Of a stretch of 42,158 nt of DNA, positions 1 to 42,158 are shown piece by piece. Positions within the stretch are counted from its first letter, which is position 1, and each line of letters begins with the position of its first letter. Position numbers and translations under genes: made by a program. The stretch is from an uncultured Lachnospiraceae bacterium (GTDB taxonomy: Bacteria; Bacillota; Clostridia; Lachnospirales; Lachnospiraceae). The notes under the pieces were generated by a model. It saw only the letters and a program-made list of their open reading frames with translations, searched no databases and was not told where the DNA came from. The DNA is taken from contig CANQUA010000023.1 of NCBI GenBank assembly GCA_947626915.1, forward strand, positions 1 through 42,158. Reading direction: 5' to 3'.

Positions 1-105
1 ACCGGCGACGAGGCGCATGCGGCGCTGGCGGGTATGCTGTCCCTGATGGCGCTTGGCATGATGGGAATATTCGCGGCCTTCCGGAAGAAGGAGGACGCCG
101 AGTAG
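1..105 (+). CDS. C-terminus of a cell-wall-anchored surface protein (partial)
   Basis: Only the last 34 residues are inside the window. They begin with TGDE, run through a hydrophobic stretch (AGMLSLMALGMMGIFAAF) and end in a short charged tail, FRKKEDAE. This is the usual form of a sortase sorting signal, where TGD follows the LPx or PK part of the motif just outside the window. Sortase would cut there and link the protein to peptidoglycan. The function of the rest of the protein cannot be seen. It converges on the cwlD remnant and shares a terminator with it. Confidence 0.6.
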   Translation, partial: TGDEAHAALAGMLSLMALGMMGIFAAFRKKEDAE

Positions 106-148
106 GACATTAGCCGGAGTCCGCAAATTGAATCATCTAAAATAATGG

Positions 149-190
149 TACCGGTGCGGTCCGCGAGGGCCGTACCGGTACGAATTTTTT
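149..190. terminator. Bidirectional intrinsic terminator
   Basis: A 14-base stem (149-162 with 167-180, two wobble or mismatched pairs) with a GCGA loop is followed by a run of six T. It sits between the convergent surface-protein gene and the 3' end of the cwlD remnant, so it probably served both genes before cwlD was broken. Confidence 0.75.
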
Positions 191-206
191 CCTTTCGGTT
201 TTCCAT

Positions 207-473
207 TCACCGCGTATTCAGATACTCCATGATCCCCATATGAATTGTCCACGCCACCCGGTCCTGATAGTCTTCGGTGTTCAGCAGCGCCGCCTCGGCC
301 CGGTTGCTCAGAAACCCGCACTCTACGATGACAATGGGGCTTTTGACGTGGAGCAGCAGATAGTAGCTGTCGTTGGATTTGACGGAGCGTGTGTTTTCGT
401 CGCCCAGAACGTAGTCGAAACGGTCCTGCAGGATCTCGGCCAGCCGCTTCCCGGGATCGAGGCCGCCGTGACC
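207..473 (-). pseudogene. cwlD: cwlD-type amidase, C-terminal remnant, copy 1 (internal deletion)
   Basis: The minus strand encodes GHGGLDPGK joined directly to KRLAEILQDRFDYVLGDEN and on to IVECGFLSNRAEAALL and EYLNTR-stop. These are the start and end of an N-acetylmuramoyl-L-alanine amidase catalytic domain (Amidase_3 family), with about 97 residues between them missing. Copy 2 at 1639-2199 retains that middle part. The deletion joint lies in a CCCGG sequence, which suggests slippage or short-homology recombination. The 3' flank here, with the terminator at 149-190 and the surface-protein gene, looks original, so this copy probably marks the ancestral gene end. It cannot make an active enzyme because the metal-binding middle region is lost. 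Confidence 0.85.
211..452. repeat. 242-bp direct repeat, copy A (cwlD 3' end)
   Basis: This stretch matches 1649-1890 almost base for base. I found one difference (GGATTTG here, GGCTTTG there). It covers the C-terminal half of the amidase gene. The near identity means the duplication is recent or kept alike by gene conversion. Confidence 0.9.
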
Positions 474-493
474 AGGGGCTGTAACAGACCGAA
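474..493 (+). repeat. Mobile-element end (left end, copy 1)
   Basis: Immediately after the amidase GHGG codons and TGACC (469-473) the sequence changes to AGGGGCTGTAACAGACCGAA. The core CTGTAACAGACCGAA recurs, inverted, at 7061-7082, and with one C/T change at 2201-2220. I read it as the terminal inverted repeat of the element that broke cwlD. I cannot name its family. Confidence 0.6.
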
Positions 494-542
494 GCTTCCG
501 TTCACAGGCTTGAAAATGGCGATGGAGAATGGGAGGCGCCGC

Positions 543-571
543 TTGCATAATGCGGTTGATTCCGTTATACT
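543..571 (+). promoter_or_regulatory. Sigma-A-type promoter of the zeta-toxin pair
   Basis: A TTGCAT -35 box (543-548), a 17-base spacer and a TATACT -10 box (566-571) lie 75 bases before the antitoxin ATG. Both boxes are close to consensus. Confidence 0.6.
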
Positions 572-645
572 AGAATACAGAAATATACCGGGTGTGGATT
601 ACCTTTATGCGGCGGACTATTTATCTGAAGAAAGGTTGTATTAAA

Positions 646-825
646 ATGTCGAAGAAAGAACTTATACATGAGTTATATGAGATTTGTAAGGGTATTGGTA
701 TTGATGAAGCGGATGATCTGATCATTCAGGCGGAAAGTACGGAAGAGAAAGGATTTATCCGTACATTGACGGATTACGTTTTGCAGCAAAAGCAAAAAAA
801 GGTTGTGGCGGAAAAGAGGTTTTAA
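646..825 (+). CDS. Small putative antitoxin of a zeta-toxin pair
   Basis: This encodes 59 residues starting MSKKELIHELYEICKG. The ATG at 646 is chosen because GAAAGG lies 9 to 10 bases upstream; an in-frame ATG at 592 has no ribosome site. The protein is predicted helical and charged, and ends in a lysine-rich stretch. It stops two bases before the TTG start of the zeta-type kinase, so the two are translationally coupled. Known epsilon antitoxins are small helical proteins encoded just upstream of zeta, and several unrelated small proteins fill that place in Clostridia. The role is inferred from position and size; I do not recognise the family from sequence. Confidence 0.6.
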   Translation: MSKKELIHELYEICKGIGIDEADDLIIQAESTEEKGFIRTLTDYVLQQKQKKVVAEKRF

Positions 826-827
826 GT

Positions 828-1382
828 TTGAAGAAGTATCTTATTTTTGCCGGAGTTAACGGCGCGGGCAAGACAACCTTATATCAGACAAACAGCGAAT
901 ATCAGAATCTGCCGCGAATCAATATGGACGAGATCGTTCGGACATTCGGTTCATGGAAAAACAGCGCCGATGTATTTCGGGCTGGGAAAATAGCGGTTTC
1001 GTTGATAAAAAAATATCTGGACGAGGGAATATCGTTCAATCAGGAAACAACTTTATGCGGGCACAGTATTCTGAGGAATATAGAGCGGGCAAAAGAATTG
1101 GGGTATGACATAGAATTATATTATGTGGGGTTAGCCTCGGCAGATTTGGCGAAGAGCAGGGTAGAACAACGTGTGAGGGACGGCGGACATGGGATCTCAC
1201 CGGCTGACATCGAAAAAAGATATACGGAGTCGCTGGAAAATCTAAAAGAAATAATCCCTAAGTGTGATCGGGTGAAGTTATATGACAATACGGTCTCATT
1301 TAGGAAAATAGCGTCATTTATTCAAGGAGAACTCAAGGATTGTGCAGAAGATATTCCCAAATGGTGCAGCGGGCTGTTATAA
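828..1382 (+). CDS. Zeta-toxin family P-loop kinase
   Basis: The product has 184 residues and starts at TTG with AAGAGG nine bases before it. A Walker A motif, AGVNGAGKTTL, is at residues 8-18 (Lys15), followed by INMDEIVRTFG, where the Asp fits the catalytic acid of zeta kinases, and an Arg-rich helix (SRVEQRVRDGG). Zeta toxins phosphorylate UDP-N-acetylglucosamine and block peptidoglycan synthesis; cellular relatives with the same fold phosphorylate other small molecules. The upstream small gene, almost touching, supports a toxin-antitoxin reading. The pair lies between two copies of the broken amidase gene, so it arrived with or after the rearrangement. Confidence 0.8.
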   Translation: MKKYLIFAGVNGAGKTTLYQTNSEYQNLPRINMDEIVRTFGSWKNSADVFRAGKIAVSLIKKYLDEGISFNQETTLCGHSILRNIERAKELGYDIELYYVGLASADLAKSRVEQRVRDGGHGISPADIEKRYTESLENLKEIIPKCDRVKLYDNTVSFRKIASFIQGELKDCAEDIPKWCSGLL

Positions 1383-1412
1383 ATCTCAGGATGGCCTAAT
1401 GCTTATAACAGA

Positions 1413-1598
1413 ATGCCCGCTGTCAAATCTGTGAATGCGGCAGAACTGACGGAAGAAGAGCTGAATAGGGAATTAGAAAAAGAATATGACGACATGCCTG
1501 CCGGAAAAGTGAAATCTGCCCGGCAGGCGTTCGCAGACATACGCAAGGATTCTGGCCTGTAACTTAGGTGGTCGTCACAACTCATCAGGCGGATATAC
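1413..1598 (+). pseudogene. Decayed relBE copy (RelB C-terminus plus first codons of RelE)
   Basis: The reading frame 1413-1562 gives 49 residues (MPAVKSVNAAELTEEEL to FADIRKDSGL-stop) that match, residue for residue over most of their length, the C-terminal half of the intact RelB at 6621-6929. Directly after it, codons for VVTTHQAD match the start of the intact RelE at 6295-6624, but the RelE start codon has been lost and its TAT codon has become TAG. The N-terminal DNA-binding half of RelB and nearly all of RelE are gone. The copy is inverted relative to the intact pair. An antitoxin fragment could in theory still be made from ATG 1413, but I see no ribosome site. Confidence 0.85.
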
Positions 1599-1638
1599 GG
1601 TGCAGATGGAGGATCTGTTTTTCGGGATTTCAAGGAAG

Positions 1639-2199
1639 TTACCGCTGCCGCGTATTCAGATACTCCATGATCCCCATATGAATTGTCCACGCCACCCGGT
1701 CCTGATAGTCTTCGGTGTTCAGCAGCGCCGCCTCGGCCCGGTTGCTCAGAAACCCGCACTCTACGATGACAATGGGGCTTTTGACGTGGAGCAGCAGATA
1801 GTAGCTGTCGTTGGCTTTGACGGAGCGTGTGTTTTCGTCGCCCAGAACGTAGTCGAAACGGTCCTGCAGGATCTCGGCCAGCCGCTTCCCGTTCTCGGAA
1901 GATTTATAATAGAATACCTGAGCGCCTTTTACATATTCCTCGTGGTAGCTGTTCTGATGGATGCTGACCGCCAGGTCGGGGGAGGCGTCGTTGATCAGCT
2001 GGCAGCGGGCGCGCATGTCGGCCGTTTTTTTGTTGGATTCCGATTCGCCGCTGAGGGCCGTGTCCGAGTCGCGGGTCATGACGACCTCCACGTCGGAGGC
2101 CTCCAGATACTGCTTCACACGCTGGGCGATCCGGAGGTTGATGTCTTTTTCCAGTGAGCCGTCGACAGCGATCTTGCCGGGGTCGAAGCCGCCGTGACC
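1639..2199 (-). pseudogene. cwlD: cwlD-type amidase, C-terminal remnant, copy 2 (most of the catalytic domain)
   Basis: The minus strand encodes PGHGGFDPGKIAVDGSLEKD, then VVMTRDSDTAL, LAVSIHQNSY, GAQVFYYKS and IVECGFLSNRAEAALL, ending NTRQR-stop. This is nearly the whole Amidase_3 domain, including the second zinc ligand Glu (SLEKD), the SIHQN histidine and the catalytic IVECGF glutamate. The first zinc histidine and the N-terminal membrane segment lie 4.9 kb away at 7083-7297. CwlD-type enzymes remove peptides from spore cortex muramic acid so that the delta-lactam can form. The reading frame stays open upstream into the element, up to 2388, but has no proper start. Beyond the 3' end the sequence runs into the relBE remnant, not the original flank. 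Confidence 0.85.
1649..1890. repeat. 242-bp direct repeat, copy B (cwlD 3' end)
   Basis: This is the partner of 211-452 in the same orientation, with one base difference found. The repeats are about 1.4 kb apart and bracket the zeta-toxin pair and the relBE remnant, so recombination between them would delete that cassette. Confidence 0.9.
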
Positions 2200-2398
2200 T
2201 GGGGGCTGCAACAGACCGGAAAGTGTATATGAAGCTCGTATTCGCGGAGCCTTAATTCTTCCAAATGCCGTTTGGCAAACTACTTGAACCCGCAATGAAT
2301 GAAACACTGCATTTACAGGTCTTTCGGAAGGAAGGGAACTCATCGCCAAATCAATAAACAATCCCGCTGTATTCCATTTTTTCTCCAATAGGGTGTGT

Positions 2399-3748
2399 TC
2401 AGTCTGCTGGGGGATCGTTCTGCCGCAGGGCGATTCCGATCAGCCGGTCCGTCTGATCCGCCATAAAGAGCGGAATGTTCAGTACATCATCGTCCAGCTT
2501 CAGATTGGCCAGGGAAAAACGTACGCGAAGTTTTACCTGATCCGGGAACAATTCTTTGAATTTTTTGAAACTTTTACTGGAGGTATTGGCCTCGGATTTG
2601 ACCTCAACGGGAAAAATATCGTTCTCCCGCTGAATCAGGAAATCTACCTCATAGGGAGGATTGGTCTGCGCCCAGTAACGGGGAACGGTCTCAAATTGGG
2701 TGATCAGAGTTTGCAGCACGAAATTCTCAGTCAGCGCGCCTTTGAACTCGGTAAAAAGACGGTTGTTCTCACCGAAAGCGGTGGGGGCCAGTTGTGCCAG
2801 ACGGCGGAGAAGTCCCACATCCACCAGATAGATCTTAAAAGCGGAAAGATCGTCATAAGCGGATACCGGCAGGCCGGGAGAAAGGCTGCGGTAGATTTTA
2901 TGCACCAGCCGGGCATCGGCCAGCCATTGCAGGGCGTCCTCATATTCACGGGCCCGGGCGCCGTTTTTTACGACTTTATAAATGAATTTCTTGTTTTCTC
3001 TTGCCAGCTGGGAAGGTATGGATTTCCAGATCATAGAAATCTTTGGAAATTCGCTGGTATTCGGGTGCTTGGCAAAGTCGCGCTCATATGCTCCAAGGAT
3101 TCCGGACAACGCTTCCTGCATAGCGGCTACGTCCCGCGCCTCTGTCCACATCAGTACAGATTCAGGCATACCGCCGGTGACATAATACATTTTCAGTTTC
3201 TCATACAGAGGATTGAAGAACGCATCGGGGATCGGCTCGATGGCGTCTACGCTTTCCAGATATGCGGCAAGGTTTCCGTCGCCGTTGGCGATCAGAAATT
3301 CCGGGAAGGTCATAGGGTCGATCTGCAAGAAATTGACTTTGCCCACAGGGAAAGAAGACGGTTTTGCCAGAGCAATACCCAGCAGAGAGCCGGCGCAGGC
3401 GACATGATACTGCGGAGCGTTTTCACAGAAGTACTTCATGGAATTGATGACGTTTGGACAGTCCTGTATCTCGTCAAAGATGATCAGGGTCTTTTCCGGC
3501 AGGATCTTCTGACCGCTGGCCAGCATCAGATTTTGCAGGATACGGGAAACGTCTTTGGTCGTCTCAAAGAACTGTTTGTATTCCTCGTTTTCATCAAAAT
3601 TAAAATAGGCGGTATTTTCATAATAACGTTTGCCGAACTCTTTCAGAATCCAGGTCTTACCTACCTGGCGCACGCCTTTTAAGATCAGAGGCTTGCGATA
3701 GGGAGAGTTTTTCCACGTCAGCAGTTTTTTTAAAATAAATCGTTCCAT
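2399..3748 (-). CDS. AAA ATPase with C-terminal DUF4143 domain
   Basis: The product has 449 residues. The start at 3748 (MERFILKKLL) is preceded by GAGGAG at the right distance; an in-frame ATG 16 codons upstream has no ribosome site. The N-terminal AAA_14 domain has Walker A GVRQVGKT (about residues 24-31) and Walker B LIIFDEIQD. The C-terminal DUF4143 domain contains YWAQTNPPYEVDFLI and FPVEVKS, a pattern like the PD-(D/E)xK nuclease fold. This family (COG1373) is widespread in anaerobes, often in accessory regions and with unknown target. It has its own promoter and no operon partner. Confidence 0.85.
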   Translation of the reverse strand: MERFILKKLLTWKNSPYRKPLILKGVRQVGKTWILKEFGKRYYENTAYFNFDENEEYKQFFETTKDVSRILQNLMLASGQKILPEKTLIIFDEIQDCPNVINSMKYFCENAPQYHVACAGSLLGIALAKPSSFPVGKVNFLQIDPMTFPEFLIANGDGNLAAYLESVDAIEPIPDAFFNPLYEKLKMYYVTGGMPESVLMWTEARDVAAMQEALSGILGAYERDFAKHPNTSEFPKISMIWKSIPSQLARENKKFIYKVVKNGARAREYEDALQWLADARLVHKIYRSLSPGLPVSAYDDLSAFKIYLVDVGLLRRLAQLAPTAFGENNRLFTEFKGALTENFVLQTLITQFETVPRYWAQTNPPYEVDFLIQRENDIFPVEVKSEANTSSKSFKKFKELFPDQVKLRVRFSLANLKLDDDVLNIPLFMADQTDRLIGIALRQNDPPAD

Positions 3749-3756
3749 AGGCCCGC

Positions 3757-3831
3757 TCCTCACATTTTTATTGATGTTTTTGTGATCGTTCCTCACATTT
3801 TTATTATATACAAAAGGATTCGATAATACAA
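3757..3831 (-). promoter_or_regulatory. Promoter and 16-bp direct repeats before the AAA/DUF4143 gene
   Basis: On the minus strand a TTGTAT -35 (3826-3831), 17-base spacer and TATAAT -10 (3803-3808) precede the gene. The sequence TCCTCACATTTTTATT occurs twice as a perfect 16-bp direct repeat (3757-3772 and 3790-3805). One copy overlaps the ribosome-binding site and the other touches the -10 box, so a repressor bound there could block both transcription and translation. Regulation is inferred from the placement only. Confidence 0.6.
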
Positions 3832-3908
3832 CTAAAAAATAAATGGAACTGCCGTCTTTATAGGGAAACGCTTTCCTGATGTACTCATATTACCCGGGTC
3901 CATCGAAT

Positions 3909-3995
3909 ATGTTAGAAGAAAATACCGCAGGTTTTCAGTATGGGCAAACAGACCGGGACCAAACGGAGTTCGTGGAGGATTACGCGAATATATAA
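3909..3995 (+). other. Gap before the recombinase; 28-codon ORF, possible remnant
   Basis: Between the divergent ATPase and recombinase genes (3832-4064) the only coding signal is ATG 3909 to TAA 3995, beginning MLEENTAGFQYGQTDRD. It has no clear ribosome site and I do not recognise it. It may be a leftover gene end, since the sequence has coding-like base use. No promoter for the recombinase could be assigned with confidence. Confidence 0.25.
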
Positions 3996-4064
3996 ATCCA
4001 GATTTTCATGCAAAGATGCCGTCAGGCGGATCATAAAAGCGCATCGAAGGGAAAAGAAAGTCCT

Positions 4065-5774
4065 ATGATGAACGCGAGATTTGCCCCGCACAATTCGATC
4101 GACAGCCGGAAATGGAGCGTCGCGGTATACGAGCGGTTGTCGGATGAAGATTCTGACAAGCGATGTAAGAATGACGCGAGCCGAAGTATTGTGAATCAGA
4201 ATAAAATGATTTTCAGCTATATAGAGAAGATGAACGCGGAGCCATTGGACGGATGCGAACTGGCGGTGTACGATACTTATTCGGACGATGATTATACGGG
4301 CATGAATTTCAACCGGCCCGGATTTCAGCGGATGCTCGGGGACATCGAATCGGATCTGGTAGACTGCATCGTGGTTAAGAATCTTTCCAGACTCGGACGA
4401 AATGACAGTGAGATGCAGAATTATCTGGAGGTGGAGTTTGAAAAAAAAGGGAAACAGGTTCGGGTGATCGCGATCGGCGATCATTATGACAGTCTGTATA
4501 CGGAAGTTACGTTGGGATACAAGATTCTTATCATGATGAATCGGGAATATTCCGAACAGCAGCATCGAAATGTCATAACGGCCATGCGCTGTATGCAGAA
4601 AAACGGGCAGTTTGTCGGAGCGTTTGCTCCGTATGGCTACAGGAAAGACCCGGAGAACAAGCACCGTTTTTTGATAGATGAATATGCGGCCGGCGTGGTG
4701 AGGCAGATATATCGGCTGTATCTGGATGGCGTTTCGCCGAAAGAGATCGCGGCGCGGCTGACTCTGGAAGGAATCGTGAATCCCTCCGCCTACAAACGAT
4801 TGAACGGTTCAAAATTTTCCTGCTGCAATAAGATTTCAGACAGCGAAGTTCACTGGACGTCCTCGACGGTGAAGCATATCCTATCGGATGAAACGTATAC
4901 AGGCACGCTGGTTCAGCATAAACAGGTGCAGAAACGCCTGATTGATCCTGCGCCCGCTGCCGTTCCCAGGAAAGACTGGATCCGATGTGAGAATGCGCAT
5001 GAGGCCATCGTTTCTAAGGAATATTGGGATACGGCCCAATCCATGATGAAAACGGTTAAGAGAGATACCACGAAGGAAGACGAGGTCACCATATTTAAAG
5101 GGTTGTTAAAGTGCGGCGACTGCGGCCACGCGATGCGCAAAAAGTGGGATACCTATTCTCATGTCCGCGATGGGAAAACTGCGAGGTATTTATATTATAA
5201 CTGCTCCACCTACCGGGATTTCAGTCAGAACCGTAAGCTTTGGGGGGAAAATGCGCCGGCATGTACCAGCCATTATATTTCTGACCGGCTTCTGAGGGAT
5301 ATTATTATTGACGACGTGAACAAGATCATCGGTCAGATTTCTGACCTAAAAAAGATGGCGGAAGAGGATAGCCGCCCTGCAGATATAGAGAAAAAGACTC
5401 TGCAAAGGAGGCTCTGCCGTGCGGAGGATCAGCTCCGTACCTATAGGAAAATGCTTAGGACAGCCCGGATGAGATGGTACAAGGAAGAGATCGATGATGC
5501 GGAATTCAGGGAAGACGAAGCGGAATTCAAGAAAGTGATCGGGCAGTGCGGGAAAGAGACTGCCGCGCTGAGAAATTCGCTGGAAGCATTGGAAACGGCC
5601 GCAGCGGTTGATCCCTGGGTCCGGCAGCTGGCAGAGAAAGGGAAGATCACAGAACTGGATCGGGCGACGGTTGTTGAGTTGATCGAAGAGATCCGGGTAT
5701 TTCAGGATAAGCATATTGAGATCGTTTATAAGTTCGATAATATGTTTGATTCATCATTCATAAAGAGCGCCTGA
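4065..5774 (+). CDS. Large serine recombinase (TndX/TnpX-type)
   Basis: The product has 569 residues from ATG 4065 (a second ATG follows at 4068), with GAAGGG and AGAAAG upstream. The N-terminal resolvase domain has AVYERLS with the likely nucleophile Ser26, then DDYTGMNFNRPGF and VKNLSRLGRN. The recombinase domain (about residues 180-270, PYGYRKDPE to VNPSAYKR) is followed by a zinc ribbon (CGDCGHAM and YYNCSTYR) and a coiled coil at about 440-530. Such enzymes excise and insert conjugative or mobilisable elements of Firmicutes. No conjugation, mobilisation or excisionase genes are near it, so the original element is reduced or was small. It ends at a strong terminator. Confidence 0.93.
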   Translation: MMNARFAPHNSIDSRKWSVAVYERLSDEDSDKRCKNDASRSIVNQNKMIFSYIEKMNAEPLDGCELAVYDTYSDDDYTGMNFNRPGFQRMLGDIESDLVDCIVVKNLSRLGRNDSEMQNYLEVEFEKKGKQVRVIAIGDHYDSLYTEVTLGYKILIMMNREYSEQQHRNVITAMRCMQKNGQFVGAFAPYGYRKDPENKHRFLIDEYAAGVVRQIYRLYLDGVSPKEIAARLTLEGIVNPSAYKRLNGSKFSCCNKISDSEVHWTSSTVKHILSDETYTGTLVQHKQVQKRLIDPAPAAVPRKDWIRCENAHEAIVSKEYWDTAQSMMKTVKRDTTKEDEVTIFKGLLKCGDCGHAMRKKWDTYSHVRDGKTARYLYYNCSTYRDFSQNRKLWGENAPACTSHYISDRLLRDIIIDDVNKIIGQISDLKKMAEEDSRPADIEKKTLQRRLCRAEDQLRTYRKMLRTARMRWYKEEIDDAEFREDEAEFKKVIGQCGKETAALRNSLEALETAAAVDPWVRQLAEKGKITELDRATVVELIEEIRVFQDKHIEIVYKFDNMFDSSFIKSA

Positions 5775-5781
5775 TCTCTCG

Positions 5782-5822
5782 CAGGGATGGAAATCTAAAC
5801 AACAGATTTCCGTCCCTGTTTA
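5782..5822 (+). terminator. Intrinsic terminator of the serine recombinase gene
   Basis: CAGGGATGGAAATCT (5782-5796) pairs with AGATTTCCGTCCCTG (5804-5818) around a 7-base loop, with one mismatch and a short T-rich tail. It begins eight bases after the recombinase stop codon. Confidence 0.85.
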
Positions 5823-5876
5823 TCGTGGTTTTATCGCTCCGTTATGTCTGCTTATTTGGTTGTTTCTTCCTTTATC

Positions 5877-5936
5877 CATTTACAGTGTCATTTATAATGT
5901 CATTTACAGTGTCATTTATAGCGTCGTTTACAGTGC
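5877..5936 (-). repeat. Five 12-bp tandem repeats, probable gene remnant
   Basis: Five units based on CATTTACAGTGT follow one another without gaps. On the minus strand they read as four-residue repeats (NGTV NDAI NDTV NDII NDTV NG-stop), preceded by an open stretch coding QDKNERDIIHF. Repeats of the NDTV type occur in the C-terminal part of some Clostridial ATP-binding proteins with a divergent AAA (AlbA-like) domain, just before a helix-turn-helix. I infer a decayed fragment of such a gene; alternatively the iterons could be a recombinase site. The rest of 5937-6062 shows nothing else. Confidence 0.5.
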
Positions 5937-6062
5937 CATTAAAATGTATAATGTCTCTTTCATTTTTGTCCTGACGAAGAAAATATGGCTGTATCAAAAA
6001 CTATTTGTAGGAAATAAACAGATTTAAGTTTGTGGGAGAAATGATTGTGATTAGCATAATAC

Positions 6063-6239
6063 TTATGATTTTGGGCCTTGTTTGTGTATGGCCGCCTGCC
6101 TGTATTGTTTCAGCTGTTCGAGAGATAACCTGGGGGCTTCTTCATCATACATCGGTGTTCGGTTTGCTGCCATTCTGATTTCTTCTGCCTGTTGCCGCGT
6201 GGGTTTCTGCCCCGGATATATATTAATGCTGACTGTCAT
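6063..6239 (-). CDS. 58-residue protein downstream of relE
   Basis: ATG 6239 to TAA 6063 encodes a 58-residue protein beginning MTVSINIYPGQKPTRQQAEE, with MYDEEAPRLSLEQLKQYRQA later. The ribosome site is weak (GAAAG ten bases upstream). The pattern (short N-terminal strand, then a P-T-x-x-Q helix and D-E-x-x-P-x-L-S/T) resembles small Clostridial proteins found beside toxin genes, likely antitoxins. It lies 55 bases downstream of relE on the same strand, so it may be a third gene of that operon or the surviving half of another pair. The family and role are inferred; the codon pattern supports a real gene. Confidence 0.55.
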   Translation of the reverse strand: MTVSINIYPGQKPTRQQAEEIRMAANRTPMYDEEAPRLSLEQLKQYRQAAIHKQGPKS

Positions 6240-6294
6240 AATAAAAACGCTTTCTATTAAGGTAATAAATGGCTTTTAGCAGCTGAGTATATCT

Positions 6295-6624
6295 CTAAGT
6301 GATTTGGATTGCCCGCAGCTGGCGTTCGACATCCATACCTCCATATAGGACACGAATTACAGTGACAACTTGTGCTGTGTTGTCAGGAATATATAAGACC
6401 AGATAATTATCAACCGGCATGACTCTTAACTGGCGGCTTTTCCACGGCTCTTTTTCATATCGGCTGAATTTTTCGGGAAAATCCGCAAGCTGTAGAATGT
6501 GCTTTTCCAGACGGTCAAGCTGACCGGCAGCGTTATCCGGGGCAAGCAGTTCGAATGCGATATATTCATAAATACTGCGCAGGTCCGCGTCTGCCTGATG
6601 GGTTGTGACGACTGCATAAGTCAT
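6295..6624 (-). CDS. RelE/ParE-family toxin
   Basis: The product has 109 residues (MTYAVVTTHQADADLRSIYEYI). The core fold of the family is visible: two N-terminal helices, SRYEKEPWKSRQLRVMPVDNYLVLYI and a final strand, VVTVIRVLYGGMD. The start overlaps the antitoxin stop by four bases. RelE-type members cut mRNA in the ribosome, while ParE-type members poison gyrase; the sequence alone does not decide between them. A decayed inverted copy of its first codons lies at 1565-1598. Confidence 0.88.
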   Translation of the reverse strand: MTYAVVTTHQADADLRSIYEYIAFELLAPDNAAGQLDRLEKHILQLADFPEKFSRYEKEPWKSRQLRVMPVDNYLVLYIPDNTAQVVTVIRVLYGGMDVERQLRAIQIT

Positions 6625-6929
6625 AGGCCATAATCCTTGCGTATGTCCGCGAATGTCTGCCGGGCGGATTTTACTTTTCCGGCAAGCATGTCCTCGTACC
6701 CTTTTTCTAATTCTGCATTCAGCGCCTCTTCCGTCAGTTCAGCTGCATTTACAGGTTTTGCAGTGGGAATCCTGACAGGAAACGGAAGCCCCCGATTCAA
6801 AATGATCTGCTTATAAAACATATTGATCGCATTCGATGCAGGAATACCGAGGACTGCCAGAATGCGCTCCGCCTCTTCTTTAACATCCGGCTCAATTCGT
6901 GCGTATAGATTTGCTGACTTTGCCGCCAT
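6621..6929 (-). CDS. RelB/DinJ-family antitoxin
   Basis: The product has 102 residues from ATG 6929, chosen for the AAGGAG nine to ten bases upstream; an in-frame ATG at 6965 has none. The N-terminal ribbon-helix-helix (ANLYARIEPDVKEEAERIL, then GIPASNAINMFYKQII) is typical of RelB/DinJ and binds the operator; the C-terminal part (ELTEEALNAELEKGY) wraps the toxin. Its last 45 or so residues are matched by the remnant at 1413-1562, which carries scattered substitutions. The pair is probably autoregulated. Confidence 0.9.
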   Translation of the reverse strand: MAAKSANLYARIEPDVKEEAERILAVLGIPASNAINMFYKQIILNRGLPFPVRIPTAKPVNAAELTEEALNAELEKGYEDMLAGKVKSARQTFADIRKDYGL

Positions 6930-6960
6930 AATCAAAACGCTCCTTTCTGAGTAGAGATTC

Positions 6961-7037
6961 ACCATAATTTACCATAATTTGCCTTAGCAGAGATTGTTTC
7001 TATGCGGTATTATACCATTTCGTGCGGACAAACGCAA
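6961..7037 (-). promoter_or_regulatory. relBE promoter with a 10-bp tandem repeat
   Basis: On the minus strand a TTGCGT -35 (7032-7037), 17-base spacer and TATAAT -10 (7009-7014) drive relBE. Between the -10 box and the ribosome site lies ACCATAATTT twice in tandem (6961-6980), a plausible RelB operator because ribbon-helix-helix proteins bind short repeats. Operator function is inferred. Confidence 0.6.
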
Positions 7038-7082
7038 TACATAATTTAGATTCTGTTTTTCGGTCTGTTACAGAGCGCCGGA

Positions 7083-7297
7083 TGACCGCTGTCGATGACG
7101 ACCACCGGCTTCTGCCGGTCCTCCGGAGACGGCAGCGAGGCGGAAACGTTGGCAGCGTTATCCTGCCGGGAAGACGATGAGCCGGTGATGACGGCGGCCT
7201 GGCGGGACAGGCCATAGACCAAAGTCAGCATCAGGACGGCCATGATGGTTTCTGCCAGTTTGGCAGGCCGGGCGGTGAAAGCAGAAATGGATTTCAT
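7083..7297 (-). pseudogene. cwlD: cwlD-type amidase, N-terminal remnant
   Basis: ATG 7297 starts MKSISAFTARPAKLAETIMA, which includes one membrane segment (about residues 15-35), a low-complexity linker and VVVIDSGH, the strand and first zinc ligand of Amidase_3. After the histidine codon the frame leaves the family (PALCNRPKNRI-stop at 7046) because the inserted element begins. In copy 2 the domain resumes with GHGGFDPGK. The promoter region (7326-7354) remains, so a short membrane peptide could still be made. Confidence 0.85.
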
Positions 7298-7325
7298 GGG
7301 AACTCCGGAAGAGGACTTTATTGCC

Positions 7326-7354
7326 AGTATATCCCGAAAACGGAAAAATAAGAA
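7326..7354 (-). promoter_or_regulatory. Possible promoter of the broken cwlD
   Basis: On the minus strand TATACT (7326-7331) follows TTCTTA (7349-7354) with a 17-base spacer. The -35 box is weak. Confidence 0.4.
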
Positions 7355-7399
7355 CCGCTGACGGATAGAATCTTTTGAAAGGATATATGCGCAGCGCCG

Positions 7400-7490
7400 G
7401 TCCGTATTAAAATAGTCCGTATTAAAAATGATGAACTTTCCGTGAATCCGCCCGCTTTTGCTTTACAGATGGGACGCCGGGAAGTATAAT
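7400..7490 (+). promoter_or_regulatory. ywlC promoter and upstream 13-bp direct repeat
   Basis: TTTACA (7462-7467), a 17-base spacer and TATAAT (7485-7490) form a strong promoter 42 bases before the ywlC start. Upstream, GTCCGTATTAAAA occurs twice (7400-7412 and 7415-7427), a possible regulator site or a small duplication. Confidence 0.65.
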
Positions 7491-7531
7491 GGATGACATC
7501 GGGGTGAGTCTGACAAGAGGAATTGGATAAT

Positions 7532-8638
7532 ATGGACACGAAAGTGATAAAAATAAATCGGGACCGGCCGGAGGACAGATTACTGGAAGAAGCGGCGCAG
7601 ATCCTGCGGCAGGGCGGTCTGGTGGCGTTTCCGACGGAGACGGTATATGGGCTGGGCGCGAATGGCCTGAAGGAAGAAGCGGCGCGGAAGATCTACGCGG
7701 CGAAGGGGCGGCCTTCGGATAACCCGCTGATCCTGCATATTTCCCGCGGAGAGGAGATCGAGCCGCTGGTGACCGGTGTGCCGGAGACGGCGCGCAGGCT
7801 GATGGATGCGTTCTGGCCGGGGCCGCTGACGATGATCTTCCCCAAAAGCGGGATCGTACCCTATGGGACGACAGGCGGTCTGGAGACAGTGGCGGTTCGG
7901 ATGCCCAGCGATAAGATCGCGAACCGGCTGATCGCGCTGGCGGGCGTGCCGGTAGCTGCGCCCAGCGCCAATACATCCGGGCGGCCCAGCCCGACGGCGG
8001 CGGAACATGTGATGCAGGATATGGATGGGAAAATAGAAATGATCCTGGACGGCGGGCCGGTGGGAATCGGCGTGGAGTCTACGATCGTGGATGTGACCGG
8101 GCCTGTGCCGGTGCTGCTGCGGCCCGGGGCGGTCACCATGGAGATGCTGCGGGACGCGGTGGGCCGGGTGGAGATCGATCCGGCGATCACCGGGCCTGTG
8201 GCGGCGGATGTGAAGCCCAAAGCGCCCGGGATGAAATACCGTCACTATGCGCCGAAAGCCAGCCTGATCCTGGTGGAGGAACGGGCAGAGGCGGCGGGCA
8301 AGGTCACTCCGGCCGTCGTTTGCGAGATTAACCGCCTGGCCCGGCAGGGAGCTTCCGAGGGGCGGCGCGTCGGGATCCTTTGTACGGATGAGACGAAAGA
8401 CCGTTATTCCTGCGGCGTTGTCCGCAGCGCCGGCACACGGGAGCGGGAGGAAACCATTGCGCACAGCCTGTTCGCGGTGCTGCGGGAGTTTGACGATCTG
8501 GATGTGGATGTTATTTATTCAGAGAGTTTCGCCAGGGATCATCTGGGACAGGCGATCATGAACCGGCTGACGAAAGCGGCGGGGTATCAGGTGATTTATG
8601 CCGGAGAGAAAGGAGAGGAGCGGTATGCCGGAGAATAA
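7532..8638 (+). CDS. ywlC: Threonylcarbamoyl-AMP synthase (Sua5/YwlC)
   Basis: The product has 368 residues from ATG 7532; a TTG nine bases earlier sits too close to the AAGAGG site. The enzyme makes threonylcarbamoyl-AMP from threonine, bicarbonate and ATP, the first step of the t6A modification at position 37 of ANN-decoding tRNAs. The YrdC domain shows PTETVYGLGANG, KGRPSDNPLI, GVESTIVD and APSANTSGRPSPT in order; the extra C-terminal Sua5 domain (about residues 230-360) makes this the long form. It overlaps the dCMP deaminase gene by 14 bases and so heads an operon. Confidence 0.95.
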   Translation: MDTKVIKINRDRPEDRLLEEAAQILRQGGLVAFPTETVYGLGANGLKEEAARKIYAAKGRPSDNPLILHISRGEEIEPLVTGVPETARRLMDAFWPGPLTMIFPKSGIVPYGTTGGLETVAVRMPSDKIANRLIALAGVPVAAPSANTSGRPSPTAAEHVMQDMDGKIEMILDGGPVGIGVESTIVDVTGPVPVLLRPGAVTMEMLRDAVGRVEIDPAITGPVAADVKPKAPGMKYRHYAPKASLILVEERAEAAGKVTPAVVCEINRLARQGASEGRRVGILCTDETKDRYSCGVVRSAGTREREETIAHSLFAVLREFDDLDVDVIYSESFARDHLGQAIMNRLTKAAGYQVIYAGEKGEERYAGE

Positions 8639-9125
8639 GAAGCGGACGGATTACATTTCATGGGACGAATATTTTATGGGGGTGGCGGAATTGTCCGGGA
8701 AACGTTCCAAGGACCCCAGCACCCAGGTGGGCTGCTGTATCGTCAGCGCCGACAATAAGATTCTTTCCATGGGTTACAACGGATTTCCGATGGGCTGTTC
8801 GGACGACGAATTTCCCTGGAACAAGGAGCATTCAGAGGAAGATCCCTATAATGCCAAATATCTGTATGTGACCCACAGCGAGCTGAACGCGATCCTGAAT
8901 TACCGGGGAGGAAGTCTGGAGGGCAGCAAGCTTTACGTAACATTATTCCCCTGCAGCGAATGTGCCAAGGCGATCATTCAGGCGGGGATCAAGACCATTA
9001 TTTATGCGGATGATAAATATTCCGCGACTCCCGGCGTGCGGGCGTCCAAGCGGATGCTGAACGCGGCGGGCGTCCGGTATTATCAATATGAAGCGACAGG
9101 CCGGGTCGTGAAGATCCAGGTTTGA
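8625..9125 (+). CDS. dCMP deaminase (ComEB-like)
   Basis: The product has 166 residues from ATG 8625, with AGGAGAGGAG just upstream inside ywlC. The cytidine/deoxycytidylate deaminase fold shows zinc ligands and the catalytic glutamate in THSELNAILN and FPCSECAKAII, plus STQVGCCIV and GYNGFPMGC typical of dCMP deaminases. It converts dCMP to dUMP to feed thymidylate synthesis. Length and motif order are normal for the family. Confidence 0.92.
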   Translation: MPENKKRTDYISWDEYFMGVAELSGKRSKDPSTQVGCCIVSADNKILSMGYNGFPMGCSDDEFPWNKEHSEEDPYNAKYLYVTHSELNAILNYRGGSLEGSKLYVTLFPCSECAKAIIQAGIKTIIYADDKYSATPGVRASKRMLNAAGVRYYQYEATGRVVKIQV

Positions 9126-9170
9126 GAGGGGAAAGGTACGGAGCGCCCGGACGGCGCGCCGCGGGGTAGA

Positions 9171-9902
9171 ATGGAGAATGGTATGCTGCCGAATTCTTAT
9201 GTGGCTGTCGATATCGAAACCACCGGCCTGAATCCGAAAACGGATAAGATCATCGAGCTTGCGGCGGTGAAGGTGCTGGAGGGGCAGAACGTGGAGGAGA
9301 AAACGACGCTGGTGGATCCGAGACGGGAACTGCCGGAAGCGATATGCAGGCTGACGGGGATTCATGACGAGATGCTGAAAGATGCGCCGGATATCGGGCG
9401 GGTCATCGGGGAGTATGTGGATTTTTGCGAAGGACTGCCGCTTTTGGGACATAATATCCGGTTTGACCATAGTTTTTTGAAACGCGCCGCGGTCGATCAT
9501 GATCTGGTCTTTGATAAACAGGGGTATGATACGCTGAAGCTGTGCCGCAGGTTTATGCCCGGCGATCTGAGCAAAAGTCTGGGATCGGCCTGCGCGTATT
9601 ATCAGGTGCCGCTGGATACGGCGCATCGTGCGCTGGGGGACGCCAGAGCCGCTCACGCCTTGTATCAGGTCCTGGAGCAGCGGTACAAAGAGCAGGCGCC
9701 GGAGGCGTTTTCTCCCATTGATCTGACATACAGGACAAAAAAGGCGCAGCCGGCGACAAAAAGGCAAAAAGAAGTCTTGCAGGAATTGATAAAATATCAT
9801 AAAATAAAACTAACTGTGCAGATAGACGATCTATCCAGAAATGAAATTTCGAGATTGACGGATAGAATCATATCTCAGTACGGAAGAATAATAAAGAGGT
9901 GA
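9171..9902 (+). CDS. DEDDh 3'-5' exonuclease (PolC/epsilon-like domain protein)
   Basis: The product has 243 residues. The exonuclease motifs are FVAVDIETTGL-like (VAVDIETTG, residues about 11-19), GHNIRFDHSFL and HRALGDARAAHALY, giving the Asp-Glu-Asp-Asp and His of the DEDDh class. A basic C-terminal part (about residues 185-243) lacks a known domain and is predicted helical. It is a free-standing relative of the proofreading exonuclease, probably a DNA repair or RNA processing nuclease. Ribosome signals are weak at 9171; ATG 9183, with TGGAGA before it, is an alternative start. Confidence 0.85.
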   Translation: MENGMLPNSYVAVDIETTGLNPKTDKIIELAAVKVLEGQNVEEKTTLVDPRRELPEAICRLTGIHDEMLKDAPDIGRVIGEYVDFCEGLPLLGHNIRFDHSFLKRAAVDHDLVFDKQGYDTLKLCRRFMPGDLSKSLGSACAYYQVPLDTAHRALGDARAAHALYQVLEQRYKEQAPEAFSPIDLTYRTKKAQPATKRQKEVLQELIKYHKIKLTVQIDDLSRNEISRLTDRIISQYGRIIKR

Positions 9903-9907
9903 GTACG

Positions 9908-10018
9908 TTGTTTGATTTCAATAATAAAAAGACGAAAAAAATCGTTTCGTCGATCATCGTGATCTTGTTGGTTCTGGCGATGGTAGCGCCTATGGTGCTG
10001 GGGTCTCTGCGTTTCTGA
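9908..10018 (+). CDS. 36-residue single-pass membrane peptide
   Basis: TTG 9908 to TGA 10018 encodes 36 residues: a short basic head (FDFNNKKTKK) and one hydrophobic helix ending [15 protein letters not shown] lies about eight bases before the TTG, at the end of the exonuclease gene; a GTG at 9899 is too close to it. Peptides of this form often precede VanW-family genes in Lachnospiraceae, as here. Its job is unknown; it may be a membrane partner of a larger protein. Confidence 0.6.
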   Translation: MFDFNNKKTKKIVSSIIVILLVLAMVAPMVLGSLRF

Positions 10019-10057
10019 GACGGACGGTAAACGGAAGAAAAAAGATCGAGAGCTGCG

Positions 10058-11746
10058 GTGTTGAGAAAAGCGATGAAAAAAGCGGTGAGGATAACGGGGC
10101 TGGCCGCGATTTTGAGCGGCTTGCTGCTGTGTGTTCCGTCTGAGAGCCTGGCGGCGCTCCCGAAAGGGCTGTCTGTAGGCGGTCAGGAGCTGGGCGGGCT
10201 GGAACTGGAAGAGGCTCAGAAAAAGATTGAGGATTATGTGGCCGGGATGGCTGCGCAGACGGTGACCCTGCAGGTGGCCGGTTACGAGATTCAGACGACG
10301 GCCGCGGAGCTGGGCTTCAGCTGGAAGAACCCTGAGGCAGTGGCAGAGGCGACGGCAGGCTATGAGGAGGGCAACGTCATTGAGCGTTATATCCGGGAGA
10401 AAGACCTGGAGATGTCGCCGGTGGATGCGCCGCTGGAATTTGAGATCGACAGAGACGAGATCGACGAGTTCGTTAATAAGAAATGCCGGCCTCTGATCGG
10501 CGGTCCGGTGGACGGCAGCATTGAGCGGGCAGACGGCGAATTTGTCATAACGCCCTCGAAAGACGGGCTGGTCGTGAATCTGGAAGCGACGGCGAAACGT
10601 CTGGATCAGGCGCTGGAGAAGGGACTGACGGAGCCGGTCGAGGTGGAAGCGGTGGTAACGGTTTCCAGGCCCGAGATCACGACGGAGCTGCTCTCCACGA
10701 TCTAGGATGTGCTTGGGACCTATACGACGAATTATAATCCCGGCAATAAGAGCCGGCTGACCAATCTGGAGGTGGCGACCAGAAAAATCAACGGCGCGCT
10801 TCTGATGCCGGGGGAGATGCTTTCCGGATATGAATGTATGGCTCCGCTTACGGCCGAAAACGGTTATACGGACGGTCCCTCGATCGAAAACGGGCATATC
10901 GTGGATTCCATTGGCGGGGGCGTATGCCAGGTGACGAGCACGCTTTACAATGCGGCGCTTTTCGCGGAAATGGATATCACCCAGAGGCAGAATCATTCCA
11001 TGGTCGTGGCTTATGTGCCGCCGGCGATGGATTCGGCGATCGCGGGTACTTATAAAGATATCAAGATGGTCAATCCCTATGACACGCCGGTTTATATCGA
11101 GGGCGTGATGGAGAACGGCAAGCTGACCTTTACGATTTATGGGAAAGAGACGCGTCCGGAGAACCGCACGCTGAAGTTCGTGTCGGAAAGTCTGGGGACG
11201 ATTGAACTGCCGCCGGTTTACCAGGTTGACAATTCCCTGGCCCCCGGTCAGCAGGTGCTGGTTGATGCGGGCCACAGCGGACTGCGGGCGCGGCTGTGGA
11301 AATATGTGTACGAAGACGGGAAGCAGGTAGAAAAAACGATCCTTCATACGGATGAATACACTGCTACCGCGGCGGTCTATCGGATCGGGCCGCCGGAGAC
11401 CCCTGCGGTATCGACGGCTGCGGCGCCGGAGACGAGCGGGGAAACGGCTGGTCAGGGCGCAGAAACGCCGGACGAGTCTCAGGCCGCGGTCGGGACGGAT
11501 CAGAGCCAGCCGGAAAGCGCAGCCGGAGAAAGCCAGCCGCAGGAAGAGAGCGCGGCGGGTGCGGATCAGAGCCAGCCGGAAAGCGCAGCCGCGGAAGATC
11601 AGCCGCAGGAAGAGAGCGCGGCGGGGACGGACCAGAGTCAGTCGGAAAGCGCAGCTGCGGAAGATCAGCCGCAGGAAGAGAGCGCGTCCGGGGCAGATCA
11701 GAGCCAGCCGGAAAGCGCAGCCGCGGAAGATCGCGGTCAGGCATGA
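10058..11746 (+). pseudogene. VanW-family surface protein with an in-frame amber codon
   Basis: One frame codes a signal peptide (MKKAVRITGLAAILSG to SLA), a PG_binding_4-like region (about residues 35-210), then the VanW domain (LGTYTTNYN, NLEVATRKINGALLMPGE, GGGVCQVTSTLYNAAL, RQNHSMVVAYVPPAMD) and a long Ser/Gln/Glu tail. TAG at 10703-10705 interrupts it just before the VanW domain, where relatives usually have a Lys codon, so a single AAG-to-TAG change explains it. The frame is otherwise open for 563 codons. GTG 10709 could restart translation but has no ribosome site. The protein is exported and linked to the cell wall. Start is uncertain (GTG 10058 or ATG 10073). Confidence 0.85.
11498..11740 (+). 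repeat. 66-bp tandem repeats in the VanW-protein tail
   Basis: Nearly four units with a 66-bp period begin at 11498, 11564, 11630 and 11696. Each codes about 22 residues around DQSQPESAAAEDQPQEESAA. They form a flexible, acidic stalk of the type seen in wall-spanning proteins and are liable to change in copy number. Confidence 0.85.
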
Positions 11747-11771
11747 TTTTCGGGCAGCGAGGCCAATATCT

Positions 11772-12359
11772 ATGAGACGGATCGAACGGGAAAACAGGGG
11801 CGAGTTCCGGCCGGGGCAGGAACTGATCGCGGCCGGTTACGCCGGATTGGAGGGCTCCAGCCGGATCGCCCTGCTGCGGAGCGGGGAGCTGAGCCAATGG
11901 TTTTCGAAAGCTTTTATTGCGGAACAGCAGCAGGCGTACTCGGCGGCGGCTCCCGGAGCCTGTGACTGGAAAAAACTGGGCGTTTCGGAGTGGGAAGAAG
12001 CTGGAGAGGGCGGTGTCTATACCGCCCTTTGGACTCTCTCCGGGGCCCACGGACTGGGTTTCTCCGTAGATTTGCGGCGCATACCGGTGAAGCAGGGAAC
12101 GATCGAGATCTGTGAACGCTACGGACTGAACCCTTATCGGCTGCTTTCCGGCGGCTGTACGGTGCTGGCCGCGGATCACGGATTTCTGCTGACAGAACGG
12201 CTGCGGCAGCAGGGGATACAGGCCCGGGTCATCGGCTATGTGCGGCCGGATATTGTCCGGGAGGTAGTTTACGGAGAAATACGCGGTTTCATGGAACGGC
12301 CGCGGGAAGACGAATTCTATAAAATAGCAGGTCCCTATGATCGAAAGCAGGAGGAATGA
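11772..12359 (+). CDS. AIR-synthase-related (PurM/HypE C-domain-like) protein
   Basis: The product has 195 residues (MRRIERENRGEFRPGQELIA). GCGAGG nine bases upstream supports ATG 11772. The part around GLNPYRLLSGGCTVLAADHG and the final ARVIGYVRP resemble the C-terminal domain of AIR synthase-related proteins such as PurM and HypE, in which NPY/LLSSG forms part of the nucleotide site. The catalytic N-terminal half is lacking, so enzyme activity is doubtful. It precedes an Lrp regulator by four bases and may be part of that operon. Confidence 0.65.
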   Translation: MRRIERENRGEFRPGQELIAAGYAGLEGSSRIALLRSGELSQWFSKAFIAEQQQAYSAAAPGACDWKKLGVSEWEEAGEGGVYTALWTLSGAHGLGFSVDLRRIPVKQGTIEICERYGLNPYRLLSGGCTVLAADHGFLLTERLRQQGIQARVIGYVRPDIVREVVYGEIRGFMERPREDEFYKIAGPYDRKQEE

Positions 12360-12363
12360 GAAA

Positions 12364-12846
12364 ATGAGAGAAAAGATTTTAACGATACTGGAAAAGAACG
12401 CGCGGATCGATATCAGGGATCTGGCGATCTTGCTGGGCGAGAGCGAGGTGGCCGTGGCCAATGAGATTGCGCAGATGGAAAAAGAGCATATCATCTGCGG
12501 ATACCATACGCTGATCAACTGGGATAATACGTCCCAGGAAAAGGTGATGGCCCTGATCGAAGTGAAGGTGACGCCCCAGAGAGGCATGGGCTTTGATAAA
12601 ATTGCGGAGCGGATCTATCAGTACAACGAGGTCAATGCGGTTTACCTGATGTCCGGCGCCTATGATTTTACCGTATTTATCGAAGGCAAGACCATGAAAG
12701 AGGTCGCCTTGTTTGTATCCAGCAAGCTGTCGACGCTGGATTCCGTGCTGAGTACCGCGACGCATTTTGTATTGAAGAAATACAAGGACCATGGGACGGC
12801 GCTGGTGGAGGAAATTCATGACGAAAGGATGCTTGTGACTCCATGA
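12364..12846 (+). CDS. Lrp/AsnC-family transcriptional regulator
   Basis: The product has 160 residues from ATG 12364 with AGGAGG seven bases before. The N-terminal winged helix (KILTILEKNARIDIRDLAIL) and the C-terminal RAM ligand domain (VMALIEVKVTPQRGMGFDKI, YLMSGAYDFTVFIEGKTMKE) are typical. Members sense amino acids. The stop overlaps the next start (ATGA), which suggests it controls or balances the coupled aminotransferase. Confidence 0.92.
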   Translation: MREKILTILEKNARIDIRDLAILLGESEVAVANEIAQMEKEHIICGYHTLINWDNTSQEKVMALIEVKVTPQRGMGFDKIAERIYQYNEVNAVYLMSGAYDFTVFIEGKTMKEVALFVSSKLSTLDSVLSTATHFVLKKYKDHGTALVEEIHDERMLVTP

Positions 12847-14018
12847 GGAATCCATTATCAGAGACGATCGTGCAGATCGAGCCATCCGGCATCCGGAAAT
12901 TTTTTGATATTGTCAGCGAGATGAAAGACGCGATTTCCCTGGGCGTAGGCGAGCCGGATTTCGATACGCCGTGGCACGCCCGTGAAGAGGGGATCTATTC
13001 GCTGGAAAAAGGGCGGACCTTTTATACCTCCAACGCGGGTCTCAGGGATCTGCGCCAGGAGATCTGCAATTATCTTTACCGCAGGTGCGGGATGGTCTAC
13101 CGCCCGGAATCGGAGATCCTGGTGACGGTGGGAGGCAGCGAGGCCATTGATATTGCGCTGCGGGCCATGCTGGATCCCGGCGACGAGGTTTTGATCCCGC
13201 AGCCCTGCTTTGTTTCCTATGTTCCCTGTACGATCCTGGCGGGCGGGAAGCCGGTTCCGATTGAACTGGAAGAGAAGGATCAGTTTAAGCTGACGCCGGA
13301 AAAGCTGCTGGAGAAAATCACGGACCGGACGAAGATTTTGATTATGCCGTTTCCCAACAATCCCACCGGGGCCGTCATGCGCCGTAAGGACCTGGAACCG
13401 ATTGCGAAGATCGTTGAGGAGAAAGACCTGTTCGTCATTTCCGATGAAATTTATTGCGAATTGACTTACGGGGACGAGCGCCACGTGTCGATCGCGTCGC
13501 TTCCGGGCATGAAGGAGCGGACGGTTGTGATTAACGGTTTTTCCAAATCCTACGCCATGACCGGCTGGAGGCTGGGCTATGCGGCCGCGCCCCATGTGAT
13601 CCTGGAGCAAATGCTGAAGATCCATCAGTTTGCGATCATGTGCGCGCCGACCACCAGCCAGTATGCGGCGGTGGACGCTCTGAAAAACGGCGATTCCGAC
13701 GTGGAAATGATGCGGGAGTCTTATGACCAGCGCCGCCGTTATGTGCTGCACGCGTTTGCGGAGATGGGACTGGACTGTTTTGAGCCGCAGGGCGCTTTTT
13801 ACGCGTTTCCTAATATCCGGCGATTCGGCATGAGTTCCGAAGAGTTTGCCAATCGCTTCCTGCGGGAAGAAAAGGTGGCCGTGGTGCCGGGGACGGCCTT
13901 CGGGGCCTGCGGGGACGGGTTTTTGCGGGTTTCCTACGCTTCTTCCCTGAAAAATCTGAAAGAGGCCCTCGGGCGGATGGCAAAATTTGTAAGCCGGCTG
14001 GACGGGGAGAGAGCCTGA
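12843..14018 (+). CDS. PLP-dependent class I/II aminotransferase
   Basis: The product has 391 residues. Fold-type I motifs are present: VTVGGSEAIDIALRAM, MPFPNNPTGAV, ISDEIYCELTY and NGFSKSYAMTGWRLGY, with the Schiff-base Lys in FSKSY (about residue 235), and the carboxylate-binding Arg in LRVSYA. Closest in style to aspartate or aromatic aminotransferases (PatA-like). It is translationally coupled to the Lrp regulator, so amino-acid catabolism or balance is likely. The exact substrate cannot be told from sequence. Confidence 0.92.
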   Translation: MRNPLSETIVQIEPSGIRKFFDIVSEMKDAISLGVGEPDFDTPWHAREEGIYSLEKGRTFYTSNAGLRDLRQEICNYLYRRCGMVYRPESEILVTVGGSEAIDIALRAMLDPGDEVLIPQPCFVSYVPCTILAGGKPVPIELEEKDQFKLTPEKLLEKITDRTKILIMPFPNNPTGAVMRRKDLEPIAKIVEEKDLFVISDEIYCELTYGDERHVSIASLPGMKERTVVINGFSKSYAMTGWRLGYAAAPHVILEQMLKIHQFAIMCAPTTSQYAAVDALKNGDSDVEMMRESYDQRRRYVLHAFAEMGLDCFEPQGAFYAFPNIRRFGMSSEEFANRFLREEKVAVVPGTAFGACGDGFLRVSYASSLKNLKEALGRMAKFVSRLDGERA

Positions 14019-14053
14019 GCGCATCGCGGCAGCGGGAGGAGACGGTCTGAGGG

Positions 14054-14566
14054 ATGAATGTAGTGCTGCTGGAGCCGGAGATGCCGGCCAATACGGGAAA
14101 TATAGGGCGCACCTGCGTGGCGACAAATACCAGGCTTCATCTGATCCGGCCGCTGGGGTTCCGCCTCAATGAAAAAATGCTGAAACGCGCCGGCCTGGAT
14201 TATTGGGACAAACTGGACGTAACCGTTTATGATGATTACGAGGATTTTCTGGCCCGCAATCCCGGTGCGAAGCTCTACATGGCGACCACGAAAGCCCGCC
14301 GGGTCTACACGGAAGTCCGCTATGAGCCGGACTGTTACCTGATGTTCGGCAAAGAAAGCGCGGGTATTCCGGAAGAATTGCTGCTGGAGAATCAGGCCGG
14401 CTGCGTCCGCATTCCCATGTGGGGTGATATCCGTTCCCTGAACCTGTCGAACGCGGTGTCCATCGTCCTGTACGAGGCGCTCCGCCAGAATGGCTTTGAG
14501 AAAATGACGCTGCAGGGAAATCTGCACAGGCTTCAGTGGGCGGAAAGGCCGGGACAGGACAGCTGA
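14054..14566 (+). CDS. trmL: tRNA (cytidine/uridine-34 2'-O)-methyltransferase TrmL
   Basis: The product has 170 residues, the normal TrmL length without extra domains. SPOUT motifs are NVVLLEPEMPANTGNIGRTC (1), LMFGKESAGIPEEL (2) and RIPMWGDIRSLNLSNAVSIVLYEA-type motif 3 (trefoil knot, split here by its usual spacing). It methylates the wobble ribose of tRNA-Leu in known cases. It follows the aminotransferase by 35 bases and probably shares its transcript. Confidence 0.94.
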   Translation: MNVVLLEPEMPANTGNIGRTCVATNTRLHLIRPLGFRLNEKMLKRAGLDYWDKLDVTVYDDYEDFLARNPGAKLYMATTKARRVYTEVRYEPDCYLMFGKESAGIPEELLLENQAGCVRIPMWGDIRSLNLSNAVSIVLYEALRQNGFEKMTLQGNLHRLQWAERPGQDS

Positions 14567-14624
14567 ACGGTTACAAATTTTATAAATTTTCTCTTGCAAT
14601 TCAGTGGTAGAACGGGAATACATG

Positions 14625-14633
14625 TGGTATAAT
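14625..14633 (+). promoter_or_regulatory. Extended -10 promoter for rubredoxin
   Basis: TGGTATAAT gives an extended -10 box (TATAAT at 14628-14633). The -35 region is weak. The transcript would have a leader of about 120 bases before the rubredoxin ATG, in which I see no known riboswitch. Confidence 0.45.
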
Positions 14634-14762
14634 TTAGAGAAACAAATCCCCGGCGATTTGTCAGACGGCCTGCGGCGGCCCGGCGGAAGGGAGCGGCCGG
14701 ATGCAGGACGGTCATAAAATGAATCCCCTTAGAGCAGGGAAACGGAGAAAGGAGCAGTGATT

Positions 14763-14921
14763 ATGAAACGGTATGTGTGTTTAGTGTGCGGTTATGTGTA
14801 TGATCCGGAGGAAGGCGATCCGGAGAATGGCATCGAGCCCGGAACCGAGTTTGAGGATCTTCCGGAAGACTGGGTGTGCCCGATTTGCTATGTGGGTAAA
14901 GATCAGTTTGAAGAGGAATGA
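14763..14921 (+). CDS. Rubredoxin
   Basis: The product has 52 residues from ATG 14763, with AAGGAG nine bases upstream. The iron site is complete: [15 protein letters not shown] gives two cysteines (Cys6, Cys9) and [15 protein letters not shown] gives the other two. It carries single electrons in the cytoplasm, in anaerobes often to oxygen- or peroxide-reducing proteins. It stands alone, with its own promoter and terminator. Confidence 0.95.
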
Positions 14922-14936
14922 TAAAATCGACCGAAT

Positions 14937-14996
14937 AACAGGCCCTGATACCGGGCGGCGATCATTTGCCGGCGGCTGTCAGGGCCTGTTGTTTTG
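14937..14996 (+). terminator. Terminator between rubredoxin and the convergent yhaN-like gene
   Basis: AACAGGCCCTGA (14937-14948) pairs perfectly with TCAGGGCCTGTT (14979-14990), followed by GTTTTG. The 30-base loop can itself pair (CCGGGCGG region). It may also stop the convergent gene. Confidence 0.75.
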
Positions 14997-15010
14997 ACAG
15001 AAAATCGTTT

Positions 15011-16873
15011 TCAGATGCAGATCATATGATAAGGGATCTGGTTGGCGGTCAGCATCTGCGCCTCTCTCTGGTGACAGGTGAAGATAATGATCTGCCCTTT
15101 ATAAGCGGTGGTCAGCCATTTCAGAGCGCTCTTCATCCGGTCGTCGTCGTAGAGCACGAAGCTGTCGTCAAAGATCAGGGGCATATCTTCCTTTTCGCCC
15201 TGGATCAGCCTGGCGGCAGCCAGGCGCAGCGCCAGATAAATCTGGTCCATGGTGCCGCTGGAGACCTGTTCGAGCGGCACCAGCTTGGTCCGCGTGTTCA
15301 TAAATACATTCAGATTCTCATCGATGCTCACGCTGGTGTAGATGCCGCCGGTGATGCGGCTGATCAGTTCCGACGCCGTTTTATTCAAATACAGCCCGAA
15401 CGAATTGCGGATGGAAGTCGACAGCTCCGTCAGAGTCTCCTGGGCCAGATCGATAGCGGCCAGCTCCTGGGAAATACGCTGGTTTTCAGCCAGGGACACC
15501 TTCAGAACCTCCATCTGATTTTTGTAATTGGACAGAAGCTCCAGTTTTTTCTCCAGTTCCCATTGGCTTTTCTGCTGCTTTTCAATGATCTCGCTGCATT
15601 CGCTCTGTTTCTGGTGCAGGGCCGCGATCTCTTCTTCCAGTTTCCGCAGAGCCGCGTCTGTCTCGACTGTCGAATCATAGATCCGCCGGAATTCTGCCAT
15701 CCGGGCCTTAAACGCCTGCATGGCCTGATCGGACAGCTCCGTGTCGCCCAGATGCCGGCGGAATGTCTCCTGCAGCGCCTGCCCGGACAGCAGCAGCTCC
15801 CGCTGCAGGCTTTTCGAACCGGAATAAAGCACCGATCCGGCGATGCAGAATATGACGGCGATCAGTTCCGTGATCAGAGCCATGACCGAAGTATTGGCAT
15901 CCAGGTTCTGCAGAAACGAGACCTGCCCGTCCAGCCGGTAGATCACAACTGCGCCGATCGTGAGGAGAACCGCCATCATAAAGAAAAATCCGGTCAGTAT
16001 TTTGCGGGATTTCTGACGGCTGGCAGCGTAAATTTCCTGATAATTGCTGTAAATGGACTCGGTCTGGCGCTCGTATTGATCAATGGATTCCCGGTCTTTG
16101 AACTGGTTCTGCTCCAGGATCTGCCGCCCTTTGACCGCTTTCTGGATCAATTCTTCCTTTTCCCCGTGTTTTTGTTCGATCTGCGCGCGGGTATCGGTCC
16201 GTAGTTTCTGATAGGCGGGAAGCTGATTCTCGTATTCCGGCCCGGAAATGTCTTTCTCCAGCGTTTTGATCTCGCCGAGCAGCGCAGTGTAGGAGCGGGC
16301 CGCGTCCGGAATCAGCTGGCTTTCCATTTCTTTTTTCTGCGCCTTCAGGAATGCGGACGCTTTTGTAATATTCAGCGCCATGTTGCCGGAGGTGTTCATA
16401 TTGGCGATATAATTCTTCAGCTCTGCCACCATGCCCCCATCAGTGGCGCTTTTTAACTGGCCGATGCTGATGGTGTTGTTGTAGGCGGTTTCCGTCAGGC
16501 CGCCCAGAAGCTCGTCCATCAGGATCTTCGTGGCTTCCAGCTCCTGTCCCAGGGTCTCATCGATGACGTGCAGTTCCTTTTTGTCCTTGCGGAAGCAGCG
16601 CTCGATGCGGTAGATGTGCCCGCTGTGCTCCATGCGGAGCGAGCCTTCGTAAGTCCCGCTGTTTTCCCAGGGCTCATACTGACTATACAGATCCTTTTTG
16701 GCGGCCCGGCCTCTCTGGGGCTGAAGCCCGAACAGCATACAGCGGATAAACGTGTGGATCGTAGACTTGCCGGCTTCATTTTTTCCGTAGACCACATTGA
16801 CTCCGTCCTCGAAAGAGATGCTGCGGTCATGGAATTTCCCAAAGCCTTTTATCTGAAGTTCCAGGAATCTCAT
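15011..16873 (-). CDS. YhaN-like AAA ATPase (SbcC/Rad50 type) with central membrane segments
   Basis: The product has 620 residues. The N-terminal half-ATPase has FGKFHDRSISFEDGVNVV and Walker A YGKNEAGKST (residues 29-38). Coiled coils follow, and in the middle are two strong hydrophobic segments (ILTGFFFMMAVLLTIGAVVI and LITELIAVIFCIAGSVLY) about 30 residues apart. The C-terminal half has the signature SSGTMDQIYLALRLA and Walker B LPLIFDDSF. Soluble Rad50/SbcC lacks such membrane helices; YhaN of Bacillus has a similar plan. It is shorter than SbcC. It sits three bases after its phosphoesterase partner, so the two likely form a membrane-bound DNA-end nuclease complex. Confidence 0.82.
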   Translation of the reverse strand: MRFLELQIKGFGKFHDRSISFEDGVNVVYGKNEAGKSTIHTFIRCMLFGLQPQRGRAAKKDLYSQYEPWENSGTYEGSLRMEHSGHIYRIERCFRKDKKELHVIDETLGQELEATKILMDELLGGLTETAYNNTISIGQLKSATDGGMVAELKNYIANMNTSGNMALNITKASAFLKAQKKEMESQLIPDAARSYTALLGEIKTLEKDISGPEYENQLPAYQKLRTDTRAQIEQKHGEKEELIQKAVKGRQILEQNQFKDRESIDQYERQTESIYSNYQEIYAASRQKSRKILTGFFFMMAVLLTIGAVVIYRLDGQVSFLQNLDANTSVMALITELIAVIFCIAGSVLYSGSKSLQRELLLSGQALQETFRRHLGDTELSDQAMQAFKARMAEFRRIYDSTVETDAALRKLEEEIAALHQKQSECSEIIEKQQKSQWELEKKLELLSNYKNQMEVLKVSLAENQRISQELAAIDLAQETLTELSTSIRNSFGLYLNKTASELISRITGGIYTSVSIDENLNVFMNTRTKLVPLEQVSSGTMDQIYLALRLAAARLIQGEKEDMPLIFDDSFVLYDDDRMKSALKWLTTAYKGQIIIFTCHQREAQMLTANQIPYHMICI

Positions 16874-16876
16874 GGG

Positions 16877-17950
16877 TCAGCTCCTTTCATCGGTAGTGCG
16901 CAGCAGCGCGTTAATGCCGTAGTAGAGCGCTTTCTTCTCTACGGGGCTCGGGTCCGGTTTATCCAGGGCGCGGATATAAAATCCGATCATGTCGCTGGGA
17001 TGCTCGGCGAACAGAGCGCTGAAATCGTACTGGGGTTCCGATTCGTCGATCAGTTCCACGATCCGGTATTTGGAGAGCAGGCGCTCCAGGTCGAATTCCA
17101 CGTCCGGGTCCCGCATACCGCGGATACGGAACCGGTAAATATGGTGCGCCCCCCGCTTTTCCATCTCCTGGGAGATTTTCAGTTCCAGCTCCATGTTGGT
17201 GGTGTGGGGCGTAATATTGACGATCAGCGATATGTACTGGGAGCGGCACAGGGGCAGGAACTCCAGGGATTCCACCTGCCTGGTCACGGGATTGATGCTG
17301 CCCAGATAGACGCCGTGCCGGCCGGTTTCGGTCAGATCCAGCGGTTCCGGGGAGCCCGGAAAAGCGGCCTTTCTCTCCAGGATCACTTCCGGTTTGTGAA
17401 TGTGTCCCAGGGCGATATAGGTGTAATTGGACGCGTTCAGCGCGGCTCTGTCAATCGGCAGGTGCGACGCGTCTCCGCCGTGGAGCATCAGGATATGGAT
17501 GCGTCCGTCCTCGGGCGCTTCCAGCAGTTCAGGGGCCGGTTTTTCACGGATCTCCGGCGAATGATAGCTGAAACCGTGAACCTCCACGCCGAAATCCTCG
17601 AAATAGACGCTCTGCATTTTATCGTCCGTCAGATAGGTGACGTTCGGGGCCCATTTGAAGTTCAAAAGCGGAGAATTATTCTGGATTCGGTCATGATTCC
17701 CGGCAATGATCACCACATGGACGGCGGGAATCGTTGAAAAAAGATAATTGACCTCTTTCAGATCCCGCTGCAGCGGCTGGCGGTGGAACAGATCGCCCGA
17801 GATAAACAGAAAATCCACGCTCCGGTCCCGCGCGGCTGCGATGATCTGCGCGAAAGTATCCCGGATCGCCTGACTGCGCTCCCGGCTCCAGGGCTTGCTG
17901 CCGTCCGGGACCATGCCCCAGTGGATATCGGCGGTGTGAATAAATCGCAT
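16877..17950 (-). CDS. YhaO/SbcD-like DNA repair phosphoesterase
   Basis: The product has 357 residues. The calcineurin-like phosphoesterase motifs are in order: FIHTADIHWG (DxH), FLFISGDLFHR (GD), IIAGNHDRI (GNHD), MLHGGDAS and ALGHIHKPEV (GHxH). It would be the Mre11/SbcD-like nuclease subunit that works with the adjacent ATPase in processing DNA ends. Gene order and spacing match yhaO-yhaN of other Firmicutes. Confidence 0.88.
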   Translation of the reverse strand: MRFIHTADIHWGMVPDGSKPWSRERSQAIRDTFAQIIAAARDRSVDFLFISGDLFHRQPLQRDLKEVNYLFSTIPAVHVVIIAGNHDRIQNNSPLLNFKWAPNVTYLTDDKMQSVYFEDFGVEVHGFSYHSPEIREKPAPELLEAPEDGRIHILMLHGGDASHLPIDRAALNASNYTYIALGHIHKPEVILERKAAFPGSPEPLDLTETGRHGVYLGSINPVTRQVESLEFLPLCRSQYISLIVNITPHTTNMELELKISQEMEKRGAHHIYRFRIRGMRDPDVEFDLERLLSKYRIVELIDESEPQYDFSALFAEHPSDMIGFYIRALDKPDPSPVEKKALYYGINALLRTTDERS

Positions 17951-17977
17951 AGTGTGCCTCCCCTATATGGTATGAGC

Positions 17978-17999
17978 GGGAGGCGGCAGGCCGCCTCCC
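17978..17999 (-). terminator. GC-rich hairpin after asnS
   Basis: GGGAGGCGG and CCGCCTCCC pair perfectly around a four-base loop just after the asnS stop. There is no clear T run on the minus strand, so termination efficiency is uncertain and the following genes may be partly co-transcribed. Confidence 0.45.
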
Positions 18000-18006
18000 G
18001 TGCGCG

Positions 18007-19398
<1,392 letters not shown>

Positions 19399-19473
19399 GA
19401 AAATGTTCTCCTTTTCTGACTGCCCGGCCCTCACACGCGCCCAACCGGCCGGGACGTACTCATAACTTGTATT

Positions 19474-19502
19474 ATTATACTTGATTTTGGCTGCGGATTC
19501 AA
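19474..19502 (-). promoter_or_regulatory. asnS promoter
   Basis: On the minus strand TTGAAT (19497-19502), a 17-base spacer and TATAAT (19474-19479) make a near-consensus promoter, giving an untranslated leader of about 70 bases. Confidence 0.7.
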
Positions 19503-19568
19503 GGGGGCGGGGGCGAATGTTTGTCCAAAAAGCGCGTAAAAAAACCTCCGAAAAATACTCAAAAAAAG

Positions 19569-19717
19569 GTTGACAAATCTTGCGGGGGGGGTAGTAGACT
19601 ATACCCGTAAATGCTCCAACCGTCAGAAAAGCATAAACAATCGGGAATTGTCAGAAAGAAGGCTTCCCGCCGGCAGTCGGTTTCGGAGCAATAAATCTTT
19701 ATAAGGAGGGCAAGAAA
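19569..19717 (+). promoter_or_regulatory. Promoter and leader of the choline-binding-repeat protein gene
   Basis: TTGACA (19569-19574) is a perfect -35 box, but the -10 is imperfect (TAGACT or ACTATA at 19595-19603) after an odd G-run. The leader of about 110 bases holds a distant complementary pair (ATGCTCC near 19611 and GGAGCAA near 19686) and ends in AAGGAGGG before the ATG. The G-run and long spacing suggest activator dependence. No known riboswitch was recognised. The rest of 19399-19568 holds only the asnS promoter. Confidence 0.45.
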
Positions 19718-21805
19718 ATGAAACAGAAACAAACGGTAAAAAAGCGTCTCGCAATTCTGATGAGCGCAGTTTTACTGGCATCGTCGCTGCCGCTGACTTC
19801 ACTGGCTGTGGTTAATCTGGGCGGCGGGGAACATGACACCTGGCGAGTGCAGGGTATAACGATGAAGGCTGAAAGTGATTCGGCTCAGGTGGGAGAAGAA
19901 GTGACGGTGACCATTACAGGTTCAGCAGAAACACGTCCATCTACGGCTTCAAATGCGTGGAGTTCGCCAGGCGATTGTGTGACTGCTTCCAATGCAATGA
20001 AAGACCTGGTGAAGAATCTTGAGGTTAGTTTGGATGGGAAAGCTGTTGGGAAGGATGTTGTGACTGTCAGTGAGCTTACAGACTGGAATGGAGAGACTGG
20101 TACGTTTACAGTTACAAGTACGGTCGCGGGGACGGTGACGCTTAAATTAAACGGAGATGATGCTGACCCTTGTACGATCAAGTTTGTGGAGCAGACCGCT
20201 GAGGATGGCCCCAGTATTACCGGGATACGTAATGTATATGATACAGAGGGTTTCTATCTTGGTATAGGTTCAGAAAGTACGGTTGCGGTAGAGCCAGAAA
20301 TTGAGGGTACTGCGACTCCGGAGCAGTTGTCGGAACTTTATCAAGAATTTAAAAATGGACTGACTGTGACGATAGAAAATCCTGAGATAGCTACGGTAGA
20401 AATAGATAAACAGGAAAATTCGGAACGGCCGGTATATATCACGGTAAAAGCTGTGGCAAAAGGAGAAACGAGTCTAAAGGTAAGCTATGGAAATGTAAAT
20501 TCATTAGAGCTTTCGATTAATGTTGAGGGCGATGTCATTGTTTTTACAGATTGCAATCTAAACAATACAACGATTTCTGAATCTTATAACAAAGTGCTGG
20601 CCGAATCGAGCCTGAGTGATGAGCAGAAAAAGAATATTCGACCACAGTATACGGAAATTTTAGAAGCGGTGAGCAAATCTATAGACGGTTCTGAAATTTC
20701 TGAAGACGATGATATTATGACACTGCTTTATACGAAATTTGCTAAAGAGGTGAAGGATGGATATACCGTAAAACTCAAAACTTCAGTTGCAATTTCAGAT
20801 CTTGCCATGAAGCTGGATGGAGAAAAACTTATCGTTACAGGTATGGATGTAGACCTGTCTGTAGATGTGGAAGTTAATGATAAGAAATATCCTTTATCTA
20901 CTCTGTTTGATGAGCCTAAGCTGATTCGGATGCAGGTACCGGTTCCTGCTCCTGACGCTCGCGGCGGGGAAGCTTACAAATATGCAAAGTGGACACATTA
21001 TGATGATGCCGAGCGTACAAAAGAAAATAACGGCGTGATTAACGATCTGGTGACAGAGATCCTTGAACCGAACTATGAATATCCGGAAGGGATGGCAGAG
21101 TACGTTGCTTACGTCGAATCTACATCGTTCAGTCCGTTCACATTGGAATTTGTAATGGAGGATAACAAAAAAGATGACGACAACACCGGCGGCAGTTCTT
21201 CCTCCGGCAGCAGCTCCTCCGACAACGGTTCTTCCGACAGCAGTTCTTCTTCCGGCACAAGCAAACCTGCGTCGACAGAAAAGCCTGCGTCCGCTCCGAC
21301 TCCGTTGACCGGTAACTGGGAGCAGGATGAGACCGGCTGGTGGTTCAGTGAGACGGATGGTACATATCCGGCATCCGAGTGGGCCTGGATCGAGTATGAA
21401 GGACAGTGCTATTGGTACCACTTTAATGCGGCCGGCTATATGGACACCGACTGGTTCTGCGATCTGGACGGCAAATGGTATTATTTGAATCCGATTTCTG
21501 ACGGATGGAAGGGCCGTATGCTGACCGGCTGGGCGTACCTGAGCTGGGAAGACCAGGACAGCTGGTACTATTTCAATGCTGACGGAAGCATGGCGACCGG
21601 ATGGGTGAAGGACGGCGAATTGCAGTATTACCTGCATCCCGTTTCTGACGGTACACGCGGTCATATGTATACCGGCTGGCAGCAGATTGAGGGAACCTGG
21701 TATTACTTCAGCGAAGTATCCGATGGCACGAAGGGTCATTTGCTGACCGGCACCACGACGCCGGACGGCAATACGGTGGATGCCAGCGGGGCATGGGTGC
21801 AGTAA
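19718..21805 (+). CDS. Secreted surface protein with choline-binding-type repeats
   Basis: The product has 695 residues. A signal peptide (KKRLAILMSAVLLASSLPLTSLA) is followed by Ig-like beta-rich domains (about residues 45-260), a helical region and beta part to about 485, a Ser/Gly-rich linker, and from about residue 525 to the end aromatic repeats such as GWWFSETDGTYP, KWYYLNPISDGWKGRMLTGW and TWYYFSEVSDGTKG. These are cell-wall/choline-binding repeats that hold the protein on teichoic acids. The middle has no enzyme motif that I can see; adhesion or a structural role is possible. The part from 20220 to 21000 is more AT-rich than its flanks, which suggests a domain gained by transfer. Confidence 0.85.
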   Translation: MKQKQTVKKRLAILMSAVLLASSLPLTSLAVVNLGGGEHDTWRVQGITMKAESDSAQVGEEVTVTITGSAETRPSTASNAWSSPGDCVTASNAMKDLVKNLEVSLDGKAVGKDVVTVSELTDWNGETGTFTVTSTVAGTVTLKLNGDDADPCTIKFVEQTAEDGPSITGIRNVYDTEGFYLGIGSESTVAVEPEIEGTATPEQLSELYQEFKNGLTVTIENPEIATVEIDKQENSERPVYITVKAVAKGETSLKVSYGNVNSLELSINVEGDVIVFTDCNLNNTTISESYNKVLAESSLSDEQKKNIRPQYTEILEAVSKSIDGSEISEDDDIMTLLYTKFAKEVKDGYTVKLKTSVAISDLAMKLDGEKLIVTGMDVDLSVDVEVNDKKYPLSTLFDEPKLIRMQVPVPAPDARGGEAYKYAKWTHYDDAERTKENNGVINDLVTEILEPNYEYPEGMAEYVAYVESTSFSPFTLEFVMEDNKKDDDNTGGSSSSGSSSSDNGSSDSSSSSGTSKPASTEKPASAPTPLTGNWEQDETGWWFSETDGTYPASEWAWIEYEGQCYWYHFNAAGYMDTDWFCDLDGKWYYLNPISDGWKGRMLTGWAYLSWEDQDSWYYFNADGSMATGWVKDGELQYYLHPVSDGTRGHMYTGWQQIEGTWYYFSEVSDGTKGHLLTGTTTPDGNTVDASGAWVQ

Positions 21806-21897
21806 AACCTTTCATGGAAGCCAGAAATAAAATTTTCAGAGCGTGAGTCAAAGTACCTGTGAATTGACGCAGGATTGGCGGAAACGCTGTATGATCG

Positions 21898-21940
21898 AAA
21901 AAGTGACTGTTCAGTTAGAATTAAGAGCAGTCACTTTTTT
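21898..21940 (+). terminator. Intrinsic terminator after the surface protein gene
   Basis: AAAAAGTGACTG (21898-21909) pairs with CAGTCACTTTTTT (21928-21940) around an 18-base loop and ends in a six-T run. Confidence 0.85.
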
Positions 21941-22019
21941 GCGCTGTTCCTGTCTTAAAACTATACGGCAGAAAACGATAGAAATGCGATAAAAGAGAAA
22001 GAAAAAGCGAAAATAAAAA

Positions 22020-22112
22020 TGCCTATCCTGTCCGAACCACAGGATAGGCAGCGTCCGTAAGGACAGTCCTAACTTATGGGAGCATCCACTTTGGAGCGGG
22101 TGCTTTCCTTTT
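22020..22112 (+). ncRNA. Candidate small structured RNA of three hairpins
   Basis: In the 570-base gap before glgC three hairpins follow each other: a perfect 12-bp stem (22020-22031 with 22039-22050), a tight GTCC-GTAA-GGAC hairpin (22053-22064), and AGCATCC with GGGTGCT (22081-22104) followed by a pyrimidine-rich tail TTCCTTTTCT. A possible promoter (TTGCGC 21939-21944, 17-base spacer, TATACG 21962-21967) lies about 55 bases upstream and the stretch between is A-rich. It contains no ORF. It may be a small RNA, or hairpins left by an insertion element. I do not recognise the family. From 22113 to 22306 I see nothing else but a TATAGCTATA palindrome near 22118. Confidence 0.45.
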
Positions 22113-22306
22113 CTATATAGCTATACCACATTTTCCACATACATTCAACTAAAATAATTCTAAAAGCTCCGCCCTTTTTTGTCAGCGGTTATCTTTATGC
22201 AGAATTTCCGGGTTAAATGTTCAGAGAGAGAGGCGATAAGTCGCAAAAGGATACAAAACAAGTCGAATTATGAATATTTTACGCCGGAAATTTCTTTATT
22301 ATTTTA

Positions 22307-22335
22307 TTCACTAATCCTCAAAATTGTGCTATAAT
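22307..22335 (+). promoter_or_regulatory. glgCD promoter
   Basis: TATAAT (22330-22335) preceded by TGC forms an extended -10; TTCACT (22307-22312) is 17 bases upstream. Confidence 0.6.
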
Positions 22336-22374
22336 ATACACACCCTTATTATTTTAACAGCAAGAGGTGATAGT

Positions 22375-23649
22375 GTGATTAAAAAAGAAATGATCGCCAT
22401 GCTTCTGGCGGGGGGCCAGGGCAGCCGCTTGGGAGTGCTGACGCAGAAGGTGGCCAAGCCGGCGGTATCATTTGGAGGGAAATATCGGATCATTGATTTT
22501 CCGCTGAGTAACTGTATTAACTCAGGAGTGGATACGGTAGGCGTTTTGACTCAGTATCAGCCGCTGCGGCTGAATTCGCATATCGGCATCGGCATTCCAT
22601 GGGATCTGGACCGGAACGTGGGCGGCGTTACGATTCTTCCGCCTTATGAAAGGAGCAAAGGCAGCGACTGGTATACGGGCACAGCCAATGCGATTTTTCA
22701 GAATCTGGAATATATGGAGAGTTACAATCCGGAATACGTCCTGATCCTTTCGGGAGATCACATCTACAAGATGGATTACGAGGTCATGCTGGAGTATCAC
22801 AAGGCCAATAACGCCGATGTCACGATCGCCGCTATGCCAGTACCAATCGAAGAGGCCAGCCGGTTCGGCATACTAATCACAGACGACACAAACCGAATCA
22901 CAGAATTCGAAGAAAAGCCGAAAAACCCCAGAAGCAATCTGGCGTCCATGGGTATCTATATTTTTACCTGGAAGGTGCTGAAAGAGGCGCTTGTGGCATT
23001 ATCCGAGGTACCGGGCTGCGATTTTGGCAAGCATATTATTCCGTATTGCCATGAAAACGGCCAGCGGATCTTTGCCTACGAGTATAACGGTTACTGGAAA
23101 GACGTAGGCACGCTGAGTTCTTACTGGGAAGCGAATATGGAGCTGATCGACATTATTCCTGAGTTCAATCTGTACGAGGAATATTGGAAGATCTATACCA
23201 AAAGCGACATTATTCCGCCGCAGTATATCGCCGCGAGCGCCCGGGTGGAGCGGAGCATCGTCGGCGAGGGGACGGAGATCTACGGGACAGTGATCAATTC
23301 CGTCATCGGAGCGGGCGTTGTCGTCGGACCGGGAGCGGTGGTCCGGGATTCCATCGTCATGCGCGGAAGCACGGTCGGCGAGGGGAGCGTCCTGGACCGT
23401 GCGATTGTGGCGGAAGATGTGCAGATCGGCAAAAATGTGCAGGTCGGCGTCGGGGAATACGCGCCCAGTACATATGATCCGAAGGTGTACCAGTCGGATC
23501 TGGCGGCCATCGGCGAGCGCAGCGTTATCCCGGATGGTGTGAAGATCGGCAGAAATACGGCGATTTCCGGTCTGACTGAGGCGTCGGATTATCCGGAAGG
23601 CTGCCTGGGCAGCGGGGATTCTATCATGAAGGCAGGTGGCGTGCGATGA
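22375..23649 (+). CDS. glgC: Glucose-1-phosphate adenylyltransferase, catalytic subunit
   Basis: The product has 424 residues from GTG 22375, with AAGAGGTGA correctly spaced; an in-frame ATG at 22324 lies inside the promoter. The nucleotidyltransferase domain has [32 protein letters not shown] and [12 protein letters not shown]; the C-terminal left-handed beta helix follows. It makes ADP-glucose for glycogen synthesis from glucose-1-phosphate and ATP. The stop overlaps the glgD start (ATGA), as expected for the Firmicute GlgC-GlgD complex. Confidence 0.95.
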
Positions 23650-24767
23650 GAGCGATAGGCGTGGTTTTGGCAGGCGGCAACAACAAGCGTATGCGGGAGC
23701 TGTCCAGGAAACGCGCGATCGCGGCGATGCCCATCGCGGGGAGCTACCGCAGCGTGGATTTTGTCCTGAGCAATATGTCCAACTCCCATATTGCCAAGGT
23801 GGCGGTGTTTACGCAGTACAATTCCCGTTCTTTAAACGAGCATCTGAATTCCTCGAAATGGTGGGATTTCGGACGGAAGCAGGGAGGACTTTATCTGTTC
23901 ACGCCGACGATCACGGCGGAGAACAACGACTGGTACCGCGGGACGGCGGACGCATTGTACCAGAATCTGGATTTTTTGAAGAACAGCCATGAGCCGTATG
24001 TGGTTATGGCCGCCGGAGACGGGATCTATAAACTGGATTACAATAAGGTGCTGGAATACCATGTGGAGAAAAAGGCGGATATCACGGTCGTCTGCAAGAC
24101 CATGCCGCCAGCCGAGGATGTGACCCGCTTTGGCGTGGTGAAAGTCAATGATGACGGCCGTATCGTGGATTTTCAGGAGAAGCCAATGGTGGCGGAGTCC
24201 AATACGATCTCCTGCGGCATCTATGTGATCCGGAGGCGGCAGCTGATCGAGCTGATCGAGCGCTGCGTCCAGGAAGACCGTTTTGATTTTGTCAATGATA
24301 TTCTCGTCCGTTATAAGAATGTTAAGCGGATTTATGCCTATGAACTGGATACCTATTGGAGCAATATTGCGTCGGTGGAGTCTTATTATAAGACCAATAT
24401 GGACTTTTTGAAGCCGGAAGTGCGGAATTTCTTCTTCCGCGAATACCCGGAGATTTACTCCAAGGTAGGGGACATGCCGCCCGCGAAATATAATCCCGGC
24501 GCGGTGGTCCGCAACAGCCTGGTATCCAGCGGCAGCATTATCAACGGCACGGTGGAGAATTCCATTCTGTTCCGCCAGGCCTATATTGGTAATAACTGCG
24601 TGATTAAGAATTCCATTATTCTCAATGATGTGTATATCGGCGATAATACCGTCATCGAGAACTGTATCGTAGAAAGCCGTGACACGATCAGAGCCAATAC
24701 GACGTATATCGGGTCTCCCGGCGACGTGAAAATCGTCGTCGAAAAGAACGCCCGGTATACGCTGTAA
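23646..24767 (+). CDS. glgD: Glycogen biosynthesis protein GlgD (non-catalytic GlgC partner)
   Basis: The product has 373 residues, shorter than GlgC, and starts [20 protein letters not shown]. In GlgD the glycine-rich loop is altered (GGNNKRM in place of GGQGSRLG) and the metal-binding SGDH is [12 protein letters not shown], so catalysis is weak or absent. Known Firmicute GlgD raises GlgC activity in a mixed complex. The other glycogen genes (glgA, glgB, glgP) are not in the window. Confidence 0.94.
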
Positions 24768-24860
24768 GGAGGTGGAAGGGAGCGGACGCTTTGCCACGCT
24801 CCACCCGTGCCGTATTTATGCGCAGGCGGGGAACTAGAAGATGACAGAGAGGAGTACAGT

Positions 24861-25145
24861 ATGCAGATCACAGACGTAAGGGTCAGGAGAATCGAGAAAG
24901 AAGGAAAGATGAAAGCGATTGTCTCCATTACCCTGGATAACGAGTTTGTCATTCACGACATCAAAGTTATCGAAGGGGAAAGAGGCCTGTTTATTGCGAT
25001 GCCCAGTCGCAAGACGGCTGAAGGAGAATATCGTGACATTGCCCATCCGATCAATTCCGAGACAAGGGATATGATTCAGCGTGTGATTTTGGATAAGTAT
25101 GAGACTACAGAGGCAGGCAGCGAAGGAATACCAAGCACGTTCTAA
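24861..25145 (+). CDS. spoVG: SpoVG family RNA/DNA-binding regulator
   Basis: The product has 94 residues ([20 protein letters not shown]). ATG 24861 is preceded by GAGAGGAG. The family core is present: [29 protein letters not shown] and [16 protein letters not shown]. SpoVG is a small nucleic-acid-binding protein affecting sporulation and cell-surface genes. Its place before pth and mfd follows the wider Firmicute order spoVG-glmU-prs-pth-mfd, although glmU is absent and glgCD precedes it here. Confidence 0.95.
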
Positions 25146-25205
25146 AACTTACTGCGGCAGCGCAGGCCGCATTCGACATCTATAGAAGAGACAGCATGTT
25201 AACTT

Positions 25206-25260
25206 GCCGGTCATTCATTCCGGAATACGGCTTACAACGGGATGAACGGCCGGTTTTTTT
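25206..25260 (+). terminator. spoVG terminator
   Basis: A 16-base stem (25206-25221 with 25239-25254, three G-U pairs) ends in seven T. On the minus strand it is much weaker, so it acts on spoVG. Confidence 0.8.
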
Positions 25261-25300
25261 GCCGGCATTTTACGGATTGCGGCGGGGTTCGCGGCCGCTC

Positions 25301-25519
25301 TTTACATTTTCCTTTAAAACTGCTATGATGGGGACAGTTCAGCGTTAGTCGCCGGAGGACGAATCCCTTGTCCCGGAAAACTAGCGCTTTCCGTGTTGCC
25401 GGTTCCCGGATGACGGCGCAGGGCCGGAGCCGGACTTTGTTTGCGGGACAGCGGGGCTGCAGGGAACGGGGCAGGAGAAAAGAAGCAGATAATTGGTTAG
25501 AATAAGGAGATTTCAGGCG
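25301..25519 (+). promoter_or_regulatory. pth-mfd promoter with a 190-base leader
   Basis: TTTACA (25301-25306), a 17-base spacer and TATGAT (25324-25329) form the promoter. The leader to the pth ATG is unusually long and GC-rich, with several possible stems (for example GGGACA near 25331 with TGTCCC near 25369) but no T-rich terminator and no known riboswitch pattern. AAGGAG lies ten bases before the pth start. Confidence 0.6.
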
Positions 25520-26122
25520 ATGTATATTATAGTAGGTTTGGGCAATCCGGGGAAGCAGTACGAGCATACCAGGCACAATGCGGGGTTTGAAGTGATCGAC
25601 CGCCTGGCGGAGAAACTGGATATCCGGGTGGACGAGCGCCGGCACAAGGCTCTTTGCGGCAAGGGAATGATCGGGGGACAGAAGGTGGTGCTGGTAAAGC
25701 CGCAGACGTTCATGAACGCCAGCGGGGAGAGCGTGCGCAGCGCGGCGGATTTTTACAAGCCGGAAGCGGACCGGATCATTATCGTTTATGACGATATCAA
25801 TTTAAATCCCGGTCAGCTCCGCATCCGGGCGAAGGGCAGCGCCGGCGGCCACAACGGGATCAAAAGTATCATTGCGCATCTGGGAACTCAGGAATTCCCG
25901 CGGGTGAAAGTGGGCATCGGGGAAAAGCCGGAACGGATGGACCTGGCCGACTATGTGCTGAGCCATTTTTCCAAAGGGGAATGGGAGCGGATGGAGGCCG
26001 CGTTTCAGGAGGCCGCGGAGGCAGTCTGCATGATGATCACCGATGGGGCGGACGCGGCGATGAACCGGTTTAATGGGAAGAAGATCAATTCGGACGGGGC
26101 GGTATATGAGCAGAGTATTTGA
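25520..26122 (+). CDS. pth: Peptidyl-tRNA hydrolase
   Basis: The product has 200 residues from ATG 25520. Catalytic and substrate residues Asn9, His19, Asn66 and Asp92 are visible in GLGNPGKQYEHTRHNAGF, PQTFMNASGES and VYDDINLNPG, and GSAGGHNGIKS follows. It frees tRNA from prematurely released peptidyl-tRNA. It overlaps mfd by 17 bases, so the two are one operon. Confidence 0.96.
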   Translation: MYIIVGLGNPGKQYEHTRHNAGFEVIDRLAEKLDIRVDERRHKALCGKGMIGGQKVVLVKPQTFMNASGESVRSAADFYKPEADRIIIVYDDINLNPGQLRIRAKGSAGGHNGIKSIIAHLGTQEFPRVKVGIGEKPERMDLADYVLSHFSKGEWERMEAAFQEAAEAVCMMITDGADAAMNRFNGKKINSDGAVYEQSI

Positions 26123-29100
26123 GAATGCGTTGGCGGAACTGGCAGAGTTTGAGGAACTGAATACGGATCTGAACCGCGGGAAAGGGCCGGTGCTGATTTC
26201 CGGCTGCATGGATTCCCAGCGGGTCCATCTGATGCAGGAGGCGGGGGAACGGCTGGACTGGAAACTGGTTGTGACCAGCGACGAAGCCAGGGCAAAAGAG
26301 ATCTACGATGATTTCAGGTGCTTTGGGGACCGGGTGTGGATGTATCCGGCCAAGGATCTGCTGTTTTATAATGCGGATATTCATGGGAATCTGATCGTCA
26401 GGCAGAGGATGCAGCTGGTGAAAGCGCTGATCGAGGACGGCGGGAACCGCGGACCGGGGGAAAAAACGGCCGTTTCGGACGCCGCATCCGTTTCGCCGGC
26501 CCGCGGCGGCGTGGTCGTGACGACCCTTGACGGCCTGATGGACCATCTTTTGCCGCTGCAGGCGCTGGAGGCACAGATTCTGAGCGTGCGTCAGGGCGAG
26601 ATCATTGATATAGAAGAATGGAAGCGGAAGCTGGTGGCGCTTGGTTATGAGAGGATGGCGCAGGTGGACGGTATGGGACAGTTTTCCGTCAGAGGCGGGA
26701 TCCTGGATATTTTTCCGCTGACGGAGGAATTGCCGGTGCGCATCGAGCTGTGGGATGATGAGGTGGATTCCATCCGCAGTTTCGATACGGAGAGCCAGCG
26801 GTCGGTGGAACAGCTGGAGCAGGCGGTAATCTATCCGGCCACGGAGATTGTGCTGACGCAGAAGCAGATCGCGGGCGGGCTGGAAAAGATACGAAAATCG
26901 GCGGACCGATACGTGCAGGGGCTGCGGAAGCAGATGCGGACGGAGGAAGCCGGCCGGGTTGATTCGTTGGTGAAGGAATTGACGGAGCGGGTGGAGGACG
27001 GCTGGGGGACCGGGGGACTGGACAGCTTCATCACGTTCTTTTGTGAGGAGACCGTTTCGTTCCTTCAGTATTTTCCACGGGAGCGGACGGCCATTTTCCT
27101 GGATGAGCCGACCCGGCTGCAGGAAAAGGGAGAGACGATCGAGCTGGAATTCAGGGAAAGCATGATGAGCCGGCTGGAAAAAGGGTATCTGCTGCCGGAA
27201 CAGGCGGAACTTCTTTATTCGGTCAGGGAAACATTGGCGGGGCTTCTGGGGCCCCATACCGTATTGGTGACAGGATTGGAGCAGCGGATCCCCGGCATCA
27301 ATGTGATGCGGCGGTACAGCATCAATTCCAGAAATGTGAATTCCTACCAGAACAGTTTTGAGATCCTCATAAGCGATCTGAAGCGCTGGAAGCGGGAGAA
27401 GTACCGGGTCGTGCTGCTGTCCGGTTCCCACACCAGGGCCAGCCGTCTGGCGGGGGACCTGCGGGAGTATGAATTGAGCGCTTTTTGCAGCGACGATCCG
27501 GAGCGGAAGGTTCAGCCGGGGGAGATCCTGGTCCGTTACGGCAATCTCCATCGGGGGTTCGAGTATCCGCAGATTAAATTTGTGGTTATTACCGAGGGCG
27601 ATATGTTCGGTGCGGTCCGGAAAAAGCACCGCCGCAAAAAGGCGGCCTACGAGGGGCAGAAGATCCAGAGCTTTGCGGAACTGTCGCCGGGAGATTATGT
27701 GGTTCATGAGGAACACGGACTGGGCATTTACCGCGGGATTGAAAAGATCGAGCAGGACCATGTGGTCAAGGATTATCTGAAGATCGAATATGCCGACGGC
27801 GGCAATCTGTATCTGCCCGCCACGCGGCTGGACATAATTCAGAAATACGCAGGGGCGGATGCGAAAACCCCGAAACTGAACCGCCTGGGCGGGGAACAGT
27901 GGAAAAAGACCCGCGACCGCGTCAAAGGAGCCGTGAAGGAGATTGCCGGGGAGCTGGTGCAGCTTTACGCGGCCCGACAGGAGACGGACGGTTTTGTTTA
28001 CAGCGAGGATACGGTCTGGCAGAAAGAATTTGAGGAGCTCTTTCCTTATGAGGAAACAGAGGACCAGCTGGAGGCCATCGAGGCGACGAAAAAAGATATG
28101 CAGAGTCCGAAGATCATGGACCGGCTGATCTGCGGAGACGTGGGTTACGGCAAAACGGAAATCGCGCTGCGGGCGGCATTCAAGGCCGTGCAGGACGGCA
28201 AGCAGGTGGCCTATCTGGTGCCTACGACGATTCTGGCTCAGCAGCATTACAATACGTTTGTGCAGCGGATGAAAGAATTTCCGGTGCGCGTGGATATGCT
28301 GTCCCGGTTCCGAACGGCGGCGGAGCAGCAGAAAACGCTGATCGATCTGAAGAAAGGTCTGGTGGATATTGTGATTGGCACACACCGGATCCTTTCGAAA
28401 GACGTACAGTTTAAGAATCTGGGGCTGCTGGTCATTGATGAGGAGCAGCGCTTCGGCGTGACCCACAAGGAGAAGATCAAGCAGTTAAAACAGAATGTGG
28501 ACGTGCTGACCCTGACAGCGACGCCGATTCCGAGGACGCTTCATATGAGCCTGGCGGGCATCCGTGATATGAGCGTGCTGGAGGAACCGCCGGTAGACCG
28601 GGTTCCGATCCAGACCTATGTTATGGAATATAATGATGAAATGGTGCGGGAGGCCATCCGCCGGGAACTGGCGCGGGACGGCCAGGTTTATTATGTGTCC
28701 AACCGCGTTCAGGATATTGCCGATGTGGCGGGACATGTGGCCAGTCTGGTTCCCGATGCCACGGTGGTCTATGCGCACGGACAGATGCGGGAACGGCAGC
28801 TGGAGCAGATCATGCTGGATTTCGTAAACGGGGAAATTGACGTTCTGGTTTCCACTACGATCATTGAAACCGGTCTGGACATCCCCAATGTCAATACGAT
28901 CATCATTCAGGACGCGGACCGTATGGGTCTGGCCCAGCTCTACCAGCTCCGCGGCCGCGTGGGACGTTCCAACCGGACCGCATACGCGTTTCTCATGTAC
29001 AGACGGGACAAGATACTCCGGGAAGAGGCGGAAAAACGCCTGAAAGCGATCCGGGAATTCACGGAACTGGGCAGCGGGATCCGCATCGCCATGCGCGACC

Positions 29101-29699
29101 TGGAGATCCGCGGCGCCGGCAATGTCCTGGGCGCGGAACAGCACGGCCATATGGAGGCGGTCGGGTATGACCTGTATTGTAAACTGTTGAATCAGGCGGT
29201 GGCGGCGCTGAAAGGGCACCGGACGGAGGAAGAGGAATTCAATACGGTGGTGGAATGTGATATCGACGCCTATATTCCCTCGTCCTATATTAAGAATGAA
29301 TATCAAAAGCTGGATATTTATAAGCGCATCTCGGCCATTGAGAATGAAGAGGAGTCTATGGACATGCAGGATGAACTGATGGATCGTTTCGGAGAGATCC
29401 CGCGTCCCGTGGACAATCTGCTTCTGGTGGCGCAGCTGAAATCCATGGCCCACCGCGCTTATGTGACAGAGGTGGATATTAACCGGCAGGAGATACGGAT
29501 CGCCATGTTTCCGAAAGCCAAACTGGACACGACCGGGATCCCCGCGATCGTGCAGTCTTACGGCGGGCGGCTGAAGCTGCTGGCCGGCGATGTGCCCGGA
29601 TTCCTCTACCAGGAGGGCCGAAAGACCAACAAGGACAGCCGCGATATGATGAAAGAGGCGGAGACGCTTCTGGAGAAGCTGGGCGCGCTGGCGGAATAG
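26106..29699 (+). CDS. mfd: Transcription-repair coupling factor Mfd
   Basis: The product has 1197 residues from ATG 26106 inside the end of pth; no better start with a ribosome site is nearby. The order is that of the family: UvrB-like D1-D2 with [16 protein letters not shown], the RNA-polymerase-binding domain ([19 protein letters not shown], about residues 525-590), helicase motifs [16 protein letters not shown] (about 675), IDEEQRFGV (about 777), [10 protein letters not shown] and [13 protein letters not shown], and the C-terminal TRCF domain. It removes stalled RNA polymerase at DNA damage and recruits UvrA. It is the last housekeeping gene before the defence island. Confidence 0.97.
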
Positions 29700-30190
29700 C
29701 GGGGGCGCGGACGAGAGGCGGATGATGCAGGCAAGGGGCGGACGACGCAGACATATAAAAAATGGGGAAGCGGCGGTTTTCAGACAATTAACACTTGCGC
29801 GCGGCAGATTTTTGAAATAAAAGAAAGCGCGCAGGGGAGTTCCTGGAAGAGGAATGTTCCGGCCCCGGCGGCAGCGTCCGAAGAAACGATGCCGAACCGA
29901 TTGGGAAAAGAACGGAGACGGTTCCGGCACGGAAGGTGTCGTTTGTGCTTTTATTGATGAAAAAGCGAGAAAATGGTTGCAGTTGCCATGGCGTGCTCAC
30001 AATTACTTTCACATTTCAGGCAACCGATTAAGAAAGCATGTTCTGAAGGAAAATATTCAAGGACATGCTTTTTATTATATTAAAAACCTTCATAATATTA
30101 ATAATTGCTTTTAACGAGATAGATAATGACAATATAAGCGCAGATATATCATATAAATATTGAATATATCATTAAAATAACAATAATATA
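29700..30190. other. Junction from mfd to the defence island (no gene)
   Basis: Base composition changes sharply, from GC-rich near 29700-29900 to very AT-rich by 30080-30200. There are loose repeats of GCGGACGA...GCAG type (29706-29750), a TGCGCGC inverted repeat (29796-29802 with 29827-29833) and ATATATCAT twice (near 30146 and 30164). A reading frame 29854-30114 has no ribosome site and no family resemblance. This is a likely left edge of transferred DNA, but I found no clear attachment site. Confidence 0.5.
30033..30075 (+). terminator. Intrinsic terminator downstream of mfd
   Basis: AAAGCATGT (30033-30041) pairs with ACATGCTTT (30063-30071), followed by TTATTATAT. It stops reading from mfd into the island. 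Confidence 0.65.
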
Positions 30191-30219
30191 TTGACAAGAC
30201 AAATTGCTTGATGTATGAT
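30191..30219 (+). promoter_or_regulatory. Strong promoter at the start of the defence island
   Basis: A perfect TTGACA (30191-30196), 17-base spacer and TATGAT (30214-30219) lie 25 bases before a short leader ORF and about 95 bases before the 154-residue protein gene. Confidence 0.75.
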
Positions 30220-30243
30220 TACAATATAAAGAAACACGGCGAT

Positions 30244-30315
30244 ATGATGATTAAGAGTTCATACGGATCGATCGTTGAAAAGATGAAAAAACAGGAACGG
30301 GAGATGAGGAAATGA
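30244..30315 (+). CDS. 23-codon leader ORF overlapping the next gene
   Basis: ATG 30244 begins MMIKSSYGSIVEKMKKQERE and stops at TGA 30315, overlapping the following start as ATGA. It may couple translation of the downstream gene or be a chance frame. The ribosome site is poor, but the ORF carries the good GAGGAAATG site of the next gene. Confidence 0.35.
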   Translation: MMIKSSYGSIVEKMKKQEREMRK

Positions 30316-30776
30316 AGCGAGATCAGTTGACGGCGATGGCCCCGACCGCGCAGGTGCGTACTTTGGCAATGGAATTTTTAAAGGATGGGGAAATACATTC
30401 CCGGCGTGAGATTGTGGAATATGTGCTGGAGCAGGGAAAGCTTAACCGGTTACCGCCGTTTCGTGAAGGGCATTTGGCAGGAGGCGTACGGGAAGCTGTG
30501 ACAGACTTAAAATGTGAAAAGATTGGCAGAGGGATGTTTCAGGCGCCGCAGTCTCATACAGAGGGACTTGCTGCGGATTCCGAAGATTCGGTCGAGGAAA
30601 CCGATAAAGCGTTGTCCTGCATGCAGAAGGCGATCATTATTTGCAATGAGGCGAGCGATCGTCTGGCTGAGGTGGCGTTGGAGATCAATTATGCGACTGC
30701 GGACGATAGGGAAGCCAATATGTTAATGCGGCTCCGCGAGTATGTCCGATTATTGCGAAAATTTGGGGACGAATAA
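30312..30776 (+). CDS. Unknown 154-residue protein, N-terminal winged-helix-like
   Basis: The start ATG 30312 follows GATGAGGA. The first 75 residues (VRTLAMEFLKDGEIHSRREIVEYVLEQG to GRGMFQAP) look like a winged helix of the type that begins Mrr and other restriction proteins. A polar linker and a C-terminal helical part (MQKAIIICNEASDRLAEVAL to YVRLLRKFG) follow. No catalytic motif is visible. It lies 51 bases before mrr under the same promoter, so a specificity or regulatory part in an Mrr-linked system is possible. This is inference from position and fold appearance. Confidence 0.6.
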   Translation: MKRDQLTAMAPTAQVRTLAMEFLKDGEIHSRREIVEYVLEQGKLNRLPPFREGHLAGGVREAVTDLKCEKIGRGMFQAPQSHTEGLAADSEDSVEETDKALSCMQKAIIICNEASDRLAEVALEINYATADDREANMLMRLREYVRLLRKFGDE

Positions 30777-30827
30777 ATACGATTGCGAAAGATAACATGT
30801 TTATGAAAATACTAAGGAGGAAAACAG

Positions 30828-31735
30828 ATGTCGGTTCCGAAATATTATGAGATGATTAAGCCGTTTTTAAAGCATCTGGGAGACGGGAAAGAACATCAGC
30901 TGAAGGAATTAAAAAAACAGCTGCAAAAAGATTTTAGACTTTCAAAAGAGGAACTGTCCGAACTGCTCCGAGCGGCAGACAGACGATTTTTGCGAATCGA
31001 ATCGGATGGGCCAGGACTTATTTGAAGAAAGCCGGTCTGATTGCCAGTCCGTCACGGGCTGTTTTCATGATCACAGAGGAGGGGCAGAAAGTGCTTCTGG
31101 ATGACCCGCCGGTGATCGACGTGGATTATTTGGTACGATTTGAACCATTCAGAGATTTTCTGGGCATTCCGGTATCCGGCAGTTCTGCGCAGATGTCCAT
31201 AGAGGAAGCAGAGGAGACGCCGGATGATATTTTCGAGGATGCTTTCAAGCGGATCAATCAAAACCTGAAGGACGAACTGCTCAGTGAAGTCATGAAGCTT
31301 TCGCCGGCTGCCTTTGAGCAAATGGTGCTCGACCTGATGTCCAAAATGGGCTATGGCACATTTGAAAATGCGTCCCGGACCACGGCAGTGACCGGCGACG
31401 GTGGGATCGACGGAATTATCATGGAAGATAAACTGGGCTTTGATTTAATCTATGTTCAGGCTAAGAAATGGGATAAGCAGCGTCCTGTCGGCAGAAAGGA
31501 AATTCAGGCGTTTTTTGGGGCGATCGCGGGCCGGAATGGAAAAGGATTATTTGTAACGACGTCCAGGTTTTCCGAACAGGCGATAGAATATGCGGAAAAA
31601 CAGCATATTATTCTGCTGGATGGCGACAAATTAACCAATTATATGATCGAATATAATTTCGGGGTTAATGTTAAGAAAGTTTTTGAGGTTAAGAAGGTAG
31701 ATTCCGATGTGTTTTTTGAGTATTCAGATACTTAA
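30828..31735 (+). pseudogene. mrr: Mrr-type restriction endonuclease, frameshifted
   Basis: ATG 30828 (AGGAGG upstream) begins MSVPKYYEMIKPFLKHLGDG, the Mrr N-terminal domain. The frame ends early at 31025, but the next frame carries on with NRIGWARTYLKKAGLI and then the catalytic domain: FEQMVLDLMSKMGYG, VTGDGGIDGII and DLIYVQAKKW, which give the Asp and Gln-x-Lys of the Mrr nuclease. Restoring one C at CTCCGAGCGG (30966-30975) yields the usual LLPSGRQTIFANRIGWART. Thus one missing base breaks the gene. Mrr cuts DNA with methylated or otherwise modified bases. If real, the loss would be recent because the rest is intact; a sequencing error in the C run is possible. Confidence 0.88.
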
Positions 31736-31828
31736 TGCAAGGATACGGTTTGTTGGGTGAAACGCGGCGGGAATTTGCAGCGGGGAAGACGCAGGCGCGC
31801 TGTGTATGAGATCGGAAAACATAAGGAT

Positions 31829-31922
31829 AGGATTGGGAAAGGACCTTGACAGGACATTTTAAGCATATGGATGGTGTTTCTGAATTTAGTTATTCCCAAT
31901 CCTGGTCTCCACATGTTATACT
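31829..31922 (+). promoter_or_regulatory. Inverted repeat and possible promoter before the Wadjet operon
   Basis: AGGATTGGGAA (31829-31839) and TTCCCAATCCT (31893-31903) form a perfect 11-bp inverted repeat 53 bases apart. A TATACT box (31917-31922) with a poor -35 (TTCCCA, inside the repeat's right arm) follows, so a protein bound to the repeat would cover the promoter. The leader to jetA (31930-32077) holds a CCAGAC/GTCTGG pair (near 31944 and 31998) and AAAAACC repeats (near 32044-32064). The 340-base gap has no gene. Confidence 0.5.
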
Positions 31923-32077
31923 GTTTTTAATTGGAATTAAAAGCCAGACAAGCGACGGATTCAGCTTTGCAAAACATAAAATACCTCGCACAAAGCGTCT
32001 GGTGGATATAGATCAGAAAAACAGAAACCGGAAACTAAGAATCAAAAACCAAAAACCAAAAACCAGGGAGAAGCAAC

Positions 32078-33547
32078 ATGCAGCGATTAGAAGCGATCAA
32101 TGAAACCTCATATCTGTCTGTCCCCAACGCCGGAACCTATCGGAAGATCATGCGTTATTTCTACCGGGAATATGAAAAAATGCACTTCCAGCTGTACAAA
32201 GAAGACGTGTATGCGCTGCTGAAAGGGGAAGATGAATTTGCGGGTTATACGATGAACCAGCTGGAGTCAGACCTGGAAGCGCTGGTGAAATGGAAGAACC
32301 TGACGCCGATCCAGGATCCGGGCAAGGTCTATACGATTCAGGATTATAAAAATAAGCAGTACCGTTATACCATGTCGGAATACGCGGTGGAGATCGAGCG
32401 GCTCACGGTGCGGCTGGAAAATCTTTTCATGGAATCGGCCAGTCTTTCCACGAATTTCTTTGTGCGGCTGGAAAAGAGCGTCGGCGAAGCTGAAATGATG
32501 CAGGACGCCGGCTTAAAAGAAGTAAATGAGTGGTGGAACCTGCTGCAGGAGGATTTTAAGCGGCTGAATCAGAACTATCAGGATTATCTGAGAGATTTTT
32601 ATTCCGGCAAGACCGAGCGTCTTATGAAATCCGTGGAGTTTGTTCTGCATAAGGACAAATTTATCACGTATCTGACGGACTTTGTGCAGGAACTGCAGCG
32701 CTATTCCAAGCGGATGGAGCAGATCCTGGTGCGGCAGACGCCGGTCATTGAAACTGTGATCCTGGAAAGAGTGGTTCAAAGCGAACTTGATATTCCTCAC
32801 GCCCTGTCAGAGTTTCGCGGCAATCTGGAGCCGAATATCCGAGAGAATGTGATAGGGAAATGGGATTCCCTGAAGAGATGGTTCGTCGACACTCCGGGAA
32901 GGGATTGCGAGAGCCGGAAGGTTTTACAGATTACGAACGACGTCATCAGAAGCATCATCCAGAACGCCGCGCTGATCGTGCAGCTGCAGAACTGGGGAAT
33001 CAGCCGCAAAGACGACTATCAGAAGTTTCTGCAGATGTTTTTGCGGTGCGGGAATTTAGAGGATGCGCACCGTCTGTCCGCTCATGTTTTCGGCGTTCAA
33101 AAGATCCGGCATTTTAAGACGAACAGCCCGAGGGAAGAGGATCGGATCAACGGCAGTATTTATGAGGAACCGCCGGCAGAATTCCAGATCAGGCCCCGCA
33201 GCCGGACCTACCGTGAGAAAAGAGACAGACGTGGGTTTTCGGATAAATCACTGGAAAAAATGATGCAGAGAGAAGCGTATCTGCAGGGCGTGAGAAACCA
33301 GGAAGAAACCGTAATGCGCTACGTGAAAGATAAGAAGATCACGTTTTCGGAAATAGAGGGACCCGTTCCGGAAATGACGAAAAATATATTTTTGCAGTGG
33401 ATCGCCATGGCGAATATGAGCTCTCAGAAATCGGGTCAGACCGAATTTGGGCAGGAATACCGGCTGCTGCAGAAAGAAGGAACATGTGTTTTAAAGTGCG
33501 AGGACGGCGATCTGACCATGCCGGCGTATATACTGGAGTTTAAATGA
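32078..33547 (+). CDS. jetA: Wadjet type II JetA (DUF2397/TIGR02677-like)
   Basis: The product has 489 residues (MQRLEAINETSYLSVPNAGT), with GGGAG eight bases before. The N-terminal winged helix (YREYEKMHFQLYKEDVYALL, LVKWKNLTPIQDPGK) and the long helical middle match the kleisin-like JetA of type II systems. In Wadjet, JetA and JetB hold the SMC-like JetC dimer, which draws DNA into loops. The C-terminal half is basic. It is the first gene of a four-gene operon with one-base gaps or overlaps between the genes. Confidence 0.82.
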   Translation: MQRLEAINETSYLSVPNAGTYRKIMRYFYREYEKMHFQLYKEDVYALLKGEDEFAGYTMNQLESDLEALVKWKNLTPIQDPGKVYTIQDYKNKQYRYTMSEYAVEIERLTVRLENLFMESASLSTNFFVRLEKSVGEAEMMQDAGLKEVNEWWNLLQEDFKRLNQNYQDYLRDFYSGKTERLMKSVEFVLHKDKFITYLTDFVQELQRYSKRMEQILVRQTPVIETVILERVVQSELDIPHALSEFRGNLEPNIRENVIGKWDSLKRWFVDTPGRDCESRKVLQITNDVIRSIIQNAALIVQLQNWGISRKDDYQKFLQMFLRCGNLEDAHRLSAHVFGVQKIRHFKTNSPREEDRINGSIYEEPPAEFQIRPRSRTYREKRDRRGFSDKSLEKMMQREAYLQGVRNQEETVMRYVKDKKITFSEIEGPVPEMTKNIFLQWIAMANMSSQKSGQTEFGQEYRLLQKEGTCVLKCEDGDLTMPAYILEFK

Positions 33548-33548
33548 T

Positions 33549-34685
33549 ATGAATGCAGTGAGAACGCTTTTTGAACAATACTGGGTCTGCAAAGATACCG
33601 ACAAAGAGGGCTATTACAGGATAAAAAGAGAGATTCCGGCGTTCCAGAGATTTATAGGGGAACAGCTGGGCTGGAAGCTGATCCATACGGAGAACCTGCT
33701 GAAGCTGGAGAAGATACCGGCGCATGCCGAAAGCTTTATGGGGATTCAGGAATTTTCGGATGTTTTAGACTATTGTATTTTGTGCGTCGTGCTTATGTAT
33801 TTGGAGGACAGAGAGGAAGGAGAACAGTTTCTTCTTTCGGAGCTGCTGGACTACGTGGAGACGAAACTAAAAGGGGAAGTTTCCATCGACTGGACGTCTT
33901 TTTCCCAAAGGAAATCGCTGGTACGTGCCCTGCAGTATATGGAAAAAATGCAGATGCTTCGGGTGTATGAAGGGAGCAGCGAGGCGTTTGGCCTGGAGCA
34001 GGGGCAGGAGGTGCTGTATGAAAATACAGGGTACTCTAAGTATTTTGCGGTCAATTTTCCCATGGACATCTCCGGTTTTGAGACGTGGGAGGATTTTGAA
34101 AAGCAGAGGTTTGAAGAGATCCAGGAGGACAGAGGGGCCGCGAGGATTCATCGTGTATACAGACAGCTTGCTGTATGCCCGGCCATGTACTGGGACGGAA
34201 ATGAGGACGCGGATTCCCTGTATCTGAAGAACCAGAGGCAGTGGGTCGCGAGGTACCTGGAAGAAAATCTGGGCGGAAAGCTGGATATTTATAAAAACGC
34301 GGCGCTCCTGGTGCTGGAGGAGGATGATTGCTACGGAAGCGTTCATCCGCGGGACGCCATGCTTCCGGAGATCGTGCTGCTCGTCTGCGCGCATATCCGG
34401 CAGGCTCTGCAAAAAGGAGAACTGGTGAAACAGGACAATGAAACGATATCGGTCACGAAGCGGCGGTTCTCGGAGTTGATCCTGGCGTGCAGAAAGAGCG
34501 GGAGCGCAGGTTGGAGCAAAGAGTACAGGGAAATGGAGAAAGACAAGCTGGCCGACACCGTGAAAGATTATATGAAAGACTGGATGCTGATCCGGGAGGA
34601 CGGCGACCGGGTGATCATTTTGCCGGCGGCGGGAAAGCAGGCGGGATTCTATCCGGAAGATTTTAAGGGGGCGGAGACAGATTGA
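33549..34685 (+). CDS. jetB: Wadjet type II JetB (DUF2398/TIGR02678-like)
   Basis: The product has 378 residues and starts one base after the jetA stop. The family pattern is visible: an N-terminal part, FQRFIGEQLGWKLIHTENLL, a winged helix (WTSFSQRKSLVRALQYMEKM) and, typically, RVYRQLAVCPAMYWDG with YLKNQRQWVARYLEE. JetB is the KITE-like partner of JetA and JetC. The stop overlaps the TTG start of jetC by two bases. Confidence 0.82.
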   Translation: MNAVRTLFEQYWVCKDTDKEGYYRIKREIPAFQRFIGEQLGWKLIHTENLLKLEKIPAHAESFMGIQEFSDVLDYCILCVVLMYLEDREEGEQFLLSELLDYVETKLKGEVSIDWTSFSQRKSLVRALQYMEKMQMLRVYEGSSEAFGLEQGQEVLYENTGYSKYFAVNFPMDISGFETWEDFEKQRFEEIQEDRGAARIHRVYRQLAVCPAMYWDGNEDADSLYLKNQRQWVARYLEENLGGKLDIYKNAALLVLEEDDCYGSVHPRDAMLPEIVLLVCAHIRQALQKGELVKQDNETISVTKRRFSELILACRKSGSAGWSKEYREMEKDKLADTVKDYMKDWMLIREDGDRVIILPAAGKQAGFYPEDFKGAETD

Positions 34686-37600
34686 GCGATCGATGGAAAA
34701 TGAATCGGATCGGATTCGTAAATTTCTGGTTATACGACGAGGAAAGCTTTGATTTTTATGACGGAAAACTCCTTTTGAGAGGACAGAACGGCTCCGGCAA
34801 ATCGATCACGACGCAGAGCTTTATTCCGTTTGTCCTGGACGGCGACCGCACGCCGAGCCGCCTGGATCCTTTCGGTTCCAGCGACAGAAGGATGGAATAT
34901 TATTTCCTGGGGGAAGAGGGGAGAGACGAGGCGACCGGGTATCTTTTTCTGGAGTTCAAAAAAGAGCATACAGAAGAATACCGTACCATAGGAGTCGGAC
35001 AGCGGGCTAAACGCGGCAAACCCATGGATTTCTGGGGATTCCTCATTCTGGACGGGCAGAGGATCGGGTATGATCTGCAGCTGTATAAAGAGACCGGAAG
35101 CACCCGGATTCCTTATGACAAGAGAGAAATGAAGGCCGTGCTGGGAGAGGGCAATCTGTTTACCGACAGCCAGAGCGAATACAAGAGGCTGGTCAATCAA
35201 TATATCTTCGGCTTTCGGAAGGCGGAGCAGTATGAGCAGTTCATCCGGCTCCTTGTAAAAGTGCGTGCGCCGAAGCTTTCCAAGGAATTCAAGCCGACTA
35301 AAGTATATGAGATTCTAAACGAATCCTTACAGACTTTGTCGGATGAGGACCTGCGCACGATGGTGGAAGCCATGGAGAAGATGGATGAGATTCAGGACAG
35401 TCTGGATATGCTGAACCGCGCGTTCGCGGATGTGAAGATCATCCGAACGGAGTATACGCGCTATAACCAGTATATGCTGGCGAAGAAAGCACAGTTCTAT
35501 CTGAAAAAGAAAGCGGAAACGGAAAGCGCGCGGCAGGAATACGAGGAAAAACAAAATGAAGCGAAGGAGCTTAGCGATGCGCTGCGGGAGCTGGGTGTTC
35601 GTCTGAGCGATCTCGCTGAGCAGAAACGCCTGGCAGAAACGGAACGGGACGGTCTGCTGGACGCAGATCTGCAGGATATCGACCGCAAGATGGAAACGGC
35701 CAGGAAAGAAATGGCGGAAATGCAGGAAAAAGAGCGCAATCTGGCCGAAAAGATCGATGAGTATCAGGCGAGAATTTACCGAAAAGAACAGGAAATAAAA
35801 GAACTTCAGGATATGCTTGAAGAGCACCAGGACATGCTAAGACATCACAAGCAGAGTATGGAGGAGCATCAGGAGATACTGAAGTGGGACGGACATGAAA
35901 AAGTCCTGCGCTTGATCGACATGGAACGGACCGGTGGGGAGGAGGAGATCTCCGACAGTTTGCTTCTGTATAAAAAGCTGGTGGGAGAATGCAGGAGGCT
36001 GCTTCACGACTTCGAAGAGATCTCGCGTAAATACGACGAAATTGCCGAGGAGCTGGAGCGTACCGGCAGAGAGAAGCAGGAGAAAGAGCAGGCGCTGGAG
36101 AATGTGCAGCAGCAGGTGCTTGGGAGCCGGGATCATTGGATCGAGAGGCTGTACGCCCAGGCCAGGAGCGCCGAATGCTGGAAACCGCAGGCATCTCTCT
36201 TAAAAGAAGCGGAGGAGCGGATCCGGCAATATCAGAACATAGCGGACGCGGGTCAAATCCGGGAACGGTTCCGAAAGGATTATGAGAATCAGAGGGCGGA
36301 GCGGCTGGAAGAGAAGCAGGCGGTTCTGCAGGAGCTCCATTTATGTGAGGAACAGCTGGATACCGCGCGGCAGGAGCTGGCCGACATACAGAGCCGGGAA
36401 GAGATCGAGCCGGACAGAAGCGAGAGTACGTTATATTCCAGGCAGCGCCTTGAGGCAGCCGGGATCGATGCCGTTCCCTTTTACCGGACGGTAGAGTTTG
36501 CCGGCGGGCTGCCGGAAGCGGAGCGCGCGAGGCTGGAAGCGCAGTTAGAACGTATGGGGCTGCTGGATGCCCTGGTCGTGTCGGAAACGGATTACGCGCG
36601 AATCGCGGAGTCGTGTCCGGAGTTTCTGGATACGGTGATCTATGCGCCGCAAAAGGGCAGTTCCGGCTTTTCCAAATTGACAGTAAGCGAAGAACTGGCG
36701 CCGGCGCTGGCGGAAAGCGTTCGGAAGATATTAAGCAGTATTTATGAAGAAGCGGGGACGCAGACCGGCGTTTATCTCGGAGAGGACGGACGGTTTCTGC
36801 AGGGGATCTTAGCGGGAAAGGCAGAGAAAGCGGAAGCCGAATTTCTGGGATATCTGGCGCGTCAACGGAAAAGACAGAAGCAGATAGAGGCCCTGCAGCA
36901 GGAAATTTCAGAAAGAGAAGAGGAGCTTCTGCGCCTGCGGGAGAAAGACGCGGACGCCGGTCAGAGGTTAGAGCGGCTGGAAGCGGAATACAAGAGTTTC
37001 CCGGACTTTTATGAACTGGATCAGGCGCTGGGATGTGAAAAAGAGTGCAGCGCGGAATTGGATCGTATCAGCGGGGAATATGCAAAGCAGGAGCAGCGGG
37101 AAAGGGAGTGGGCGGCAAAGAAGCAGTCCCGGTATCAGGAAGTGCTTCAGAAATGCAGGCCATTTCCCTATGGCCGGACGGAAAACGAGTATGACGAGGT
37201 ATTGAATACTCTGGAGGAATATCAGCATACCTGGCAGGAATGCAGGGGGCTGTTTTTGAAGCTGGAAACGGAGAGAGACCGGATTTTGGACCGGAGCGAT
37301 TCTCTGGAGCGGGACAAGCAGGGCATGGATGACGCTTTTGTAGATAAGCGTTCCTGCGGAGCCAGGATAAAAGAGTGTGAGATCAAGATCCGTCAGTATG
37401 AAGAATATTTAAACAGGCCGGAGATCGCGGAGAAAGCCAGACGTCTGGAGCAGCTGCAGAGGGAGATCAAAGAGACAGAAGAGCAGGAAAGAGCCTGCAA
37501 TGAAGAGCGTATTCGAAAAGACCAGATGCTGGAAAACCTGCAAAGATCTGAGCCGGAAAAGCGTAAGCGCCTGCAGGAACTGATCGCGGAGGAGACGCTT

Positions 37601-38746
37601 CTGCGTGCATTTTTTGAGGAAGAACTGTCGCTGAAATTAGTGCTGGAAAGAGAGAACCGCACGCTGGCGGACTGCGCGAAGGAGGCCGTCAAGCTGCTGC
37701 GCGACAGCGATAAGAACCGCGAGTATGGGGAAATGCTGCAGGCATTGGTCCAGGTGTATCAAAAACATAACGGCAGCCTTGCCAGTTACGGGACCTCGAT
37801 AGAGGAATGCTTTGAATCGGCGGGAGAGCAGCCGGGCGTGGGCGCACAGTTCCAGGCTCTCCGGAAAAGAGTCCGTGTGGTGTCCGCATGGAACGGGAAA
37901 AAGGTGTCTCTGGAGGAATTTTATCAGATCCTGAAATCAGCGATCGACGAGACGGAACTGCTGATTCAGCAGAAGGACCGGGAGCTGTTCGAGGATATCC
38001 TGTCGCAGACCATCAGCCAGCAGCTGACGGACCGGATCGCGGAAAGCCGAAGCTGGGTCAGGGATATGTCGAATCTCATGAAGCAGCTGGATACCTCCAT
38101 GGGGCTTACCTTTTCGCTGGAATGGAAGCCGAAAAGCGCGGAAAATGATACGGAACTGGACACGCTGGAGCTGGAGCAGATATTGCTGCGGGATCGCGAG
38201 CTGATGACTGTGGAGGACATTGAAAAGGTCGCGGGACATTTCCGGAGCAAGATCCGCATGGAAAAGATGCGACTGGAGGAAGAGGGCAGCCTGATCAACT
38301 ATATGGAGCTGGTCCGCGACGCGCTGGATTACCGGAAATGGTTTGAATTTCAGATGTTCTACAGGCGGGGCGAAGAGAACAAAAAGCCGCTGACGAACGC
38401 GGCCTTTAACCGGTTCAGCGGCGGCGAGAAGGCAATGGCGATGTATGTTCCTCTCTTCGCGGCCGTAAACGCCCAGTATAAGAAGGCGGATTACGAGGAA
38501 CATCCGCGGATGATCGCGCTGGACGAGGCGTTCGCCGGGGTGGACGATAAGAATATCAGCAGCATGTTTGAACTGGTAGACAAGATGGATCTGGATTATA
38601 TTATGAATTCCCAGTCTCTGTGGGGCTGCTACGAAACGGTAAAAGGGCTCAAGATCGCGGAACTCCATCGGCCGATGAACTCGCAGATCGTGACGGTGAT
38701 CCGCTACACATGGAACGGGCATGAAAGGATATTAGATGTGCAATAA
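34682..38746 (+). CDS. jetC: Wadjet type II JetC, SMC-like ATPase (TIGR02680-like)
   Basis: The product has 1354 residues. TTG 34682 is preceded by AAGGGGGCGGAG; ATG 34700 is an alternative. The ATP head has NFWLYDEESFDFYDGKLLL, Walker A GQNGSGKS (residues 34-41) and FGSSDRRMEYYFLGEE; very long coiled coils (about residues 260-1180) surround a central hinge (about 590-730); near the end are the signature NRFSGGEKAMAMY (about 1243) and Walker B MIALDEAFAGVDD (about 1277). It is the loop-extruding motor of Wadjet, which senses small circular DNA. Confidence 0.92.
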   Translation: MSDRWKMNRIGFVNFWLYDEESFDFYDGKLLLRGQNGSGKSITTQSFIPFVLDGDRTPSRLDPFGSSDRRMEYYFLGEEGRDEATGYLFLEFKKEHTEEYRTIGVGQRAKRGKPMDFWGFLILDGQRIGYDLQLYKETGSTRIPYDKREMKAVLGEGNLFTDSQSEYKRLVNQYIFGFRKAEQYEQFIRLLVKVRAPKLSKEFKPTKVYEILNESLQTLSDEDLRTMVEAMEKMDEIQDSLDMLNRAFADVKIIRTEYTRYNQYMLAKKAQFYLKKKAETESARQEYEEKQNEAKELSDALRELGVRLSDLAEQKRLAETERDGLLDADLQDIDRKMETARKEMAEMQEKERNLAEKIDEYQARIYRKEQEIKELQDMLEEHQDMLRHHKQSMEEHQEILKWDGHEKVLRLIDMERTGGEEEISDSLLLYKKLVGECRRLLHDFEEISRKYDEIAEELERTGREKQEKEQALENVQQQVLGSRDHWIERLYAQARSAECWKPQASLLKEAEERIRQYQNIADAGQIRERFRKDYENQRAERLEEKQAVLQELHLCEEQLDTARQELADIQSREEIEPDRSESTLYSRQRLEAAGIDAVPFYRTVEFAGGLPEAERARLEAQLERMGLLDALVVSETDYARIAESCPEFLDTVIYAPQKGSSGFSKLTVSEELAPALAESVRKILSSIYEEAGTQTGVYLGEDGRFLQGILAGKAEKAEAEFLGYLARQRKRQKQIEALQQEISEREEELLRLREKDADAGQRLERLEAEYKSFPDFYELDQALGCEKECSAELDRISGEYAKQEQREREWAAKKQSRYQEVLQKCRPFPYGRTENEYDEVLNTLEEYQHTWQECRGLFLKLETERDRILDRSDSLERDKQGMDDAFVDKRSCGARIKECEIKIRQYEEYLNRPEIAEKARRLEQLQREIKETEEQERACNEERIRKDQMLENLQRSEPEKRKRLQELIAEETLLRAFFEEELSLKLVLERENRTLADCAKEAVKLLRDSDKNREYGEMLQALVQVYQKHNGSLASYGTSIEECFESAGEQPGVGAQFQALRKRVRVVSAWNGKKVSLEEFYQILKSAIDETELLIQQKDRELFEDILSQTISQQLTDRIAESRSWVRDMSNLMKQLDTSMGLTFSLEWKPKSAENDTELDTLELEQILLRDRELMTVEDIEKVAGHFRSKIRMEKMRLEEEGSLINYMELVRDALDYRKWFEFQMFYRRGEENKKPLTNAAFNRFSGGEKAMAMYVPLFAAVNAQYKKADYEEHPRMIALDEAFAGVDDKNISSMFELVDKMDLDYIMNSQSLWGCYETVKGLKIAELHRPMNSQIVTVIRYTWNGHERILDVQ

Positions 38747-40049
38747 CAAAGAGTGCGCCGGGTATCTGAAGAAAAATGAGGCCTATGCAAGGCTCATGAG
38801 TGAACTTCGGAAAAAATGGAAAAGCTTCGGGAGAACGGCGGGCAGCGTGACGCTGAAAAACGCCACGGAAGCGGAGAGGCGGGCAATCGGCGGTATCGTT
38901 GGAAAGTCTTTTGCGGACGGAACCGTAACGATCACATTTCAGGAATTTGAGCAGGGACTGCAGAAAACCCGTTTTGCGCCGGTCGATATGAAAACGGTGC
39001 TGGAGGAGTATTTCGCGATTCCATTGCAGACGAACCAGGAGCAGAAAGACCAGGTGCAGAGGGAGAGAGAAGAATTTTTCGGAAGACTTCTGGCCTGCTT
39101 TGAGGGCTGTGGCGAAAACAGGCCGGCGGCGTTTCATTGGCTCCGGGAGATGCAGAGCCGGAAAAAGTATGGCTATCAGATCCTGATAAAAGAATTTACC
39201 AGAGAGCCGCGGGCCGCGGAAATTCTTGCCCGAAACGTGGGCAGCGCATTGAATTGCCTGGAAGAGACGGAGGGAGAAGAGAGCCTTTTAGCAGTATTTG
39301 CGGCAAATATTTCCGGGAATCCGCACTATTTTGACAGGGGAACCGTGGCCGGGCAGCTGCTGACGCATGCGGTCTGCTTCTGGAAGAACACGGATGTACC
39401 GCAAAGTGCGTATGGATGGCGGGAGTGTATGCAGTCGGTGGGGATCGTGCCTGACAATATCGCCAGTATGGTTCATGCATTTGGCGTGCGGCTGGAAGCG
39501 GCGGACGGACCGCATCCGGCTTACGAGGCGTTCTATCGCCGAAGAGAACCCTATGTACTCACCGCGGAAAATCTGAGATCCATTACGGGCGCAAAAGCGG
39601 ATCATAACATGGTATATGTCGTTGAAAATGAAATGGTCTTTCTGTATTTAGTGGAGAATGCGAAAGACCGGGACGTTTCGGTTTTGTGTACGTCCGGACA
39701 GCTGCGCGCGGCCGCGATCCGGCTGCTGGATCATCTGGCTGAAAGCGGCGCGACCATTCACTACAGCGGAGACCTGGATCCGGCCGGAATGGATATTGCG
39801 GACCGGTTGTGGCAGCGGTACGGGGACCGGCTTCAGCTGTGGAGGATGGGGGCGGAGGACTACCGGGAGTCGATGTCCGGCGAAGCGATAAGCGACGGGC
39901 AGCTGGCCAAGCTTAGACGGCTGAAGAACGCGGCGCTGTGTCAGACGGCGGAACTGGTGCAGAAAGAAAAGCTGGCGGGGTATCAGGAGAATTTATTGGG
40001 AAAGCTGCTGGAGGATGTGCTGGGCGGGCGTAGAATGTATGAGAGATAG
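38736..40049 (+). CDS. jetD: Wadjet type II JetD nuclease (DUF2399/TIGR02679-like)
   Basis: The product has 437 residues and overlaps jetC by 11 bases. The N-terminal half (ELRKKWKSFGRTAGSVTLKN, LEEYFAIPLQTNQEQKD) is the TIGR02679 arm-like part. The C-terminal Toprim-like domain has the metal-binding glutamate in VVENEMVF (about residue 296) and the DxD motif in YSGDLDPAGMDIADRLW (Asp346 and Asp348). JetD cuts the plasmid trapped by JetABC. All key residues are present, so this Wadjet looks active. Confidence 0.88.
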   Translation: MCNNKECAGYLKKNEAYARLMSELRKKWKSFGRTAGSVTLKNATEAERRAIGGIVGKSFADGTVTITFQEFEQGLQKTRFAPVDMKTVLEEYFAIPLQTNQEQKDQVQREREEFFGRLLACFEGCGENRPAAFHWLREMQSRKKYGYQILIKEFTREPRAAEILARNVGSALNCLEETEGEESLLAVFAANISGNPHYFDRGTVAGQLLTHAVCFWKNTDVPQSAYGWRECMQSVGIVPDNIASMVHAFGVRLEAADGPHPAYEAFYRRREPYVLTAENLRSITGAKADHNMVYVVENEMVFLYLVENAKDRDVSVLCTSGQLRAAAIRLLDHLAESGATIHYSGDLDPAGMDIADRLWQRYGDRLQLWRMGAEDYRESMSGEAISDGQLAKLRRLKNAALCQTAELVQKEKLAGYQENLLGKLLEDVLGGRRMYER

Positions 40050-40086
40050 GAATGGATGGTACACTATTCGTCTGCTATAAGAAGAG

Positions 40087-40230
40087 ATGAAAATACTATT
40101 CGTCTGCCACGGCAATATCTTAAGAATGTCCCGAAAAGCCAGTAAAATCGATGGTTCCACGAATCGGAAAGGCGCTTGCTACACCACTATTACACCATTT
40201 GGGAAAGAGTTTTGGTATAACGCATTGTGA
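40087..40230 (+). pseudogene. Low-molecular-weight tyrosine phosphatase, N-terminal remnant
   Basis: ATG 40087 begins MKILFVCHGNI, the P-loop start of low-molecular-weight protein tyrosine phosphatases, whose next residues are normally C-R-S. Here they are LRMS and then unrelated residues (RKASKIDGSTNRKGACYTTI) up to TGA 40230, so the catalytic Arg-Ser part has gone. A 13-bp repeat ACTATTCGTCTGC, part of the P-loop codons, is duplicated just upstream (near 40063). The gene's C-terminus survives at 40921-41085 on the far side of a toxin-antitoxin pair. Confidence 0.65.
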
Positions 40231-40237
40231 AATGAAG

Positions 40238-40266
40238 TTGCTTTTTTAGGTATAGTTTGGTATAAT
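40238..40266 (+). promoter_or_regulatory. Promoter of the Phd/RelE pair
   Basis: TTGCTT (40238-40243), a 17-base spacer and TATAAT (40261-40266). TTGGTATAA occurs twice (near 40212 and 40257), once over the -10 box, a possible antitoxin operator. Confidence 0.65.
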
Positions 40267-40314
40267 ACAGGAGATGATAAAATTAAGATAAAATTTTGAT
40301 AAGGAGTGTTGGTA

Positions 40315-40575
40315 ATGTTGCAGATCAGACCAGTTTCGGATTTAAGAAACAAATTTCCTGATATTGAAAAAATCGTAAATGCAGGAGAACCGGTTTATTT
40401 GACAAAAAACGGATATGGAGCAATGGTGGTACTTAGTTTAGAGGAGTATTCCAAACTGACAGACGGCGTAGAGTTGGCTTTAGATAGGGCAGATAAAGTG
40501 GCAGAGGGAAGCAGCGATCGGATGAACCATGAGGAGGTTTTTGGAAGTTTACGGAGGAAACTGAATGTACGGTGA
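40315..40575 (+). CDS. Phd/YefM-family antitoxin
   Basis: The product has 86 residues from ATG 40315, placed eight bases after AAGGAG; a GTG at 40306 overlaps that site. The Phd/YefM N-terminal fold is clear: MLQIRPVSDLRNKFPDIEKI, EPVYLTKNGYGAMVVLSLEEY. The C-terminal part (AEGSSDRMNHEEVFGSLRRK) would block the toxin. Members bind their own promoter. It overlaps the toxin gene by 11 bases. Confidence 0.92.
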   Translation: MLQIRPVSDLRNKFPDIEKIVNAGEPVYLTKNGYGAMVVLSLEEYSKLTDGVELALDRADKVAEGSSDRMNHEEVFGSLRRKLNVR

Positions 40576-40894
40576 AAAGTACAGATTACGTTATTTGCCG
40601 CTTTTCTACGAGGATCTCGATGAAAAGATAACTTATATTGCAGAAGAATTAAAAAATCCGAAGGCTGCGAGTGATTTATTGGATAAGGTGGAAACTGCTA
40701 TTCTAAAACGACTCCCGGTGGCAGAATCTTTTGAGCCATATCATTCTCTCCGGGAACGCAGGTATGCCTATTATCGTATTTATGTGGATAATTATGTGAT
40801 TTATTATGTGGTGATAGATGATGACCCAGGTGATATGATCATGGAGGTAAGAAGGTTTCTCTATAATGGGCAGAATCAGGGAAAGATAGTGTAG
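40565..40894 (+). CDS. RelE/ParE-family toxin
   Basis: The product has 109 residues (MYGEKYRLRYLPLFYEDLDE). The family's helical start, PYHSLRERRYAYYRIYVDNY and final strand MIMEVRRFLYNGQNQ are present, the last with the arginine pattern of RelE-type ribonucleases. It is paired with a Phd-type antitoxin, a frequent mixed combination. It differs clearly in sequence from the RelE at 6295-6624. Confidence 0.9.
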   Translation: MYGEKYRLRYLPLFYEDLDEKITYIAEELKNPKAASDLLDKVETAILKRLPVAESFEPYHSLRERRYAYYRIYVDNYVIYYVVIDDDPGDMIMEVRRFLYNGQNQGKIV

Positions 40895-40920
40895 AAAGTT
40901 TAGGCTGAGTTGTGTTTGAC

Positions 40921-41085
40921 ATGGATGCATATTATTTAAGAAAGCTTTTTAATATACTTCCTATTGTGGAGAGTATCGCGGGCCCGCGGTATACCGGAGA
41001 TTTCGGGACGACTTGCGCGGATGTGCTGGAAGGGTGCCTGGCGCTGGCGGAACGGCTGACCGGTGTGTGTATAAAAAACCATTAA
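40921..41085 (+). pseudogene. Low-molecular-weight tyrosine phosphatase, C-terminal remnant
   Basis: ATG 40921 to TAA 41085 encodes 54 residues. MDAYYLRKLFNIL resembles the MDxxNLRxL helix and AGPRYTGDFGTTCADVLEGC resembles the final DPWYTGDFETTYRDVLEGC-like segment of the family. The residues usually between these two parts are missing, as is the catalytic core. Base composition turns GC-rich from 40975, unlike the AT-rich toxin genes before it. Together with 40087 it marks the ends of one broken gene. Confidence 0.7.
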
Positions 41086-41114
41086 AACTGTTATAAGATG
41101 AAAGGTCGTTAGCT

Positions 41115-42158
41115 ATGCCCAATCAGTTCAGTCAGATTCCGGACACATTTTGGAGTTTATTCCGTTCCCGGAACCGCCAGATTTATATCGATGCCCTTCT
41201 CCGGATAAATGAAGAATATCAGTACAGTAATTATTATTTAAGCCGGGAAATCTGCGTACAGACCTTAAGTGATTATTTCGCCAAACGAAAAGTGATTATG
41301 GAGCAGGATGAACTGGAAGATGACTTTGATTTGATGGAGCCGCCGACCATCCGGATCCTTAATTGGCTTTTGAGGACCCAGTGGCTCCGAAAAGTGGATG
41401 ATTATGAAGCCATGACAGTCAATATTGTGATTCCCGATTATGCCGCGGTTTTTGTGGATGCCTTTGTGCATCTGGCCGGGGAGGACGAGGATGATACCCA
41501 GGTCTATATTCAGAATATCTATTCTATTTTATTTGCTTTCAAAAATGACCCGCGTTACAATATTTCCCTGTTAAAAACGGCATTGATTAATACCAGGCGG
41601 CTGAACAAAACGCTGCAGGACATGCTCCATAATATGGATCGGTTTTTCGGGAGCCTTCTGGAGCAGCAGTTTTACGGAGATCTGCTGCGGGAACACCTGG
41701 ATGGATACGTGGAAGAGATCGTTCGTAAAAAATACCATATTTTAAAAACATCCGATAACTTTTATCTGTATAAGACGGATATCAAACGATGGCTCAGAGA
41801 AATGCGGCAAGATACGCCCTGGCTTGATCAGGTATGTCTGCGGAATAAACAGCTGCGTGGGCTGGAGATTCAGGCAGATGAACTGGTGGAGCAGCTGAAT
41901 CAGATAGAACGGGGATTTGATGATATCGAACACCGGATTTCCAATATGGACAGAGAGCATACCAGGTACATAAGGGCTACGGTAACCAGGCTTAACTATC
42001 TTCTGAATAAAGAGGACAATATGAAAGGCCTGGTCATAGATCTTCTGAATCATCTGTCCGAGGCAGGGGAAGAGCAAAGGACGGAAGATATGGGGAAAAT
42101 CGGAGCGCTTATGAACCTGTCCCAGATGACCGTGATTTCCGGGAAGTCCCTGTATAAA
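41115..42158 (+). CDS. Start of a second Wadjet operon: DUF5716-type JetA (partial)
   Basis: An open frame of 348 codons starts at ATG 41115 (AAAGG upstream) and runs off the window without a stop. It begins MPNQFSQIPDTFWSLFRSRN. The pattern (winged helix TIRILNWLLRTQWLRKVDDY, VNIVIPDYAAVFVDAF, IQNIYSILFAFKNDP, then LLREHLDGYVEEIVRKKYHI and LKTSDNFYLYKTDIKRWLRE) is like the JetA family of type III Wadjet (DUF5716). It has no clear likeness to the type II JetA at 32078. The downstream JetB-C-D genes should follow outside the window. The family call rests on recalled pattern only. Confidence 0.65.
   Translation, partial: MPNQFSQIPDTFWSLFRSRNRQIYIDALLRINEEYQYSNYYLSREICVQTLSDYFAKRKVIMEQDELEDDFDLMEPPTIRILNWLLRTQWLRKVDDYEAMTVNIVIPDYAAVFVDAFVHLAGEDEDDTQVYIQNIYSILFAFKNDPRYNISLLKTALINTRRLNKTLQDMLHNMDRFFGSLLEQQFYGDLLREHLDGYVEEIVRKKYHILKTSDNFYLYKTDIKRWLREMRQDTPWLDQVCLRNKQLRGLEIQADELVEQLNQIERGFDDIEHRISNMDREHTRYIRATVTRLNYLLNKEDNMKGLVIDLLNHLSEAGEEQRTEDMGKIGALMNLSQMTVISGKSLYK

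Follow-up and report, generated by a model that had tools for sequence, protein, structure and literature searches.

The window analyzed here, the entire 42,158-nucleotide contig C23 of an uncultured Lachnospiraceae bacterium, carries genes of two Wadjet types on the same strand downstream of mfd. The locus is probably a Lachnospiraceae defense island in which a complete type II Wadjet operon lies beside a separately inherited type I module, each working in its known way. Judged by their profile matches, both systems are of known kinds, Wadjet type II and Wadjet type I. The adjacency is most likely opportunistic clustering of defense genes and not a joint machine, and the pair can be seen as a rare but understandable stacking of such genes. 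The original prediction of two Wadjet systems side by side stands as to the two types, the complete type II operon, and the adjoining type I JetA; the second system is seen only up to the contig end and may or may not be complete. The features of the locus are collected in Table 1.

Table 1. Genes and gene relics of the island and its left edge, with positions in the window.
Feature	Coordinates	Strand	Support
mfd, housekeeping gene, left island edge	26073..29699	+	TIGR00580 1141 bits, cut-off 800
ORF of 154 aa	30312..30776	+	no family match in PADLOC, Pfam or NCBIfam
Mrr-like type IV restriction enzyme	31022..31735	+	PADLOC mREase_IV E=1e-61 from profile position 68; Mrr_cat E=4e-34
jetA type II (kleisin), jetA2	32078..33547	+	PADLOC JetA2 E=5e-184; DUF2397; TIGR02677
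jetB type II, jetB2	33549..34685	+	PADLOC JetB2 E=6e-146; DUF2398; TIGR02678
jetC type II SMC motor, jetC2	34682..38746	+	PADLOC JetC2 E=0; TIGR02680
jetD type II nuclease, jetD2	38736..40049	+	PADLOC JetD2 E=3e-140; DUF3323+DUF2399; TIGR02679
Phosphatase relic, N-terminal 13 codons	40087..40125	+	tblastn 77% over 13 aa, E=1e-4
Phd/YefM-family antitoxin	40306..40575	+	PF02604 E=6e-11; TIGR01552
ParE-family toxin partner	40565..40894	+	PF05016 E=7e-6, above cut-off
Same phosphatase gene, C-terminal relic	40942..41058	+	tblastn 51% over 39 aa, E=4e-9
jetA type I (DUF5716 kleisin), first 348 codons	41115..42158	+	PADLOC JetA1 E=8e-183; Pfam JetA PF18982 E=7e-107

Positions 32078-40049 are a complete type II Wadjet operon, jetA-B-C-D, as had been predicted. 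All four genes are full length, in the right order, and overlap or abut, and the PADLOC and Pfam assignments agree with TIGR02677, TIGR02678, TIGR02680, and TIGR02679 matches that passed the curated cut-off in every case, including that of 32078-33547 to TIGR02677. The ATPase motifs of the type II JetC are intact: GQNGSGKS, SGGEK, and IALDEAF are readable in the translation, which we take to be Walker A, the signature, and Walker B. DUF2399 lies at the C terminus of the type II JetD, where an acidic GDLD motif is visible. A sequence search of solved structures matched JetA to 9qe0_E (E=2e-62) and JetC to 9qe0_A (E=6e-183); for JetD2 it returned one chance-like match and no solved relative. The operon thus has the four genes, order, families, and ATPase motifs of known type II Wadjet (solved JetA and JetC, 9qe0/9qe1); no structural difference was found, and the neighbors differ. 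By the known mechanism, JetABC would act as an SMC loop-extruding motor that reels in small circular DNA and would then activate JetD, which would cut it. The type II operon is accordingly a predicted plasmid-cutting system.

Wadjet type I, also known as MksBEFG, consists of a DUF5716 JetA, a DUF4194 JetB, a MukB-like JetC, and a DUF3322/DUF2220 JetD. The gene at 41115 had been predicted to encode the DUF5716 JetA of another Wadjet type, and the profile matches in Table 1 confirm this. It is a clear type I member, it follows the type II operon on the same strand, and its reading frame is still open where the contig ends. Each JetA family has one copy in this genome. BLASTP finds nothing meaningful in common between the two JetA proteins (24 bits, E=0.008, single comparison), in agreement with the prediction that they are unrelated in sequence. 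Compared with type I Wadjet at large, only 348 codons of jetA are in the assembly, and the lineage is often without jetD. Type I JetB, JetC, and JetD had been expected beyond the contig end, but a DNA search and a JetC protein search did not recover them from the assembly, although the genome has a completeness rating of 99.4%. Positions 7803-17811 of the nearest relative, locus L005, matched only the window at the DNA level. A JetC1 protein query gave two weak partial matches (E=5e-6, 33% over 88 aa; E=0.03), which were taken as other ATPases. In the sequence search of solved structures, JetA1 had no solved relative, JetD1 had no match, and JetC1 had only weak matches to Rad50 heads.

The nearest relative informs both the content and the history of the type I module. 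L005, from genome G023, encodes a JetA1 98% identical to the one here in an intact jetABCD operon whose four products were all assigned by PADLOC. Given this complete operon, we infer that the type I system may be complete in the present bacterium, in which case it would be expected to cut plasmids. Next to the L005 operon are a pair of type III restriction genes and a primase-helicase of TOTE-like kind, which places the module among defense genes there too. No type II genes were found in the L005 locus, and positions 40994-42158 match it at 92% DNA identity. The type I module therefore has an upstream boundary of its own, and the two modules are shown to have separate histories. The module also looks recently exchanged between species, because JetA1 is 98% identical to the G023 copy and Mfd only 85%, whereas the JetA1 identity minus the Mfd identity is -4 to +7 points in the 11 other genomes of the genus that have JetA1 and match Mfd over its full length.

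The relatives of this JetA1 frequently lack the nuclease gene. Among the best 80 of 169 JetA1 relatives, jetD is missing at 49 of the 66 decidable loci, where absence is scored when the fetched sequence extends 1.5 kb or more past jetC and gives no jetD profile match, and refers to the locus only. One complete genome that has jetABC without jetD, G071, also carries a second, divergent jetABCD, and cultured non-pathogenic Lacrimispora are among the bacteria of the jetD-less group. In the same set, jetA, jetB, and jetC are all still open over their full length at 47 of the 49 jetD-less loci, and Walker A, signature, and Walker B are present in all 43 jetD-less loci that passed a first, stricter gene picker. 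The dN/dS values of pairs without jetD, 0.007-0.102, are similar to that of a pair with jetD. The JetA tree forces at least 12 changes of jetD state and gives no direction for them (loss or gain); the clustering of jetD status on it exceeds that of shuffled labels only slightly (12 changes compared to a mean of 14.6, with 29 of 500 shuffles as low). The JetB alignment has no clear mark separating loci with and without jetD; four columns differ by jetD status, through lower conservation of the same residue. A description of jetD loss in Lachnospiraceae was not found in the literature searched, mostly non-subscription articles. We tentatively suggest, at somewhat less than even probability, that this is a Lachnospiraceae JetABC lineage with an optional nuclease. 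In such a lineage jetD would have come or gone repeatedly, with the motor held under strong constraint for a job of its own, and the proposed passage from anti-plasmid Wadjet to an MksBEF-type condensin would be caught under way, with armed and unarmed copies in the same chromosomal place in sister species.

If the second system here belonged to the unarmed kind, it would be a nuclease-less, MksBEF-like JetABC motor, and the locus would combine one Wadjet with a chromosome- or plasmid-handling SMC complex. The many jetD-less relatives with constrained, motif-bearing motors and the repeated state changes favor this alternative, and the smallest well-supported group of the tree that contains this JetA, of four rows, includes L020, which is without jetD. 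Against it, the closest relative, at 98% identity, has an intact jetD1, and so do 4 loci of the neighboring same-genus group. We regard it as unlikely. In composition the jetD-less relatives are the same as MksBEF, the MukBEF-like SMC complex without MksG; they differ in their place on the JetA tree, where they fall within type I Wadjet and are interspersed with armed members. These relatives weigh more than the pair itself, and they suggest that the motor of a Wadjet can persist even where no nuclease gene is linked to it. A motor of this sort bears on whether defense SMC complexes gave rise to MksBEF/MukBEF-like chromosome organizers, which is raised as speculation in the accessible part of a review (PMC10586767, section 7). 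It also follows that a match to JetA alone, or even to JetABC, is not enough to score an active Wadjet. As far as the accessible text reports, deletion of a putative type III Wadjet in Cupriavidus necator left electroporation and plasmid stability unchanged under the conditions tested (PMC12645576), which indicates that Wadjet family membership is no guarantee of activity.

Returning to the probable reading, a stacked island of two known systems, comparison of the loci supports the predicted insertion downstream of mfd. In 12 of 20 same-genus loci mfd is followed directly by spoVT, 102-228 bp away. In three of the other 8, spoVT lies 955 bp, 5.0 kb (opposite strand), and 11.9 kb from mfd, and it was not seen in the remaining 5, in two of which the contig stops a short way past mfd. 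In this genome spoVT is on another contig, C84, behind an aldo/keto reductase gene, and contig C23 would presumably link to it. The island would thus have inserted after mfd, and the type II operon would have been stacked next to a separately inherited type I module. The locus reads as a defense island of separate modules: the Mrr-like gene, type II Wadjet, a phosphatase relic with Phd/ParE, and type I Wadjet. The Mrr-like gene looks broken or mis-assembled because its N-terminal part, from about 30829, is in another frame (frames compared by eye).

Tandem carriage of two types had been called unusual, and the survey bears this out. Type I genes accompany none of 105 type II stretches in a six-frame recount, and type II is likewise absent from the flanks of all 80 type I loci, taken as the best 80 of 169 relatives. 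The recount saw type II in 105/105 stretches and type I in 0; a first gene picker had found 104, missing L233. The 105 stretches represent 104 places, with G849 counted twice, and at least 4 kb of flank on both sides was available in only 63 of the 104; the type I set had at least 9 kb upstream in 56 of 80. Genomes with fragmentary JetA2 only were left out, 4 of 36 over-cut-off family genomes (G115, G280, G157, G137) and 5 of 66 phylum genomes (G852, G918, G948, G1105, G823). The type I profiles were drawn largely from Lachnospiraceae, and type I systems that diverge strongly may have escaped them. G849 itself carries a tandem pair of type II operons, of which the first is incomplete. In the family sample only this genome has both systems on one contig; the 6 other genomes with both JetA families over cut-off have them on two contigs each. 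Contigs C5 and C130 of G054 seemed able to adjoin but were rejected as a second adjacency: on C5 jetD2 is followed by roughly another 3 kb of genes, and the type I relative in G054 is only 23-25% identical. In searches of plasmids, 22 and 14 records had a match and a single one held both types: Cupriavidus taiwanensis NZ_CP016951.1 has a complete type I and a complete type II Wadjet, so the pairing is rare but not unique. As here, the two types occupy one stretch with a toxin-antitoxin pair between them; unlike here, they are 22.5 kb apart on opposite strands, with other genes between, on a 578-kb plasmid in another phylum. No description of adjacent type I and type II Wadjet was found in the literature searched, mostly non-subscription (PMC12647877, PMC10123090, PMC7083940, PMC12786226, PMC7251935, PMC12287153, PMC10586767); apparent type II phrase matches in the accessible parts of PMC10740426 and PMC11305592 are in fact type III.

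These counts bear on whether selection brought or kept both types together, acting through different plasmids or different counter-defenses. The unrelated JetA proteins and the Cupriavidus plasmid are in keeping with this, and a review, in its accessible part, suggests different substrates or evasion and had already raised complementary ranges for types II and III (PMC10586767, section 7). Both JetA families occur, however, in 7 of 397 family genomes compared to 9.8 expected (Fisher p=0.33), or 6 of 396 compared to 9.5 (p=0.23) without this genome, and the pair is absent from the flanks of both locus sets. At the genome level the two types thus co-occur no more often than chance predicts, which gives no support for a selected pairing and fits opportunistic stacking; we consider joint selection distinctly improbable. 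The pair nonetheless offers a natural setting in which to compare type I and type II Wadjet in one host.

The 1.07-kb gap between jetD2 and the type I jetA holds a Phd/ParE-type pair (40306-40894) inside a broken low-molecular-weight phosphatase gene. The N-terminal relic starts about 38 bp past the jetD stop and includes a 35-bp DNA match to L014. L005 also contains three short pieces, of 39-41 bp, from the Phd/ParE stretch. A mis-join of two loci at about 40050-40225 was considered because no other fetched locus matches across this junction, and the abrupt stop in jetA1 and the missing remainder of the operon in a nearly complete genome point the same way; but we judge an artifact very unlikely, as the type I side is continuous from the phosphatase relic through Phd/ParE into jetA1 in an order shared with L005, and six loci of the genus likewise have the phosphatase family upstream of this jetABC.

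The type II Wadjet operon in the window is complete. The jetA, jetB, jetC, and jetD genes at 32078-40049 are full length, lie on one strand, and abut or overlap each other. The PADLOC top matches are JetA2 (E 5e-184), JetB2 (6e-146), JetC2 (0), and JetD2 (3e-140). Pfam identifies DUF2397 (jetA), DUF2398 (jetB), SbcC Walker B (jetC), and DUF3323/DUF2399 (jetD), and the four genes all pass the NCBIfam cut-offs for TIGR02677, TIGR02678, TIGR02680, and TIGR02679, respectively. The original prediction of a complete type II operon is right, and 32078-33547 belongs to TIGR02677. The solved complex 9qe0/9qe1 is a sequence relative of JetA2 (E 2e-62) and JetC2 (6e-183), and 9qe0 may be the Neobacillus vireti type II Wadjet structure.

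A second jetA begins at 41115 and was thought to belong to another Wadjet type. PADLOC (E 8e-183) and Pfam both place its product in type I (JetA1), and JetA1 and JetA2, expected to be unrelated in sequence, give no meaningful alignment (24 bits). The window is the whole of contig C23 of assembly G000, and this contig stops within the second jetA. The assembly (3.18 Mb, 107 contigs, 99.4% complete) was searched with the operon DNA of the closest relative, locus L005 of genome G023, and the rest of the type I operon was not found in the other contigs; the L005 JetC1 protein gave weak partial matches only. The basis for the second system is therefore one truncated gene and its relatives.

The L005 JetA1 is 98% identical to that of the window. 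Its JetA1-JetB1-JetC1-JetD1 operon is intact with every gene assigned by PADLOC, and it is adjoined by a type III restriction pair and a TOTE-type primase-helicase (Pfam AEP-TOTE). No type II Wadjet gene was detected in the 17.8-kb L005 locus. The 98% identity of JetA1 compares to 85% for Mfd between G023 and the window, and the JetA1 minus Mfd identity is -4 to +7 points in the 11 other same-genus genomes that have JetA1 and a full-length Mfd match (G003 was excluded for having no such Mfd). A recent exchange of the type I block between the window's species and that of G023 is therefore probable. Within the genus, 14 of the 26 genomes searched, the window's among them, have JetA1.

Features of the island and of the junction between the two Wadjet modules
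Feature	Coordinates	Remark
ORF without family match		on the island
Mrr-like type IV restriction gene	30829-31735	N-terminal part out of frame with the catalytic domain; upstream of the type II operon
Low-molecular-weight (LMW) phosphatase relic, first 13 codons	from 40087	about 38 bases past the jetD2 stop
Phd-type antitoxin and ParE-type toxin	40306-40894	between the two phosphatase pieces
LMW phosphatase relic, C-terminal part	40942-41058	

A phosphatase gene broken around the Phd/ParE pair occupies 40087-41058. L005 retains the C-terminal relic along with three Phd/ParE scraps of 39-41 bp, and it is 92% identical to the window from 40994 onward. Five type I loci of the genus (L008, L011, L012, L014, and L030) carry a member of the phosphatase family (cluster c19) upstream of jetABC and separated from it by other genes, and L015 has one as well. 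The upstream phosphatases in relatives and the remnants in L005 make the type I module, the phosphatase relic, and the toxin-antitoxin pair look like one inherited block. The join of the type II block with the type I block falls within 40050-40225, narrowing to 40050-40086 if the first 13 phosphatase codons belong to the type I block. The GC contents are 0.57 for mfd, 0.53 for jetC2, 0.55 for jetD2, 0.38 for Phd/ParE, and 0.45 for jetA1.

Island stacking downstream of mfd had also been suggested and is supported by the same-genus loci, where spoVT follows mfd directly, at 102-228 bp, in 12 of 20. The distance is 955 bp in L125 and 11.9 kb in L133; in L130, spoVT is 5.0 kb away and on the other strand. 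No spoVT was seen after mfd in the other five; the contig ends soon after mfd in L119 and L132, and L131, L134, and L135 continue for 11-14 kb. The spoVT of the window's genome lies behind an aldo/keto reductase gene on contig C84, 1.8 kb in from the contig start. The adjacency in relatives and the location on C84 support insertion of the island between mfd and spoVT, with a link between the two contigs that we infer.

Side-by-side carriage is as unusual as was anticipated. Six-frame profile searches found type I genes in none of 105 type II stretches drawn from family, order, and phylum samples (104 places, 63 of them flanked by 4 kb or more on each side), and type II genes in none of the 80 type I loci nearest the window's JetA1 (best 80 of 169; at least 9 kb upstream in 56). 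Because the assemblies are fragmented and the flanks limited, these pair counts are lower bounds. Among 397 family genomes, DUF2397 exceeds its cut-off in 36 and JetA PF18982 does so in 108. Both occur in seven (G000, which is the window's, G052, G054, G195, G228, G302, and G388) compared to 9.8 expected (Fisher p=0.33), or in 6 of 396 without the window's genome (9.5 expected, p=0.23). The G052 JetA2 is a fragment, and among the seven only the window's genome has both families on one contig. The closest precedent found is the Cupriavidus taiwanensis plasmid NZ_CP016951.1, which carries both operons in full, type I at 316009-322939 and type II at 345472-353862. The genes between them include, as annotated, an ABC-three-component system and a toxin-antitoxin pair. 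The two-system finding is a rare arrangement of known parts. The two types may have complementary ranges. The stretch 308000-357000 of the Cupriavidus plasmid holds both complete types in one defence island. Two type II operons follow one another on contig C61 of genome G849; between jetA and jetD of the first lie jetC pieces on the opposite strand only.

Plasmids should be the target of the type II operon, judging from family membership. In the literature, JetABC extrudes a DNA circle and JetD cuts once extrusion is complete (PMC12647877, whose reference list names a Neobacillus vireti type II Wadjet structure), and JetA, JetB, and JetC are kleisin, KITE, and SMC subunits (PMC10586767). By this scheme the type II JetABC would extrude a plasmid circle that JetD would then cut. 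Far more frequent plasmid uptake by conjugation is reported for Clostridium cellulovorans lacking jetABCD (PMC12287153). Cupriavidus necator from which a putative type III Wadjet had been deleted behaved no differently in the tests made (PMC12645576), which argues against a simple transfer of function. According to PMC7083940, the chromosome is the assumed target of the nuclease-free MksBEF in Pseudomonas aeruginosa, and Corynebacterium MksBEFG acts on plasmids. Plasmid action by the window's type I module would depend on a jetD beyond the contig end.

The optional nuclease of the type I lineage, found outside the window, is a more interesting lead than the pair. A six-frame profile search of the 80 nearest loci (best 80 of 169) found jetD present in 16, absent in 49, fragmentary in 1, and undecidable in 14, so jetD is missing from 49 of 66 decidable loci. 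Well supported branches of the JetA tree force at least 12 changes in jetD state compared to a mean of 14.6 with shuffled labels; therefore, the presence of jetD has almost no link to relatedness. Two pairs of sister loci share their flanking genes but not jetD, which is present in L046 and L032 and absent from their respective counterparts L050 and L036. Of the 49 loci without jetD, 47 have jetA, jetB, and jetC as uninterrupted full-length frames, and the others (L045 and L083) have a split jetC; Walker A, signature, and Walker B motifs are present in all 43 such loci that the first gene picker passed. For dN/dS, six pairs lacking jetD give 0.007-0.102 (JetC saturated in one case and JetB not picked in one), a single pair with jetD gives 0.032-0.105, and two mixed pairs give 0.041-0.106; several of the dS values are above 1. 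The jetABC genes without jetD are intact and under strong purifying selection. A nuclease could act on their behalf in trans, since G274 (L241 and L242) and G071 (L034, matched by coordinates, and L240) each hold jetABC without jetD together with a divergent jetABCD. A uvrA-like gene lies near 14 and a CTP-synthase-like gene near 9 of the 80 loci (best 80 of 169; clusters named by eye).
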